From a virus, in IMG/VR virus record IMGVR_UViG_3300010392_000731, positions 1 through 56,508 of that record: a stretch of 56,508 bases of DNA; one strand, given 5' to 3'. This document shows, in pieces, positions 1 through 56,508 of this stretch. Every line of letters begins with the position of its first letter. Position 1 is the stretch's first letter. The notes beneath the pieces are model-generated. The model ran no database searches. It was given only the letters and a program-made list of their open reading frames with translations, and was not told where the DNA came from. A program made the position numbers and the translations under genes.

Positions 1-2
1 GT

Positions 3-149
3 GAATATAGAAAAGGGCAATGCCAGCTCGACCCGCTACCATCACCTCAATGGCACGATGCTGCTGATGCTGCTATTTATTGGATTCACATTGCGGAATT
101 GAGAGCACTGACCCAGACAACGGCAGAACAGGAGACTACTAATGCCTGA
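3..149 (+). CDS. 3' end of an unidentified protein
   Basis: An open frame runs in from the window edge for about 48 residues and stops at a TGA eight bases inside the next gene. The composition is protein-like, with a helical stretch HDAADAAIYWIHIAEL near the end. The overlap with the downstream start is typical of this arm. Too little is visible to name a family. A second frame starting at base 1 is also open until base 102, so the choice of frame is probable rather than certain. Confidence 0.55.
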   Translation, partial: EYRKGQCQLDPLPSPQWHDAADAAIYWIHIAELRALTQTTAEQETTNA

Positions 150-612
150 TTTAAAAGACCCAATCCCGGAAGGGCATGGACATGCACCTGATCAGCACAC
201 ACCTGGCGCCAAGTTGGACCATGATAAAATTGACATGAGCCTACTTCAGTTCCTGCCTAACGCACTGCTTGAGATCTGCCGAGTCATGGATTACGGACAG
301 ACGAAATACAGTCGTGGTGGCTTCCTGGAAGTCGATGATGCAATAAACAGGTACACAGCTGCCATGTGGAGACACTACCTGGAAGAATGTAAAGGTGAAA
401 AATTCGACCAAGGTGACCCGTTTTACGACACACCTGAAGGTTTGCCTTTTAAAGGTACTTTACGTCATGACGCTCAATTGGCTATCAATGCCTTGTTCCG
501 TCTCGAGTACAGACTGCGTGAAGAGTACTTAGAAGAAGATACAGAAGCTATGCTTAAACAATTTTATGATGCAGCCACGGAGGTGGACAATGGACCCGAA
601 GAACGTTTCTAG
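142..612 (+). CDS. DUF5664-type dATP/dGTP diphosphohydrolase-like protein
   Basis: The 156-residue product matches from memory the phage DUF5664 family (dATP/dGTP diphosphohydrolase, N-terminal domain). Visible hallmarks are GAKLDHDK at residues 22-29, LPNAL near 39, YGQTKYSRGGF near 51-61, RYTAAMWRH near 70-78, and a closing LRHDAQLAINALFRL near 107-121. Family members are thought to hydrolyse purine deoxynucleotides and so shape the dNTP pool during phage replication. The start at 142 follows GGAGACTACTA, a usable ribosome site. The gene overlaps its upstream neighbour by 8 bases and its downstream neighbour by 23. The MazG-like protein and ThyX in this arm suggest a common role in nucleotide supply. 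The acidic C-terminus falls outside the conserved part. Confidence 0.7.
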   Translation: MPDLKDPIPEGHGHAPDQHTPGAKLDHDKIDMSLLQFLPNALLEICRVMDYGQTKYSRGGFLEVDDAINRYTAAMWRHYLEECKGEKFDQGDPFYDTPEGLPFKGTLRHDAQLAINALFRLEYRLREEYLEEDTEAMLKQFYDAATEVDNGPEERF

Positions 613-823
613 ATTCATGCTTAGAACCATAATTATGATCATACCGATGATCGTTCTTTTTGTAATAGCAGTACTGTGTCTTGTGTTTACTAGCATACAG
701 CAGTTTATTAACTGGACGTTCGGTAAAGTCAGCTACTGGGACGTACCTAATGAGTGGCACCAGATTAAAGAAGATGCCTTTACTTGGTATAAAATATGGC
801 TTCGTGGGTTTGGTGACTTCTAA
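590..823 (+). CDS. Small membrane protein
   Basis: The 77-residue product has one strong hydrophobic segment at about residues 12-36 (IIMIIPMIVLFVIAVLCLVF) followed by an aromatic C-terminal part. ATG 590 was chosen over an upstream ATG at 566 because GGAGG lies about seven bases before it. The preceding gene overlaps by 23 bases and the next gene starts on its stop codon (TAATG). I do not recognise a family. A single-pass inner-membrane protein of the early arm is the most that can be said. Confidence 0.6.
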   Translation: MDPKNVSRFMLRTIIMIIPMIVLFVIAVLCLVFTSIQQFINWTFGKVSYWDVPNEWHQIKEDAFTWYKIWLRGFGDF

Positions 824-966
824 TGGTTGATCTATTAGCCTCAGCAATGGCTTCTACAGGTGGACCCTGGCAACCATGTCACACCGCTGACATCATTGGT
901 CTGCTGATAGTTTCTGCTATGTGTGCCGGCGTACTACTCGGCTACTGTATGGGAAAAAACAAATGA
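823..966 (+). CDS. 47-residue membrane protein
   Basis: This short frame starts on the last base of the previous stop codon (TAATG) and ends in an ATGA overlap with the next gene, which supports translational coupling. The product has one hydrophobic helix at about residues 23-41 (IIGLLIVSAMCAGVLLGY) and a basic tail GKNK. No family was recognised. It may work with the membrane protein encoded just upstream. Confidence 0.5.
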   Translation: MVDLLASAMASTGGPWQPCHTADIIGLLIVSAMCAGVLLGYCMGKNK

Positions 967-1196
967 GCTTCTTCAAATGCAAACATCCATTTCATAACTT
1001 ACTTGTGGAGAAACAAGAAGAGCAAGTCGATTCTGATTTATACCCAAATGAATTCTGGCATGTTACTTATTTCTTTCGCTGCAGTAACTGTGGTGAAAAG
1101 ATAAATAAGACATATGCCAAAGGCAAACGTTCCTTCAAGGACCAACTCGACGTGGACGTAGCTAAACTGAAACGAGATACTAGTGAGTTTCTCTGA
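963..1196 (+). CDS. Small Cys/His protein, possible zinc ribbon
   Basis: The 77-residue product has two clusters of possible metal ligands: CKHPFH near residues 6-11 and CSNCGEK near residues 40-46. The pattern fits a zinc ribbon. ATG 963 was chosen because it forms an ATGA overlap with the preceding stop; an upstream in-frame ATG at 921 would lie inside the preceding gene. The C-terminal half is charged. Function is unknown. Confidence 0.55.
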   Translation: MSFFKCKHPFHNLLVEKQEEQVDSDLYPNEFWHVTYFFRCSNCGEKINKTYAKGKRSFKDQLDVDVAKLKRDTSEFL

Positions 1197-1416
1197 TCAC
1201 GTCTCATACGATTTCGACTTCCACCGGAGACTAGATCTACTGGCGGACCTAATGGAAGTTCCTGGTAAAGATAAACCAATGCGGAAGCTGCAGCGTGAAG
1301 CCTTAAAATACTATCCAATATCCTCTACAGAAGGTATTAGACATTGGATGAAAATACGTATAGCTTTCTTAGCCTGTGATAGGTTACTATCACGAGCTGA
1401 AACCCCGGAGCAGTAA
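1183..1416 (+). CDS. Hypothetical protein
   Basis: The 77-residue product reads from a GTG at 1183, 14 bases inside the previous gene, and ends directly before the next ATG. An in-frame ATG at 1252 is a possible alternative start. The predicted chain is soluble and helical with no recognised motif. The frame is supported by the gap-free packing on both sides. Confidence 0.5.
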   Translation: MSFSDHVSYDFDFHRRLDLLADLMEVPGKDKPMRKLQREALKYYPISSTEGIRHWMKIRIAFLACDRLLSRAETPEQ

Positions 1417-2604
1417 ATGAATTTAAAAGAAATATTAGAAAGATACGGGGACGAACTTCCCCCTGTGACCAAAATGTACATGGAAGACTACATGATAATC
1501 GGTAGTTTCCGTGGCGTAGCCAAGAAGCGTAGTCTTAACGAATCAACCGTTCGAAATATGCTAACGCGAGTTACCAAAAGGTATAGCGCCAAGGATAGCA
1601 CTGTCCCACAGCACATGAACGATAATACTCCTCCTGGATTTGTCGTCGAGAAGTATTCCGCCAACTACAATAGTGATGGTGATCGCACCCAGCACTGGAT
1701 TAAAGCGAATAAGGAAAAGGAAGAGCTCTATAACGACTTAGTCGATGCCATGACTGACCTGGCACAGAACCTTCCCAAACTCCGACCGAACAAGAATTCT
1801 CCGACCAACGTAGATCCCAACCTGCTGACGGTATACCCATTAGGTGACCCTCACATCGGTCTACTCTGCTATGAGCCTGAAGTTGGTGACAACTGGGATC
1901 TAAGCATCGCTGAACAAGTATTCATGCCGTTATTTGATAACCTGGTATCAGTGGCGCCTTCCTCGGAAGAGTGCCTTGTCGTCGATCTGGGTGACTTCTG
2001 GCACTATGATGGTATGGAACAAAAGACCATGCGTTCTGGCCACAAGGTCGATGCCGACGGACGTCCGAGTAAGATGATCCAGGTAGGATTCCGTATCATG
2101 CGCCAAATGATCGATAGTGCCCTTCGAGTTCACAAGATGGTGCATGTCAAGATCATGCCTGGCAATCATGATGACCTGGGATCAATATTCCTCCGGGTGG
2201 CGTTACTACATATCTATGAGAATGAGCCTCGAGTTAACGTTGATCAATCTCCAAACGTGTTCCAATATTTCGATTGGGGCAAGAACCTTCTTGGTATACA
2301 CCATGGTGACAAATGTAAAGCTACGCAACTTCCTATGGTTATGGCTGCTGATCAGCCTGAGCTTTGGGGCTCCACAAAATTTCGTAAATGGCTCATCGGA
2401 CATTTCCACAATGACAGTTCTATTATCTACAATGGTAAAGAAATGCAGGGATGTACCGCGGAGACTTTCCGTACGATCGTAGGCCGAGAGGGCTATGCCC
2501 ATGAAGCCGGATATCGATCCGATCAGGACGGTAAAGCAATAGTATTCCATAAGGAATACGGTGAAATCGAACGATATACCGTCAATATAAGTCAAATCAG
2601 ATAA
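1417..2604 (+). CDS. Calcineurin-like metallophosphoesterase with N-terminal HTH-like part
   Basis: The 395-residue protein carries the full metallophosphoesterase motif series: GDPHIG (D144, H146), LGDFWHYDG (D193), GNHDD (N250, H251), IHHGD (H295-H296) and GHFH (H329, H331). These residues bind two metal ions in phosphodiesterases and nucleases of the Mre11/SbcD type. The first ~60 residues contain a helix-turn-helix-like segment (FRGVAKKRSLNESTVRNML). HTH plus phosphoesterase proteins are common in tailed phages and are usually annotated as DNA repair exonucleases. The nuclease role is inferred from the family. The gene sits in the early arm with replication genes and starts the base after the preceding stop codon. 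Confidence 0.85.
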   Translation: MNLKEILERYGDELPPVTKMYMEDYMIIGSFRGVAKKRSLNESTVRNMLTRVTKRYSAKDSTVPQHMNDNTPPGFVVEKYSANYNSDGDRTQHWIKANKEKEELYNDLVDAMTDLAQNLPKLRPNKNSPTNVDPNLLTVYPLGDPHIGLLCYEPEVGDNWDLSIAEQVFMPLFDNLVSVAPSSEECLVVDLGDFWHYDGMEQKTMRSGHKVDADGRPSKMIQVGFRIMRQMIDSALRVHKMVHVKIMPGNHDDLGSIFLRVALLHIYENEPRVNVDQSPNVFQYFDWGKNLLGIHHGDKCKATQLPMVMAADQPELWGSTKFRKWLIGHFHNDSSIIYNGKEMQGCTAETFRTIVGREGYAHEAGYRSDQDGKAIVFHKEYGEIERYTVNISQIR

Positions 2605-2720
2605 TGAAATGGAACGCGGCTAAAAAGTACGGAAGGCGTAAAGCCGGTACTTGGGGCCGTACTGCAAAAAAGTACGCTAAGCGTGTTGCATCAAAAGCTC
2701 TCAGGAGATTTAAGCCATGA
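2604..2720 (+). CDS. 38-residue strongly basic peptide
   Basis: The frame is linked by TAATG to the phosphoesterase gene and by ATGA to the next gene. The product is rich in Lys and Arg (KKYGRRKAG, TAKKYAKRV, KALRRFKP), which suggests nucleic-acid or membrane-surface binding. No family was recognised. The double start-stop overlap is the main support for it being real. Confidence 0.5.
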   Translation: MKWNAAKKYGRRKAGTWGRTAKKYAKRVASKALRRFKP

Positions 2721-2926
2721 AATACGTCATAATGACAAATCCGAACGGGTTTCAGCTGAAAGATGATGGTACTATTGCTGACTACCAAACTTCTGAAGAG
2801 GCCATGAAGCACATGGGTCCCGGAGATCAAATTATACCTATCTACGATACGGAAAATGTAGTTGACTTCCAAACAGGTGAGCGTAGGCTTCCAATTTTTA
2901 ACAGGAGTGGCCTTCGTGACCATTAA
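2717..2926 (+). CDS. Hypothetical protein, 69 residues
   Basis: The start forms an ATGA overlap with the preceding stop and is preceded by CAGGAG. The product is a small soluble protein (MKYVIMTNPNGFQLKDDG...) that looks like a compact beta-rich fold. No family was recognised. It overlaps the next gene by 11 bases. Confidence 0.55.
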   Translation: MKYVIMTNPNGFQLKDDGTIADYQTSEEAMKHMGPGDQIIPIYDTENVVDFQTGERRLPIFNRSGLRDH

Positions 2927-3089
2927 TCACTATAGACGCTGTTGGGCCTGTGGTAAGCTCATAAAGAATGTATCAGATCTCTACGATGACATCTGTAATA
3001 GGTGTTCATTAATTAAACCAGTCCCAAAAAGGGGTCTATCATACCCAGATGAGGACTTATCTAAACTTTCAACTAAGGAAAAATCATGA
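2916..3089 (+). CDS. Small zinc-finger-like protein
   Basis: The 57-residue product has CWACGK and CNRCS, a CxxC...CxxC pattern expected to hold one zinc ion. GTG 2916 was chosen because AGGAG lies eight bases upstream; a longer TTG frame has no ribosome site. The gene overlaps its neighbours at both ends. It is one of several Cys-pair mini-proteins in this arm. Confidence 0.55.
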   Translation: MTINHYRRCWACGKLIKNVSDLYDDICNRCSLIKPVPKRGLSYPDEDLSKLSTKEKS

Positions 3090-3550
3090 AACTTAATTAT
3101 TTTTTAATCGGATTAGTAGCAGCACTACTCTCATTCCCAGCGTTTGCACAACCTGGTGGTAACGGAAACGGCCATGGTGCCGGTGGCGGAAACAGCGGAA
3201 ACGGTGTTGGCAATTCATCTGGTGGAAACCAGGGCAATGACTCCGGAAATGGTAACGCAAATGGCTCTCATGGAGGCAGCAATGGAAATGGTAATGGAAA
3301 TGGCTCAGGTTCTGGGTCTGGTAACGGTAGCGGTAATGGCTCTGGTTCTGGTGGCACTGGTGGTTCTGGTTCTTCTGGCGGTAGTTCTGGTAGTTCGGGA
3401 TCCGGTTCTGGGTCAAGCGGAGCTGGAAGCTCAGGTAGCGGATCGGGATCGTCTGGCGGCGGAAATGGAGGCTCAAGTTCTGGTGGCAGCAATGGTGGAT
3501 CTAACGGAAGCTCAGCGGCAGACTGTTTCTCATGGGAAACCTGGTGCTAA
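3086..3550 (+). CDS. Exported Gly/Ser/Asn-rich low-complexity protein
   Basis: The first 21 residues form a textbook Sec signal peptide: MKLN, a hydrophobic core FLIGLVAALLSF, and a cleavage site PAFA before QPGG. The rest (about residues 22-140) is almost only Gly, Ser and Asn in short irregular repeats such as NGNGNGSGSG. The chain ends in a short unique tail with two Cys residues (ADCFSWETWC). No domain is recognised. The signal implies secretion across the inner membrane of the infected cell. A flexible spacer, surface-coating or aggregating role is possible but not shown. Other frames over the repeats are also open, an effect of the repeat composition. Confidence 0.75.
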   Translation: MKLNYFLIGLVAALLSFPAFAQPGGNGNGHGAGGGNSGNGVGNSSGGNQGNDSGNGNANGSHGGSNGNGNGNGSGSGSGNGSGNGSGSGGTGGSGSSGGSSGSSGSGSGSSGAGSSGSGSGSSGGGNGGSSSGGSNGGSNGSSAADCFSWETWC

Positions 3551-3609
3551 GCTTGCATCAAGAGCTCCTAAAGGATAGAATCGTGAAAACGACCTAATCA
3601 GGAGCTATT

Positions 3610-3894
3610 ATGCCCGGTTCAACACAAGCACCAACTAAGTTCATCGACATCAAAGACAAAGTCGGTGAAGCTCTCCGCGGTATGACACCTGATTCCCTAG
3701 CGTTTTTTCTAGGGAGTCAAATTCCTTCTGCACAAGGAACAGGTATTGACCCAAGACGCCTTCCTTTTAATGATGTATCGCCACAGCTGCGTGATCAAAG
3801 ACAACAAAGCCTGGCTAATCCTCAACAGCAAAATCCCTTTAGCATATTTGGAGCTATTAACGCTCTGAATGCCAACGCTAACGCCCGGAAATAA
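3610..3894 (+). CDS. Hypothetical protein, 94 residues
   Basis: The gene starts behind AGGAGCTATT, a good ribosome site, after a 59-base gap. The product is soluble, with a Gln-rich segment (RDQRQQSLANPQQQ) and a C-terminal Asn/Ala-rich stretch. No family was recognised. The 88 bases after it, before the tRNA, contain a CCGGT-TTCT-ACCGG hairpin at 3917-3930 and nothing else I can name. Confidence 0.55.
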   Translation: MPGSTQAPTKFIDIKDKVGEALRGMTPDSLAFFLGSQIPSAQGTGIDPRRLPFNDVSPQLRDQRQQSLANPQQQNPFSIFGAINALNANANARK

Positions 3895-3982
3895 TTTCAT
3901 GAAGTGGTCCCCTGGTCCGGTTTCTACCGGCAGGTTTCTCGGCGTCATTCCCTGCGCTGACCGTAATGGGATTCAAATTTAA

Positions 3983-4058
3983 TCCAAGATAGCTCAACTG
4001 GTAGGGCAGCGGCCTGTTAAGTCGCAGGTTGCTGGTTCGATCCCAGCTCTTGGAGCCA
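3983..4058 (+). tRNA. tRNA-Asn (GTT)
   Basis: A complete cloverleaf can be folded by hand. The acceptor stem is TCCAAGA/TCTTGGA, and the D stem is GCTC/GGGC with GGTA in the loop. The anticodon stem GCGGC/GTCGC encloses the loop CTGTTAA, which gives anticodon GTT. The T arm is GCTGG-TTCGATC-CCAGC. The discriminator is G and CCA is encoded. It reads AAC and AAU codons. It is the only tRNA found in the window and sits between small genes and a structured RNA. Confidence 0.95.
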
Positions 4059-4077
4059 ACACAACCTGGACAATATA

Positions 4078-4317
4078 ATGATTAAAGTTACAGCAAAAAT
4101 TATGACAGAGGTCGAATATACTTTCGACAATAACGACCATAGCAGTGCTAAACGTGCTCTGCTCGATCGCCTGGCTATTGATGGATACGTAAATAGCGAG
4201 ATAATCACAATCTCTACTGAAACTGCGACTAAAAAACCTGGCTCTCGTAATGCTGACATAAACGAATACCTACCAGGACCCAGAAGCTTCGGTTACATGT
4301 ACGGATATTTCCCATAA
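4078..4317 (+). CDS. Hypothetical protein, 79 residues
   Basis: A small soluble protein (MIKVTAKIMTEVEYTF...) with an alternating strand-helix look and a C-terminal aromatic tail (FGYMYGYFP). It lies between the tRNA and the structured RNA. No family and no clear ribosome site were recognised (CTGGACAATATA precedes the ATG). Confidence 0.5.
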   Translation: MIKVTAKIMTEVEYTFDNNDHSSAKRALLDRLAIDGYVNSEIITISTETATKKPGSRNADINEYLPGPRSFGYMYGYFP

Positions 4318-4320
4318 CAT

Positions 4321-4587
4321 AAAAGAGTGCTAGAACCCCGTTAGTACCAGTGCACTGGAAAAGCGACGGATGTCGGTGACTTGAGGCGGTTACCTGTAAA
4401 ACTCTCGGAACCTATGCCTCACAGTTTTGTCCTGGAGTCTGCGCCTACAGGCTTGTATAGGCGCGCATACATCGTGAAGGCTAGAAACCTTCAGCGGATG
4501 GATCAGGGCAAATTAAACAAGCGAACCTTTTCCTCAAGATGTAGGTTCGTTTCTTTGCCCCGGTAGTATAATTGCCGGGGCTTTTTT
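4321..4587 (+). ncRNA. Unidentified structured RNA ending in a terminator
   Basis: A stretch of about 285 bases without a convincing gene, in an arm where genes otherwise overlap. It folds into many helices: CCAG-TGCA-CTGG (4347-4358), CGAC-GGAT-GTCG (4364-4375), GGTGAC/GTTACC (4375-4394), GTAAAACT/AGTTTTGT (4396-4403 with 4423-4430), GCGCCTA/TAGGCGC (4441-4464), TGAAGG/CCTTCA (4475-4493), a 10-bp stem at 4519-4528/4543-4552, and the terminator. Two loops are complementary: TGAGGC at 4382-4387 and GCCTCA at 4416-4421, which would form a six-pair kissing interaction. I do not recognise the class. It could be a trans-acting phage RNA or a leader of the lipoprotein gene. Confidence 0.6.
4557..4587 (+). 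terminator. Rho-independent terminator of the structured RNA
   Basis: GCCCCGG (4557-4563) pairs with CCGGGGC (4575-4581) around an 11-base loop, and six T residues follow directly. This is a strong intrinsic terminator. It gives the upstream RNA a defined 3' end just before the ribosome site of the lipoprotein gene. Confidence 0.85.
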
Positions 4588-4603
4588 ATTCCTGGAGGAA
4601 AAT

Positions 4604-4810
4604 ATGAAATTACTAATACTCCTACTTCCCCTTACTTTACTTTTCGGCTGCACTGTGTTCGATCCTTCAATGGAAGATACGATCGCAACAGTCCGTAGCC
4701 AAGGTGGTTGCTCCCACGTTGGGACAGAAATTAAAGTACAGATCAGAAACATAGGTGGCGTTGAGTCAATCATGATCAACTGTGACTGGACCGTAGCGGA
4801 CGGTTTCTGA
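4604..4810 (+). CDS. Small early lipoprotein
   Basis: The 68-residue precursor has a signal sequence MKLLILLLPLTL ending in the lipobox LFGC (Cys16), so it should be lipid-anchored after signal peptidase II cleavage. The mature part is about 53 residues with two further Cys residues (GGCSHVG and INCDW). CTGGAGGAAAAT before the ATG is a strong ribosome site. It is far from the lysis block, so a spanin role is unlikely. Early phage lipoproteins such as T5 Llp block receptors and prevent superinfection; that role here is inference only. Confidence 0.7.
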   Translation: MKLLILLLPLTLLFGCTVFDPSMEDTIATVRSQGGCSHVGTEIKVQIRNIGGVESIMINCDWTVADGF

Positions 4811-4986
4811 TGAACATAGATTACATAAAAACAATAGATGTTAAACACGCATCACTAGCTCCTGATGGTGAATTAGTCGATAATTTTGCTATCGTGGACT
4901 TTCTACTGAAGCATATAGAAGAGCTGGAATTCTTTAAAGCTTACGTTATCCAAAATAACGAAGCATGTAGCGTACACACACCATGA
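4810..4986 (+). CDS. Hypothetical protein, 58 residues
   Basis: Starts on the last base of the lipoprotein stop (TGATG) and ends in an ATGA overlap with the next gene. The product is acidic and helical toward the C-terminus (VDFLLKHIEELEFFKAYVI). No family was recognised. Support comes from the coupled starts and the protein-like composition. Confidence 0.5.
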   Translation: MNIDYIKTIDVKHASLAPDGELVDNFAIVDFLLKHIEELEFFKAYVIQNNEACSVHTP

Positions 4987-5228
4987 TGAACTGGATAAAA
5001 ATAGATGACCAACTGCCAGATCCTAAACAGCCGATTCGGGCTAAATTCGAGTACCAAGGCAAGATACAAGAATGTAATGGCTGCCGAAGTGGCCACGAAG
5101 AAAAGGTTGTGCTATTTGACTTCTATTCTGGTACAGGCGCTGGAACTATCATTGAATGGCAGCCAAGAGAGTTACCGAATAAACCTGATGCCCATCCTTG
5201 GACTGGTATCGAAAACAAAGGATTTTAA
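4983..5228 (+). CDS. DUF551-like protein
   Basis: The 81-residue product begins with WIKIDDQLPDPKQPI and later has IIEWQPRELP, which resembles the W-x-x-x-x-x-x-LP ... W-x-P pattern of DUF551, a small family common in phages of Gram-negative hosts with no proven function. Either of two adjacent ATG codons could be the start. The first overlaps the previous stop (ATGA). Confidence 0.55.
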   Translation: MMNWIKIDDQLPDPKQPIRAKFEYQGKIQECNGCRSGHEEKVVLFDFYSGTGAGTIIEWQPRELPNKPDAHPWTGIENKGF

Positions 5229-5231
5229 TCA

Positions 5232-5462
5232 ATGAAAAAAGTTGAAACTAGACAAGTTGGTATTTACTACTGTGACATCTGCGGTGAAGAATGTGGTTTA
5301 CCTTATCATGGTTACGACAGTATAGGCTATGGTTCGTGTTGTTCCCGCCTAATGAGTAAACTCGAAAAGGCCGAAGTAATCGAAGAGTTATGTAAAAAAG
5401 TTCCGTTATTCGCTGATTTCTTCAGTAGACGTGAACAAGCAAAGGAGAATAAAGAACAATGA
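5232..5462 (+). CDS. Small Cys-rich protein
   Basis: The 76-residue product has CDICGEEC near residues 14-21 and a CC pair near residues 36-37, which suggests a metal site. The C-terminal half is a charged helix. It starts three bases after the DUF551-like gene and overlaps the helicase gene by four bases (ATGA). Function is unknown. Confidence 0.55.
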   Translation: MKKVETRQVGIYYCDICGEECGLPYHGYDSIGYGSCCSRLMSKLEKAEVIEELCKKVPLFADFFSRREQAKENKEQ

Positions 5463-6856
5463 GTATGCCGATTTACACTGGCCAGCAGCATGATGTGCTG
5501 GACTACACGATTGAAAAAGACGGGATCCTTCTCGTCGAAGCAGGTCCTGGTACCGGCAAATCATTCATGTCCAGGGAAGTAGCTGCAGCTGTGCAGCCTA
5601 AACGTGCCCTGTACACCGCTTTCAATAAAGCCATAGTCATGGAAGGCATTGCCCGATTCAAAGGCCTGAACGTTGAATGCAAGACCATGCATGCCTTGGC
5701 GTACCGTTACTGCAAACCGCATTGCGATATCAGTGACATCAGCTACAAGTGCATCACTGAAAAGATACCTTACAAAGCGAAGCGACGTGTTATCGATGCC
5801 ATCAACGAATTCTTCGTATCTGCTTCTGCTGATATGTACGATTACATGGAAGAGTACTTCGACAAGCCGGAGGACATAAAGTATCAAGCCGTAGCTGTCA
5901 AATACATCGAGATGATGATCAAAAAGGAGCTTGCTCCGACGTTCAACTTCATGCTGAAATACTTTCACCTGTGCCTGGTCGCTGGAACTGTAAAATGCCA
6001 GTATGACCTGGTGATCCTGGATGAGATCAACGACACCACAGCTGTGGTACTCGAGATCTTCAAACTGATCGAGGCGCCTAAGAAACTCGGTCTAGGTGAA
6101 ACGAATCAGGCTATCTACGACTTCCTTAACTTGGTCAATGGTTTCGAGCTACTCGAGGATGATTCAGAGACACTGCGCTTGACCCAGTCATTCCGCTGCA
6201 GCGAACAAATCGCAAACCGTATCCAAACGTTTATGCGTAACGACGTAAACCCTGACTTCGAGTTTATCGGAACTGATGAGCCCGTAGCTAATGGGAAAAC
6301 CTTGTACTGCACCGCAACTAACGCCTCTATAATCAATCAGATTCATGAGCGTCTTGCTGACAACCAGGGATTTCATTTACTGCGGGAACTGAGCGAGATC
6401 TTCGCCTACCCAATGGCCATAATTACTGCCGGCCGGGGTAAGTCAGTTTACCAGTTTAAGTATAAGTTCCTGGAAGACGAATTCGAGGAGTACACTAAAA
6501 TAGGTACGAAAGGTTACAGTTGGTTTCAACACCTGCTGGAAGCTGTTGGTGACAACGAAACAAAATCTGCAGTTAACTTGTTGATGAGACTGAAACGTCA
6601 AAACGTCAATCTGTTCGACTTGTATAATGCTGCTAAGGCTGCTGACGACGATCTGTACTACACGATCGCAACAGTATTTACATCTAAAGGTCTCGAGTTC
6701 GAGCAGGTGTATATCTGTGATGACCTGAACTCACGGATTAGTAAAATTCGTGAAGAAGGTGGCATTAAAAACCATGATGATCTGGTAGCGTTTCGATGCT
6801 ACTATGTCGCCGTATCACGTTGTGGCGTTGACCTAATAAACGCAACAGCGCTGTAA
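5459..6856 (+). CDS. UvrD/Rep-like superfamily 1 DNA helicase
   Basis: The 465-residue protein shows the SF1 motif series in order: GPGTGKS Walker A (residues 29-35), VILDEIND motif II (185-192), ETNQAIYDF motif III (about 214-222), LTQSFRCSEQIA motif IV (about 241-252), VFTSKGLEFEQVYICDD motif V (about 407-423) and YVAVSRC motif VI near 450. Such enzymes unwind DNA using ATP, and phage members (T4 Dda, N4 gp37 by analogy) help replication start or remove bound proteins. Motif II reads DEIN instead of the usual DEAQ. The chain is short for UvrD, consistent with the small phage type. Its stop codon lies in a predicted RNA pseudoknot. Confidence 0.85.
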   Translation: MSMPIYTGQQHDVLDYTIEKDGILLVEAGPGTGKSFMSREVAAAVQPKRALYTAFNKAIVMEGIARFKGLNVECKTMHALAYRYCKPHCDISDISYKCITEKIPYKAKRRVIDAINEFFVSASADMYDYMEEYFDKPEDIKYQAVAVKYIEMMIKKELAPTFNFMLKYFHLCLVAGTVKCQYDLVILDEINDTTAVVLEIFKLIEAPKKLGLGETNQAIYDFLNLVNGFELLEDDSETLRLTQSFRCSEQIANRIQTFMRNDVNPDFEFIGTDEPVANGKTLYCTATNASIINQIHERLADNQGFHLLRELSEIFAYPMAIITAGRGKSVYQFKYKFLEDEFEEYTKIGTKGYSWFQHLLEAVGDNETKSAVNLLMRLKRQNVNLFDLYNAAKAADDDLYYTIATVFTSKGLEFEQVYICDDLNSRISKIREEGGIKNHDDLVAFRCYYVAVSRCGVDLINATAL

Positions 6857-6896
6857 ACTGAAACTCTCACAGTTTACCTTGCCGAAGATGAGAGTT
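6853..6896 (+). promoter_or_regulatory. H-type RNA pseudoknot in the leader of the next gene
   Basis: Two perfect 8-bp stems interlock. GTAAACTG (6853-6860) pairs with CAGTTTAC (6870-6877). AACTCTCA (6862-6869), inside that loop, pairs with TGAGAGTT (6889-6896). Loop 1 is one base, the stems abut with no spacer, and the last loop is 11 bases, which suits a coaxial H-type pseudoknot. It covers the helicase stop codon (6854-6856) and lies 21 bases before the next start. It could protect an mRNA end or control translation. Confidence 0.65.
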
Positions 6897-6916
6897 AAAC
6901 CTTAAGGGAAAATGAC

Positions 6917-7261
6917 ATGTCATTGACAAAAATCCTTACCGCGAAAGACGCCGATCCTGAAGAGCAGCTCACTGCTGTTTCTGATATCGTCGGTGCTGCC
7001 CGAAAAGCGTATGGCAACGAGGATGCTAAAATTGAAGCTCCTGATTGTACTACGACTGAAGGCACGATGAGCTTCGTTCATCTTGAAGCTGCTGCTCGTG
7101 TTCAACTCTTGCGTCAGCAAGTATCGTTGATCAAAGCTGGTGCCGTTGAATTTGTTAACCAGAATCCTGGTTCTTCAATGGACAAGCAGATCGAAGAGCG
7201 TATTGCTACCAATGCGTACTTCGCTAATGTCGGAAACGGCACGAAGTTCAAATACATCTAA
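6917..7261 (+). CDS. Hypothetical protein, 114 residues
   Basis: A soluble, mostly helical protein starting behind AAGGGAAAATGAC and followed by a strong terminator. With the pseudoknot upstream and the terminator downstream, it looks like a separately controlled and possibly abundant product. No domain was recognised. The N-terminal part (DPEEQLTAVSDIVGAARKAYG) is likely helical. Confidence 0.65.
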   Translation: MSLTKILTAKDADPEEQLTAVSDIVGAARKAYGNEDAKIEAPDCTTTEGTMSFVHLEAAARVQLLRQQVSLIKAGAVEFVNQNPGSSMDKQIEERIATNAYFANVGNGTKFKYI

Positions 7262-7287
7262 AACCGTAACGTTGATGTAATCATTGG

Positions 7288-7315
7288 AAGGCACCTGTAA
7301 TGGGTGCCTTTTTTT
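7288..7315 (+). terminator. Rho-independent terminator
   Basis: AGGCACC (7289-7295) pairs with GGTGCCT (7303-7309) around a seven-base loop and runs into seven T residues. It follows the 114-residue gene by 27 bases. The next open frame has an ATG one base after the T-run. Confidence 0.9.
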
Positions 7316-8185
7316 ATGGCGACTACAGAACTCCCACCTTTCCCTAAAGGACCTCCTACGAGTATGCCTTCAAAGGAAAACCCTTGGGGTGAGTACGAAC
7401 AGATATCGGAAGAAGCCAGAAAAAAGAATCTTCCTTCAGGCACATATGTTGGTGCCCCAGGTGAGTACTTCATCCCAGATCAGTTCTGGGAGTATGAAGA
7501 AAAAACCAAGAAACGAAACCCTAATAAGAAAAAATTCACAAACAATAAATACCAATCTAAATTTGGAGAAAAGAGAAAAACCATGTCTAATAAATTCCTT
7601 CCCTTTGTTGTAGAGAGTTCTACACCTCACAACATATTTAAAACTCTGATATCTCGGAGTAAGGGTATGAGTCGAGCGTTAATCGCATCAATATTCAACT
7701 TAACTCTAAATGTGGATATAAAAGAGTTACGTAAAATCGCTAACGAGCTGGATGAGATGAGTCTCGACCAACTGTACGAAGAACTACTGCAGAGATATGA
7801 CATCTACCGCGTAAACACCGAGTCACTGAATTACTTCACTAACATAATTGAATACTTTCCAAAGGAACGTGATGAAGAGGGTTGGTGGTGGTGTGACAAA
7901 TTGACAGATTTTTCCGCTAAAGACGTAATGATATTCTTTTGCGTTTACACTCTGAAAGATAAGACTGGTGGCGACTACAGCGAAATCGATTTTGGTGGAT
8001 TGCACAATTACGAAGAGATATTAATGGACTTTGGTAAGTTTGTAAAATTCTCTGATGATGGAGTTGTAGCGGAATTTAAAGATTTTTATGCCCTAAAAAC
8101 TTTTATTCTTTACAGAGCTTTGCTTCATGAACAGATGGAGCCTAAAACTGAACAGTTACCTATTTGTGCGAAGTATATAACATGA
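7316..8185 (+). CDS. Hypothetical protein, about 290 residues
   Basis: The frame is protein-like throughout: a Pro/charged N-terminal part (PWGEYEQISEEARKKN), a basic linker near residues 65-90 (KKTKKRNPNKKKF type) and an acidic helical C-terminal part. The start is uncertain. ATG 7316 follows the terminator T-run with no ribosome site; ATG 7364 and ATG 7583 (after a GGAG-like, A-rich stretch) are in-frame alternatives, the last giving about 200 residues. The stop forms an ATGA overlap with the AAA+ gene. No family was recognised. Confidence 0.55.
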   Translation: MATTELPPFPKGPPTSMPSKENPWGEYEQISEEARKKNLPSGTYVGAPGEYFIPDQFWEYEEKTKKRNPNKKKFTNNKYQSKFGEKRKTMSNKFLPFVVESSTPHNIFKTLISRSKGMSRALIASIFNLTLNVDIKELRKIANELDEMSLDQLYEELLQRYDIYRVNTESLNYFTNIIEYFPKERDEEGWWWCDKLTDFSAKDVMIFFCVYTLKDKTGGDYSEIDFGGLHNYEEILMDFGKFVKFSDDGVVAEFKDFYALKTFILYRALLHEQMEPKTEQLPICAKYIT

Positions 8186-9024
8186 GACATCATGCTAAAT
8201 ACGATGAGGTAATGAAACTCGTCAACGCCAATATTGCTGTTCTGCTGACTGGTGAAGCAGGATCAGGTAAAACTACTCTTATAAAACATATCGCTGACGA
8301 CATGAAGTTGAAATTCTTCACCATATCGATGACCAGGCAGACAACTTTGTCGCATCTTCTTGGATTCGTATCGGTTAACGGTAACTATATTCCATCAAAC
8401 TTACGTAAGTGTTTTGAGTTCGGCGGACTGATGCTTCTGGACGAAATAGACGCAGGTGATCCTAACGTTCTTTTATCACTAAATACTATCGAAAACGGGT
8501 ATATATCTTTCCCGGATGAGCTGGTAGAATGTCATCCTGACTTCAGAATAGCTGCTACTGCAAATCCACAAGACCAACACAATTTCTACACCGGTAGATC
8601 CAAACTCGACGGTGCAACCTTAGACAGGTTTGACACCATTGATGTCGACCGAGACGAGGAATTGGAAAAATCCCTAGTTGACGAAGACACGTTTATGCGT
8701 ATGCAACTCATGCGCAAAGTTATGGCTGCTCATAACGCCGCTAAACCAGTTTCAATGAGAGACAGTGTTCGATACCAGCAACGTAAAGATTTAAATCTTT
8801 TAGACCATAAGTTTGTATTCCGTCTAACAGATAAAAGTGATTTGGTATATGAACAATACACCAAAGAAGTCGAGGATATACCGAAGCACCAAAACCAAGA
8901 TCAGTGTAAAACATTAGATGAGTTATCTGATCTACTAACAGTTCGTTCTGGAAATAAGCCTAAAGCTAAACCACCTGCAGCTTCTGCAGATATACCGGAG
9001 AAACCCGATGCATACAATACTTGA
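8182..9024 (+). CDS. MoxR/CobS-like AAA+ ATPase
   Basis: The 280-residue protein has Walker A GEAGSGKTT (residues 24-32), Walker B LMLLDEID (83-90), a sensor-1 Asn in AATANP (N128) and an arginine-finger-like LDRF (R149). This is the dynein-related AAA_5 pattern of MoxR and CobS proteins, which remodel partner proteins, often with a von Willebrand A protein encoded next door. ATG 8182 was chosen for its ATGA overlap. N4-like phages encode a comparable AAA+ protein with a partner gene. The C-terminus is a Pro/Ala/Lys-rich tail. The partner here is probably the overlapping downstream gene. Confidence 0.8.
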   Translation: MRHHAKYDEVMKLVNANIAVLLTGEAGSGKTTLIKHIADDMKLKFFTISMTRQTTLSHLLGFVSVNGNYIPSNLRKCFEFGGLMLLDEIDAGDPNVLLSLNTIENGYISFPDELVECHPDFRIAATANPQDQHNFYTGRSKLDGATLDRFDTIDVDRDEELEKSLVDEDTFMRMQLMRKVMAAHNAAKPVSMRDSVRYQQRKDLNLLDHKFVFRLTDKSDLVYEQYTKEVEDIPKHQNQDQCKTLDELSDLLTVRSGNKPKAKPPAASADIPEKPDAYNT

Positions 9025-9829
9025 GCAGTTTAATACCGGATTACCGTTCCCTTCAGTATTTCCTGCTAGTTTTGAGGAATTTACGAAAAAACGTGATTAC
9101 TTTACATTTCGTAATTTATCTCACTTCCAACATGTAGTCAGTAAGATGACCCAAATAAAAGATAACTATTGCGATATGACATACGCAGAAGCTTTGAAAA
9201 AGTTACTGGCTGGTGAAAGTGATTTCCCAAAATCTGAACAGGGATCTATTCGTAACCTGGTACGTTCCAATCTGCACAAGCGTGGATTGATCACCGAAGA
9301 TATTTACGAAGCATACCGTTACACGGTAGACGGAGTCGATGTTGGTATCGATGTCGGAAAGTACGCTGCCGGTGAAGCTGATTGTGTTATCAGTCCTTCT
9401 CGTCAGTACATTGATTACTTCTACGAGTTATTCATAAACGTAAGCTACCCGTACCATGTCGATAATTCAACTATCCGTGCCAATTGCGCCAAGCTACTGG
9501 CAACTATTGAAGAACTCGAACGTCAACATATTTTCATTAAAATTGCTATGGTACTCCCGGTTCGTGGTCCAAGTAGTAACAATAATAACTTCTTCGCCGA
9601 CGTTCCTTTATTTTCACATAAGGATCCGAAGTCTGTAGATACTATGTCATCGATCATTAATGACCGCTTACTGCGTAAGTTCTTCTTCGCAATACTGGAG
9701 AACTACTACGGTGACACACTCCATGATAGCTACGGTACTGCTGTAACTCTCAAAGGTGCAATGAGTATTGGCAACGAGTTCAATGAGATCGATTTCTTTG
9801 AGGAAGTTGTACTGTCTGTGGGGGCGTAA
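9008..9829 (+). CDS. Putative AAA+ partner, DUF7192-like
   Basis: The 273-residue product overlaps the AAA+ gene by 17 bases and starts behind CCGGAGAAACCCG. From memory, the centre resembles the phage family DUF7192: YTVDGVDVGIDVGKYAAGE, then a strand-helix pattern LFINVSYPYHVDNSTI and ATIEELERQHIFIKIAMV. That alternation is similar to a Rossmann-like von Willebrand A fold, but I do not see a clear DxSxS metal site. By position it is the likely effector or substrate adaptor of the AAA+ protein. The family name is tentative. Confidence 0.55.
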   Translation: MHTILEQFNTGLPFPSVFPASFEEFTKKRDYFTFRNLSHFQHVVSKMTQIKDNYCDMTYAEALKKLLAGESDFPKSEQGSIRNLVRSNLHKRGLITEDIYEAYRYTVDGVDVGIDVGKYAAGEADCVISPSRQYIDYFYELFINVSYPYHVDNSTIRANCAKLLATIEELERQHIFIKIAMVLPVRGPSSNNNNFFADVPLFSHKDPKSVDTMSSIINDRLLRKFFFAILENYYGDTLHDSYGTAVTLKGAMSIGNEFNEIDFFEEVVLSVGA

Positions 9830-10005
9830 TGAAAAAACCTATTGCGCCAGACTGGGAAAGAACCAATGAAAAGACGGAATATAGTCCTTCATTAGACTTA
9901 TTCTGGGCGAACAATAAGGTATACGACAACCTTTCTGCTTCTCATAATGGCATTATCGGTCCTGGGTATGCGTTACGTAAACAAATACAAAAGGAAAATT
10001 CATGA
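9829..10005 (+). CDS. Hypothetical protein, 58 residues
   Basis: Linked by TAATG to the preceding gene and by ATGA to the primase gene. The product is a small soluble chain (MKKPIAPDWERTNEKTEY...) with a basic C-terminus. No family was recognised. The coupled starts support translation. Confidence 0.5.
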   Translation: MKKPIAPDWERTNEKTEYSPSLDLFWANNKVYDNLSASHNGIIGPGYALRKQIQKENS

Positions 10006-12209
10006 GCACACTTCAAATGTTGGACTCGTACGTCAAGGCACGTACGGGTAAACTCAATCCGTTTCCGGAAATCGTCCAGAAAGGTATTAATACCATCTCT
10101 GGTGATGTTCCGTACAAACTGAAATTGGCGATAACGTTATCAGAATTGATAACCTTCTCGTCACACTTACGTAAACCGATCGAGTTATACGATGGCACTT
10201 TGGTACCCACCAATGCCATTGTATTCGCTCTGAGCGCGTCTGGTACTTCTAAGGACAAGTCGCTCAACACTATAAGAAAGTCGCTCTCCGTAGCGTATGA
10301 GCAGCTGGAGGAGTACCGTAAAGAGTACGCAAAGGATAAAGCTGAACGTATGGCTATCCTGGACGGTGAAAAGCGTGAAGACTGGGGCAAATACTACCAG
10401 GCACCGAAGCCGCTGCAGGTTGGCCTGGGTACCGTGGAAGGATTGATGCATCATTTCGCTGACATCGGTGAGAATCCGATGGGTGCCGGCAGTATCATGT
10501 CATCCGAAATAGGATCTGAGCTGCAGACTAATGGCGCCATAACCGATATCATCAAAATTATATCAGTGGCGTATGACTTGGGCAACATACCGCCGAAGAT
10601 CGTGAAGTCCTACGAGAATCAAACTAAGGCTGTAAAGAACCTGCCTGTTAACGCTTTGTTCTTCGGTGCACAAGATGCCCTGTTATACAACAACGAGATT
10701 AAGCACAAATTCAAAATGGTGTTTAACACCCAATTGGCTCGACGTAGCATTTTCACATTTACTCCAGAAATTCCACAACGTCTTGACATCAAGAGCGTCG
10801 ACGAGCTGTATAAAATACGTGAGGCTGAACGCAAACGAGTACTCGCAGCCCAACATGAACTGAATGAGCTTACGGCCCACCTGGTGGAAAATACAACGTC
10901 TAAGCCTTTAAAGTTCACTGATGATGCTGAAAAACTATTCGACGTTTACATGGAGCTGAACTCTATCCTCTCCGACGATATGGCTAACAAATACCCAATT
11001 TCCAAACTTAGCCGTAAGCATAAACAATGGCTGGCACTGAAGTTGGCTGGCTCATACGCAATTCTTGCTAATAAGGAACACATAACTGAGGAAACATACG
11101 CCTACGCAATCAACACCGTTGAAATGCTGGCACCTCAGATGACTGAATTCGAAAAAGAGCTGGTTAAAGAATCTTACGAGCAACTGTCCGACATGTGTCG
11201 GCACCACTCAGAAAACGGTGAGTATATACTATCTCTTCATGAGTTGCGTAAACTAGGTTATGTTGCAGGAACTGGTTCCAGCAAGCATAAAGTTGAAGAA
11301 CTCTGCATCCTGGCTAACAGTTATGATGACAACGGTCAGTACTCTATCAGTGACGGTGGCATCATGTATAAGGAACTGGTTAAAACCAGTAAGATCGGAA
11401 TGTCTGCATTGATATTCGATACGGATAAAACTGGCCAGGAACTCAAGGACTTTATGTCCCGCAACTGCAGTGACGGTTACGAAGTATACGACACAGACTT
11501 TGCCGATATTGAAGAACTTCTAGGAGCAAATGCTGCCTATACCTCGTTTACTTTCGAAGGTGGACACCGATCTAAAGATAACTTACGTGGTGGAAGCAAG
11601 TTCGTCATCTTGGACATCGATAAGTCACAGCTGACTGATGAGGAAGCGCATCTACTGCTGGGCGAGTACAACCACTATGTTGTGCGGACCAGTGACCCGG
11701 ATAATGAATTCAAGTTCCGTACTCTACTCGAGCTCGACTCTGTCGTAGATATCGATGAGCGGATGTGGAAAGCATTCATCCAGGAAATCGCAAATGAGCT
11801 GGGTCTCATCATAGACGTCCTACCGCAGAGCCAAATCTTCCTATCCTTCAAGGATAGGAATATCCTGAAGCAGCTCGACGGTAAAACTCTGCAGACCAAG
11901 TATCTACTGGAACGTGCTTCGGTAGCTACCAGGGACAAGCCCAAACCTGCTCGTGACTTACCTGATACTCAGAAGTCTCAAGCTCTGCAGGATCCACAGG
12001 AAACATTCGGCTACGCTTACGCGGCTGAACCTGGTGAAAGATCCAATCATCTGTATCGTGCTCTGGCACATGCTATCGATCTCGGAGCTGACGGCAAATA
12101 CCTGAAGCAACTCGCTGAAGAAATTAACGGTGCCTGGATGGATCCACTGAGTGATGATAGGTTACACCGGACGCTATTAAAACCTGCACTTAGACGAATC
12201 GGAGAATAG
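10002..12209 (+). CDS. DUF3987-like and AEP primase-like replication protein
   Basis: The 735-residue protein has two parts. The N-terminal ~450 residues resemble the DUF3987 P-loop family, but the loop reads ALSASGTSKDKS (about 76-87), a loose variant of Walker A. The C-terminal part around residues 535-620 has the look of an archaeo-eukaryotic primase: FVILDIDKS with D538 and D540, then VVRTSDPDNEFKFRTLLELD, then ELGLIIDVLPQSQIFLSF. The D-x-D and the basic/acidic strand after it would form the metal site. It fits the position and size of N4 gp42, needed for N4 replication. Primase activity is inferred from these motifs. Confidence 0.65.
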   Translation: MSTLQMLDSYVKARTGKLNPFPEIVQKGINTISGDVPYKLKLAITLSELITFSSHLRKPIELYDGTLVPTNAIVFALSASGTSKDKSLNTIRKSLSVAYEQLEEYRKEYAKDKAERMAILDGEKREDWGKYYQAPKPLQVGLGTVEGLMHHFADIGENPMGAGSIMSSEIGSELQTNGAITDIIKIISVAYDLGNIPPKIVKSYENQTKAVKNLPVNALFFGAQDALLYNNEIKHKFKMVFNTQLARRSIFTFTPEIPQRLDIKSVDELYKIREAERKRVLAAQHELNELTAHLVENTTSKPLKFTDDAEKLFDVYMELNSILSDDMANKYPISKLSRKHKQWLALKLAGSYAILANKEHITEETYAYAINTVEMLAPQMTEFEKELVKESYEQLSDMCRHHSENGEYILSLHELRKLGYVAGTGSSKHKVEELCILANSYDDNGQYSISDGGIMYKELVKTSKIGMSALIFDTDKTGQELKDFMSRNCSDGYEVYDTDFADIEELLGANAAYTSFTFEGGHRSKDNLRGGSKFVILDIDKSQLTDEEAHLLLGEYNHYVVRTSDPDNEFKFRTLLELDSVVDIDERMWKAFIQEIANELGLIIDVLPQSQIFLSFKDRNILKQLDGKTLQTKYLLERASVATRDKPKPARDLPDTQKSQALQDPQETFGYAYAAEPGERSNHLYRALAHAIDLGADGKYLKQLAEEINGAWMDPLSDDRLHRTLLKPALRRIGE

Positions 12210-12212
12210 CTG

Positions 12213-12620
12213 ATGTGGATCTTTCATGGTAATCCGATCGAGTCTCACGATGATCTTCACCCGGACTGCACCGATTTTGTTTACGTTATTGAGTACGATA
12301 ACGGTCGGCTGTACATTGGCAAGAAAGCTGTAAGAGCTATCCGCAGGAAACCTCCGCTAAAAGGTAAGAAGCGTAACCGTAGGATCATGACGAATCTACC
12401 GTTCCTTAACTACCAAGGCAGTCATGAGAAAGCCAAGGAACTGACCGCGGTCAATAAGGAAATCCTGTTCCAGTGCAGATCACGTAAAGCTGCTACATAC
12501 CTCGAGATGGAACTCCTGGTCGAGAACGAAGCGATCTTCCTGGACAAGTTTATCAACGAGAACATCAGCGGTACATTCTTCAAAAACTCACTGGATGGAC
12601 TGATACGTGATTGCATCTAA
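12213..12620 (+). CDS. GIY-YIG-like nuclease, phage Seg-type
   Basis: The 135-residue product begins its core with FVYVIEYDNGRLYIGKK, a variant of the GIY...YIG element. A basic segment RRKPPLKGKKRNRR and NYQGS follow, then ILFQCRSRKAATYLEMELLVENEAIF, where the Glu after the helix is the likely metal ligand. This layout matches small phage endonucleases related to T4 Seg proteins. They cut DNA and may be mobile or act on junctions. The gene lies between primase and the split polymerase, which is of interest because polymerase genes are frequent targets of such nucleases. Catalysis is inferred. Confidence 0.65.
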   Translation: MWIFHGNPIESHDDLHPDCTDFVYVIEYDNGRLYIGKKAVRAIRRKPPLKGKKRNRRIMTNLPFLNYQGSHEKAKELTAVNKEILFQCRSRKAATYLEMELLVENEAIFLDKFINENISGTFFKNSLDGLIRDCI

Positions 12621-12670
12621 TCAATTCGACAAGAAAGCAATTGGCAACTTTGTTGCCTGGGGCAAATAAC

Positions 12671-12976
12671 ATGCGCATCAGCTTCACTAGTTGGACAATG
12701 AAACCGTATGGCCATCTACAAGATCGCTTTATCAGTGGTCGTTGGACAATTACAAACGGGCATGTAAGCTTTGACGTTCATTTTACAATTGATGGTTCAA
12801 TTGATAAAGAACCTGCGAGAATAGCAGCTGAACGTCGAGGTGAGCCAACGAATAGTGATCATTTCATTGTTACACCGAAAGAAGCTGATGCGTATGCCAA
12901 AGCAATACTAGAAACATTAAATGCACATCCTGTGTCATTTGCTAAACGCTACCGGGACAATATAAACAATGATTAA
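12671..12976 (+). CDS. Hypothetical protein, 101 residues
   Basis: ATG 12671 is the first good start after a short gap, with GGGGCAAATAAC before it; a longer frame reaches back into the previous gene. The product has a beta-rich first half (FISGRWTITNGHVSFDVHFTI) and a helical second half (EADAYAKAILETLNAH). It overlaps the exonuclease gene by eight bases. No family was recognised. Confidence 0.5.
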   Translation: MRISFTSWTMKPYGHLQDRFISGRWTITNGHVSFDVHFTIDGSIDKEPARIAAERRGEPTNSDHFIVTPKEADAYAKAILETLNAHPVSFAKRYRDNINND

Positions 12977-13649
12977 CGTAGAATTCGAAACACGAATAAC
13001 GACGTGGAGCATAATAGATAAACTTGCTGATCTCGTTGACGTTGATCATATGTCTTTCGACATTGAAACCAAGGGACTGTATGGCAAGGAACAGCGTAAA
13101 GAGGCTCTTAAGCTTCTCGACGCAGACCTGGATGCTTACACACATAAACTGGTAAGCGTAGTGGCTAACAATAGTGGACTAAGCTTTCCATCACTGGTGG
13201 AGACAACTCACTTTATTTTCGGTATATCGGAGAGCACAGCAGTAGTTCTCGTACCACCGAATACTAACACTGAAATGATGATATGGAACTGGCTCTGCAA
13301 ATATCAGGGACTGTTGTTTATTCATAACACGTTATTTGACCTGAAGGTCATGTACCATCGTATCCGTTGTTTACCAAAACGGTACGATGACACAGCACTC
13401 ATGCTAAAGACTCTGATCAATCACTCAGATGTCTGGAAAGCAAAGATTGGACTCAAGGACGCTATGGGAAGTTACTACTCACCAGCTTGGGCACTATTCG
13501 ACGAATACGAACCTGAGAATCCAAGAGATTCAAAATTCTTGGAGTACGCAGCAACTGATCGAGCTGCAACTTTTAAACTCTGGGTAGACATCCAAATGCA
13601 CGTCATGGGTGATACCTGGTCACACCCCGAAGAGCGAGACTTTAACTAA
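12969..13649 (+). CDS. DNA polymerase A 3'-5' proofreading exonuclease (separate subunit)
   Basis: The 226-residue protein is a stand-alone DEDDy exonuclease. ExoI is FDIETKG (D31, E33), ExoII is HNTLFDLKV (N120, D124) and ExoIII is YAATD (Y193, D197). In T7 and N4 this domain is the N-terminal part of the DNA polymerase; here it is its own gene, with the polymerase domain encoded 735 bases further on behind three small genes. Proofreading would need the two proteins to associate. The total of 226 and 595 residues is close to the N4 polymerase. No frameshift remnant is seen: both pieces have proper starts and stops. Confidence 0.85.
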   Translation: MINVEFETRITTWSIIDKLADLVDVDHMSFDIETKGLYGKEQRKEALKLLDADLDAYTHKLVSVVANNSGLSFPSLVETTHFIFGISESTAVVLVPPNTNTEMMIWNWLCKYQGLLFIHNTLFDLKVMYHRIRCLPKRYDDTALMLKTLINHSDVWKAKIGLKDAMGSYYSPAWALFDEYEPENPRDSKFLEYAATDRAATFKLWVDIQMHVMGDTWSHPEERDFN

Positions 13650-13903
13650 TGTATTATTACTACGTAGCAATGAGTGGCGTCTATATGCAAGGTGTCTACT
13701 TCATATCAGATGATGTTGCACTTGCGAAGGCCGAAGCAGAGAAGCTGGCCAAAGCTGATGTGGATAACTACCACACCTGGGATGTTTACAACTACCACAG
13801 TGGTACAAAAGAATCTCACCTGTATTACCAGTTCAACAAGCAAGAAGGTTCCAGGTACCAACTTCCTGGTGAAGCCTTTACCGAGTGGGAAAAATTTAGA
13901 TGA
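13649..13903 (+). CDS. Hypothetical protein, 84 residues
   Basis: Starts on the last base of the exonuclease stop (TAATG) and overlaps the next gene by four bases. It is rich in Tyr (MYYYYVAMSGVYMQGVYF) and has a central helix (ALAKAEAEKLAKAD). It lies between the two halves of the DNA polymerase. No family was recognised; the position makes an accessory role possible. Confidence 0.55.
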   Translation: MYYYYVAMSGVYMQGVYFISDDVALAKAEAEKLAKADVDNYHTWDVYNYHSGTKESHLYYQFNKQEGSRYQLPGEAFTEWEKFR

Positions 13904-14124
13904 GCCTTTATGACGATATGTTCGAAATGGACAGGCACTTCAAAAAATTAAGAAGTATTGTAAGTGTCCACCATGAAGAGAACAAAAGATTAGCTGAAGC
14001 CTGGGAACGTATCAGTAACTCTCATGCTGATATGGAACGTACTGAAATGAAAACAGAACCTGTTATACGTGCTATTTCTACCATATTAGCAGCGTTCGAA
14101 GTAAACCGAGGATACGAAGAATGA
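13900..14124 (+). CDS. Hypothetical protein, 74 residues
   Basis: An ATGA-coupled small gene inside the polymerase interval. The product is charged and helical (RHFKKLRSIVSVHHEENKR, ERISNSHADMERTEM), suggesting a short coiled coil. No family was recognised. Confidence 0.5.
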   Translation: MSLYDDMFEMDRHFKKLRSIVSVHHEENKRLAEAWERISNSHADMERTEMKTEPVIRAISTILAAFEVNRGYEE

Positions 14125-14387
14125 TACTTTTAAACCAATCAAATTTTGATTTGCACTTCGACATCAAGAACACTGTTGATCTGGCAAATACCATAGCTCA
14201 GTGGCAGGACCCAGCTCATCTGATGGGGCTCATGTACCGTGAGATCGAGTTGCTGAACGAGAAACTGGCACTGGCCAAAAAAGGGTTGTATGAACTAGGT
14301 AATCCTATGCATTTCTCCAATCCTGGGGATCCGGATGCCAGGATGAAGCATGCTAACCACGTAGTGAGTGAAGTAGAAGCCCCGTGA
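14121..14387 (+). CDS. Hypothetical protein, 88 residues
   Basis: The third small gene between the polymerase halves, with ATGA/GTGA overlaps on both sides. The product is helical in the middle (MYREIELLNEKLALAKKGL). No family was recognised. Confidence 0.5.
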   Translation: MILLNQSNFDLHFDIKNTVDLANTIAQWQDPAHLMGLMYREIELLNEKLALAKKGLYELGNPMHFSNPGDPDARMKHANHVVSEVEAP

Positions 14388-16171
14388 GACCTTACGAGTT
14401 ACTGCCTATGCCGGCACCCAGGGATTTTGATCCCTCGGAAGAGGATCCACTATTCTTCTACGAAAACTTTGCCAAAGCATTCATCCCGGACATGATCCAG
14501 ATGATGGATGTTGGCCTACATATAGATCCGGATGCTGTTGAGGAACTCCGTTCCACTATAGATACGGTCCTAAAGAGTGTCTCAGACCGCCTGGAAGCCA
14601 ACCCACTGATCAAACAGTATCAGAACAGCAGATTGCCTGAAGCACAACGTGCACACGCTGAGAAGGCCACACAGGCCCTCAGAACGCTTAATCATTATAA
14701 ACAGACGTATAAGCCTGGCGACATGGTACATCGCACCTGGGTAGTGAATGAGCATCTACGGCGTCTTATGCGGCATGATGACGAACAAGATAAGTGGACT
14801 GTTAAGGATTTGAAGCAGTACAACTTGTTTTTGAACGATCCGTTCATAAAATCAGTAATTGCAAAACGTGAACTGAGTGGAAACTCACACGTTAAGTTAG
14901 CCATGACATCTCTGGCCAAGTACAAATTGGAACTATGGAATAGACCACGTTTAGCCAAAGCTCAGGAGCCCGTAGAGCTCGACCCCTATAATCCTGGCAG
15001 CTCCAAACAGAATGGTGAGTTCTTCATAATGATGAAAGTTGAGCCAACTGCCTGGAGCAAGGATACCGGTGAGCCATCCTGGGGACGTAAGCAACTCGAG
15101 ATAGTTCAGAAAGGTACTACCGATCCTGACATGCTCGACGTACTTGAAGCTATGATTGATTTCTCATACAGCGCTATCATTAAGAACAATTTCTTGAAGG
15201 CGTTCGACTCATTTACAATTGACGGAGTACTTCATGGCAACATTAAGCTCTTTGGTGCAAAAAGCTTTCGTCCTACTTCTAATAATCCTAACCTTCTCAA
15301 TGCTCCTAGTTCTGGGAGTATTTATGCCAAGCCGTTAAAGAAATGTCTTATTGCTCCGCCTGGTCGAGTAATCTACACCGCGGATCTTAGTGCTCTCGAA
15401 GATAGAGTAATGGCAAATCTGTCTGGTGATACCAACAAGATGAACATCTTCCTGGAAGGTCTCGACGGTCATTCCCTAAACTCCTGTGTCTACTTCGCTG
15501 AAGAGATAGCAGAGTACATGGGACCTGCCCCGGAAAACAATGTTCCGTACATCAAAGAATTCTACCGCTTGGTGGAAGATGAGAAGCACAAGGAACTAGG
15601 GGTGATACGATTCAACTCGAAAGCACCAACATTCAAACTTGCCTATGGAGGCTATCCCGATGCCGATAAAGGAGGAGTCATCACTCAAGATATTTTTGAT
15701 CGTTATCATAATGTACTTTATCCTGGCATTACTCGGTACCGTGAGCAGTATGTTCTGCCTAGCACTAAGAGTAACGGCTACATCCATCTCGGTCTCGGAT
15801 GCAGAATGTACAGTAACAAACCTGATCAGGCTATTCGGACTCTGAACAACGCAACTGTGCAGTTCTGGAGTATCCTCACTATGATCGCCATCAACGAACT
15901 GAACCATCGCATCGTCATGGAAGGAATGTTCCCATACATGGATGTCATCTCAACGATCTATGACAGCATCTACCTGAGCTGTGACAAGGATCCTGAAGTC
16001 ATCGCATGGCTGAACGAGAACATCATCGAGATCATGACAATGCAGTATCTCGAAGACGAACCTATTCGCAACGAAGCGAGTGGAGATATAGGCCTGAACT
16101 GGGCCGATCTCCACCGTGTCCCTAATCACGCAACACCTGCTGAAATAGCAGCTATTCTGGAGACGTTATGA
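14384..16171 (+). CDS. DNA polymerase family A, polymerase domain (separate subunit)
   Basis: The 595-residue protein starts at a GTG coupled to the preceding stop (GTGA). The PolA motifs are clear: an R-x-S-x-x-PNLLN segment near 296-306, motif A TADLSALEDRV (D334), motif B RFNSKAPTFKLAYGG (R409, K413, F417, Y421) and motif C STIYDSIYL (D527). F417 aligns with E. coli PolA Phe762, a residue linked to virulent phage types in viral PolA surveys. Motif C has Tyr-Asp-Ser where PolA enzymes usually have His-Asp-Glu. The exonuclease is encoded separately upstream. The first ~250 residues have no exonuclease motifs and probably form thumb and linker structure. Confidence 0.9.
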   Translation: MRPYELLPMPAPRDFDPSEEDPLFFYENFAKAFIPDMIQMMDVGLHIDPDAVEELRSTIDTVLKSVSDRLEANPLIKQYQNSRLPEAQRAHAEKATQALRTLNHYKQTYKPGDMVHRTWVVNEHLRRLMRHDDEQDKWTVKDLKQYNLFLNDPFIKSVIAKRELSGNSHVKLAMTSLAKYKLELWNRPRLAKAQEPVELDPYNPGSSKQNGEFFIMMKVEPTAWSKDTGEPSWGRKQLEIVQKGTTDPDMLDVLEAMIDFSYSAIIKNNFLKAFDSFTIDGVLHGNIKLFGAKSFRPTSNNPNLLNAPSSGSIYAKPLKKCLIAPPGRVIYTADLSALEDRVMANLSGDTNKMNIFLEGLDGHSLNSCVYFAEEIAEYMGPAPENNVPYIKEFYRLVEDEKHKELGVIRFNSKAPTFKLAYGGYPDADKGGVITQDIFDRYHNVLYPGITRYREQYVLPSTKSNGYIHLGLGCRMYSNKPDQAIRTLNNATVQFWSILTMIAINELNHRIVMEGMFPYMDVISTIYDSIYLSCDKDPEVIAWLNENIIEIMTMQYLEDEPIRNEASGDIGLNWADLHRVPNHATPAEIAAILETL

Positions 16172-16248
16172 CTGATCGATTTTTAACTGAAGATGAGTGG
16201 GAAGTTGAATTTAAACCTGATGTGTTCATCGACGAGGAGCAAATATGA
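16168..16248 (+). CDS. 26-residue acidic peptide
   Basis: A very short frame coupled by ATGA on both sides, between the polymerase and a 59-residue gene. The product is acidic (LTEDEWEVEFKPDVFIDEE). A GAGGAGC ribosome site for the next gene lies inside it. It may serve only for translational coupling. Confidence 0.35.
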   Translation: MTDRFLTEDEWEVEFKPDVFIDEEQI

Positions 16249-16424
16249 AAGTTAGTTACACTGTAAACTACTCCGGGGTTGTCGAAATTCCTAATGAGGA
16301 ATGGGACCAACAAACCAAAGCAGATTACGAAGATGATCTTGTCCATTTTGCGTTTACGTTCACACAGGAAGAAATCGGTGCATGGAAAGGATTAACAATT
16401 GACAGCATAACGGAGAAACCATGA
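16245..16424 (+). CDS. Hypothetical protein, 59 residues
   Basis: Starts in an ATGA overlap behind GAGGAGCAAAT and ends in an ATGA overlap with ThyX. The product begins with beta strands (MKVSYTVNYSGVVEIP) and continues as an acidic helix. Small phage proteins with this strand pattern are common, but no family is certain. Confidence 0.5.
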   Translation: MKVSYTVNYSGVVEIPNEEWDQQTKADYEDDLVHFAFTFTQEEIGAWKGLTIDSITEKP

Positions 16425-17113
16425 ACGATATCTGTATACCAGTGGAACACATGCTCGAGCACGGATTCGTCCGTCACCTGGGCAACTACGGTACCGACTT
16501 AACTGTCGTTCGCCGAGCTCGACAATCCTATGACGCTGACTGGCGTACTGGTATCGAGGGCAAGAGTGACATGGGGCTTATCAAGTACCTCATGAACAAC
16601 GGCCACAACACCCCATTCGAAGCACCCAATGCTGAATTCGAAGTGAAGTCACCTATCTTCGTATTCCGTCAGTGGCACCGTCACCGCACGCAGTCATACA
16701 ACGAGGTATCCGGTAGATACGTTGAACTCCCCGAGGAGTTTTACATCCCTGCCGCTGATTACATCACGCTGCAGTCAACTGACAACAAGCAAATGCGGAC
16801 GGATGAATCTCATCCCGATGCTGAGTGGTGGCGTGAAGCGAGTGCTGCAAATATGGCAGCGACTTTCGAGCTGTACCATGAAGCCATTCGCCGGGGCATT
16901 CCCCGTGAATTGGCTCGAGTGCCTCTGCCTCTCGGTACATTCTCCAGGATGAGCGCTTCAGCTAATCTATGGAACTGGATGCGTTTCATGAAGGAACGCC
17001 TCCATCCGCACGCCCAGTACGAAATTCGTGTGTATGCCCTTGCAATTCAGAAGGCTCTCACTGAACTGTACCCTATCAGTATGAAGTATTTCAACGACAG
17101 TTTAGACTATTAA
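16421..17113 (+). CDS. thyX: FAD-dependent thymidylate synthase ThyX
   Basis: The 230-residue protein carries the ThyX signature RHRTQSYNEVSGRY at residues 87-100 (consensus RHRxxSxNExSxRY), which binds FAD and dUMP. It methylates dUMP to dTMP using methylene-tetrahydrofolate and reduced FAD. Length and overall pattern, including a C-terminal PRELARVPLPLGTF segment, agree with the family. It supplies thymidylate for replication alongside the MazG-like and DUF5664 hydrolases. The start overlaps the preceding stop (ATGA). Confidence 0.95.
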   Translation: MNDICIPVEHMLEHGFVRHLGNYGTDLTVVRRARQSYDADWRTGIEGKSDMGLIKYLMNNGHNTPFEAPNAEFEVKSPIFVFRQWHRHRTQSYNEVSGRYVELPEEFYIPAADYITLQSTDNKQMRTDESHPDAEWWREASAANMAATFELYHEAIRRGIPRELARVPLPLGTFSRMSASANLWNWMRFMKERLHPHAQYEIRVYALAIQKALTELYPISMKYFNDSLDY

Positions 17114-17289
17114 TGTGGAAATTGTGGGTGTTAGGAGCCATTCTTGGCGTCTACCTGATATCCACGGAGTTAACCTATGTCCCTATCGTGTGTCACTCGC
17201 TTACTCAACAAGATCAAAGCACTGATTGGTGGGAACAAGTCAAACGAGATCGATTTACCGACGACAAAGTCTTCGGAAAAGACCTGTGA
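17113..17289 (+). CDS. 58-residue membrane-anchored protein
   Basis: Starts on the last base of the ThyX stop (TAATG). The N-terminus is one hydrophobic helix (MWKLWVLGAILGVYLIS) and the rest is soluble and charged (DWWEQVKRDRFTDD). The last 113 bases overlap the next gene in another frame. Both frames look protein-like, so this may be a real overlapping pair; the family is unknown. Confidence 0.45.
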   Translation: MWKLWVLGAILGVYLISTELTYVPIVCHSLTQQDQSTDWWEQVKRDRFTDDKVFGKDL

Positions 17290-17473
17290 TTGGTGTGGTG
17301 AAGAAAATCCAGACGAGCACAAAGATCTAAAACTTGTTATATCTGAGCTGACCCATAACTGGGGCCTGGAACGTAACGTTATGGTGAAGCGGATATCCGA
17401 ATTAAGAAAACAAAACGAGTACTTAACAACAGAACTTACAAAAGCAGATAGGAAATTATATGAACAACAGTAA
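17177..17473 (+). CDS. Cys-pair coiled-coil protein
   Basis: The 98-residue product has a CDWCGEENPDEHKD element near residues 37-50, a possible zinc site, and a C-terminal coiled coil (RISELRKQNEYLTTELTKADRKL). It overlaps the upstream membrane protein gene by 113 bases and the MazG-like gene by 14. No family was recognised. Confidence 0.5.
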   Translation: MSLSCVTRLLNKIKALIGGNKSNEIDLPTTKSSEKTCDWCGEENPDEHKDLKLVISELTHNWGLERNVMVKRISELRKQNEYLTTELTKADRKLYEQQ

Positions 17474-18044
17474 CGAAATGATATTCTTTAGTTACTTCGA
17501 CATGATGGCTTCTAACATCCATGCCCATAACGTTAGCGTTGGCTGGTGGGATGATCCTGACGAGTGTTTATTCCAAAAGCTTCAGATGACATCTACTGAA
17601 GTCGCCGAAGCAACCGAAGGCGCCAGGAAGAACCTGATGGACACACACCTTGAACACCGTGTTATGGAAGAAGTGGAATACGCTGACACCATGATTCGTG
17701 CACTCGATCTGGGTGGACGTTTAAAACTTTCGTTTGATGAAGATGCTTCACCACATCGTTGGTGTCTACCTACCAACACCGTAGGAAAGCAACAACTAGG
17801 AATCAATGCTGCAATAATTGATTTTGCTATAGCTATCGAAGAGTATGAACTATTCCAGCCTCGTGAAATTTATTTCATGCAGCTGGAAAGGATGTACTCA
17901 ATTCTTATCGTCAGCATTGTGAAAGTATGTAACAACCGTGGCTTCGCACTCTACAATGCAATGGATGAGAAGCTGGTCTATAACGCAAACCGTGCTGATC
18001 ATAAACGTGAGAACCGGGAAAAAGAAAATGGGAAGAAATTCTAA
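17460..18044 (+). CDS. MazG-like nucleotide pyrophosphohydrolase
   Basis: The 194-residue protein resembles the all-alpha NTP pyrophosphohydrolase superfamily. STEVAEATEGARK (E47, E50, E53) and MEEVEYADTMIRALD (E70, E71, E73, D76) give the E-x-x-E ... E-x-x-D magnesium site. The C-terminal NAMDEKLVYNANRADHK is typical of phage MazG-like proteins. Such enzymes cleave NTPs or dNTPs to monophosphates, or lower ppGpp in host cells. Substrate here is not known. It lies between ThyX and the RecB-like nuclease. Confidence 0.75.
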   Translation: MNNSNEMIFFSYFDMMASNIHAHNVSVGWWDDPDECLFQKLQMTSTEVAEATEGARKNLMDTHLEHRVMEEVEYADTMIRALDLGGRLKLSFDEDASPHRWCLPTNTVGKQQLGINAAIIDFAIAIEEYELFQPREIYFMQLERMYSILIVSIVKVCNNRGFALYNAMDEKLVYNANRADHKRENREKENGKKF

Positions 18045-18844
18045 TGACTGAAATTACAACACAACTCGATTACGTATCTACTCCGATCCCGGACGATGGC
18101 GTATTCAAGATCAGCCCGAGTGCATTCTCAAAGTTCGTTGAACGTCCTCACTCCTGGTATCGCCAGGAAATCATGAAGGAAGACGTCTTCGAATACAACA
18201 CTGCCAGTGTCCTTGGCACCATCGTCCACTACTGTGCGGAGAAGGTTGCCAAGAACGAAGAGGTAGATCTCGATGAAATTGAAAAGTACATCGCCAAGCA
18301 CAAGCCGAACGAAGATTACGTTCCAGCAACTGTGCGTGCTCAGTTTCAAGCTATGGCTGAACGCCTGGTCAACGACTACGTACTCGATCGTGAGTTCCTG
18401 GAAGTTGAAACCCAGGTATGCTCTGTATTGAAAGATCTGTTCTACGTTGCCGGCACACTTGATGTGCTCGAGGGAACGAAGGACGATTGCCTATTGGGTG
18501 ATTATAAAACCTACAGCTCGAAGACAAAGCCGAGATCTATCCCTCAGCACTACAAATATCAACTGCTGGTGTACGCCTGGATTCTCAAGAAGCTCGGCTA
18601 CAACGTCACCAGGATTCGTCTGATCTACGTCAACCGTCACATCGAAGGTGAGATCAGTGAGAAGACTAACAAGCGGATGAAATCTTATCCGCCGGAAGTC
18701 ACAGTGCTGACTGAAACTATCGAACAGTCTGACCTAGATTTTATCGAAGGTCTGCTGATGCTTTGTGTAGACTCGTGTCTTGCCAGCGATGAGCATCCCG
18801 AACTCAATCATGTCATCTGGCATGATCCAAGATTGGCTACATAA
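18044..18844 (+). CDS. PD-(D/E)XK nuclease, RecB/Cas4-like
   Basis: The 266-residue product shows the RecB-type exonuclease motifs: VLGTIVHYCAE (H62), VAGTLDVLEG (D140), LLGDYKTYS (D153, K155) and QLLVY (Q173, Y177). These build the metal site of PD-(D/E)XK nucleases. N4 gp43 occupies the same place before the Sak4-like and SSB genes, so the three probably act together in recombination-linked replication. No Cys cluster for an iron-sulfur site is seen, which separates it from Cas4. It starts on the stop of the MazG-like gene. Confidence 0.85.
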   Translation: MTEITTQLDYVSTPIPDDGVFKISPSAFSKFVERPHSWYRQEIMKEDVFEYNTASVLGTIVHYCAEKVAKNEEVDLDEIEKYIAKHKPNEDYVPATVRAQFQAMAERLVNDYVLDREFLEVETQVCSVLKDLFYVAGTLDVLEGTKDDCLLGDYKTYSSKTKPRSIPQHYKYQLLVYAWILKKLGYNVTRIRLIYVNRHIEGEISEKTNKRMKSYPPEVTVLTETIEQSDLDFIEGLLMLCVDSCLASDEHPELNHVIWHDPRLAT

Positions 18845-18861
18845 TAGGAGGTAGTTGTCTG

Positions 18862-18996
18862 ATGTCTTTTGAGTGCCCGAAGTGCAGGCGTATGGTGTCC
18901 TATTGGGATTTGCACCGAATACCTGGTTTTATTAACAAGATAAAGTACGTCTATTACCGCTGTACTGAATGTTTAGGTTGGGGTAAAAACCAGTGA
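18862..18996 (+). CDS. 44-residue zinc-ribbon peptide
   Basis: CPKCRR near residues 5-10 and CTECLG near residues 34-39 form two CxxC knuckles. The ribosome site is the strongest in this arm: AGGAGGT at 18846-18852, nine bases before the ATG. It ends in a GTGA overlap with the next gene. A small zinc-binding regulator or accessory factor is plausible. Confidence 0.6.
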   Translation: MSFECPKCRRMVSYWDLHRIPGFINKIKYVYYRCTECLGWGKNQ

Positions 18997-19202
18997 AAGA
19001 TTTATCCGATGTGAGTCTGGAGTGTTTGAAGGCTAACCATGAAGCTCAGCTGGTTATTTTGCCTAAGCTCCGGACTCGGATCACCCTCGACGGTGTGCTG
19101 GAAGCGATGAACCGTCCAATGACTGAAGTCGAAAAAGAACTTACTCGACGCGGTGGATTTAACCTAACAAATAGTATACTATATGTTACTAAGAATGTGT
19201 GA
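18993..19202 (+). CDS. Hypothetical protein, 69 residues
   Basis: Starts at a GTG coupled to the preceding stop. The product is helical (SLECLKANHEAQLVILPKL, VLEAMNRPMTEVEKEL). No family was recognised. Its end overlaps the next frame by up to 20 bases. Confidence 0.5.
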   Translation: MKDLSDVSLECLKANHEAQLVILPKLRTRITLDGVLEAMNRPMTEVEKELTRRGGFNLTNSILYVTKNV

Positions 19203-19374
19203 AGGCCGAATGGTTCCTTACGCGCACATGGACGATGCGCGTGAGTACCAATACCTGGACAAGGAAGGCAAGAATGATATTAAAGCCAGGCTCTGTTCAC
19301 GCTGTGTTACACACGATCGAGCTCGAGGTTACGTGCTTGAACGAACTTTTACCGATGAGGAATTAGATGACTGA
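19183..19374 (+). CDS. Hypothetical protein, up to 63 residues
   Basis: The frame is protein-like from about residue 10 (MVPYAHMDDAREYQYLDKEG) and contains CSRC. Three in-frame ATGs at 19183, 19195 and 19210 compete as starts; none has a clear ribosome site. The stop overlaps the next gene by eight bases. Confidence 0.45.
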   Translation: MLLRMCEGRMVPYAHMDDAREYQYLDKEGKNDIKARLCSRCVTHDRARGYVLERTFTDEELDD

Positions 19375-19600
19375 AATAGCTCTGCTGGGATTTGTATCAG
19401 CGCTCGGGGCCTTTATCATTATCTGGAAAATTAACCTGCGGTGGTTCTGCAGGTTTCACTGGCAGACAGACCTGATATTTGCAGGCTTGGTGTGCTGGTT
19501 GTTCTTCGGAACGTTCAGTGGCATGGCAACTGCTGCTGTAGCTGGAGTCGTATTTAGCGGCTTCTTATTTTGTGCAAAATTTATTGAGGAAGTAATATGA
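19367..19600 (+). CDS. Small multi-pass membrane protein
   Basis: The 77-residue product has hydrophobic segments near residues 4-20, 36-48 and 53-70 separated by short basic or aromatic loops (KINLRWFCRFHWQ). It overlaps the Sak4-like gene by four bases. The topology could suit a holin-like or inner-membrane modulator protein, but it is far from the lysis block, so no function is assigned. Confidence 0.5.
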   Translation: MTEIALLGFVSALGAFIIIWKINLRWFCRFHWQTDLIFAGLVCWLFFGTFSGMATAAVAGVVFSGFLFCAKFIEEVI

Positions 19601-20259
19601 GTAATGTAAAGATGCTGATCAGCGGTTTAACTAATAGCGGCAAGACCAGTCTCCTGCAATCCCTGACAGATGTGTTGATAATCGCCAGAGACGGAAAGCA
19701 ATATCCGTTTCCCCAGGCACATGTCAATGTCCCGGATTTCACCAACATAGATTTCCTGATCGATCTGATCGTCGAGAAAGTTGAAGCCTATGAAGCGAAG
19801 ATGGGTCATGTACCCAAGACTATCGCTATCGATTCAATATCGAAGATCCTCCTGGACATCGAAGGCTACGTCCTCGACCAGGTGAAGTCGTATCCGTACG
19901 GCAAGGTCAACACTGAGATAAAGAAGTTCGTAGATTTCGTTGAACGTGATATGGCAGAGAGCTTTAACGTCGTACTCGTGTCGCATGCCCTGTATAACGA
20001 AGACACCAACGGCTACAACCTGGTTAACGCCGGCGGTAGCTACGGTAAGAAAGGCGGCATGCTTTCTGAAGTTGACGAAGCAGTCTTCCTGGAAGTCAAA
20101 GGAAAGAAGCGAATCATTCATTACCGCAATTCGAAAATGGCTTCACGAACTGTAGTATCAGAACTCCCGGACGATTGTCCTCTGGAAGAGTTCGACCTGC
20201 AGAAGCACATTGAACTACTCGGCGCCAAGAAGAACAAAGCCGCGGAGTGGTCTCTGTAA
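19597..20259 (+). CDS. Sak4-like RecA-fold ATPase
   Basis: The 220-residue protein has Walker A GLTNSGKTS (residues 10-18), a Walker B-like TIAIDSISK near 76-84, and a later SFNVVLVSHALYNED strand, the pattern of phage Sak4/AAA_24 proteins. Sak4 proteins are short RecA-core relatives that promote single-strand annealing and depend on the phage's own SSB. The SSB-like gene follows, separated only by a structured RNA region. N4 gp44 holds the same position. Start is ATGA-coupled to the membrane protein gene. Confidence 0.8.
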   Translation: MSNVKMLISGLTNSGKTSLLQSLTDVLIIARDGKQYPFPQAHVNVPDFTNIDFLIDLIVEKVEAYEAKMGHVPKTIAIDSISKILLDIEGYVLDQVKSYPYGKVNTEIKKFVDFVERDMAESFNVVLVSHALYNEDTNGYNLVNAGGSYGKKGGMLSEVDEAVFLEVKGKKRIIHYRNSKMASRTVVSELPDDCPLEEFDLQKHIELLGAKKNKAAEWSL

Positions 20260-20270
20260 AAATTAAGTGT

Positions 20271-20579
20271 TCCTAGACTCCACCTAAGCCGTTTACCCTT
20301 GTTTGATATCCGCTAAATCTGCAGATAATAGCTCTCAACTAGGATCAGTAAGACTGGTGGTGTAGGCTTGGAACCACAATACACGGGCTCTCATTTAAGT
20401 TTGATCCCAATCCATGTTCGAGTCATGCTCGAACCTGTCTCCGACGGTAATGATCTGCCCAGGAGGCAGTCCCTGGTGCCAAGGCAATGTGCCGATAATC
20501 CGGTGTAACCTTGGTAACTGGGGAAACTTAAATTTATCGTGACAACTGGAGTTGTCGCGTTCCACAGGGTTGACACCCT
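20271..20579 (+). ncRNA. Unidentified structured RNA between Sak4-like and SSB genes
   Basis: A 341-base gap in a gap-free arm. A 10-bp perfect helix, ATTTAAGTTT (20393-20402) with AAACTTAAAT (20524-20533), continued by TCCCA/TGGGG, encloses three arms: GTTCGAG-TCATG-CTCGAAC (20416-20434), CTGCC-CAGGA-GGCAG (20455-20469) and CCAAGG/CCTTGG (20479-20514). A 9-bp hairpin with TGGA loop follows (20538-20559), then AGGGT-TGAC-ACCCT (20566-20579). On the 5' side TCCTAG/CTAGGA (20271-20276 with 20339-20344) frames a GCTA...TAGC hairpin. It resembles no class I know. It may be a trans-acting RNA or a leader that controls SSB synthesis, as it ends 21 bases before the SSB start. Confidence 0.65.
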
Positions 20580-20600
20580 ACAATCTCTGAGAGGTATACT

Positions 20601-21284
20601 ATGTCGTTTTTTAACTCAAGTAAGAAGAAAGAAGACGTCCAGCAAGGTGGTAGTAACCACATTACTGGTGCGGGATTTTTCCCAATCACTATTCTCGCTC
20701 CTGTCGTGAGTGTATCGAAGGGAGGCTCTGAATCAGTTGACCTATACGTCGAGCACCAGGGCCAGAAGCAGATTGTGTTCGGAAATCTCCGTGTTACAAA
20801 CAATGACAAGACGCCGAATAAAATCGGTGCCAAGATCTTTAATCAGCTGCTCATCATTGCTGGTTTAGATACTGTCGCAGATCCGGTCGATGCTGAATTG
20901 CCAATAGGCAAGAAAGGCGCGAGTAAACCGTGTTCTGTCTTGGAAGACCTGGCTGATCTGGACGTAGTAATGCGTGTCCAGATGGAGTATAGCAAGTACA
21001 ACGGCAACATCCAGGAGAAGAAGATAATCAAGTCTTTCTTCCGGGCCGATGACAATGCTACGGCTGAGGAAATCGTCAACGAGGAAACTCCTGGTGCCGG
21101 TTACGTCCGTGAAGGTAAGTACGAGAATAACGTTACTTACAAAGATGGTCTCGACGAAGCCACCATTACGGCGTGGATCTCTGCCAAGCGTCCGGATGGT
21201 ACCGGCACTGAAAGCAGTGAATCTTCTCCCAAGGAAGCTCCGTCTTTCGGAACAAAACGTTTCGGAAAACCTGCTGACGACTAA
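20601..21284 (+). CDS. Single-stranded DNA-binding protein
   Basis: The 227-residue protein starts behind GAGAGGTATACT. Residues ~20-150 have the strand-rich look of an OB-fold DNA-binding protein (FFPITILAPVVSVSKGG, VDLYVEHQGQKQIVFGNLRV), and the Ser/Pro-rich tail ends in the acidic FGKPADD, typical of SSB tails that recruit partners. In N4, the SSB (gp45) also activates late transcription by host RNA polymerase. Position after the nuclease and the Sak4-like ATPase matches N4. Identification rests on context and tail more than on a diagnostic motif. Confidence 0.7.
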   Translation: MSFFNSSKKKEDVQQGGSNHITGAGFFPITILAPVVSVSKGGSESVDLYVEHQGQKQIVFGNLRVTNNDKTPNKIGAKIFNQLLIIAGLDTVADPVDAELPIGKKGASKPCSVLEDLADLDVVMRVQMEYSKYNGNIQEKKIIKSFFRADDNATAEEIVNEETPGAGYVREGKYENNVTYKDGLDEATITAWISAKRPDGTGTESSESSPKEAPSFGTKRFGKPADD

Positions 21285-21290
21285 CGGTCT

Positions 21291-21488
21291 GTGGGGCGCT
21301 TACTCCTAGCCATAGGGTGTACCATTCTCGTTGTCGTAATGGCAACGGGCTCGGTAATAGCGTCCTTCTACTTTGCTTATTTATTGTTGATTGTTATTTT
21401 CATGGGTGTAGTAGGCACAATTGCCTGGAAGTTTTTCACTCGTGCACCACCAGCAATAGATTGGTACAAGTACGAAGATTCTGATTAG
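21291..21488 (+). CDS. Small membrane protein, last gene of the plus-strand arm
   Basis: The 65-residue frame begins at a GTG six bases after the SSB stop and has two hydrophobic segments (LLLAIGCTILVVVMA and AYLLLIVIFMGVVGTIAW) and an acidic tail. There is no good ribosome site, so coupling to the SSB gene is likely. Family unknown. Confidence 0.45.
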   Translation: MGRLLLAIGCTILVVVMATGSVIASFYFAYLLLIVIFMGVVGTIAWKFFTRAPPAIDWYKYEDSD

Positions 21489-21505
21489 CCAACTGATGAT
21501 GCTTT

Positions 21506-21530
21506 GACCGGGGAGCAATTAGCCCCGGTC
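21506..21530. terminator. Hairpin between the convergent arms, probable bidirectional terminator
   Basis: GACCGGGG (21506-21513) pairs perfectly with CCCCGGTC (21523-21530) around a nine-base loop, exactly in the 47-base gap between the two convergent gene sets. Neither side has a full T-run (TTTAAAA on one side, AAAGC on the other as read on the minus strand), so efficiency is uncertain. Confidence 0.65.
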
Positions 21531-21535
21531 ACTGT

Positions 21536-24500
21536 TTAAAAGGTATGCGTCGGAACTACACTGCCCAAACCAGCAGCCTCAAACGGTGAGTGGATTAATC
21601 CACCAAACGTCTCAGACTTATTGATCAAGTTAGCTTCGAATATTGTATTCACGTCAGTACCTAAAGCTTCCTGTATTGTTAGCTCAGTAGCTAAACTTAT
21701 AGGTCTATCACGAGCCATGCGGTAGATAATCTTCTGAATACGTAACCAGAACGATGGGAACATTATGATTCCAGCGTCACTGAGTTGCTTAATTGCCAAT
21801 GGCATATTTTCCTTGTAGTCGGGGAACGAGTCCAGAACGCTGATTCTAGCCTCCTCAGAGCTCATACCCTTCTCTTGAGTTAAATACCGCCATAGTGTCT
21901 CCTTAGCGAGAACGTCCGTTAAATCGGTCATTGCGGAGCCCACACGAACTGCTTCGCTGCTCGGGGATGTAGTGAACTGCGCAACGTAGTTTACAATGTC
22001 CTCTTCACTTTTGATCTCTCGGAGCCTGTCCGACACCTGGTCGAGTTCCTGCTGAATTAACTTAGTGGATTTTGCCTGACCGGCAATACCTCCCAAATAA
22101 GCGAAGAAGTCCTCAGCTTGGTAGCCAACTTTCTGCAACTGAATAACGAAATGGGATACGATGTTTTTGTTACCCGCTTTCTCAGTCAACAGATACTCCA
22201 AGGCTGTGTGCATATCAGCTTGAAATCCCGACAGTGTGTCGGCACTCCGTGAGACCAAATCTGATCCTAATGAGTTAACAAATCCCTTATCGCCAATATC
22301 ACCGATCGAGTTGGCCTTTAAACGTTTTTGGAGATTATTCAAATGCTTCTTAACCTTAGCACTCTCCGGTCTGGATACAAGCTGGAGTTTGGCCTGAAAG
22401 ATTTGCCTTTGAAGTTCAGAATACTCCGCAAAGTCAGTACTGATTTCCTTGTAATTGCGACTGATGAATACAGGATCCAAACCAAGTACCCCAAGATAAG
22501 CCAGATTGGAAAGGTTATCATTTGCGATCTTGATTGGATTCAAGACAACCATGCCGATCTTAGCACCAGATATAAGATCTTTGAGGATACGAACAGCCCA
22601 TTTAAGTTTGGGGTTTTCGAAGAGGCTCTTCGTACTACCGCCCAGGAGCCAATGGGAGATGTCCTTCCTTACCAGGTCAACATTCTCATTGAAGTTCTTC
22701 ACATTAGACGCCCTGTTTCCGACGGGCATGTACTTGGCTCGAATGGGAACGGGAAGTTTGGAGTACTCTGTTCCCTCCTCGAGCTTGATGAACCAGGGGT
22801 TGTCGACGTTATCAGATTCGATGATGGTCTGGAGTTTGTCGATGCTTTTTCCATTCCCTATAGTCAGGTGGGTATCTTCTTTAAGGAGCTCATCACGGAT
22901 GATCTGAGACTCCTTGATACTGACGCTGTGCGCCGTAGAGCGAACGAGTCCTTGCCCAAATTCCTCTATAAGCCCTAGTTCTTGCTTCTGCTCTTTAGAG
23001 AGCAACAGCTTGTGACCATTTTTGGTTTCCACCACACCAGGAAATTTCTTCATGGTCTGTGACACGTCGATGTCAGTAGAGCTCAACTTCGTGTCAGTGT
23101 AAGCGCCAGCAATATCGGTAGAGTCGATAACCGGCTTGTACACCACACCCAACTCAGTCTTGGTTGGAGATTTAAGTATCTTCCAGCCAGTCTCCTCGCC
23201 AAACTCAAACATGCGAAAGTCTTTCGCTTCAACTGCCTTGATCTGAAAAGGCTCCTTCCAGTAATCCATAACCAAACTGTCACGAACATTAGAAGTTCCC
23301 TTGTTGTCGAGAGTAGACAACGCATTAGCAACGCTGTTGTCCTTGATCACCTGCATCAACTCCTTATGACCTAGTAGCTTCTCAAACTTCTCAGAGCCAA
23401 AGCGCTTGATTGACTCCAGCGCCAGGAGCTTACGCATGTCCAAAGCGAAATCGCTATCTTTGGCTCCCTGCATAGCTGTACTTGCATCCAGGTTGTAAAG
23501 CGTACCTGTAAGGTTACCGTCAATATTCCAATCCACTAGTTGATCAACGTCGCGCACTCCGCGTGCGCTCAGCTTCCATAGTCTCTTTCGCAGAAGCTCC
23601 GCTTCCGCTTCAATCTTTTCAGCAGTGTCGAGCTCTCCCTTTGGGTCCAAAACAAAATAGTCATGCAAAGGCATTTGTGAAGTTATGATATCAAGGTCAG
23701 CGAGTTCTTGCGGCTTTAGGTCTTTGCTCAGCACACGAATTTGTGCCATCTGATCATTAATGATTTCAGTGCGCTGGGCATTGATTTCAGCAAACTTCGA
23801 CAGGACGTTAGCTTTCTTCACCTTGTCAACGCCTTCACCGGTGACGGTATGCAGGAACTGCTGCAGAGCAGGAGAGCTGTCATATATGCCAACGGCCTTG
23901 TTAGCTGCGTCAACGTACAGCGGAAAGCGTTCGCTCAGTATTCTGTGCAAGTTTCCAAGCATCTGCTGTCCCTTACGCTCAAGCCTGCTGTTAAGCATGC
24001 TAGATACAGCATAGTTCAGATAGTCGAAGGAAGCCTTTTTGGTGTACTCTGCAGGCGTCTTTGGAGCAACGCCAAGCTCTACGCCTTGAGTATAACGCTG
24101 AGCTTCCTGGTACTGCTGTTCCCGGAACTCGAGTCCCTGGTCCAAAGTACGAGCCAAAGCTCCATGCACCTTTTCGATATCCAGTTCACTTTCCATGTCT
24201 TTTTCAGTCAGCGCATCAAACCAGGTGCTTACCCTCTGCATAAAGGCCTTTATACGCCCTTTTAAGCTCTTAGGGTCGACACCCTGCTTACGGCCTAGCG
24301 CAGCGTAGATCTCTTCAGAAACGGCTGTTTCTGCCCCCATAACGGCCACAAATTCAGCAACCATCTCACCAGGCGTTCCTCTGGTAAGTATGTAGCTGGC
24401 TCTTGCCTTTGCGTCATCGCTAACGTCCGTTGTTAGGATGTTCGCCAAACCTTGTGCTGCCTTGTGCAGATAACGGATATCACGCAGTGGTCCAGCTTCG

Positions 24501-25378
24501 TTCTGCTCAGTCAAATGCTTGGCCAGGTACGCAGCTGTATTCACATGCACTATCTCATGCTCGAGGATCTCTTTCTGCTTCTTGAAGTCAGCCGGGTCAT
24601 TCAGGTCCAGAGGCTTGCCGTCAAGTCCTTCAAAGGCGATATCGGTGCCTGTGAGGTTTACAACATCCTCACCTGCCATGTATGAGTCCGTGAATGCGTC
24701 CAGGAACAGCCCTGAGCGCTTATCTCCCATAAAGTGTGCGATGATGTCGCTTGCTTCAGAAAGCTTCTTAATGGCCTCTGAGAAGCTCTCACGGGTAAGG
24801 AATAGTCCACCAGGACGTTTCTTACTCTGTATTTTGCGGATCACTGCCGGATCTCCTCCGCCAGGTCCAGCTTTCAAGTTACCGGTCGCTGGGTCCTTAC
24901 GTTTCGGCTTCGCCTCAACGACGTTCCCGGATGCCCTCTGGGGCACCCCAGCTCCCTGTTGGTTCTTGGTCAGGCTCTCATCTGATTCCAATCCAGATTC
25001 TGCACGGGCCTCCTCCGAACCCGGCGATGCCGGATTCTCAGTCGGCTGCAGCCGTGCAGAACTTGGATTCTCCCTTGTTACCGCAGGTTCTGTTTTACTC
25101 GAAATTAAAACTTTTTCTCCTTCCACGGCCGCTTCGCTGGCCGTTCCCTGAGAAGAAGTTTTATTTTCTCCTAAAAAAGATCCTGCTCTTTCAACCTTTA
25201 CGCCCTTGGACTCGATTAGTTTAATGGCTTCATCTTGCTCGCTCAGCACTAAGCCTTTGAGATTTTCTAGTATCTTCTCCTCAGAAATAGTGGTGTTCTC
25301 TAAACGGTCAATTAGATATTTTCTGTCACCCTGGTCAAGCGACTTGCCTGCCTTTGTGATACAGCCTTTTAGTGCCAT
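21536..25378 (-). CDS. Very large virion-arm protein with HExxH metallopeptidase motif
   Basis: The 1280-residue product is the last gene of the late arm. After a Ser/Pro/Glu-rich spacer (about residues 65-185) comes a domain with HEIVH (H274, E275, H278) in a helix. A second helix follows about 60 residues later with Glu candidates for the third zinc ligand (GEMVAEFVAV, E338 and E342). This is the gluzincin-type layout. The remaining ~900 residues are mainly helical with no domain I can name. Its size and place suggest an ejected internal virion protein or a phage polyvalent protein. The peptidase could process virion proteins or cut the host envelope. In N4 the 3500-residue RNA polymerase occupies this terminal position. 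Confidence 0.65.
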   Translation of the reverse strand: MALKGCITKAGKSLDQGDRKYLIDRLENTTISEEKILENLKGLVLSEQDEAIKLIESKGVKVERAGSFLGENKTSSQGTASEAAVEGEKVLISSKTEPAVTRENPSSARLQPTENPASPGSEEARAESGLESDESLTKNQQGAGVPQRASGNVVEAKPKRKDPATGNLKAGPGGGDPAVIRKIQSKKRPGGLFLTRESFSEAIKKLSEASDIIAHFMGDKRSGLFLDAFTDSYMAGEDVVNLTGTDIAFEGLDGKPLDLNDPADFKKQKEILEHEIVHVNTAAYLAKHLTEQNEAGPLRDIRYLHKAAQGLANILTTDVSDDAKARASYILTRGTPGEMVAEFVAVMGAETAVSEEIYAALGRKQGVDPKSLKGRIKAFMQRVSTWFDALTEKDMESELDIEKVHGALARTLDQGLEFREQQYQEAQRYTQGVELGVAPKTPAEYTKKASFDYLNYAVSSMLNSRLERKGQQMLGNLHRILSERFPLYVDAANKAVGIYDSSPALQQFLHTVTGEGVDKVKKANVLSKFAEINAQRTEIINDQMAQIRVLSKDLKPQELADLDIITSQMPLHDYFVLDPKGELDTAEKIEAEAELLRKRLWKLSARGVRDVDQLVDWNIDGNLTGTLYNLDASTAMQGAKDSDFALDMRKLLALESIKRFGSEKFEKLLGHKELMQVIKDNSVANALSTLDNKGTSNVRDSLVMDYWKEPFQIKAVEAKDFRMFEFGEETGWKILKSPTKTELGVVYKPVIDSTDIAGAYTDTKLSSTDIDVSQTMKKFPGVVETKNGHKLLLSKEQKQELGLIEEFGQGLVRSTAHSVSIKESQIIRDELLKEDTHLTIGNGKSIDKLQTIIESDNVDNPWFIKLEEGTEYSKLPVPIRAKYMPVGNRASNVKNFNENVDLVRKDISHWLLGGSTKSLFENPKLKWAVRILKDLISGAKIGMVVLNPIKIANDNLSNLAYLGVLGLDPVFISRNYKEISTDFAEYSELQRQIFQAKLQLVSRPESAKVKKHLNNLQKRLKANSIGDIGDKGFVNSLGSDLVSRSADTLSGFQADMHTALEYLLTEKAGNKNIVSHFVIQLQKVGYQAEDFFAYLGGIAGQAKSTKLIQQELDQVSDRLREIKSEEDIVNYVAQFTTSPSSEAVRVGSAMTDLTDVLAKETLWRYLTQEKGMSSEEARISVLDSFPDYKENMPLAIKQLSDAGIIMFPSFWLRIQKIIYRMARDRPISLATELTIQEALGTDVNTIFEANLINKSETFGGLIHSPFEAAGLGSVVPTHTF

Positions 25379-25653
25379 TGTGTTACCTCAATGAATTCTT
25401 TTAAAATCATAATTAGTTCTTCGTCTTCCTGCATGGCTTGAGCCAATAGCAGTGGTTGTACCTTATCTACGGATGGACGTGGTGATGGTGCAAAGCCAGG
25501 GCCTGATCCTTGAGTTCCTCCGCCACCTGGTCGTGGAACTACTACTTGGCCTGGCTGACAGAACAGTCCTGCCCACACCTGGCCATTGGATACGCTCAGA
25601 GGAGCTGTGTCACAGAAGAGTCCGCCGGTTACCTGAGCGTTCGAGGGTAACAT
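25369..25653 (-). CDS. Hypothetical Pro/Gly-rich protein, 94 residues
   Basis: The frame touches its upstream neighbour by one base and overlaps the 1280-residue gene by ten. The middle is Gly/Pro-rich (RPGGGGTQGSGPGFAPSPRP) and the C-terminus helical and acidic. N-terminal GGLFC and AGLFC elements form a short repeat. Probably a small virion component; no family recognised. Confidence 0.5.
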   Translation of the reverse strand: MLPSNAQVTGGLFCDTAPLSVSNGQVWAGLFCQPGQVVVPRPGGGGTQGSGPGFAPSPRPSVDKVQPLLLAQAMQEDEELIMILKEFIEVTQWH

Positions 25654-26894
25654 TAGCCAGTCCTGGTCTGAGTGGTTGTACGGTTTGGAGTTGTTCCAAT
25701 AGTACTGGCGCCGATAGTCTTTCCAGCTACACGGATAGTTCCGTCTTCATCTGTTTCAACAGGGTTGTCAGGATCCATCTTATTTGCTTGCCAGGATTCC
25801 TGGGTATAGTTTTCGTTTGTAACAGTAGCGCCTGCAGTTGCATCAACAAACTTACCAGTTGTTCTAGCTACCATTGCACCAGCTGTATTGGAAGCATCGA
25901 ACGTTAAGCTACCGCGGTTAACTTCTACGCTAACCTCGTCATTGACATGGGTACAGCCTTTGATAGTCATGCCTCCATTGTTGTCACGTACGCTGAGCAA
26001 TACTCTTGCTCCACCAGAGCTCATGGTGATTGTTGGTCGTCCAAGACCAGGTACGCCAGAACCACAACCTGTCATGAAAACGTCTCCGCCTGGAACACAG
26101 AATAAGTCTCCGGTCAGAGCACACTTTTCAAAGTAACCATTCAAGTACATGTTTAATAGTAGTACGCACTCTTGTACAATGATCTGAGCTACATAGTTTC
26201 CTTCCAGTTTTACCTGGGTAAACTTGCAGCCTGTCAGGTTAAAACCCGCCAGGTCTATTGTTGGTACCCCAATTCCACGAATAGTGAAGTTTTTGAGGTT
26301 TCTATCAAGAGTAAGGTCATCTAGTACGACTAGAGAGGTTATTCCGTTTGCTTCACCGTCATCAATCGCATCTGTCAGATTGTTATAAGGACTTTGTTGG
26401 TAGCCGTTACCGTTAGAAACAAGGGAGGTATCAAGCCATATCTCACGAACAACGCCACCATGAACATCAGATAGTTGTATAGTTTGAGTTCCAGTTAATC
26501 CTCCAGTATTTACCTCACGAACTTCTACCGGTGAATAGGTTGGATCGATATCTACATTGGACACAGTCGACGTACGATCGAATACATTACGATCGGCCAA
26601 GCCATCCGGAATATTCAATATTTCGTTTAGGATATCGAGTTGTTGATCAACGTCATGAGGAATGATACGTACTCCAGCACGTAACAGGGTTTGGCCAGGG
26701 GTGAAGTTGCCTCCACCTTTGGACTGGTTACCCTGAAAACTTACCATGGGATCGTACTGTCTGTTGGCTTCGACCGTCCGCCTTAATGTTCGATATTCTT
26801 GCTGCATTAAAGCGGGGTCGAAACCCTGCGTCACCGTATCAACGTGAAGGGTGATCCGCAAAGTCGAATAGTCGACTGATGCGATTTGTGTCAT
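25653..26894 (-). CDS. Virion structural protein, beta-helix-like
   Basis: The 413-residue product has an N-terminal ~130-residue part (TLHVDTVTQGFDPALMQQEY and later INEILNIPDGL type helices) that may be an attachment domain. A region rich in short strands and Gly/Asn/Thr turns follows (about residues 150-350, e.g. LVVLDDLTLDRNLKNFTIRG, TIDLAGFNLTGCKFTQVKLE), which resembles a right-handed parallel beta-helix. The Thr-rich C-terminus looks flexible. Tail or head-surface adhesion is likely from fold and position. Confidence 0.5.
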   Translation of the reverse strand: MTQIASVDYSTLRITLHVDTVTQGFDPALMQQEYRTLRRTVEANRQYDPMVSFQGNQSKGGGNFTPGQTLLRAGVRIIPHDVDQQLDILNEILNIPDGLADRNVFDRTSTVSNVDIDPTYSPVEVREVNTGGLTGTQTIQLSDVHGGVVREIWLDTSLVSNGNGYQQSPYNNLTDAIDDGEANGITSLVVLDDLTLDRNLKNFTIRGIGVPTIDLAGFNLTGCKFTQVKLEGNYVAQIIVQECVLLLNMYLNGYFEKCALTGDLFCVPGGDVFMTGCGSGVPGLGRPTITMSSGGARVLLSVRDNNGGMTIKGCTHVNDEVSVEVNRGSLTFDASNTAGAMVARTTGKFVDATAGATVTNENYTQESWQANKMDPDNPVETDEDGTIRVAGKTIGASTIGTTPNRTTTQTRTG

Positions 26895-26902
26895 GTCACT
26901 CT

Positions 26903-28690
26903 CTAGACGTTAGATTCCACACCTGGTGCACAGGTAGCCGAAACGGTTGTTATCCGCTCGATGGTAAAGATAGTTTTGGCCTGAGCCGCTCCACCGTCAC
27001 CTTCGCATAAGAACACAACGTCCTTATCAATGGCGCCACCACCTTGGATTGTGTCACCGTCATAGTCGAATGTATCGATGATAAGGACACCGGTAGCATC
27101 AACTGCTACGTTACCTTTGATTGCAACAGCACTTGCGTTCTCAACTGTCAAAGCAGTGGCAGTGTTGAAGTCGTCACCAGCTTGAGCTCCTGCACCTACC
27201 AGGAAGAAAGCATGGTACCAGGCCAAAGAGTCAGCTACGGCTGTGGCACCAACGGTGATTGACAGAGAAACTACGAACGGACGGGTCTTGGTTCCACCAG
27301 CGTCATCAGTGAATACAACTAACTGCTCGTCTGCTGTTGGAATTTGCTCCAGAAAGAGACCTTCTCCAGCAAACGGTGCATCAGTAAGTATCAGACCTCC
27401 AGGAGTATACCCGTACCATGTACCTACTCGTTTACCCTTGGTATCTGATACTGCGCCACTATCAATGTCATCATCAGTTTGAGATAACGCATCAAGAAAG
27501 GCTACACATTCATTCAAGTCACCGGGAACTGTGTTATTTAGAACCCAGGTGAAGTCACCGTCAGCCTCATTGAACCCCGTTTCTGTTTGAGCAACAGCTA
27601 GCTTTTCTAGAGTCATGCCAGTCCACGGAGAAACCTGAGCTCCGCCGTATACGTCGACAAGCGGGTAAGTTGCAGGGATAGTTGTCAAATGCGGGGTCTC
27701 ATTGAGTGCGTAACCTGTCGAATAGGGTCCTAACTCAGCGATACCTAAGTCCGTGGTAGATTCCTTACGGTCATAGTTTTGACCATAAGTACGGAGGGAT
27801 ACAACCTGGTAAGCACGAGTATCGAAGTTACCAGCGCCAGCGTCCGAAGGCGTATTAGCTGTGCTACCAAATACTTGGACAGCTTCGTCGATCTGGCCAG
27901 CTTTGGCGTAATCAACAGGTGGTAATGTGTTAAGGTCAGGAGCAGCACTGGAACTCAGCATATTGTACGGTTGAGATCCGGACTCTACGTTCGACAGTCC
28001 TTTATTACCGAAGTAAATCCTGTCGGTACCACCATCTGCAGCAAACTCATTCCATCCTGAACCACGAATTATCTCACGGTCACCGTCAGTGGCAGGTTTA
28101 CGGGAAAGGATGAAGTCGTATGCGCCAGCAAACTTAAACGAACCTTTCAGGAATCGATCGTACTGTCTGAGCACTTCGTCTGATACACGTTCCTGGTTCT
28201 CGAAAGCGTATGCCGCTTCAAGTTTTATTCCAAGCTGTGCGGTCAAAGGATTGGCTTCAGCTACGGAGGTAACCTGCTCGTTACCGCCACCAGCTTCAGT
28301 GGACCAGCCAGTGGTGTCACCGACAGTCAGTACGGCACCGGAGACTGACAATATTGTGTTGGCGCCGTTGATGTCTGTGTCGACGTAGCCAGCGATGTTA
28401 ATGGCTGCACCAACTTTCCAGATTCCGTAGTCAGCTTCCCACTCGTTACCGCCTACGATGGTGAGTGTTCCAGCGACGTTAGCATCGATTGTGATAGTAC
28501 CAGTATCTGCGCCAACACCAGCAACAGAGTGCAAGTCGATGGTAGCGATATCAGTAGCGGTGAGGAATTCGATCGTGTCATTAGCGACATCGAACATGAG
28601 GTTACCGTTAGGCGTACCCGCACGGTTTACAGAAGACTGAACAAGCAAATCTGCGTAGTTGCTCAGGTCAATTAGAACAGGTGTTGCCAT
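26903..28690 (-). CDS. Large virion structural protein
   Basis: The 595-residue product is rich in Gly, Ala, Thr and Asp with a strongly beta-type pattern. An early segment (about residues 40-140: TATDIATIDLHSVAGVGADT, AGYVDTDINGANTILSV) looks like an inserted beta-sandwich. The centre (AAYAFENQERVSDEVLRQYD and RAYQVVSLRTYGQNYDRKES) looks like the conserved core. The start follows AGGAGTATTTGATATGGC. I do not recognise a family; tail or appendage protein is inferred from neighbours. Confidence 0.5.
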   Translation of the reverse strand: MATPVLIDLSNYADLLVQSSVNRAGTPNGNLMFDVANDTIEFLTATDIATIDLHSVAGVGADTGTITIDANVAGTLTIVGGNEWEADYGIWKVGAAINIAGYVDTDINGANTILSVSGAVLTVGDTTGWSTEAGGGNEQVTSVAEANPLTAQLGIKLEAAYAFENQERVSDEVLRQYDRFLKGSFKFAGAYDFILSRKPATDGDREIIRGSGWNEFAADGGTDRIYFGNKGLSNVESGSQPYNMLSSSAAPDLNTLPPVDYAKAGQIDEAVQVFGSTANTPSDAGAGNFDTRAYQVVSLRTYGQNYDRKESTTDLGIAELGPYSTGYALNETPHLTTIPATYPLVDVYGGAQVSPWTGMTLEKLAVAQTETGFNEADGDFTWVLNNTVPGDLNECVAFLDALSQTDDDIDSGAVSDTKGKRVGTWYGYTPGGLILTDAPFAGEGLFLEQIPTADEQLVVFTDDAGGTKTRPFVVSLSITVGATAVADSLAWYHAFFLVGAGAQAGDDFNTATALTVENASAVAIKGNVAVDATGVLIIDTFDYDGDTIQGGGAIDKDVVFLCEGDGGAAQAKTIFTIERITTVSATCAPGVESNV

Positions 28691-28701
28691 ATCAAATACT
28701 C

Positions 28702-30957
28702 CTAAGTATTGGTTTCTGGTGTTAAGTTAAAGGTCAAGTCCTTATTACTGTTCAGCAGCGTATCATAATGTAGGAATTCTTCATACCCATTTGTAAGTAT
28801 TTGAACTGCTATATCTTGATCTGCAGAGTAAACATAAATATACGTCTGGTTATCAGCGCTGGAAACTTCTTCTCCGTCGAGCTCAACAGTACCGATAGTA
28901 CCATCCCCCGGTGTTCCAGAGGCTTCATAAATACGCCACTCGTAGCCAGTAATAGATGGATTTAGCGTAAACTTAAAGTTTCTGGTGACTGGGGGAATCC
29001 ACTGAGTTCCAGCATCATCGGTGTAGTAATCCTGTGTTCCTGCACCACCATCTACGATAATGATACCTTTTGAGTTGCTCCGCTCAGTGAAAAAGCTTGA
29101 ACCGGTGTGGTAAAGCGCCTGGCCTTGAGCACTTCTGCACCACTCCCAAATGATCTCACCTGCAGCTGTAAGGGTAGTTTCAGTAGTGATAGCTGCCATC
29201 CAGTCATATACTGCCTGCAGCCCAAGGTTCTGGCCATCAACCCATATAGCAAAAGGTTGCTTTGAGGTGTTGGTGTAGGTGCCACTGAATGAACCTGCAG
29301 TTCCGCCTGTTCTGGTGAAAGTATCAGTAGCCCCAATAGCAGTTGCATTCCGATCACTCATATGGAATTCACCTGCAACAGAGTCGCCACTCATATCAAA
29401 AGTTATTGTTCCTACTGCACCAGATGGGCTGAATGTAACGATCATTCCAGCTGCTAGAGTTCCTGAGCCGGCTGTAAAAGCAATAAGCTCAGAAGGATTT
29501 GTGTCCTCGTTCCAGGTTATGGTCGACCCGTCACTTTTTGCAGTGGCTTGAGTAGTTTCTACAATATTGTTATCCGGGCTCAGTACAACTGTTCCCAGGA
29601 ACTTTTCATCAGATGCTTGTGCAGCAACGAAAGGCTCGTACAACCATTTACCGACCTGCAGAGCATGACCGCCATACGTAGTGGTTACGCTGTTAGTAGC
29701 ATGCTTACGATAAATAAACGAATCTGCAGCTAAACCATCTACATCAGTAGAGAGTTCCAGTACCAGGTCAGCTAACTGAGTATCTTCGTAAATGTTGACT
29801 ACAGCGTTTTCTAATTTAGTGCCATCAGCTTCTTGAACTGTTGCTGTTACTGATCGACGATCGTTTACTTCGTTGGACGTAGAACCTACCCAGACAAAAT
29901 CAGTGTAATCGGTAACTGGCCAAATGGGATCAATCATCTCCCATGTCTTGTTGTTACGAACGTTAATGAAATCTGTAACCTGCACAAACTGTACATTGCT
30001 GAGGGTTAATGTTTCCGTGACAGTATCTGCACGACAATCAAGTGTGTCTAAATTGGATAGCACGAAACCATCACAAACAGTACCAACGTCAACTCTGACT
30101 ATTTCTGCAGTTCCACCAGCTCTACCAGCAGCTGCACAATCTCCAATGTCGCTGTCGTAAAGGATAAGTTCTTGAGTCATGCTTAGCCACTTACAGCGTC
30201 TGAAGTAGCCTTCACCACCATCCTGTACATCAAATGTTTGAGCTACCAATTGCCCCCATATTAGAGTGTCCCACATGTGGAGATGTCCCCCACTTAAAAC
30301 TTCGACTGAAGCTTCACCTGCAGCATTGTTATACGCGGTAATCTGTATGCCTGATATGTCGGCTCCGGAATCTGGATACCCTGCGTAGAAAAATCCACCT
30401 GATTGAATTTGAAATGCGTAAGTAGATCCCTGGTCATCAAGTTCCATACCTTGACCACCAATACCTTGTAACACACCAGTGCTTAATACTTCGAGCGTAT
30501 TAGATAATTCCCACAGGCCAGACTTTGAGTTCAAGTTAATACCGTTACCAACACCACCATCCTCAATATCACCAAATTCGTATGGTACGTATACTGTGTC
30601 AGTAGTGATAACAGGGTTGACATCCCAATCCTCAGATACTGTAAGGATACGGGTTGTTCCAGTACCTGCAGCGTCACCAATACACAGACGGATTTGTTCG
30701 CTACCGGTGTTCTGGTCAATGATTAGTAGCCGGCCAAGGTAAGTATCACCGATACCGTTGCTGCCATCACCAATCTGACCACCACCAATATTACCCAGGG
30801 TGTCAGAAACTATGACTGTATTGTTGCCCGTCTGCTGAGACTGATTAGGCAGAGCTTCGGTCATAGCCGGACTCGTAATTCGGGTCCCGTTTGGTGCTGA
30901 GTATGTTATTCCCATGCCTTTAGACTTCTTCGGCTTCTTGGGCTTGTCGTTTGCCAC
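28702..30957 (-). CDS. Large virion structural protein with beta-helix-like part
   Basis: The 751-residue product begins with a Lys/Pro-rich tail (MANDKPKKPKKSKGMG). Residues ~100-330 are repeating short strands with Gly turns (e.g. LEVLSTGVLQGIGGQGMELD, SVEVLSGGHLHMWD), similar to a beta-helix. Residues ~370-420 look like an Ig-like or carboxypeptidase-regulatory type sandwich (SVTATVQEADGTKLENAVVN). The C-terminal part is again beta-rich. A receptor-binding or appendage role fits, but is inferred. Confidence 0.5.
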   Translation of the reverse strand: MANDKPKKPKKSKGMGITYSAPNGTRITSPAMTEALPNQSQQTGNNTVIVSDTLGNIGGGQIGDGSNGIGDTYLGRLLIIDQNTGSEQIRLCIGDAAGTGTTRILTVSEDWDVNPVITTDTVYVPYEFGDIEDGGVGNGINLNSKSGLWELSNTLEVLSTGVLQGIGGQGMELDDQGSTYAFQIQSGGFFYAGYPDSGADISGIQITAYNNAAGEASVEVLSGGHLHMWDTLIWGQLVAQTFDVQDGGEGYFRRCKWLSMTQELILYDSDIGDCAAAGRAGGTAEIVRVDVGTVCDGFVLSNLDTLDCRADTVTETLTLSNVQFVQVTDFINVRNNKTWEMIDPIWPVTDYTDFVWVGSTSNEVNDRRSVTATVQEADGTKLENAVVNIYEDTQLADLVLELSTDVDGLAADSFIYRKHATNSVTTTYGGHALQVGKWLYEPFVAAQASDEKFLGTVVLSPDNNIVETTQATAKSDGSTITWNEDTNPSELIAFTAGSGTLAAGMIVTFSPSGAVGTITFDMSGDSVAGEFHMSDRNATAIGATDTFTRTGGTAGSFSGTYTNTSKQPFAIWVDGQNLGLQAVYDWMAAITTETTLTAAGEIIWEWCRSAQGQALYHTGSSFFTERSNSKGIIIVDGGAGTQDYYTDDAGTQWIPPVTRNFKFTLNPSITGYEWRIYEASGTPGDGTIGTVELDGEEVSSADNQTYIYVYSADQDIAVQILTNGYEEFLHYDTLLNSNKDLTFNLTPETNT

Positions 30958-31023
30958 AAATCATAGAAAAACTCAAGTGACGGATTGCACCGACTTGCAA
31001 CTCAGCTAAATATATAATTTTCA

Positions 31024-31191
31024 TTATGCTGTTACCAGTTTGACCTCTAAAATGTCTCCATCTTCAACTGCTATATTGATAGAATGACGTTCATGTAAAG
31101 TAGCGTGTAAAACACCATTAATTCGAATTTCCGCATTTTCTTCAAGGTCGTCATCGGTACGCATGATTTTTAATTCAAGACTATCAGGCAT
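31024..31191 (-). CDS. Hypothetical protein, 55 residues
   Basis: A small frame between the 751- and 108-residue genes, starting five bases after the upstream stop. The product is beta-rich and acidic (LKIMRTDDDLEENAEIRING, NIAVEDGDILEVKLV), resembling a small trimer or capping element. No family recognised. About 65 bases after it have no visible feature. Confidence 0.5.
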   Translation of the reverse strand: MPDSLELKIMRTDDDLEENAEIRINGVLHATLHERHSINIAVEDGDILEVKLVTA

Positions 31192-31196
31192 TCTTA

Positions 31197-31523
31197 CTAC
31201 TCCCGTGCTCCAATCAGCGACTCGAGCTTATTTGCTAAGTGCGTATTGTGAGCATCCAGTTTGATGATTAGATCTTTTTGTTCCATCATTTTTTGACGAC
31301 CAGCAGCCATCATGGCCTGGCCACCGAATTCCTTTCCGGCTTCAAAGGAAGCTTTCTCGAGATCACGTACAGTGTGAACAACAGCCATAACTCCGTGCTC
31401 ACCCATTGAGTAAGGGAATCGAGAAAGTTCTTCCTGGTCTGCGTTACGAATAATCCAGAAGTCTTTATCGGCTTCATTGCTGTTATTCCAGTTCGCTGTA
31501 CAACCTATCCAAGTTTTTAACAC
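31197..31523 (-). CDS. Hypothetical protein, 108 residues
   Basis: Starts directly before the upstream stop codon. An N-terminal segment (TWIGCTANWNNSNEADKDFW) is followed by long helices rich in Ala, Met and Lys (GGQAMMAAGRQKMMEQKDLIIKL). No family recognised; a small virion or assembly protein is likely from position. Confidence 0.5.
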   Translation of the reverse strand: MLKTWIGCTANWNNSNEADKDFWIIRNADQEELSRFPYSMGEHGVMAVVHTVRDLEKASFEAGKEFGGQAMMAAGRQKMMEQKDLIIKLDAHNTHLANKLESLIGARE

Positions 31524-31886
31524 TTAATTTAATCTCCGTTGTTTTGGGTTTAGTTCGATACCGGTCTTAAACAGACCATTTGTGTCACGTTCAAAGTCTA
31601 TTACGTAACTAGGCGCAGCAGTCATCTTCAAATCGATCTTAGCTTCCAAGCTTCTGATTGCGTCTACCAGGGGTTTCATATCAGGACCCTCTTCGCCGGC
31701 CATGAGTATGACCTTGCTGAGCTGGCTGAGTTGTTTAGTGATAGCTTCCTGAGACTTCAGGTTGGCAACTTTCATTGCTTCGAGCTTGTCGACTAGCTGA
31801 CCCAGGCCTTTAACGTTTACAGTGCTCGAGGTATCAGTTACCTTCGCACTGGAAAGTCTTTTGGCTCTTTCTAGTTTGCTAGACAT
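31524..31886 (-). CDS. Coiled-coil hypothetical protein, 120 residues
   Basis: It overlaps the RNA polymerase gene by 16 bases and follows it in the transcript. The product is largely helical with heptad-like stretches (LGQLVDKLEAMKVANLKSQ, LVDAIRSLEAKIDLKM) and ends in a basic tail NPKQRRLN. No family recognised. It may be an assembly or tethering factor for the polymerase; that is inference from coupling. Confidence 0.5.
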   Translation of the reverse strand: MSSKLERAKRLSSAKVTDTSSTVNVKGLGQLVDKLEAMKVANLKSQEAITKQLSQLSKVILMAGEEGPDMKPLVDAIRSLEAKIDLKMTAAPSYVIDFERDTNGLFKTGIELNPKQRRLN

Positions 31887-34882
31887 ACTTTAAGCTGCTC
31901 TACCATGGCAAGTCGTGATTGTATTTCATTCCAGTGCTCTTGCGCTTTAACTTCGACTGACTCGTTACCTTCGGCCAACGTGATGAAGGTATTACCAAAG
32001 TCTTGCTCGGCTAGTGGAGCTCCTGGGTTTGAATCAGTGGACTTTACAGCAACTTCAGGAGCCGTGTCAACCTCTGCCGCAGGCTCGGTCTGCTGGTTTG
32101 CGAATTCTTCGAAGGCCTTACCATCGCCTATCAGGGCGTCAGTCTCTTCATTGAATAGCTCGCTGATGATCTTCTGCTTCCTGGCTACATCTTTATCGAT
32201 GCGGGCTTTAAGAGCTTTAAACTCCGCAGAAGCTGCGATTTCAGGTGACTGGGCAGCTATTGACTCCATTATTTGCTGATGAACATCGTATTCGCCGGCC
32301 AGCTTCTTTGCGTTCTTCACATACTGAGCTTCCACAGCTCTTACAGTTTGCACTGAACCGCGGACATCATCGTGTATGGTGACAAGCCCTTCCTTCGTAC
32401 CTACGTCTGCTATGGAGTGATACAGCAGTGCTGCGTCCTGTCCATGGGTAGTGGATACGTCCATGACAGTTTTCCGCAGCTTCTCCCTCCGGGTCAGCAC
32501 AGTGTCAGGCTTGCCTTTGAATTCGTTCAGCACTTCTACCTGTTTGGTGAGAGGCATACCGTAACGATTTAGATCGCCTGGAGTGGATGCTTTCTTACCG
32601 CTCATCACAGCCCCAGCTGGCAATACCTTAAATGGTATGTCTGCAGGCAGCTGTTTAACGAAGGCGTAAACCTCTTCGGACCTGGCGCCATATTCGGTCA
32701 AGAACTCATCTTTTATGTTCTCCTCCATGATATCGAATATTGTGCCTGGCAGCTCTGTGTCTACCAAACGTTTTACGATGTCGGTGTAGAGTTCAGGAAT
32801 GTTCCGTAACTCCTTGCCTTCTAACGAGTTATACTTCTTATCGTTGAATAGTTTTGTTAGATACTCACGAGTTTTTGGATCATCCAAGTTGTCGATTATA
32901 CGATCGGCTAAGCCTCGTGATAGCGTCTGCACAGCACCCTCCCGGCCTTGGCCGTAGACGAATGTCATCGTAGGATCCTTTGAGAACTCACGAACGTCTT
33001 TATTCCTGGTCTCTTCAGACTTTATGAATAGCATGTCCAGAGTATCCTGGAGAATACCTTTAGTGTCCTCTGCTCCAATGTCAGATCCGAGTCCTTCTTC
33101 ATCTTTTAAGTGAGCTTCAATAGCCTCTGTCATCAACCCGTACAGATCGTCAAGATCCTTCGGTACCAACTGATCAGGCTGTAGCATACCAATACGTTGC
33201 AGGAACTCGGTTACCCGCTCATTAGTTCCCAGTGCCTGCATAAATGTCAGTGTACCACCGGATGCAGTAGCGTCTACTGACACTGTGAATTCAGTAGTCA
33301 CCTTGCCACCTTTCGCATTACGGACATCTTTCACGGCTTGCAGTGAAGTCAGCAGGCTGACGTAGTCGACACCATTGAATTCTTTTATCTTAGACAACCT
33401 TCCCAACGCTGTAAGCTTACGCTTCAGTGTAGGCGCTGCCAGGTACGCTTCGTAAAGTTTAAGAGCCGGATCCAACCTGGTACCGCCCACAATGTCACCG
33501 TAGCTATGCTGTCCGCCAAGCCCTTGGTGTATTCCATAGATCAAATAATCGTAGTCACCGGTTCCCGTATCTATGGTGTACTCGCCTGGGGTAAGCATGT
33601 ACCGACTCTGCTTGGAGCCGTGTGCATTGAGTACGCTGTTCAGGTTGTACAGTCTGGCGTTACGGCCGATCTTCATCGGTATGTGCAGATCCGCACCCTC
33701 GAGCAGGTCGTAGTACTCTACATAGTCATCCAGGGGGGTGGTCTTTGATAGGTTTTGCCCGCCAATAGATTGTTTTTTATCGATCGAAAAGTCATCTGAC
33801 CTCTTCAGACCGAACAGGGATCTGACCATGTTCTTCCTGGTACCGAATATCTCGTTCACTCTCTTACTGGCGGACTTACCTGTGCTCTTTACTTCTTCGT
33901 TAAATACCTGGAGTAATCCTCCAAGTGCTTTATTCACACGCAGTGGATTCTCATACAAGCTTTTTCGAGCTTCGGCTGTCTTTGGGTCTGGCTCATTGAC
34001 TCCATCGTCCCATTGAGCGAGTTGTTCGTCGGTAGCCGTCGGCTTGGTATCAGGCAGGATAACAGTGCTTGGCTGCAGTAGTAGATTGGCTACTCGGAGT
34101 TTCTCGGTGATTACACCCAGATCTGTATCGGCCAAATCTGCATCTGATCGTTTTAAGAAGTACGCAGATTCTTCTGTGTTTGGTTTTATTCCCAGTTTCT
34201 GTTCATCCAGGGATACAGACAGTACATCTGACCGGGTCAATTCGTTCTCCGGGAAGTCCTTTTTCAGATCTGATTTACTCTCGTAATCCATGATAGTGGG
34301 TACATTGTCTTTCAGGACAACATAACCTGCATTTTCCAATTGTTGTAAGGCTTCTTTACCAAGGTCGTAGTACATTGCCTCGATTCTTGCCGCGGTATCT
34401 TCGTTGCTTGCACGCTTGAACCGGTACCCTTTCTGGAACGCAATCTTACGGCCGATGCTGGCAGCTACCCTTGAGAGAGGTAGAGCCGGCGTAATTCCTG
34501 TGTCACTAACGGATGTTATCTCCAGGCCTAGATTCCTGGCCTTGTCAGCTTCACCTTTCACGGATTCCATCATCTCGTGCATTGCGATCGACATTTCTTT
34601 GTTGAACTTATGATCCAGTACTTCCTTTTGAAACGCAGCACCTTTTGCGGACGATTGACGGATCCTTTTCAAGGATGCGTCAATTTTACTGTTGATGCGT
34701 AAAGATTGATCAGGATCGGGCAGGTCTGCCATTGACAGCTTGCCGGTGACATTCTTTACTTGCTCAGACGTTGTCTCCCACACGTTATAACGTAGGGGTT
34801 TGTCCTTCGTCTCATCGATAGCCACTTTCTGGTTGATAGAGAGGATGAACTGGGTGAACTCATTGAAGTCTAGGCATGCCAT
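31871..34882 (-). CDS. T7-like single-subunit RNA polymerase, probable virion RNA polymerase
   Basis: The 1003-residue protein contains the catalytic motifs of the T7/N4 RNA polymerase family. The R-x-Y ... N-x-x-G segment is NARLYNLNSVLNAHGS (about 408-423; compare T7 RGRVYAVSMFNPQGN). Motif A is SVDATASGGT (D537; T7 has DGSCSGIQ). Motif B is REFSKDPTMTFVYG (R631, K635, Y643; T7 R627, K631, Y639 with identical spacing). The THGQDAALL helix (H813, Q815, D816; T7 VHSQDG) leads to motif C TIHDDVRG (H837, D838). It is encoded among late virion genes, as in N4, where the polymerase is packaged and transcribes early genes from hairpin promoters. N4's enzyme is about 3500 residues; this one is close to the catalytic mini-vRNAP alone. 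The ATG overlaps the upstream stop (TAATG). Confidence 0.85.
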   Translation of the reverse strand: MACLDFNEFTQFILSINQKVAIDETKDKPLRYNVWETTSEQVKNVTGKLSMADLPDPDQSLRINSKIDASLKRIRQSSAKGAAFQKEVLDHKFNKEMSIAMHEMMESVKGEADKARNLGLEITSVSDTGITPALPLSRVAASIGRKIAFQKGYRFKRASNEDTAARIEAMYYDLGKEALQQLENAGYVVLKDNVPTIMDYESKSDLKKDFPENELTRSDVLSVSLDEQKLGIKPNTEESAYFLKRSDADLADTDLGVITEKLRVANLLLQPSTVILPDTKPTATDEQLAQWDDGVNEPDPKTAEARKSLYENPLRVNKALGGLLQVFNEEVKSTGKSASKRVNEIFGTRKNMVRSLFGLKRSDDFSIDKKQSIGGQNLSKTTPLDDYVEYYDLLEGADLHIPMKIGRNARLYNLNSVLNAHGSKQSRYMLTPGEYTIDTGTGDYDYLIYGIHQGLGGQHSYGDIVGGTRLDPALKLYEAYLAAPTLKRKLTALGRLSKIKEFNGVDYVSLLTSLQAVKDVRNAKGGKVTTEFTVSVDATASGGTLTFMQALGTNERVTEFLQRIGMLQPDQLVPKDLDDLYGLMTEAIEAHLKDEEGLGSDIGAEDTKGILQDTLDMLFIKSEETRNKDVREFSKDPTMTFVYGQGREGAVQTLSRGLADRIIDNLDDPKTREYLTKLFNDKKYNSLEGKELRNIPELYTDIVKRLVDTELPGTIFDIMEENIKDEFLTEYGARSEEVYAFVKQLPADIPFKVLPAGAVMSGKKASTPGDLNRYGMPLTKQVEVLNEFKGKPDTVLTRREKLRKTVMDVSTTHGQDAALLYHSIADVGTKEGLVTIHDDVRGSVQTVRAVEAQYVKNAKKLAGEYDVHQQIMESIAAQSPEIAASAEFKALKARIDKDVARKQKIISELFNEETDALIGDGKAFEEFANQQTEPAAEVDTAPEVAVKSTDSNPGAPLAEQDFGNTFITLAEGNESVEVKAQEHWNEIQSRLAMVEQLKVCLAN

Positions 34883-37620
34883 TAGACTTTACACTCCGGC
34901 GGATTCATTTTGTTGTAAGCGTCCTTTATCTTGTCAGTGGTGTCAAGCAGTAGGTTAGCGAACACATCTACCGCCTCATCAACTACCACGCTGGTGGGGT
35001 ACTGCTCCGCAAGCGCATCATATACGTCCATGTTCTTTTGGATACCTGGGAACTGTTCGGTGAAGAGCTCGAAGTCTGCTCGGGTTGTTATTCCTGATTC
35101 TCTCATCAATTTGGTGAAGGCAGGCAGACGTTCCAGCAGTATCTTCGTCAGCTTGGGATCTCCAGAGGCTAACTCAAGGTCCTTTAGCTCTTTAACCAGC
35201 TCAGGTGTGTAGACGGCTGCAGCTTTTTCTTCGGCTTTCTTTTTCCCAGATTCTTCGAGTTTGGATGTGACGTCACCCACTCTTTTTCCTACACTCTCCG
35301 CGGCAGCTTTAACAACTGGGGTTACATTCTCTGCAACAGCATCAGTTACTTTCTTACCGACGGATCTGGATGCCAGAGCGGCTTCCTTCTCCAGGCGTGC
35401 ACGAGATCTATCGAGCTTTCGCTTCACGATAACCATGTTGTCACGACTCATGGCGCCTTTAATCTGCTGCTTGAATTCTTCTGATTTCTCAATCAGTGCA
35501 ACTACCTTCTCAGTTTTAGACAGGCTCTCCAGATCTTCGAAGGTAGCAGCGGCTGTCTTGTTCAGCAGGCTGCTTATGGATGCTACTGAGTCACTGGCCA
35601 GTTTGGGCAGTTTTGAAGCTGCTTCTATACCTTTATCCAGAGTTTGTTTGTTGACAATTGACTTGACAACTACACCGGTACGCTCCAATGCTCTATTCTT
35701 TGAAGCGATGACTAGATCCAGGCTTTTAGCCAGCGTCGGGTTGATCTCACTTGTCACAGCAGTGACACGTTGCAGGTCATCCAGGCTGAGGGTTTTGGCA
35801 GCTTCCAGAATTTGTTTGGTCTCTTCCTTGCCGGCATTAGCCGCTAACTCAATCATACCGAGAGCAGTACTCGAGCGGAGTTCTTTAGTTGCCTTTACAG
35901 CTTTATCGCTGAGATCCTTAACACCTTCAATGACAGCTTTGGCACCAGGCGAAACAGCCCGGACTGCTGCAACTGCTGCGTTAGAAGCTGCAGATCCAAC
36001 ATTTTCTGCGGACTTCTTGGCTACAGCAGCTACTGTACTGCCTGCGAGCTCTGTCTTCAGCAGACCAATGTCTCCACGGTAGGTGCGAATGACGTCAGCT
36101 TTCAGCTTCTCGAGGGTCTTTCTGTTGCCAAGCTGCTCATCTGTCAAGGTACCTTGTCGATCGGCCACTACCTTCGCAATATCTGGGTTTTCTCGCAACT
36201 CGTCTATCGTAGTTGCAGCTTTTACGGTATCTACGGCTGACTGGAACTCAGATACCTTGGCGTCAACGATCTCTTTACGGCTGTTGAACTCGCTGCGTAT
36301 TACGTCTCGCTCTTCAGAGGAGAGTACTTTGTACGCTGCATTGTTAGCAACTGCGCTGACGACTTTACCGGCGCCTTTGACTGCGGCAACTGTTCCTTTT
36401 GCTGCAACTTTTGCGGTTCCTTTAGCTGTATCGAGTGTTGCTCCAGCTGCCACTGCAGGAACAGAGATAGCAGCACGAGCAGTACCACCAGCACCACCAC
36501 CAAGGAAGGATCCGGCGAGGGCTTGTAATTGATTGTCTTCATTTCCGATTAGCTCCTGTATAGATTTCCAGAACGTTTCACGCTCTTTGGGTCCTAACTG
36601 GACGTTTATGGCTTCAGCCCAGGTCTGGAAGTATTCCTGACCGGCTTCAGCTCCACCTGCTAATGTCACTTTCTTTGTGCCGTCAACTACTCGGCTCATG
36701 ATCTGTTTAAAGTTGGATCCACCCTTTATGTTTTTCGTCAGGGTACCTATCTCTGTCTTAATCTGTTTCTTGAAGTCAGGTATGAATAGGTTTTTGATGA
36801 TGCTTGGAGTAGGCAGCATGGTAGCCAGGTTAATGGCATATGATGTTGCGAGCTCACCACGATCCATATCACGTCCGTGGAGTTCACGGAAGTCATTGTT
36901 CTGACGCTGAGTGATGTCCGCGGTAGCTAAACTCACCTGTCCGGCAGCTTTAGGTATGCCTTTGAGTGCGTCGACAGCAATATTCTTACTGGAAGCTGCA
37001 GCGTTCTTCGCCAGGTTGTCTCGAGCTACATCGACCCGGTCGAATATACGGCTGATACCTTCCTTACCTTTCTTGACTCTGCGTCCTGCTACTGCCCGGC
37101 CACCAAGGCCAGTCGCCAAGGCGCCTACAGCGAGTTCGGGAATGACATTGGCTGAGTCAGCTAACGTTGCAGGTCCTGCAAGGACAGCTTGTCCAGCTGC
37201 ATCGAAGTAGTTACCTTTTGCCAGAGACTGTATAACTTTTTCTTGAGGATCTCCTACAATCCGCTTACGGGCTTCTGGTGTCACACCCGACGCAATGTCC
37301 GCTGCTTTAGAAATTTCTTCGTTAGCACGGCTTCCACCGCTGAAGAAGTCATATAACTGTTCCCAGCCTTGGCGGACTGAAGACTCGGCGATATCAGCCA
37401 GACCAACACCATCTGCTTGAAGGGCTTCATCGGCCATTGCTTGAGCAGGATCCAGAGCTCTCTTCTTTTCAACAGATGCTGCAGCTACAGTTGCATGCTT
37501 CTGTGAAGCAAGGGAGGGTAAGGCCAGAGACTCGGCTAAGCCGAAGTATGGGTCAGTGAGTTGCCTTTGGAGCTTTTCGTCTGCTGATAAGGGCATACCG
37601 TTAGTTCCGGCTACCCTCAA
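34882..37620 (-). CDS. Large helical internal virion protein, coupled to the RNA polymerase
   Basis: The 912-residue product is very rich in Ala, Lys, Val and Ser and almost wholly helical. Small-residue hydrophobic stretches near 150-185 (PELAVGALATGLGGRAVAG) and 365-425 (SFLGGGAGGTARAAISVPAV, then KGTVAAVKGAGKVVSAV) could insert in membranes. Such chains are typical of ejected podovirus core proteins. It lies directly upstream of the polymerase gene with a one-base stop/start overlap, and its size is close to the ~1000-residue N-terminal domain of N4 vRNAP, which is involved in ejection. Correspondence to that domain is an inference. Confidence 0.6.
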   Translation of the reverse strand: MRVAGTNGMPLSADEKLQRQLTDPYFGLAESLALPSLASQKHATVAAASVEKKRALDPAQAMADEALQADGVGLADIAESSVRQGWEQLYDFFSGGSRANEEISKAADIASGVTPEARKRIVGDPQEKVIQSLAKGNYFDAAGQAVLAGPATLADSANVIPELAVGALATGLGGRAVAGRRVKKGKEGISRIFDRVDVARDNLAKNAAASSKNIAVDALKGIPKAAGQVSLATADITQRQNNDFRELHGRDMDRGELATSYAINLATMLPTPSIIKNLFIPDFKKQIKTEIGTLTKNIKGGSNFKQIMSRVVDGTKKVTLAGGAEAGQEYFQTWAEAINVQLGPKERETFWKSIQELIGNEDNQLQALAGSFLGGGAGGTARAAISVPAVAAGATLDTAKGTAKVAAKGTVAAVKGAGKVVSAVANNAAYKVLSSEERDVIRSEFNSRKEIVDAKVSEFQSAVDTVKAATTIDELRENPDIAKVVADRQGTLTDEQLGNRKTLEKLKADVIRTYRGDIGLLKTELAGSTVAAVAKKSAENVGSAASNAAVAAVRAVSPGAKAVIEGVKDLSDKAVKATKELRSSTALGMIELAANAGKEETKQILEAAKTLSLDDLQRVTAVTSEINPTLAKSLDLVIASKNRALERTGVVVKSIVNKQTLDKGIEAASKLPKLASDSVASISSLLNKTAAATFEDLESLSKTEKVVALIEKSEEFKQQIKGAMSRDNMVIVKRKLDRSRARLEKEAALASRSVGKKVTDAVAENVTPVVKAAAESVGKRVGDVTSKLEESGKKKAEEKAAAVYTPELVKELKDLELASGDPKLTKILLERLPAFTKLMRESGITTRADFELFTEQFPGIQKNMDVYDALAEQYPTSVVVDEAVDVFANLLLDTTDKIKDAYNKMNPPECKV

Positions 37621-39295
37621 GCGATCTGAGGTACGCTATTAGGATTTTTTCCTGAATGGTTCCGCCGCCTGGAGCGTCATCAAGGCTGATGTCTCCGTTT
37701 TTCCATGCTTCCTGTGCTTTCGCTTGCAGGGCTGGACGTTGACCAGGTGGAATACTCCTTAAATCAGTGCTGGTTATTTCGGGTGCAGCAGATCTGGGAT
37801 CCAATACACCAGGTCCAGGAGGAGTCAAACTTTCAAATAATTGATTAGCTGCAGGCGCAACTGTATTTTGTGCGAAGTCAGCGGCACCTGTTATTCCATC
37901 TGCAAGTATATCGTGCGGAGCAGGAGGTATGGCGCCTTGAATCAGATCGAATATACGATCTCTCACTACTTCACCAGGTACCTGGCCACCGATGCTGAAT
38001 TCAGCAGGGGCTGGTGATTGTGGATCAGCCGTTGCTTGTGCTGAAGGTGTTATCACGGGTGGTACCACTTGTTGAGCTCCGGGGGATATTACTCCCCCAT
38101 TGCCGCTACCACCTTGCCGGGTGTTGTTCTGTGGTGCTGGTCCTAAGTTGTTCAAGAATGCCTCTGCGACACCGCTGTCGCTTAACGCTTGAGGTGTTAG
38201 ACGAGACAAAAGTTTTTCGTTATTTGCAAAAGCTGCGTTAGCTGCATCGGCCGGAGAAATTACTCCCGCGGCTTGACCGGCAGCAGATATACCACCTCCC
38301 TTTTTATCAAAAAGACGTTCTTCAGTGTTCTGAGCTTTCGTAGCCTCAGCCAGTAGAGCTTTTCTGCCTGCTTTCGTAGTCCAGTTGAACTTGTCTTTAA
38401 CGGTACCATCGTCATTAAATGCACCGTTGAAAGCAGCTTCTTGTGCAGTAGGAGAATTGATGCCGTTTGAGGATAGGAAACCTACTCCTTGAGCGACATC
38501 TTGCTTCGTTGCGTCCAGATCACCGACGTCAAGTCGTTGACCAAATATAGTATCAGGGTTCTTTTCCAAGCCAAACGTATCGGTAATACGATCGACAACG
38601 TCACCTCTGGCATTGGGGTTGGTCGGGTCAGAAACAAAGTCAAAGTTGCTGGATCCAGATTTTAGGGATCCTTTAGCGCCAAAGATATTGGTGTTGCCGC
38701 CAGAACCAATCAGGTCCTTCGGTTTGAGCAATAGGGACTTTATAATGTCTTTGTCTGCAGTCGGATACCGCTGTGCTACTTGTTGTGCTATATGAGCTTC
38801 AATTTCAGCTCCGGTGAATTGGCCACTTTGAACTAAGCCAGCTCTCAGGGTTTCAGAAAACTGCTTCGGAGGAGTCAGAGCACTGGGGTTATTCAGAATG
38901 AACTGGTTTTGAGCAGCCAGTTGTCCAGCTTCATCCAGGTTAGCAAACCGTGGATCTTTGTTGAGCTCACCGCGGATAGTATCGAATCGATCTCCGCCGA
39001 CAAACTGTGCACCTTCGGCGAGGTTCTGTACAGTGGTGGTTTTCTCATTATCACGAGCCAGGTTAGCAACGCGCAAAGCTTCTGCACGTTCAGGAGCTCC
39101 TTCAGTGAATAATTGTTTACGCTCGTTCAGAGCTGCAGTCTGTTCTTTGAATAGTCTGTCGTTCTGAGTACGCTCGTCAGCAATACGACGTCTGTCCCTA
39201 CCGGCAGATATCTGATTTATGTTTTGAAGGTACTGAGTGGGAGAGCCAATAAGGCTAGGATTCGCACTCGGTCCTGGTACAAATATACGTGGCAT
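37601..39295 (-). CDS. Internal virion protein
   Basis: The 564-residue product starts with MPRIFVPGPSANPSLIG, then a coiled coil (about residues 30-75: RDRRRIADERTQNDRLFKEQ). A Gly/Asn/Asp-rich middle and a Pro-rich flexible region near 405-440 follow. It overlaps the 912-residue gene by 20 bases. Composition and place fit an inner core or ejection protein. No family name can be given. Confidence 0.5.
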   Translation of the reverse strand: MPRIFVPGPSANPSLIGSPTQYLQNINQISAGRDRRRIADERTQNDRLFKEQTAALNERKQLFTEGAPERAEALRVANLARDNEKTTTVQNLAEGAQFVGGDRFDTIRGELNKDPRFANLDEAGQLAAQNQFILNNPSALTPPKQFSETLRAGLVQSGQFTGAEIEAHIAQQVAQRYPTADKDIIKSLLLKPKDLIGSGGNTNIFGAKGSLKSGSSNFDFVSDPTNPNARGDVVDRITDTFGLEKNPDTIFGQRLDVGDLDATKQDVAQGVGFLSSNGINSPTAQEAAFNGAFNDDGTVKDKFNWTTKAGRKALLAEATKAQNTEERLFDKKGGGISAAGQAAGVISPADAANAAFANNEKLLSRLTPQALSDSGVAEAFLNNLGPAPQNNTRQGGSGNGGVISPGAQQVVPPVITPSAQATADPQSPAPAEFSIGGQVPGEVVRDRIFDLIQGAIPPAPHDILADGITGAADFAQNTVAPAANQLFESLTPPGPGVLDPRSAAPEITSTDLRSIPPGQRPALQAKAQEAWKNGDISLDDAPGGGTIQEKILIAYLRSLEGSRN

Positions 39296-39298
39296 TGG

Positions 39299-39664
39299 TT
39301 ATACCTGGAATTGGCCTTCAGCGATAGCCTTCTGAATGCGTGCATGTTCCGGTGTTCCGGGAGTAGTAGTCTGCAGTGCCAGTGACAATGCGTTTCCAGT
39401 CTGGAAGTTCTGAGCAGTGGCTGCTCGGTTTTCCTGGTCTTGTTGAAGGTCCAACTGGTCTCCTGCTAGACCAAGTGATTTGTTGAGTCCGTAAGCGTTA
39501 AGCGCCAGGCTACCAAGATCCAGAGTATTACCAAAACCTTTACCGCCCATGAACTTATTAAGTCCACTAAGGAATCCAGCTCCTCCTCCTCCTCCGCCAT
39601 TTTGTCCAAAGGAAAAAGCATTTGCAGCTGTGTTTGTATTAAATGAGTCACCGAAAGATCCCAT
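39299..39664 (-). CDS. Small Gly-rich virion protein, 121 residues
   Basis: The N-terminal 60 residues are Gly/Asn/Phe-rich (FSFGQNGGGGGGAGFLSGLN) and the rest is a helix with a coiled-coil start (LAGDQLDLQQDQENRAATAQ). This resembles small internal core proteins of podoviruses (comparable in style to T7 gp14), a resemblance in composition only. It precedes the 564-residue gene by three bases. Confidence 0.5.
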   Translation of the reverse strand: MGSFGDSFNTNTAANAFSFGQNGGGGGGAGFLSGLNKFMGGKGFGNTLDLGSLALNAYGLNKSLGLAGDQLDLQQDQENRAATAQNFQTGNALSLALQTTTPGTPEHARIQKAIAEGQFQV

Positions 39665-39675
39665 ATTGATTCCTC

Positions 39676-42441
39676 TTACTTAACCCCTGTCTGGAGCTGT
39701 TGATTGACGTAGTTGCCTACAAGACTATCATAATTGTAAAGCGTATCATACGCGTAATTACCTTGGATTGCAGGAAAACTTGAAGTATCAGCTGATTGTA
39801 GCGCAGTAAGGAACTGAGAATCAAGCGCTACTGCTTCTACGTCAGGCCTGTTTGCGAGTTCATCTTCTATTTTCTTTTGTGCTTCTGCAGCTGTTTCCTG
39901 CAGGTCTTCGGCTATTTCATTGGCTTCAACGTTCTCCAACAGCATCAGATTACCAGCGAATTCGGTACTGAGATCAAGTAAAGTTTCTGCCTGCATAAGA
40001 GTCTCAGTAGACAGCAACTCAGGGTTGCTGAGGTAAATAGCTGCAGCTACTCCAGCGATAGCGGCCAGTATGTTATTGCCAGTGGCGTCAGCCACGAACA
40101 TTATTAACTCACCAATCGCATAGTTGATTACCAGGCCTTGAACTGCTGACAGAAGACCTGCAGCAACACCTGAAGCTTTACCAAAGCTATAAATTGTAAT
40201 TACTACCGCTACTACTATCATCGCAAATTCGAACAGGTCAAAGAAAGCTTCTGTCTCATACCATTCTAGATGAGTGATATTTATTGCATTACAGTCTACC
40301 CTGGCCATGTACTGATACACTTCCATCTGCTCTTTGGCAGTTACAGTCTGGAATATGTCCCAGGATACAGGTATGGTGAATTCATCGTCACCAAGAACAG
40401 ACAGCGCAACCTCATGGTAGCTTTGATAGTTGATAGCCGTCATACCGTTCATGTTTGTCATTACTATCTGGTCATATGAGCCGGCTAACTTTTGGTATCT
40501 CATTGTCAAGGTAGTTCCTGATATAAAGTGCGTGTAGTCACCTTCAGTTGTCACCACCCCAACAATACCAGGTGTAAACGTATGGCTAGACCATACGATA
40601 GCATTTTCTATGTCACCTTCCTTTATGGTGGCATTGAACTGTCCTATATTAGACTGCAGGCCTGATGTAACAACAATCTGCTCCCAGGCCAGGTACAACA
40701 TTTTTGATACAACCTTGTTTGTGTCCAGCGGGTTCAACGCAAAATTAATGTACGCATCATCTATGTCACCAACATCTGGATTTGTTCCTATAGCATCGAG
40801 AAACTCTTCGATTTCTAGTCCAGCCCTGGCCATCAGCATTCTGGTTGTTATGTACTGATTACTGCCAGTACCATACAACGCGTCCAACTGCTGCTTTTCT
40901 TTCCGCAAAATGGCCAATGGCAGCATTTCTAAGTTGCTGATAACTGTGTCAGTTGGTAACAGGTCCCATGTCATATCACTGTGAGGATATATCCAATAAT
41001 TGTATTGACCTGGTATGGCGCTATCATCTTGATACGTAACTACCAATGAGGGCTCAGTGGTATAAGGCGCCTTCGTAATGGTGTCGTTATCTACCTTGGT
41101 TCCGGGGAGAGGCTCAAGTGTACCATCGATAATTGTCACCGTTGACACAGCGGTGATATCGATACTGTCGACATCGGTTGAGTTCTCGAGGAACACTTCA
41201 AACTGCTCTCTGTCATCGTCCGCAACATCTGCGTAGATATCTACCATGATCTGTTGAACTTCACCCACAGTACCAGCGAAGTTTAATGTGCCCGTTGTAT
41301 TGTCGTAGTCCACTCCTCCAGTTATTGATCCCAGGTCTGTAAAGTTGTAGTCGACATCGAAGGCTCCAGAAGGAGCAGCGAGCTCTAGTTTGACGTCAAT
41401 AGTGATAGTAACGTTGGCCTCATCTACGATTACATCGTTCATAGTCAGCTTCAATGTATCATCGTCTGTGATGGTGCAGTTGACAGTGTCCTGGCCGTTT
41501 ATAGTAACCGTCTCGAATACTCCACCTGTGTTGTCGATCGAGCCAATGGTTATAGCAAACGTCCGATTAGCATTGCCTGTCTCCGCGGTAACTATATCTA
41601 CTCCGATCTCGTCAGTACCAGCGAGCATTATTACTGAGGCAACTTCGGTGTAGTCCACTCCGTCTACAGCAGTACCTGCGTAAGTAAAACCAACGGTGAT
41701 CTGTTCTCCAGCTGGCACCGGTCGATTAGAATATACAGTGAAAGGTGCTGTATCGCCCTCGGTTATCTGAGAGGGCCCCAAGATCCAAAATTGAGCCTCT
41801 TCATTTGTGCGGCTGATATTTACCGTGTAGTTGTCAGGCCCTGAATTGTAATCGATATCCCCGACAATCCAACCTCCCATCGTAGCTCCATAGGTGTCAG
41901 TAAACGTGAGTGTATTGTCCCATGGCTGGTAGAACTCAGGAGCATCTTGCATTTCCCACCGGTAGTGATCTGTAGGAGTGGGGTTACGACTTATTGCTGA
42001 CAGAACTGTGTGTGTGGATCCAAATGTAGTGTCCAGAGCTTGTTGTACATCAGCGAAGTCGACAGCCACGCCAGCAATATTCATAGTAGGTAAACCGGCA
42101 TAGTATAGATTGAGCTCTCCGTACCTGAAGTAAGCCCGTATCTGCCCTTTAGTTCGGAAGATCTGCTGCATGTAGTTTGGGAAGTAAGATGTGTCAGTCT
42201 CAATTTTACTAAATATGGTTCTAACCAGAGCAGCCTGAACAACGTTTACGGTGTTGGTGGCGTAGATAGGAGACGATACCCTCTGTACGACAACTACCGT
42301 TTCATCTTCTATACCAAATATGGCAAATACCTGTTCCAGTATAGGTTCAACTATTTCGTCCCACACAACTTTTACTACGTCTGCGATTACCTCGATTACG
42401 GCAGTGGCAATATCTTCGAGGAACTCAATTACAGCGCTCAT
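39676..42441 (-). CDS. Large virion protein with two Calx-beta-like domains and hydrophobic segments
   Basis: The 921-residue product starts with an acidic amphipathic helix region (FLEDIATAVIEVIADVVKVV). Residues ~225-330 and ~335-445 look like tandem Calx-beta domains: ITEGDTAPFTVYSNRPVPAG with GVDYTEV and ITDDDT, then VIVDEANVTITIDVKLE with GGVDYDNTTGTLNFAGT and DDDREQFEVFLEN. They interrupt what seems to be one structural protein. Near the C-terminus are hydrophobic stretches (FEFAMIVVAVVITIYSF and NILAAIAGVAAAIYL). Calx-beta domains bind calcium in adhesion proteins. Membrane-active ejection plus adhesion is possible; the core family is not recognised. Confidence 0.6.
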   Translation of the reverse strand: MSAVIEFLEDIATAVIEVIADVVKVVWDEIVEPILEQVFAIFGIEDETVVVVQRVSSPIYATNTVNVVQAALVRTIFSKIETDTSYFPNYMQQIFRTKGQIRAYFRYGELNLYYAGLPTMNIAGVAVDFADVQQALDTTFGSTHTVLSAISRNPTPTDHYRWEMQDAPEFYQPWDNTLTFTDTYGATMGGWIVGDIDYNSGPDNYTVNISRTNEEAQFWILGPSQITEGDTAPFTVYSNRPVPAGEQITVGFTYAGTAVDGVDYTEVASVIMLAGTDEIGVDIVTAETGNANRTFAITIGSIDNTGGVFETVTINGQDTVNCTITDDDTLKLTMNDVIVDEANVTITIDVKLELAAPSGAFDVDYNFTDLGSITGGVDYDNTTGTLNFAGTVGEVQQIMVDIYADVADDDREQFEVFLENSTDVDSIDITAVSTVTIIDGTLEPLPGTKVDNDTITKAPYTTEPSLVVTYQDDSAIPGQYNYWIYPHSDMTWDLLPTDTVISNLEMLPLAILRKEKQQLDALYGTGSNQYITTRMLMARAGLEIEEFLDAIGTNPDVGDIDDAYINFALNPLDTNKVVSKMLYLAWEQIVVTSGLQSNIGQFNATIKEGDIENAIVWSSHTFTPGIVGVVTTEGDYTHFISGTTLTMRYQKLAGSYDQIVMTNMNGMTAINYQSYHEVALSVLGDDEFTIPVSWDIFQTVTAKEQMEVYQYMARVDCNAINITHLEWYETEAFFDLFEFAMIVVAVVITIYSFGKASGVAAGLLSAVQGLVINYAIGELIMFVADATGNNILAAIAGVAAAIYLSNPELLSTETLMQAETLLDLSTEFAGNLMLLENVEANEIAEDLQETAAEAQKKIEDELANRPDVEAVALDSQFLTALQSADTSSFPAIQGNYAYDTLYNYDSLVGNYVNQQLQTGVK

Positions 42442-42920
42442 TTTTCGTGCACATCATTCAGATTAAGTAGGCCTACTATCTTCTTACGGAAGTCATCAAC
42501 TCGAACCATGAGAGGGTGATTTGCATCCCTGTGGCAACGCTTCATTGATATGACAGTGAGCATTGACTTATATTCATCCATGAATTTTCCTGGGTGCAGT
42601 TTAAAACGCATCATGTGGGTATCATTGTCTTCGAAGGAGAACACTCCAATGAACAGAGAAAGCAGATCCAGGGTATTCTGATGACCATATAAAGCGACTC
42701 CGTACGCCATCCTGAGATTGTGTTTCTCGTAATATAGGAATGTGTCATTCAGACACCAAGCGTTTCCATCTTCGATACAGTCAGCCATACGTTCCTGGAA
42801 AGCCTCCTTTTCACCCTCCGGGATCCAGTGCTTGATGCTCTGGTAGTGGGCGCCTATATCCGCCATAACGCATTGGCGGTAGTTCCTCTTCTTTTTAAAT
42901 AGATCATCAAGTACGGGCAT
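42438..42920 (-). CDS. Hypothetical protein next to the ketosynthase, 160 residues
   Basis: A soluble, His/Met-rich protein (MAYGVALYGHQNTLDLLSLF, HMMRFKLHPGKFMDEYKSML) that overlaps the ketosynthase gene by 14 bases upstream and the 921-residue gene by four downstream. It could belong to the acyl-carrier/ketosynthase group, for instance as an acyl transfer or target protein, or be a virion protein. No motif decides this. Confidence 0.5.
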   Translation of the reverse strand: MPVLDDLFKKKRNYRQCVMADIGAHYQSIKHWIPEGEKEAFQERMADCIEDGNAWCLNDTFLYYEKHNLRMAYGVALYGHQNTLDLLSLFIGVFSFEDNDTHMMRFKLHPGKFMDEYKSMLTVISMKRCHRDANHPLMVRVDDFRKKIVGLLNLNDVHEK

Positions 42921-43749
42921 TGGGTTTCGTTAACGTAAACGCTCCATAGTAGCCACCGAGGCCATTAGCAGTAACGAGTATCCTACCACGTATCTTTGGA
43001 TCGTCCAGTACTAAACATGTCTCTAGCAAAGCACTGATGCCTTGAGTGTGCCCTATGTCCTGTTTGTACGCCAGTGGAGTAGCTACCTGAGCCAGGCCAG
43101 CTTCTGCTGCAGTATTTGATGGGGTACCGGTACCGTGCAACTTGACATAGCCAACACGGTAGGAGGGGATTAAAGTATCGAGATCTTCCCTGGTGAAGGT
43201 GAACGGGTTGGCATTATATGACCACTTCCATTGCACTTGGCTGATGTCAAACCCTGCATCAAGCCGCATGTAAACGAAGCCATCTCCGCAGACGACGTCA
43301 ATACCTAGCTCTCGGAACAGCCGGACAGTGTCCGGAGTTGTCCGCTCTTGTCCGATTATTACTATCTCATCTACGTCACCCTCGGCCAGCAGGTCTTGAG
43401 CTCTTTTAAGTGCCAGTATTCCAGAGGCACAGGTGCCGGCAACTACCTCGAGTGACTTTAGGTGTTCGATATTCTGGAATGTAGAAGCCCATTGGTGAGC
43501 CATATAGGCACTGCTGCCTTTAATAGCGGTGACATACTTATCTGTGCCTTTACCAAGGCCAGCTTCGGACTGGGATATAGCTGTACCATCAACGTATATA
43601 AACGCTGTAGGCCTGGTTAACTTGACATACAAACGTGCCAGGTCTATGAACTGCGGTGTTGATGGTTTATCCCGATCGAGTTCGGGTATGATTACTTGCT
43701 TATTTTTGAGGAGACTTCCTGAGATGTGGACTGTTTCGATAATATGCAT
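42907..43749 (-). CDS. Compact beta-ketoacyl-ACP synthase-like protein (thiolase fold)
   Basis: The 280-residue protein has the active-site elements of FabB/FabF-type condensing enzymes: nucleophile Cys107 in VVAGTCASGILALKRAQDLL, His205 in VKLHGTGTPSNTAAEAG, Lys229 and His234 in YKQDIGHTQG with the exact K-x-x-x-G-H spacing of FabF, and a Gly-rich NGLGG near 262-266. All catalytic residues for decarboxylative condensation are present. It is shorter than FabF (about 410), so it is trimmed in the N-terminal and cap regions. It overlaps the carrier protein gene by 58 bases, so both should be translated together. Substrate unknown; an extracted role in host lipid synthesis or virion protein acylation is speculative. 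Confidence 0.8.
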   Translation of the reverse strand: MHIIETVHISGSLLKNKQVIIPELDRDKPSTPQFIDLARLYVKLTRPTAFIYVDGTAISQSEAGLGKGTDKYVTAIKGSSAYMAHQWASTFQNIEHLKSLEVVAGTCASGILALKRAQDLLAEGDVDEIVIIGQERTTPDTVRLFRELGIDVVCGDGFVYMRLDAGFDISQVQWKWSYNANPFTFTREDLDTLIPSYRVGYVKLHGTGTPSNTAAEAGLAQVATPLAYKQDIGHTQGISALLETCLVLDDPKIRGRILVTANGLGGYYGAFTLTKPNART

Positions 43750-43979
43750 TGGCGTACGAGTTCCCGTATAGTTAGTGTTTGAAAGTCCATGGTTGACAGA
43801 GCATCAGCGTCAATTGGCACGTCCTTGAATATAGGGTAATCTGCTTCAAGCGTGGCAATGGTGATGACTGTTCCGAGACTGTCGAGTTGTGCGTCACTGA
43901 ACATACTGTTCATAGTGACACGCTCACCTTTCTCATCAACGATTATCTCATTGAGTCGATCTAGTATTTCTTGCTTCAT
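43692..43979 (-). CDS. Acyl carrier protein
   Basis: The 95-residue protein is acidic and helical with the carrier signature DAQLDSLGTVITIATLE; Ser34 in D-S-L is the expected 4'-phosphopantetheine site. The C-terminal helix TIRELVRQCI fits helix IV of the family. A tail of ~17 residues overlaps the ketosynthase gene in another frame. No phosphopantetheinyl transferase is visible here, so host AcpS would have to load it. The start follows AAGGAAAACCA. Its place inside the late structural operon is unusual. Confidence 0.8.
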   Translation of the reverse strand: MKQEILDRLNEIIVDEKGERVTMNSMFSDAQLDSLGTVITIATLEADYPIFKDVPIDADALSTMDFQTLTIRELVRQCILSKQSTSQEVSSKISK

Positions 43980-43989
43980 TGGTTTTCCT

Positions 43990-44667
43990 TTATGGAATGG
44001 TTACTGAAGAACCTACATCTGCGAGTAGCTCATCACATACTGCGTCGATGGAAGGCTCCTTGGTGCAGTCCGGAGCCGTAGCTGTACCGGCGATGGACAA
44101 GGTTACAGCGTAGCCATCAAGCATTTGCTTGAGAATTTTCTGCTTGGTATCACTGGCGAACCCGAGAGTTTGGGCTTCTATCAGTGTCTTCTTGGAGAAT
44201 AAGAGTCCACCAGTTGGATCTGAAGTTTGTGCAAGTTCACTTTCTTGCTGCTGCCCAACCAGGGCAACGTCAGCGTAAATTTTGGCTACCTGGCCAATTA
44301 CCAGGTCGACCTTGTTCTGGGCTTCGGAAATCTGCTCATCGATAAGTCCGGTACCAGTGCTGGCTCCTAGAACCAGGTCACCGTCCACGTCCGTGGTTAC
44401 AGAGTAACCCCATTGCTTTTCAACAGTGGCTTCGAGTATGGCCGCTTCCATAGCCGTTTTGTCTTTGTTTAGGAGGAAGGCGATCGAGCTCTTCAGTACT
44501 TCCTGCATGACACCCAGGTAAACCTGTGCGAAATCTGACCCGGTTATGCGATCTTGGTCATATTGGTCCTGGAGCCTGAGCTCTGCAGTCTGCATGAGGG
44601 TATCGAAAACACCATCGCCTGGTGCGGATACCAGTTCATTGGTCAGGTCTGTAAGCTTTACGGTCAT
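43990..44667 (-). CDS. Tail-type virion structural protein
   Basis: The 225-residue product (LTDLTNELVSAPGDGVFDTL, then QDQYDQDRITGSDFAQVYLG) resembles a conserved structural protein seen in many marine and enteric podo- and siphoviruses, with helices and an N-terminal L-x-D-L-x-N start. The Gln-rich helix near 120-150 is probably a coiled coil. Role: tail or head-tail region, from resemblance recalled and context. Confidence 0.5.
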   Translation of the reverse strand: MTVKLTDLTNELVSAPGDGVFDTLMQTAELRLQDQYDQDRITGSDFAQVYLGVMQEVLKSSIAFLLNKDKTAMEAAILEATVEKQWGYSVTTDVDGDLVLGASTGTGLIDEQISEAQNKVDLVIGQVAKIYADVALVGQQQESELAQTSDPTGGLLFSKKTLIEAQTLGFASDTKQKILKQMLDGYAVTLSIAGTATAPDCTKEPSIDAVCDELLADVGSSVTIP

Positions 44668-44722
44668 AAGGTTTTTCCTGTTAAGGGGTGGATTCTACTA
44701 GTAAATGCTCATTAGTACAATA

Positions 44723-46279
44723 TTACGGTATAGCACCCATCGACGGAGTTCGTTGAAATAATATGTAATCATCCAGCCTACTTGAGTCTTTCTGCATAAT
44801 AAAGGCCCAACCAGATTGACCCCAGACATCATCTGGTGATTGCTCGTGATAGTAATTTGCTCTGTTGTAGTTACCCGGATCAAAAGCCGGGTGATTTAAA
44901 GTGGTAATATCCCAAAGTGCTTGCAATCCGAGCCAAGGCTCTACTGTTGGCCTAGCAAATTGTGGTGCTATTCCAGGAGTTATCGATGCAGCATCGTACC
45001 AACCTGCCTGGTCTCTGTACATAATCCATGGTCTGGCAAATTCAGGCAAGTACATAAGGATGTATACGTTTCCAGTATTGCTGGCCATACCCATATCAGT
45101 GTAACTCCAACCAAGGTTGGTAAAGGTGTCAGGTCCCCAGGCAGCTGAGAAGTCAGTAATATCACCCGCTGCATTCATATATCCTTGGGCTGCAACTACA
45201 ACACTGCTGCCGTCAGTGGCCGTATGGTTCAAACCTCTGGTTCCAGCTCCACCAAGAATTTGGTTAGCAGTAACTTCTGTCCAGCCTGTACTACCGCCAG
45301 TATCTACCATTTTGTATCTGTATTGCTCAAGCACGGACTGCCAGTTAATAGTTACTCCATTTACTTCAAATCTTTTGTTGGTGTATATTTGCTCTCCGGC
45401 GTCACCTGGCAGCCAAACCTCAAGACTGTCTTGAGATACCCATGTCTTTCCGTCAGAGGATACCATTAAGGCTCTTGCTTGTACTGCTCGACTAGCTCTG
45501 TAGAATAATTGTAAACCAGGGTTCCACCATACCCCCATAGGGGCATCAGTGAGCCCGTTCCAGTCAGTATGGCCAGCTATTCCAGTAGCCAAAGGTATAT
45601 AAGTGAAGTTCACCAGATCCTCAGTCCACCAGGCATCACCATAGTATGAACTTATAACCCAAATGTCCAATGTCGGGGAATACGCGAATTGTCCAAGTAA
45701 GGAATTTCCACCTTGCCAACCTGGTAGAGTATTCGCTTCTTTGATAAATACCGGTTCATCTAACTCTGGTGTTGTCGTGTAAAGTCCTATGTTATCAAAT
45801 ATTGGAGTATTTTGTCTGGCAGAAAATACAACTAAGTCCCCACCATCGTACCCCAATCCGTATATAGCGTAATTTTCAGCCCACAGGTCATTGCTGCTGT
45901 TGATTGGGAAATTTGTTATGTAGGGATCTGGGCATATTTCAGGACCTCGTGTCAGTTTAGCCGGCGTACCGTTCAGTACGTAGCCAGGGACGTCTACAAC
46001 GTATATCTCCCGGTAAGCTTGAACTATGTGCGCCAGGTTAGTTCCGTCGCTCAGAGTCGCCTGGTGACGTCCAACGCATATAGGTGTAAGCTCGTAGGTG
46101 ATTTTCCCTTGAGTTGTAGCTGTCGGCGCCACATAAGTAAGTACTCCGTCGTCGGTGTACGTACTGACTCCACTGGGTAGTGTGAGGGCTACGTCGAAGT
46201 CGGCTTTAACCAGGGGCGCAGCGTTAGGCTGAATTATCCATTCGAAGGTGATAGTGGTATTTATTAAGTGAAATCCCAT
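44723..46279 (-). CDS. Beta-propeller-like virion protein, 518 residues
   Basis: Residues 1-100 are an Ig-like domain (ITFEWIIQPNAAPLVKADFD ... YTDDGVLTYVAP) shared with the next gene's product. Residues ~110-500 show repeated W/Y-rich strands (AYSPTLDIWVISSYYGDAWW, MVSSDGKTWVSQDSL, SSVVVAAQGYMNAAG), the look of a sialidase-type propeller. Such proteins are often tail appendages binding surface glycans. There are 55 bases without a feature before the upstream gene. Confidence 0.6.
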   Translation of the reverse strand: MGFHLINTTITFEWIIQPNAAPLVKADFDVALTLPSGVSTYTDDGVLTYVAPTATTQGKITYELTPICVGRHQATLSDGTNLAHIVQAYREIYVVDVPGYVLNGTPAKLTRGPEICPDPYITNFPINSSNDLWAENYAIYGLGYDGGDLVVFSARQNTPIFDNIGLYTTTPELDEPVFIKEANTLPGWQGGNSLLGQFAYSPTLDIWVISSYYGDAWWTEDLVNFTYIPLATGIAGHTDWNGLTDAPMGVWWNPGLQLFYRASRAVQARALMVSSDGKTWVSQDSLEVWLPGDAGEQIYTNKRFEVNGVTINWQSVLEQYRYKMVDTGGSTGWTEVTANQILGGAGTRGLNHTATDGSSVVVAAQGYMNAAGDITDFSAAWGPDTFTNLGWSYTDMGMASNTGNVYILMYLPEFARPWIMYRDQAGWYDAASITPGIAPQFARPTVEPWLGLQALWDITTLNHPAFDPGNYNRANYYHEQSPDDVWGQSGWAFIMQKDSSRLDDYILFQRTPSMGAIP

Positions 46280-46285
46280 TTCAGT

Positions 46286-47428
46286 CTACGGTTGATTATA
46301 TTGGTAAACAATAGCAGGGCTTCTGGCACAAATATACATGCTGGATTCAGAAGGTGTTATGTAGAAAGACTGGCTGCTGGTAGTCTCTGCATTAGTGGAT
46401 TTCTGTATACCAGAGTAACTTGCTGAAGATACAATCCATGGATCAGATAAATTATACTGCCAAACGTTGTTGCTTCGAGTTACGTAGAATCGAGTTCCGT
46501 CTCCGTTAAAACGGGAATCTTTATTTATAATAATCTCAGTAGAGTAATCGTAAAACACAGAGTCGTAAGATATTGAACTTAAATCCCAGGAAGTGCTGGC
46601 GGAATATTGATATACCCTGTCAAGATCAGACGTGAAAGTATAGAACTTATCACCATCCGGTCTCCATGCAAGACCCTGAATAAAGGTAGCTTCTGGTGTA
46701 TCGACAACGTTTCCACTATAAACCCCAGTGCTGATATCCCAAGGGGTACTCAAAGAGTATTCCCATATATTATTGCCGCTGTTGGGCGAACGTGAAACGT
46801 AAACAGCATCCCCGGATAAACTAAAAGTCATACTAACCGCCCAAGGTGAGGATATCAGTGCTCCAGTATCTAAACTTTTCGATGCGTAACTACCGCTAAG
46901 CAGGTCGTAAGGAGTACTCAACGTGTATTGATAGATAAACCCGTCGTCGATGTCGAGAACATACAATGCAGTTCCATCACTGCTTACATAGACACTCTCT
47001 GCAGAGCCTACTTGTGCTGAAACATTTAGGAATTGGCTTTGATAGGTTATTGTCGACAGATCATCGTAAAGTCCGATTGGCGGAATACGAGGTATAATAG
47101 GAGCAAGTCCTAGAGCTCTGGTACATGCTGCTGATACTGGAGGTGAAGCGAATATCCAGAAGTCTTTTTGATTGAGAATTGTGTAACTGGCACCAGTACC
47201 TGTGGCTAACCATATTGTCCATTTTCCGTTGGACGTAGGGGTGAACTTGTACTCCATGCAGCCACCGAAGAACTCGGAGGGAGCGGAGTAGTTTATTACG
47301 GCAGCATCAGTGTATGTGCCATTGAGGTCTGCAGGAATTATACGTACATCGTAATCGCTGGCAACAAGAGGTGTGTCAGTGGGTGGAAGTACCCAGGTTA
47401 TGGTTATCTCATTGCCAGCGATGTACAT
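46286..47428 (-). CDS. Beta-propeller virion protein with internal repeats, 380 residues
   Basis: An N-terminal ~100-residue Ig-like domain is shared with the adjacent 518-residue protein (ITITWVLPPTDTPLVASDYD ... YTDAAVINYSAP). Behind it are at least five repeats of the type IYQYTLSTPYDLLSGSY, IWEYSLSTPWDISTGVY, VYQYSASTSWDLSSISY and VWQYNLSDPWIVSSASY, each preceded by a FS.DG..VYVS-like strand. The period is about 48 residues, suggesting a five- or six-bladed propeller. Probably a surface appendage for receptor binding. Confidence 0.7.
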   Translation of the reverse strand: MYIAGNEITITWVLPPTDTPLVASDYDVRIIPADLNGTYTDAAVINYSAPSEFFGGCMEYKFTPTSNGKWTIWLATGTGASYTILNQKDFWIFASPPVSAACTRALGLAPIIPRIPPIGLYDDLSTITYQSQFLNVSAQVGSAESVYVSSDGTALYVLDIDDGFIYQYTLSTPYDLLSGSYASKSLDTGALISSPWAVSMTFSLSGDAVYVSRSPNSGNNIWEYSLSTPWDISTGVYSGNVVDTPEATFIQGLAWRPDGDKFYTFTSDLDRVYQYSASTSWDLSSISYDSVFYDYSTEIIINKDSRFNGDGTRFYVTRSNNVWQYNLSDPWIVSSASYSGIQKSTNAETTSSQSFYITPSESSMYICARSPAIVYQYNQP

Positions 47429-47441
47429 TCACGCAGCTGCC

Positions 47442-48017
47442 TTACTCAGCGGGCTGTTGTGAGTAGCTGATTACGTACTTGTTTACCATGACAGTAACTT
47501 TGTTGCCGGTACGCTTACCCTCTACTATTTCGTCCTTGTGCATTGGAATTTTGCATTGCCTGGCGTTTTCGATAAGGCACTTTTCCAACTGTACCGGAAT
47601 ATCCAGCGGTACACTTTTTGCAATAGAGAAATGCTGGTTCTCGACGGAAAGGAAAGCAGTAGTGGTCACTTCATTTTCACGATTATCTTTACTCGTGATG
47701 GTGACTATAGATGTTTTGAATGCTTCTTTCTTTGACGCAGCAATTTTCATACGTTTGCGGGAATACTCTGCATGGGCAGCAATAGCCCTGGCTTCTTTTC
47801 TGGTTTGAACAGGAGATTCTACTTCCTCTTCCTCTTCATCTTCGACCTCATCTTCCGGATCAGCTTTTGCCGCCGGACTTGGAGGTAGATCAAATTCGGG
47901 TTCGGGTTCGCCTTTAAAATCGGCCAGTAATGTGGCCAGGGCGACGTTGGAGATGTTGCCTTTAAATTCGAGACCGAAGTCAGTTGCTTCGGCGATCATT
48001 TCTTCACGATTACTCAT
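47442..48017 (-). CDS. Virion-associated protein with HeH/LEM-like N-terminus
   Basis: The 191-residue product starts with a short helix-extended-helix element (EMIAEATDFGLEFKGNISNV). An acidic linker follows (residues ~55-66, EDEVEDEEEEEVE), then a basic helix (RKRMKIAASKKEAFKT) and a beta-rich C-terminal half. It follows the major capsid gene behind a terminator, the place of N4 gp55. A capsid-associated or neck protein is plausible. Confidence 0.5.
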   Translation of the reverse strand: MSNREEMIAEATDFGLEFKGNISNVALATLLADFKGEPEPEFDLPPSPAAKADPEDEVEDEEEEEVESPVQTRKEARAIAAHAEYSRKRMKIAASKKEAFKTSIVTITSKDNRENEVTTTAFLSVENQHFSIAKSVPLDIPVQLEKCLIENARQCKIPMHKDEIVEGKRTGNKVTVMVNKYVISYSQQPAE

Positions 48018-48046
48018 AATTAAATCCCTATTGGGTTGTTTAAATT

Positions 48047-48085
48047 AAAAAAAGGGTGACCCCACAAATTCAATAGGGGCCACCC
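48047..48085 (-). terminator. Strong terminator behind the major capsid gene
   Basis: Read on the minus strand, GGGTGGCCCC (48085-48076) pairs with GGGGTCACCC (48063-48054) in a 10-bp stem with one G-U pair and a 12-base loop, followed by seven T residues. It lies 20 bases after the capsid stop. Partial termination here would make head genes more abundant than the distal late genes. Confidence 0.9.
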
Positions 48086-48105
48086 AGTTACTTACCTACT
48101 TGCGA

Positions 48106-49458
48106 TTACGCAGATGCGCAGACGAGGATCTTCAGGAGACGCTCTTCACGCAGGATGATACCTGCATACCACATGTTGTAGCTGAAGAAACCCTGAGTAG
48201 CGTAGGGGTTCGACAGTTCGATCTTACTCGGGGACTGAGCATGGAACTTGATCTTTCCGTGACCCTTCAGACCGACAGTAGCGAAGCTACCTTTGGTCGG
48301 GAAGAGGATAGGGAATACATCAAAGTAATCCAGTGCGTCAGTACCATCACCAGCAGCACCGTATACGTCACCAACACGATCCCATACACCAGTAACAGCG
48401 TCTTCACGACCAGTCGCAGCGGCAGCACCGGATGCGAAAGAAGTTACAGACAAAGTACCAGTGTAGTTATCGGTAGCTTCAGCAGGAACTGTAACAGCTC
48501 CCTGGCCAGCGTAGATAACAGCAGACTCAGATTCGATGAAACGAACATCCATCATGGCACCGATTTCGCCTTCAGCCAGGTTAGTGGCATCAGAGTACTT
48601 GTAAGCCGGTACGTAAACGTAGTCAGAACTATCACCTTCAACAGGAGTTGCAGCACCACCAGTACGACGAACTACGTCTTCCAGGTCGAACTTCACTTCC
48701 GGACCAACAATAGCGTAGAACGCCTTGTTGATGGTGCGAGTATCGATCTTGGTAGAACCAGAAACGATACTGGTGTTCTTGACAGCACGATTGCGAACCA
48801 ACTTCTTGACGCCTTTACGGATCAGGTTGTAGTTAACTTTCGAGTCGTTGTCATCGGTACCAGTTACAGTAGTAGTATCACCACCAACAGTAACGAGTGA
48901 AGTAGCCGTACCTACAAACATGGTGTTGGTAGTTGCCAGCATATCCAATTGGATGAGATCTTCAGCACGCTGGTTTGCCAGCTCACCGAGCTCTTCGCGG
49001 TAATGGACTTGAACTGCATCTTCAGCAAACATTTCCACTTCGTCGGTGTAATCGAGCATCTCGCCGTAACGGGCGAAATTGGTTTCGATAGTAACCTTCT
49101 TGATGGTTTGCTTGTTTACTGCGCCGGCGCCTTCAGCGAGAGTCGCACCAGCCAGGCCGTTAGACACGTCGAGAATGCTACGCGAGCTCAGGTAACCCTT
49201 TGCTGCGAAGTCTGCGTCGGTTCCGCCGTGTTGCGAATCCGGATCGAGTTGACGATCATAGATGTGCAGCCATTTGGAAACTTTGTAAGTTGTACCCATT
49301 TTCAGGGGCATAGATCTACGATCGGCCCATTGCGCATAAATCGCAACAGCGTTAGCGGCTTTTACGCCCGCTTTGTCGTAGTAATGAATTACCGTATTCT
49401 GCCCGTGGGTAGAATCACCGGTTTCCCGGTTGGTAGTGCCGTAAATATTGTCAACCAT
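48106..49458 (-). CDS. Major capsid protein, N4 gp56 type
   Basis: The 450-residue protein follows the N4-gp56 capsid family pattern: MPLKMGTTYKVSKWL near residue 50, TLAEGAGAVNKQTIKKVTIE near 105-125, FARYGEMLDYTDEVEMFAED near 128-147, then LGELANQRAEDLIQLDMLA. It ends in a beta-rich GFFSYNMWYAGIIL segment. It should have the HK97 fold and build the icosahedral head. Middle repeats of Thr/Gly (about 180-200) may be surface loops. It follows the scaffold gene by 25 bases and ends in a strong terminator. Confidence 0.85.
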   Translation of the reverse strand: MVDNIYGTTNRETGDSTHGQNTVIHYYDKAGVKAANAVAIYAQWADRRSMPLKMGTTYKVSKWLHIYDRQLDPDSQHGGTDADFAAKGYLSSRSILDVSNGLAGATLAEGAGAVNKQTIKKVTIETNFARYGEMLDYTDEVEMFAEDAVQVHYREELGELANQRAEDLIQLDMLATTNTMFVGTATSLVTVGGDTTTVTGTDDNDSKVNYNLIRKGVKKLVRNRAVKNTSIVSGSTKIDTRTINKAFYAIVGPEVKFDLEDVVRRTGGAATPVEGDSSDYVYVPAYKYSDATNLAEGEIGAMMDVRFIESESAVIYAGQGAVTVPAEATDNYTGTLSVTSFASGAAAATGREDAVTGVWDRVGDVYGAAGDGTDALDYFDVFPILFPTKGSFATVGLKGHGKIKFHAQSPSKIELSNPYATQGFFSYNMWYAGIILREERLLKILVCASA

Positions 49459-49483
49459 GATTGGTTACCTCAAATTCAAATTT

Positions 49484-50737
49484 TTAAATTGAGGAGTTTA
49501 GTTTTTTGTACCACTCCTCAAAAGCTTCATCGTCATCGTCTAAATAGTCGATAACACCTTTGCGGTCAGCTCTTGTTCCAGTGGAGGAAGCTGAACGCTT
49601 TCTGTTGGCTTGTGATGATGCCTTATCAAATTTGGAGTCTGCGGATTGTGCGTCTTCGTTCAGTTCGTCAACTTGCTTTTGACCGTTTTCCTTCTTGGTC
49701 TCAGCTTCTAACGCTACTCTGAACTGCTCGCCTGCAATCATGTAGTATTCAATATCTGACTTGGTATTTCCATCTAGCACTTTCATTTTCATCGCTGCCG
49801 GAGCGACTTTGTCGTATATCCCAGCTTTGATGTCGTTGTGCAATCCTGTAATGTAACTAGGATTTTTGGCAATTACTTGCCGAGATTCCGAATCCCACTG
49901 GTCATCAATGATATCCCTGGTGATAGGAAACTCTTCATCATTCCGTATTGTACTGATAACTTCGTCAATTTCCAGCGAAGTTTCGTCCTTTCCATAATTG
50001 GTAGGTAAATATGGAGCTGCAGTTTCATCCTCAGATGTGAGGTCATAAGAGTCGAGTTTGTTGTTCTCGAGTATCTTTTTTATAGCGCCTTTGTCGCCTT
50101 TCAGCGCATCCAGGGCTAGGTTCAGGTTGTCGTGAGTGACACCTTCCTGCTCCAAGGCAGAGATCATTTTCCGATACGGAGCAATCTTCTGCATTTTTTG
50201 GGTGTAATTAGCAGCCTGGCCGAATACCGTTTCGAACTGCTGCATGATTTCTTCTTGAGTGAATTCGAAGTCCTGGCCATTGGCACGGAACTTTACGGTT
50301 TCTGCAGAAGCTTCCTCGGCATCGCCTTCCTTGTCGTCAGCTTTATCTGCAGCCTTGTCAGGATCTTCATCCTCGTCATCAGCCTTCTTTTCATCCGGCT
50401 TCTTACCAGCGGCAACATCAGCTGCTTCATTGGCAGCGTCAATAGCGGCGTCAGCAGCTTTCTTGGTTTCAGCAGCTGCCTTTTCTACATCCGACAGTTC
50501 GTCATCATCGTTATCGTCGTCATTGGCCTGAAGGTTATCATCCAGTTCGCCATCGTCATTGTCATTCTTGGTTTCTTCTTCCTGTTTCTCTTCAATACGT
50601 GCGTGATCAGCCCCGTCGTCACGTTCTGGAAGATCCTCTTCAGCTACACCTTCTTCACGACGGATATCACGAATACCTTCAAGTGGATCGACATCGTTGT
50701 TCATGATGTCTTCTTCAGTGAGTTCGGGGGCGGGCAT
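49484..50737 (-). CDS. Scaffolding-like protein
   Basis: The 417-residue product is very acidic in its first half (DDNLQANDDDNDDDELSD and Ala/Lys/Asp/Glu helices to ~residue 140). A conserved-looking domain follows (TVKFRANGQDFEFTQEEIMQ), then a basic C-terminus near 375-395 (ANRKRSASSTGTRADRKG) that could bind the capsid protein. Composition and place between portal and capsid genes are those of podovirus scaffolds (N4 gp57 position). The DNA is repetitive in the acidic part. Confidence 0.75.
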   Translation of the reverse strand: MPAPELTEEDIMNNDVDPLEGIRDIRREEGVAEEDLPERDDGADHARIEEKQEEETKNDNDDGELDDNLQANDDDNDDDELSDVEKAAAETKKAADAAIDAANEAADVAAGKKPDEKKADDEDEDPDKAADKADDKEGDAEEASAETVKFRANGQDFEFTQEEIMQQFETVFGQAANYTQKMQKIAPYRKMISALEQEGVTHDNLNLALDALKGDKGAIKKILENNKLDSYDLTSEDETAAPYLPTNYGKDETSLEIDEVISTIRNDEEFPITRDIIDDQWDSESRQVIAKNPSYITGLHNDIKAGIYDKVAPAAMKMKVLDGNTKSDIEYYMIAGEQFRVALEAETKKENGQKQVDELNEDAQSADSKFDKASSQANRKRSASSTGTRADRKGVIDYLDDDDEAFEEWYKKLNSSI

Positions 50738-50738
50738 C

Positions 50739-51101
50739 TTAGTTCAACCCATTCAGTTGATCATTAGCTTCTTCAGCTTCGAGTTTCGCTAGTTCCGCTT
50801 CTTCTTCATCAGATAGAATCGGAGAAGTGGCAGCTTCATAATACTGCTCAATCATTTGAAGGTAGTATTTTAGGTTTGATGCAGCTATCAGATCTTCGAT
50901 AACACCCGGACGATGTCCTTTGTCCTTGATTTGCGGAACAGCCAGTAAAGATACAGAAGCCAGTACCTTTTCCTGCAAGAATCCTTCGGTTATAACTTTT
51001 TTGAAATCGCCATTACGTTGAAGTCTTTTCCAGGCTTCGCCCAGTACAACGGCGTGTTCCATGCTTTCGGTGATTAATTCGTCTTGTGCGGAATTGCTCA
51101 T
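50739..51101 (-). CDS. Hypothetical head-module protein, 120 residues
   Basis: A helical, acidic protein between portal and scaffold genes (ESMEHAVVLGEAWKRLQRNG, LKYYLQMIEQYYEAATSP, then SDEEEAELAKLEAEEA). It ends one base before the scaffold ATG region. No family recognised; N4 gp58 has the same relative place. Confidence 0.5.
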   Translation of the reverse strand: MSNSAQDELITESMEHAVVLGEAWKRLQRNGDFKKVITEGFLQEKVLASVSLLAVPQIKDKGHRPGVIEDLIAASNLKYYLQMIEQYYEAATSPILSDEEEAELAKLEAEEANDQLNGLN

Positions 51102-51163
51102 TTAGAGTTCCTGTAGTTAGTTGGTAAGGTAAAGTAGCCTGGATGATATAGCAAAGTAAACTA

Positions 51164-51183
51164 GCGCGTCAAGTAAGACGCGC
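51164..51183 (-). terminator. Hairpin just after the portal gene, possible weak terminator
   Basis: GCGCGTC (51164-51170) pairs perfectly with GACGCGC (51177-51183) around six bases, three bases after the portal stop. On the minus strand it is followed by TAGTTTACTTTGC, only partly T-rich. It may be a weak terminator or an RNA-stability element. Confidence 0.45.
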
Positions 51184-51186
51184 AAT

Positions 51187-53187
51187 TTATTGTGTAGATT
51201 GGCTAGAAGTTCGCTCCTTGCTGGCGTTATTTTGGGCATTTTGGGTAACAGCAGAACCATGCTTAAACGCCTCTTTCTGCATATCTTCGTTAAATTGTGT
51301 TCCATCCACCTTCCTGGTGAAATCCAAGTCAGTCATATCTGAATTGGAACTAAGCTCTCGTGTCTTAGCTCGAGCAAGGTCAGCTTGGGCAGATTTCATA
51401 TCCATATCTACGATGTTTTCTTGAGCTCTTGAATCACGCTCTTTGATCTCAGAGATAAGTTTCTGCATCTCAAGTTCCTTCATCTTCTCGACAAATGGGT
51501 CAGGCTCAGGCTTGTAATTAGCCATCTGAATTGCCAGGTCAGGCATTCTCTGCAGCTTGGCGATCTGGCTCATGATCAGATTACGCATACCTTGATCCAT
51601 CTCCGGGCCAAGAGTTTGTAGAAGGAAACTCAGCTTCTGAGCCTTGGCTTCATTATCTTCCGCGGTAGACACCTCTATTTCTATATCTACAGACCCATCC
51701 AGGTCATCGGGATGTGCTGGCACATACTCAGCGTTAGTAATGCGGATGACCTCTTCTTCGCTGAGAAACTCAGTGTTGTAGGCCATCCACTTACGCATCA
51801 AAGGTTTGATCAGGTTTTCGGCGATATTACGAACGATATCTACCCGGCGAACCGATACAGCATCCAGGACGCCTCCGGCTGCACGAGCTGTAGAACCAAG
51901 CTGGCTTCCCTGTATACCACCGGAGAAGGCCTTAACACCAAGCATAGACTCGGTCTCGTTGTTGTTTTGTTCCATAACGCTGAACACACTGTTCGGAATA
52001 GCGTTATAGCCACCTTCGTAGAAATCACCCTGGCTACCGTTGTACTCGAAGTTCTTACCGTTCAGGAAGCGTCGCTTGTTGATGGGGTCCAATGAACCAG
52101 TCCGCATTCCCTTTTGTGCATTATTGGAGTTGGCCATATTGTCAATGATACCGCGCTTGATGGCGGTATTCAGTTTCTGGTTGTCACCTACGAGTTCAGC
52201 TGCAGCTTCACCGTAGATCTTGAATGGGGTGCTGTTATTGGCCAGGACGAGAAAGGGAATTTTCTCATCCGGATACGGATTCGACTCGAGCTGCAGGATG
52301 ATATCCTCAACCCAGGTACAGATGATAGGTTCAGCTATACCATCGCCATCTACATCGTAGTTGCCCCAGTACTCATGAACCAGGAACTTCTTCCGCGGCT
52401 TGTCGACGAACTTGAATTCAGTCTCGTCCTCTTCTTCGTAGTCGGAATTATCGTAACCTTCACGGTCACCGATCTTCGCAGCCAGCTTCTTGAGGTTCTT
52501 GTACTTTTTGGTTTTCCGCAGTGTGCTCAGGTCCGACTCGTATCGATGGATAACGAACTGGGCCTTGTCCATGTCTCCTTCGCTGGTAGGATCCATGTAT
52601 ATGTCCTCAATCCGGCATACCTGTGCATGCGGCTTGTTGACTTTTACCTTCAGGCGTTTAACGATCTTCGTATCTACCTGGATAACGTTGCCCTGTAGGT
52701 CCATACCATATACTGGTACTTCTTCCTCGACCGTCTCGTCTTCGTAGTTCCAGGAGCACTTTGTAACTACCGTGCCTTCTGAGTAATGAAGCTTGATGAC
52801 GTCAGTCATAAATTTGTAGCGAGGGAAGTGCCGGCAGAACTGGTTGTTCAATACAATTTCATTTTGCTCAGCCAGAGGGCGGTCTTCGGCGGTAACAGGA
52901 CCGGCTTTGACAATGTCCGGGTCTGCTACGAAAGGATCTTTGATAGACGCATGCTGCCACTCGTCCTGTCGCTTGATGTCTCGAGATACAATCTCTGACT
53001 TGCCTTTTTGTTCGTTGCCGTACGGTTCTCCTTTATATTCTTTTCTCCAGCATTCAATCTTACCGACCATCTCCAGGCGTAAAGTATCCGCTGACCTCAT
53101 ATCCTCCTTGAGATCTTTTAGAATTTTTACTTTGGTAGGTTTTCTTCTAAACCCATCGGTTGCGATTTCTGCTGTTTCTTCGGTCAT
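51187..53187 (-). CDS. Portal protein, N4 type
   Basis: The 666-residue protein matches the pattern of large podovirus portals. It has an N-terminal helical segment, then SEIVSRDIKRQDEWQHASIKD (split here as SEIVSRDIKRQ and DEWQHAS), then YGEAAAELVGDNQKLNTAIK near 325-345. SQLGSTARAAGGVLDAVSVR near 430-450 precedes the segment NIAENLIKPLMRKWM. The C-terminal ~120 residues are a Gln/Lys/Ala-rich helix typical of a portal barrel or flexible tail. It forms the dodecameric DNA gateway and docks the packaging motor. N4 gp59 is the counterpart by position. The terminase lies outside the window. Confidence 0.8.
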   Translation of the reverse strand: MTEETAEIATDGFRRKPTKVKILKDLKEDMRSADTLRLEMVGKIECWRKEYKGEPYGNEQKGKSEIVSRDIKRQDEWQHASIKDPFVADPDIVKAGPVTAEDRPLAEQNEIVLNNQFCRHFPRYKFMTDVIKLHYSEGTVVTKCSWNYEDETVEEEVPVYGMDLQGNVIQVDTKIVKRLKVKVNKPHAQVCRIEDIYMDPTSEGDMDKAQFVIHRYESDLSTLRKTKKYKNLKKLAAKIGDREGYDNSDYEEEDETEFKFVDKPRKKFLVHEYWGNYDVDGDGIAEPIICTWVEDIILQLESNPYPDEKIPFLVLANNSTPFKIYGEAAAELVGDNQKLNTAIKRGIIDNMANSNNAQKGMRTGSLDPINKRRFLNGKNFEYNGSQGDFYEGGYNAIPNSVFSVMEQNNNETESMLGVKAFSGGIQGSQLGSTARAAGGVLDAVSVRRVDIVRNIAENLIKPLMRKWMAYNTEFLSEEEVIRITNAEYVPAHPDDLDGSVDIEIEVSTAEDNEAKAQKLSFLLQTLGPEMDQGMRNLIMSQIAKLQRMPDLAIQMANYKPEPDPFVEKMKELEMQKLISEIKERDSRAQENIVDMDMKSAQADLARAKTRELSSNSDMTDLDFTRKVDGTQFNEDMQKEAFKHGSAVTQNAQNNASKERTSSQSTQ

Positions 53188-53190
53188 GGG

Positions 53191-53385
53191 TTATCCTTTC
53201 GAGTATTTCATTTTGAACCATACGTTAAATGCAAATGTGGCTACACCTAAACAGATACCGACTAAAACGCCGATTATGCCCCATTCATCTACTGTAAGTC
53301 CCATCCAGACTGCTGCCCCAGACGCTGTATAGCTGGCTACTGTTCCTATTTCATCCACTCTGTGTAGTCCTACTTTAGTTAGCAT
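53191..53385 (-). CDS. Holin-like protein, 64 residues
   Basis: Two hydrophobic segments, VASYTASGAAVWMGL and WGIIGVLVGICLGVATFAF, are followed by a basic tail (NVWFKMKYSKG). The pattern T-x-x-E-W-G-x-I-G-x-x-x-G and the K-rich end resemble small class II holins next to phage endolysins. It is the last gene of the lysis block, before portal. It would form the inner-membrane hole. Confidence 0.65.
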   Translation of the reverse strand: MLTKVGLHRVDEIGTVASYTASGAAVWMGLTVDEWGIIGVLVGICLGVATFAFNVWFKMKYSKG

Positions 53386-53731
53386 TATCGTTATCCTGTA
53401 GTCTTTCGATCTCCTTATTGAAATCGATTATACAGTCGCGGTAATACTTTGTCTGGCTTTTCTGTCCTTTAATGTATCGAATAATTTCCTGATTGTTGAT
53501 TCCGGCGTTACCGTAGTGTTGTGGTGTAAAACCTACCCAAGCAATACCATCATCAGAAAATATGGCTCTGGGCTTTACTGTGAGCATGTGAACTGCAGGA
53601 GGACTTGGGTAATCCGGGCAAGTGACCTTCGTGTAGGCTAACTTTGTCTGGACAACTACTTCCGGTTGGAATAGTGAGCAGCCTGTGATTAGGAAAACGC
53701 TAAGGAGCAGTAAGAGATTCGATTTCATCAA
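53375..53731 (-). CDS. Outer-membrane lipoprotein, probable o-spanin
   Basis: A signal sequence MMKSNLLLLLSVFL with lipobox ITGC (Cys18) precedes a ~100-residue mature part with a Pro-rich stretch (CPDYPSPPAVHML) and a short C-terminal coiled coil (CIIDFNKEIERLQ). The gene starts 32 bases inside the i-spanin-like gene, as in overlapping Rz/Rz1 pairs. It is longer than most Rz1 proteins. Together the pair should fuse inner and outer membranes at lysis. Confidence 0.7.
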   Translation of the reverse strand: MMKSNLLLLLSVFLITGCSLFQPEVVVQTKLAYTKVTCPDYPSPPAVHMLTVKPRAIFSDDGIAWVGFTPQHYGNAGINNQEIIRYIKGQKSQTKYYRDCIIDFNKEIERLQDNDNAN

Positions 53732-54074
53732 ACACCTGTTGTGTTTTCTTAATCATTAAGTTTTCGATCAGTCCGGGTTTCTTCGTGATCAGCTTTGCAA
53801 AGTCATGATCTTGGAATAGATCGCGCATTTTGTCAATCTGTTTACGAGCTTCGTCCCTTTCTTTGACAATTATAATTGACTTAGCCTGGTACTCTGACAA
53901 TTGTACTTGCATAAGATCGTTGGAGATCTTCTCAGTCTTGGCGGTAGTCTCAGCGGCTTCTTGCTTGACTGCAGCAACAACGAGAGCCTTCTCGAGCCCC
54001 TGGACTTTGAACGTTTGCCAGGTCAACGCTAAGACCAGAACTCCTATTATTACACCTGCTGCTTTAAGAAACAT
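53700..54074 (-). CDS. Inner-membrane spanin, Rz-like
   Basis: The 124-residue product has one N-terminal membrane helix (LKAAGVIIGVLVLALTWQTF) and a long periplasmic coiled coil (AAVKQEAAETTAKTEKISND, KERDEARKQIDKMRDLF). ATG 54074 was chosen so that the membrane helix is at the N-terminus; a longer frame reaches 54125. It overlaps the lipoprotein gene downstream and the 57-residue membrane protein gene upstream. Confidence 0.75.
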   Translation of the reverse strand: MFLKAAGVIIGVLVLALTWQTFKVQGLEKALVVAAVKQEAAETTAKTEKISNDLMQVQLSEYQAKSIIIVKERDEARKQIDKMRDLFQDHDFAKLITKKPGLIENLMIKKTQQVFDEIESLTAP

Positions 54075-54237
54075 AGTCTTTACCTTTTTGTTTGACGTCG
54101 TGGTATGCGTAGTTGGCCAGGGCACCGAGTGTGACAGTACCGTAGGCCAATCCGTCTATCCACGCATTCGCCACAGCCAACATGGCGAAGAGTATCACCA
54201 GGGTCGTCTGCAGGAATTTGGTGCTATGGAAGTTCAT
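54064..54237 (-). CDS. 57-residue membrane protein of the lysis block
   Basis: The product has two hydrophobic segments, FLQTTLVILFAMLAVANAW and LAYGTVTLGALANYAY, joined by IDG, and a basic C-terminus KQKGKD. The I-D-G-x-x-Y-G-T turn is seen in a class of small phage membrane proteins near endolysins, often called holins. It overlaps the endolysin gene by 14 bases and the spanin gene by 11. It may be the holin or its inhibitor, with the 64-residue protein as the other member. Confidence 0.6.
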   Translation of the reverse strand: MNFHSTKFLQTTLVILFAMLAVANAWIDGLAYGTVTLGALANYAYHDVKQKGKDYVS

Positions 54238-54709
54238 GGAACACGCAGTCGAGAAACTTCTGCCACTTGAACCCGGTACCAGGATCTACCTTCCGGCCTG
54301 GCGAGATATCAGAGTGTCGAACTACCTTCTCTCGAGGAATGTTGTAAGCAACTACCCAGCTTCGGACGGCTGCAACTCCAGCATCGAACTGTTCGAAGGT
54401 GACATAGTCACCCTTGATTGCTTCCAGGAATGTGGCGTAATCGTGATGACCTTCAACCAGAAACTCGATACCGAGTGAATTGCTATTGTATCCTTTCGCA
54501 TGGTAGGCGCCTTGATCATCATCCCGGCAAATGAAGGTATCACCTTTACCATCGACCAGTGCGTGTGCGGACAGACCGATCTTCTCCAGGAAGTCGGTAG
54601 CATGTATCGGCTGAGGATCCAGCAGAAACTCTGCCATGGAGTGAACAACGACCATCCGGGGAAAACTATGGCTGGCACCGTTTTCATTTGGGGTGAGTAC
54701 GATACTCAT
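54224..54709 (-). CDS. Endolysin, N-acetylmuramoyl-L-alanine amidase (Amidase_2)
   Basis: The 161-residue protein shows the zinc amidase pattern: VVVHSM (H23), DGKGDTFICRDDDQGAYHAK, NSNSLGIEFL (near 75-84), VVRHSDISPGRKVDPG (H132, K140, D142). H23, H132 and D142 are the likely zinc ligands, as in T7 lysozyme-type amidases. It cleaves the amide between muramic acid and L-Ala. There is no signal peptide, so a holin must release it. The ATG overlaps the upstream stop by one base. Confidence 0.9.
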   Translation of the reverse strand: MSIVLTPNENGASHSFPRMVVVHSMAEFLLDPQPIHATDFLEKIGLSAHALVDGKGDTFICRDDDQGAYHAKGYNSNSLGIEFLVEGHHDYATFLEAIKGDYVTFEQFDAGVAAVRSWVVAYNIPREKVVRHSDISPGRKVDPGTGFKWQKFLDCVFHELP

Positions 54710-55080
54710 TACTTAATACCCGAGATGAACCACTCAACATACTTTATGTCAGAGGGCTTAATATTGATGTAATCGTCCAGGAGAGCTACTGGTATCTTGG
54801 TGATCTTCAGATCAATCTCGTCGTCGAGCATTGCATTCAGATCTTTCTTGAACGTATCTTCGGCTTCAGTATCTGCGAAGTTATAATGAGTATTTTCCTC
54901 ATTCAGTGTGCCGTGCTTTTCAGCCAGCTTTACACGTCTTGCATCAAATCCATCGATACTTTCCTGAGTTGTTTTCATTAACTGGCTAACTTTGTATGCC
55001 GTCGACAACTTCATTTCGGTCGTATCAATATCCTTTAAGATTGATACTGCAGTGACTAGAAGGGATACTTTGACTTTCAT
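54709..55080 (-). CDS. Hypothetical protein, 123 residues
   Basis: A helical protein (MKVKVSLLVTAVSILKDIDT, YKVSQLMKTTQESIDGFDAR) of a kind often found near phage lysis or tail genes; the length and helix pattern recall DUF1617, but this is uncertain. It starts behind AGGAGTAATCC and is coupled to the endolysin gene. The 62 bases before it have no visible feature. Confidence 0.5.
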   Translation of the reverse strand: MKVKVSLLVTAVSILKDIDTTEMKLSTAYKVSQLMKTTQESIDGFDARRVKLAEKHGTLNEENTHYNFADTEAEDTFKKDLNAMLDDEIDLKITKIPVALLDDYINIKPSDIKYVEWFISGIK

Positions 55081-55142
55081 GGATTACTCCTATTGGTTGG
55101 TAATTCGCGTAGTATACTGAACTTTACCAAATAGTCCAAATA

Positions 55143-55652
55143 TTAATCTGTCATGAAGCCACGGTAGTACAGAATGGCGTACTCTACATCGGTACTGGAA
55201 GAATTCCAAAGCGCTCTGAAATCCTGATTAGTCGGCTCCAAAGGAATCAGCGTCTGGAACATAATGGCGTCAGTACCTGTAATCGCTCCGTCATGATCAG
55301 AAGCAAACCAAGCAAGAGAATTATCTTCTAGGTCTTGACTCGCAGTTCCATCGCCCTCTGTAACGTAGACTTGCAGTCCGGCAGTGTTACTATCAGTTGT
55401 ACTTACCCCCATCCTCACACTAACAAGTAACATCGTCGCTTCTGCAGGTATATCATCCATTTCAGCCCAGATATTGTCAGCCCCGCTACCTGTCGGGCCA
55501 ATCGTTTCCCAAGTATTTTTTGTCAGTATACTGACTAGGTTAATGCTCGCCCTAGCAGCAACATCACCATCAATGATCTGGGCATTACCAGCACGAACGT
55601 GGCCAGTCACTACAGCAGGATAGCTTACACTTTGGGGAGTTAAATAACTCAT
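55143..55652 (-). CDS. Virion surface protein, 169 residues
   Basis: A beta-rich product (AQIIDGDVAARASINLVSIL, TMLLVSVRMGVSTTDSN, VEYAILYYRGF) that overlaps the tail-fibre-like gene by four bases. It resembles a small jelly-roll or fibre-tip-associated protein. Family not recognised. Confidence 0.5.
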   Translation of the reverse strand: MSYLTPQSVSYPAVVTGHVRAGNAQIIDGDVAARASINLVSILTKNTWETIGPTGSGADNIWAEMDDIPAEATMLLVSVRMGVSTTDSNTAGLQVYVTEGDGTASQDLEDNSLAWFASDHDGAITGTDAIMFQTLIPLEPTNQDFRALWNSSSTDVEYAILYYRGFMTD

Positions 55653-56508
55653 ACGATTAACCAGTTAGTTCCATCAGATATTAGCGTGATGGATGAATAT
55701 TGTGAAGTCAAGTCGAATGTAGTTGCCCCATCAATAGTTTCCGAAGCATTTCCATCTACTGTGACTGTGCCTGTTGCACCAGTCTTCTTCACTATGATTG
55801 TATCGTTTACACTGTGGCCGCTCGGCAAGGTAATAGTCACCGTGCCAGTGTTGCTGGCAACAACGAAATCACCTGCGACTGCCGTGTAGCTGGTGCCGGT
55901 CTGTAGAGTATACGTCCAGGGAGATCCGCCACCTCCAGCTGATACATCTACAGTTACTCCATTCAGACGAGCGTTAAAGGCCCCGGCTGCTGTAATCCAT
56001 AAGTCTCCATCAACAGGAGTGGTCGGAGCTACGCCTTCGGCTATGTTAAACCCTGCTCTGGTCGCTGTACTGGCAGAAGTTAACAATGCTCCCGAAAACG
56101 TAGCGTCTTGGGAAGTGTCATCGATAGTTATAGCGGTGGTATTACCTGCGATAATGGTGAGATTATGGGCTGAAGTTGTTCCAACACCGCCAACAGTATC
56201 CGTAGAATATACGACATTGGTTACGCTGTTGGTTGTGTCTGTTAATGTTAGTGTCGGTGTAGCCGCTTTAGATAGCGTTACATTACCTCCAAAGGTAGCG
56301 TCTCGGGCAGAGTCTATCTGTAGAGCATCCCCAACACCACTGACAAGTATCCTAAAATAGTCTCCTGAATTAACAGCTTGTAGCTGGTAACCTCTGGTTG
56401 TGTTGTTCAGCTCTAGTGTAGCTTGTGCTGTTGAAAGCTCTACACTACCTGCAAAGGTAGCGTTCTGTGAGGTGCCATCAAGAGTCAACGCAGTGGTTCC
56501 GTTTGTGA
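55649..56508 (-). CDS. Tail fibre-like protein, C-terminal part
   Basis: The frame is open to the window edge, so the N-terminus is missing; about 286 residues are visible. The first part has repeats of the type LTLDGTSQNATFAG, LQIDSARDATFGG and ITIDDTSQDATFSG, each followed by a strand-rich stretch, as in trimeric beta-helical fibres. A DGDLWITAAGAFNARLNG element and a Thr/Val-rich TITLPSGHSVNDTIIVKK domain close the chain, similar to fibre tips. Role: host attachment. Confidence 0.65.
   Translation of the reverse strand, partial: TNGTTALTLDGTSQNATFAGSVELSTAQATLELNNTTRGYQLQAVNSGDYFRILVSGVGDALQIDSARDATFGGNVTLSKAATPTLTLTDTTNSVTNVVYSTDTVGGVGTTSAHNLTIIAGNTTAITIDDTSQDATFSGALLTSASTATRAGFNIAEGVAPTTPVDGDLWITAAGAFNARLNGVTVDVSAGGGGSPWTYTLQTGTSYTAVAGDFVVASNTGTVTITLPSGHSVNDTIIVKKTGATGTVTVDGNASETIDGATTFDLTSQYSSITLISDGTNWLIV

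Follow-up and report, generated by a model that had tools for sequence, protein, structure and literature searches.

Genes for an acyl carrier protein, a compact ketosynthase and a probable GNAT-fold protein between the tail tube and tail plug genes of N4-like phages: a possible acylation cassette

Gene layout

The window (the whole stretch of 56,508 nucleotides analysed, IMG/VR record IMGVR_UViG_3300010392_000731) derives from an N4-like (Schitoviridae) phage, and encodes an N4-type portal, a major capsid protein, the tail tube gp54, the plug gp53 and a virion RNA polymerase. According to cryo-EM data, the tail tube of N4 is made of gp54 and its tail plug of gp53, the hydrophobic knot of which corks the tube (PMC12633501); for phage DEV, see PMC12892993. 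Tube and plug genes are adjacent, with no cassette in between, in N4, LUZ7, Presley, PG11, pYD6-A, D505, PJN101 and PhiImVa-1. In the window they flank three genes, in the order tube, acyl carrier protein (ACP), ketosynthase (KS), third gene, plug (Table 1). Overlaps measure 58 bases (ACP/KS), 14 bases (KS/third gene) and 4 bases (third gene/plug), and the G+C content is 46.8% in the cassette vs 46.3% in the window. An earlier note, made from the sequence alone, had reported the ACP and KS reading frames and their 58-base overlap, a D-S-L site in the former, four catalytic residues in the latter, and a tie of the pair to virion genes. All these features were found as described. The third gene, the link to the tail plug and the conservation of the cassette in >100 phage contigs had been missed.

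Table 1. Genes and residues of the cassette and flanking tail genes
Feature	Position	Strand	Basis or remark
Tail tube, N4 gp54 homologue	43990..44667	-	directly precedes the cassette; phrog_2050, E 6.7e-39
Acyl carrier protein (ACP), 95 aa	43692..43979	-	ORF, and profile of relatives vs solved ACPs
ACP Ser34 codon, predicted phosphopantetheine site in L-D-S-L-G	43878..43880	-	
Compact ketosynthase (KS), 280 aa	42907..43749	-	profile, fold model, conserved catalytic residues
KS Cys107 codon, catalytic nucleophile	43429..43431	-	invariant in relatives; codon checked
KS His205 codon, HGTGT motif	43135..43137	-	invariant in relatives; codon checked
KS Lys229 codon	43063..43065	-	invariant in relatives; codon checked
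KS His234 codon, GHT motif	43048..43050	-	invariant in relatives; codon checked
Third gene, 160 aa, GNAT-fold protein, proposed acyltransferase	42438..42920	-	AlphaFold, Foldseek, phage relatives
Tail plug, N4 gp53 homologue, 921 aa, proposed acceptor	39676..42441	-	phrog_2220, E 2.9e-27
Plug residues 1-42, acidic amphipathic N-terminal extension	42316..42441	-	cassette-associated

The ketosynthase

Taken alone, the window KS matches Pfam domains below the curated cut-offs. Among its relatives, L002 passes the cut-off of ACP_syn_III, and L001 those of both ketoacyl-synt domains. A profile made from 36 relatives retrieved FabF/KAS II from the PDB at 6.6e-30. The AlphaFold model of the window protein (pLDDT 91.6, pTM 0.91) features a thiolase fold, and the structure-based search suggested in the earlier note matched it to FabF and to ketosynthases of FAS and PKS systems (best E 5.5e-11, probability 1.00, TMq ~0.6). 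The identity of the protein is settled because of its close relatives, which are 53–66% identical to it, and of a remote one encoded by phage ctpbd312 (MW202545), which is annotated as 3-oxoacyl-ACP synthase and scores above both KS-domain cut-offs. Most other matches of the L001 protein are in unannotated assemblies carrying phage names, which look like bacterial contamination and were discarded; ctpbd312 is a real relative. By homology and modelling, the 280-aa ORF is a compact ketosynthase of the FabB/FabF type with the full set of predicted catalytic residues. E. coli FabF (about 412 aa) exceeds it by about 130 residues, which are missing from the window protein ahead of the Cys, between this residue and the first His, and at the C-terminal end.

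Scans of viral contigs yielded 109 non-identical KS sequences, sorted into two lineages. Proteins measure 276–309 aa in the window lineage and roughly 362–409 aa in the second, and identity between lineages is 31% or less. Cys107 is conserved in all 106 sequences covering the column, and His205, Lys229 and His234 in 109/109. As the first His motif was part of some scan patterns, residues were counted again in KS genes picked only by position beside the third gene: all four are present in 58/58, and Asp-Ser in the 56 adjacent ACPs (56/56). Loss of the Cys or His residues in relatives, named in the earlier note as evidence against its reading, was thus observed in neither set. A chain-length factor or a KSQ-type protein devoid of the Cys is ruled out by the presence of this residue in every sequence covering the column, and chance resemblance by the relatives and the invariance of the residues. 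The same invariance in both lineages, with the Asp-Ser of the position-picked ACPs, argues against the notion that ACP and KS have ceased to be catalysts and taken on a structural or chaperone role in the tail. The location among tail genes and the compact size (280 aa) of the KS are in keeping with this notion, which is regarded as very unlikely.

For KS, ACP and third gene alike, dN is far below dS, denoting purifying selection. A KS tree with two cellular rows recovers each phage lineage as a single group, on long branches; with so few cellular rows and such branches, it cannot decide on the root, or on a single origin or acquisition of the phage KS. A scan of genome contigs for cellular or prophage copies of the cassette returned two short matches, apparently to ordinary bacterial ketosynthases. 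Derivation from a carried-over host fab operon was rejected, as FabG, FabD and other fab products are missing among the window proteins scanned, and the genes are syntenic with tail genes.

The acyl carrier protein

The window ACP alone has no match in Pfam. The homologue in the cultured Alteromonas phage PT11-V19 scores 20.7 bits against PF00550, the curated cut-off being 20.8. Profiles of the two lineages match solved ACPs at 3.2e-5 and 3.3e-5, the latter being the score of the window-lineage profile against NodF, its best solved match. Residues Asp33-Ser34 are invariant in 12 aligned relatives. The 95-aa ORF is, on these sequence comparisons, a divergent ACP with a predicted phosphopantetheine site. 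One ACP gene, gp30, has been reported as an auxiliary metabolic gene in phage R22Y (PMC11705849), and probably corresponds to the R22Y ACP gene located here.

The third gene

The product of the third gene was modelled by AlphaFold with a pLDDT of 82. Foldseek matches in the PDB are nearly all GNAT proteins, including N-terminal acetyltransferases (best E 4.8e-3, probability up to 1.00, TM ~0.5), and the named top matches among viral structures are mostly GNAT as well. Support for a GNAT-fold protein in the window lineage is hence fair, not strong, and the role of acyltransferase is a proposal. The canonical acyl-CoA pyrophosphate loop (R/Q-x-x-G-x-G/A) was not seen in third-gene alignments inspected by eye; its lack would suit a donor other than CoA, yet weakens the case for a typical GNAT enzyme. 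The Alteromonas phages PT11-V19 and R22Y have sequence relatives of this gene. In the second lineage, the third gene has no sequence match in Pfam or the PDB, and the two third-gene families are similar neither to each other nor to T7 gp13. No Pfam match to the HlyC family was found for the phage proteins. In contig L014 (124 kb), the ACP and KS genes are followed at 8560-9468 by a gene for a 302-aa protein, rather than the usual ~160-aa third gene.

Synthases of the LuxI and FeeM type feature a GNAT-like fold and use acyl-ACP as substrate, FeeL being a dedicated ACP. Synthesis of a small acylated molecule by the three enzymes, of the acyl-homoserine-lactone or N-acyl amino acid type, would agree with the GNAT-like third protein, but is hardly to be expected, given the lack of a Pfam autoinducer-synthase match and the constant association with a single virion gene and the N-terminal extension of its product.

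Cassette variants and losses

The position of the cassette between tail genes is constant in the two distant lineages. In R22Y and PT11-V19 the tube gene is followed by ACP, third gene and an extended plug, and the KS is missing. Since all the rest is kept, the KS may be viewed in Alteromonas phages as an add-on to a core made by ACP, transferase and plug. When the third gene of the second lineage was used as bait, both ACP and KS were found in 67 of the 72 scored loci. In L201 and L202 the third gene and the large protein gene following it are intact, the ACP is absent, and a KS remnant interrupted by an in-frame stop marks the recent joint loss of ACP and KS. In L182, ACP and KS are both absent and the other two genes present. 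ACP and KS can thus vanish jointly, while in Alteromonas phages the KS alone is missing. The pattern fits a chain-tailoring module set on a transferase and its target, and agrees just as well with an accessory role in metabolism. The KS remnants lie directly before the third gene (L202, around 4900-4970; L201, 1691-1810), match query residues 286-329, and contain an in-frame TAG.

The N-terminal extension of the plug

An acidic amphipathic extension of ~42 residues is found at the N-terminus of the plug in the window, L002, L006-L009, L011, L012, PT11-V19 and R22Y. It is absent from 9/9 cassette-free N4-like plugs examined, one of which, that of AD45, was assigned by position only; L015 is an exception, as it carries the cassette and lacks the extension. 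These co-occurrence counts do not take phylogenetic relatedness into account. When profiles of the two plug sets are compared, position 43 of the cassette-bearing set aligns to position 1 of the cassette-free set (6.7e-44). The large protein encoded after the third gene in the second lineage aligns to the plug over residues 1-44 only (9.3e-6); this segment is Val-rich, and the likeness could be compositional.

Plug and large proteins often begin with M-[SGAT]-[AGS]-[VIL]-hydrophobic (51/64, vs 4/254 products of other genes at the same loci), and residues 2-20 are free of Lys in 55 of the 64, both counts being uncorrected for relatedness. If the segment is the acceptor, the scarcity of Lys favours the N-terminal amine. 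Several of the cassette-free plugs of L145, L146, L148-L150 and L152 start with MG[LIF]F[SG], resembling the eukaryotic N-myristoylation signal, which is probably a coincidence.

A possible acylation cassette

The data suggest that the phage uses its own enzymes to link a fatty chain to one part of its injection apparatus. The genes in Table 1 would make up an acylation cassette set in the tail operon, in which the ACP is the carrier, the KS makes the chain, the GNAT-fold protein is the transferase and the tail plug the acceptor. This reading is put forward tentatively, its probability being judged slightly short of even; the chemical steps, the acceptor and its modified residue, the nature of the chain and the function during infection are what we infer from the computed features. 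The ACP would be converted into the holo form at Ser34 by a host phosphopantetheinyl transferase and loaded with host acyl or malonyl groups, from which the KS would make or lengthen a particular chain; host reductases would take part if the chain must be saturated. The GNAT-fold protein may then move the chain from the ACP onto an amine in freshly synthesized plug protein, the likeliest acceptor being the N-terminal residue (Ser, Gly or Ala) left after Met removal. The acylated amphipathic N-terminus could contribute to sealing the plug into the tip of the tail, or anchor that tip in the host envelope upon plug release.

Acylation of the plug is in line with the identified ACP and KS, both with intact active sites, the GNAT model of the third protein, the gene order with its overlaps, the KS-less core of R22Y and PT11-V19, the extension that tracks the cassette, and the start motif and paucity of Lys in the segment shared with the large protein. 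A precedent is CdiC, encoded next to cdiA, which acylates CdiA, the modified Lys being absent from loci with no cdiC (PMC8510554). Points against are the moderate GNAT match, the lack of similarity between the two third-gene families, the unextended plug of L015, the persistence of third gene and large protein in L182, L201 and L202 with no ACP and KS, the Val-rich composition of the shared segment, and co-occurrence counts that take no account of relatedness.

The identities of ACP, KS and GNAT-like protein do not name the acceptor, which might be another component of the tail, the ejection apparatus or the envelope, or a plug lysine, lysines being the residues to which HlyC and CdiC transfer acyl groups of acyl-ACP (PMC8510554). 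The genes for tail tube and ejection proteins are no farther away than that for the plug. Among the compared genes, however, it is the plug extension, mostly Lys-free at residues 2-20, that varies with the cassette, and a different acceptor is deemed unlikely, while keeping an appreciable chance.

ACP and KS could alternatively alter or divert late host fatty-acid synthesis, the third gene encoding a separate, T7 gp13-like protein for virion assembly. Their joint loss where third gene and large protein stay agrees with metabolic help, as do the interpretation of phage ACPs as auxiliary metabolic genes (PMC11705849, PMC8224337) and a GNAT gene found beside virion genes with no ACP in Cobavirus (PMC6775973). 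Neither the constant position among tail genes in two distant lineages nor the KS-less pairing of ACP and third gene in cultured phages would be expected of a general metabolic gene, which makes this explanation rather improbable. The earlier note had listed acylation of a virion protein, changes in host membrane lipids and drainage of host malonyl-ACP as options; the GNAT-like third gene and the plug extension favour the first, and the other two are less favoured.

Plug acylation can be extended to a broader, more doubtful view, held possible at somewhat lower confidence: many uncultured podoviruses may own a system for virion-protein lipidation, the first in phages, including a carrier, a chain maker, a transferase and an N-terminal acceptor segment on two otherwise unrelated targets, the lipid gating the tail or anchoring it in the host envelope.

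Relation to known systems

Rhizobial NodF, NodE and NodA are a dedicated ACP, a KS and an N-acyltransferase, respectively, and move a chain to an amine. The phage genes are alike in that a dedicated ACP and a KS would prepare the chain for an N-acyltransferase, and in the match of the ACP profile to NodF. In contrast, the Nod acceptor is a chito-oligosaccharide, and the phage cassette resides among tail genes, with no Nod genes. As in the toxin-activating HlyC/CdiC systems, a putative acyltransferase gene lies beside the gene of its proposed protein target and the donor would be acyl-ACP (PMC8510554); these systems differ in using the host ACP, in having no KS of their own and in modifying Lys. 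We propose by analogy that the cassette works like NodF-NodE-NodA or HlyC/CdiC and belongs to neither, because of the lack of a HlyC match, the lack of Nod genes and the different acceptors.

FabF/FabB (KAS I/II) and the ACP of type II FAS share with the phage proteins the thiolase fold, the Cys-His-His and Lys residues of the KS and the Asp-Ser of the ACP; the phage KS is more compact, and is unaccompanied by other fab genes among the window proteins scanned. T7 gp13 and the Cobavirus GNAT gene are likewise small GNAT-like genes located beside internal virion protein genes of podoviruses (PMC6775973), but ACP and KS are not described there. A Roseobacter prophage region, with genes in the order fabG-acpP-fabF, also brings ACP and KS genes together; the arrangement is host-like and includes fabG, and neither a tail operon nor a GNAT link is described (PMC8224337).

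The open-access papers searched describe phage ACPs, prophage acpP-fabF-fabG genes and GNAT genes beside virion genes; no report of an ACP-KS-GNAT-plug cassette was found among them. Phage ACP genes, so far filed as helpers of host metabolism, are placed here in a conserved virion operon, with a KS and a probable acyltransferase. If the proposal is correct, lipidation extends to phage tail proteins, with a bearing on tail sealing and engagement of the host envelope in podoviruses, and the cassettes provide acylation enzymes of compact size together with a segment that is their natural acceptor.

Other features of the window

The giant virion RNA polymerase is encoded in pieces by several ORFs. 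Residues 6-980 of the 2082-aa polymerase of PT11-V19 align to 31871-34882 (-), residues 1041-2082 to 21536-25378 (-), and about 6.5 kb of other genes separate the two ORFs; the N-terminal neighbour of the PT11-V19 polymerase aligns to 34882-37620 (-). Consecutive genes at 44723-46279 and 46286-47428 (-) encode proteins with a similar short N-terminal domain (ITxxWxxxPxxxPLxxxDxD) and different C-terminal parts; in L006, N-terminal domains of this type are encoded by separate small genes. Genes on the early strand (16421-17113, 142-612 and 12213-12620, +) include those for ThyX (Thy1), a dATP/dGTP diphosphohydrolase domain and a SegE-type GIY-YIG endonuclease.
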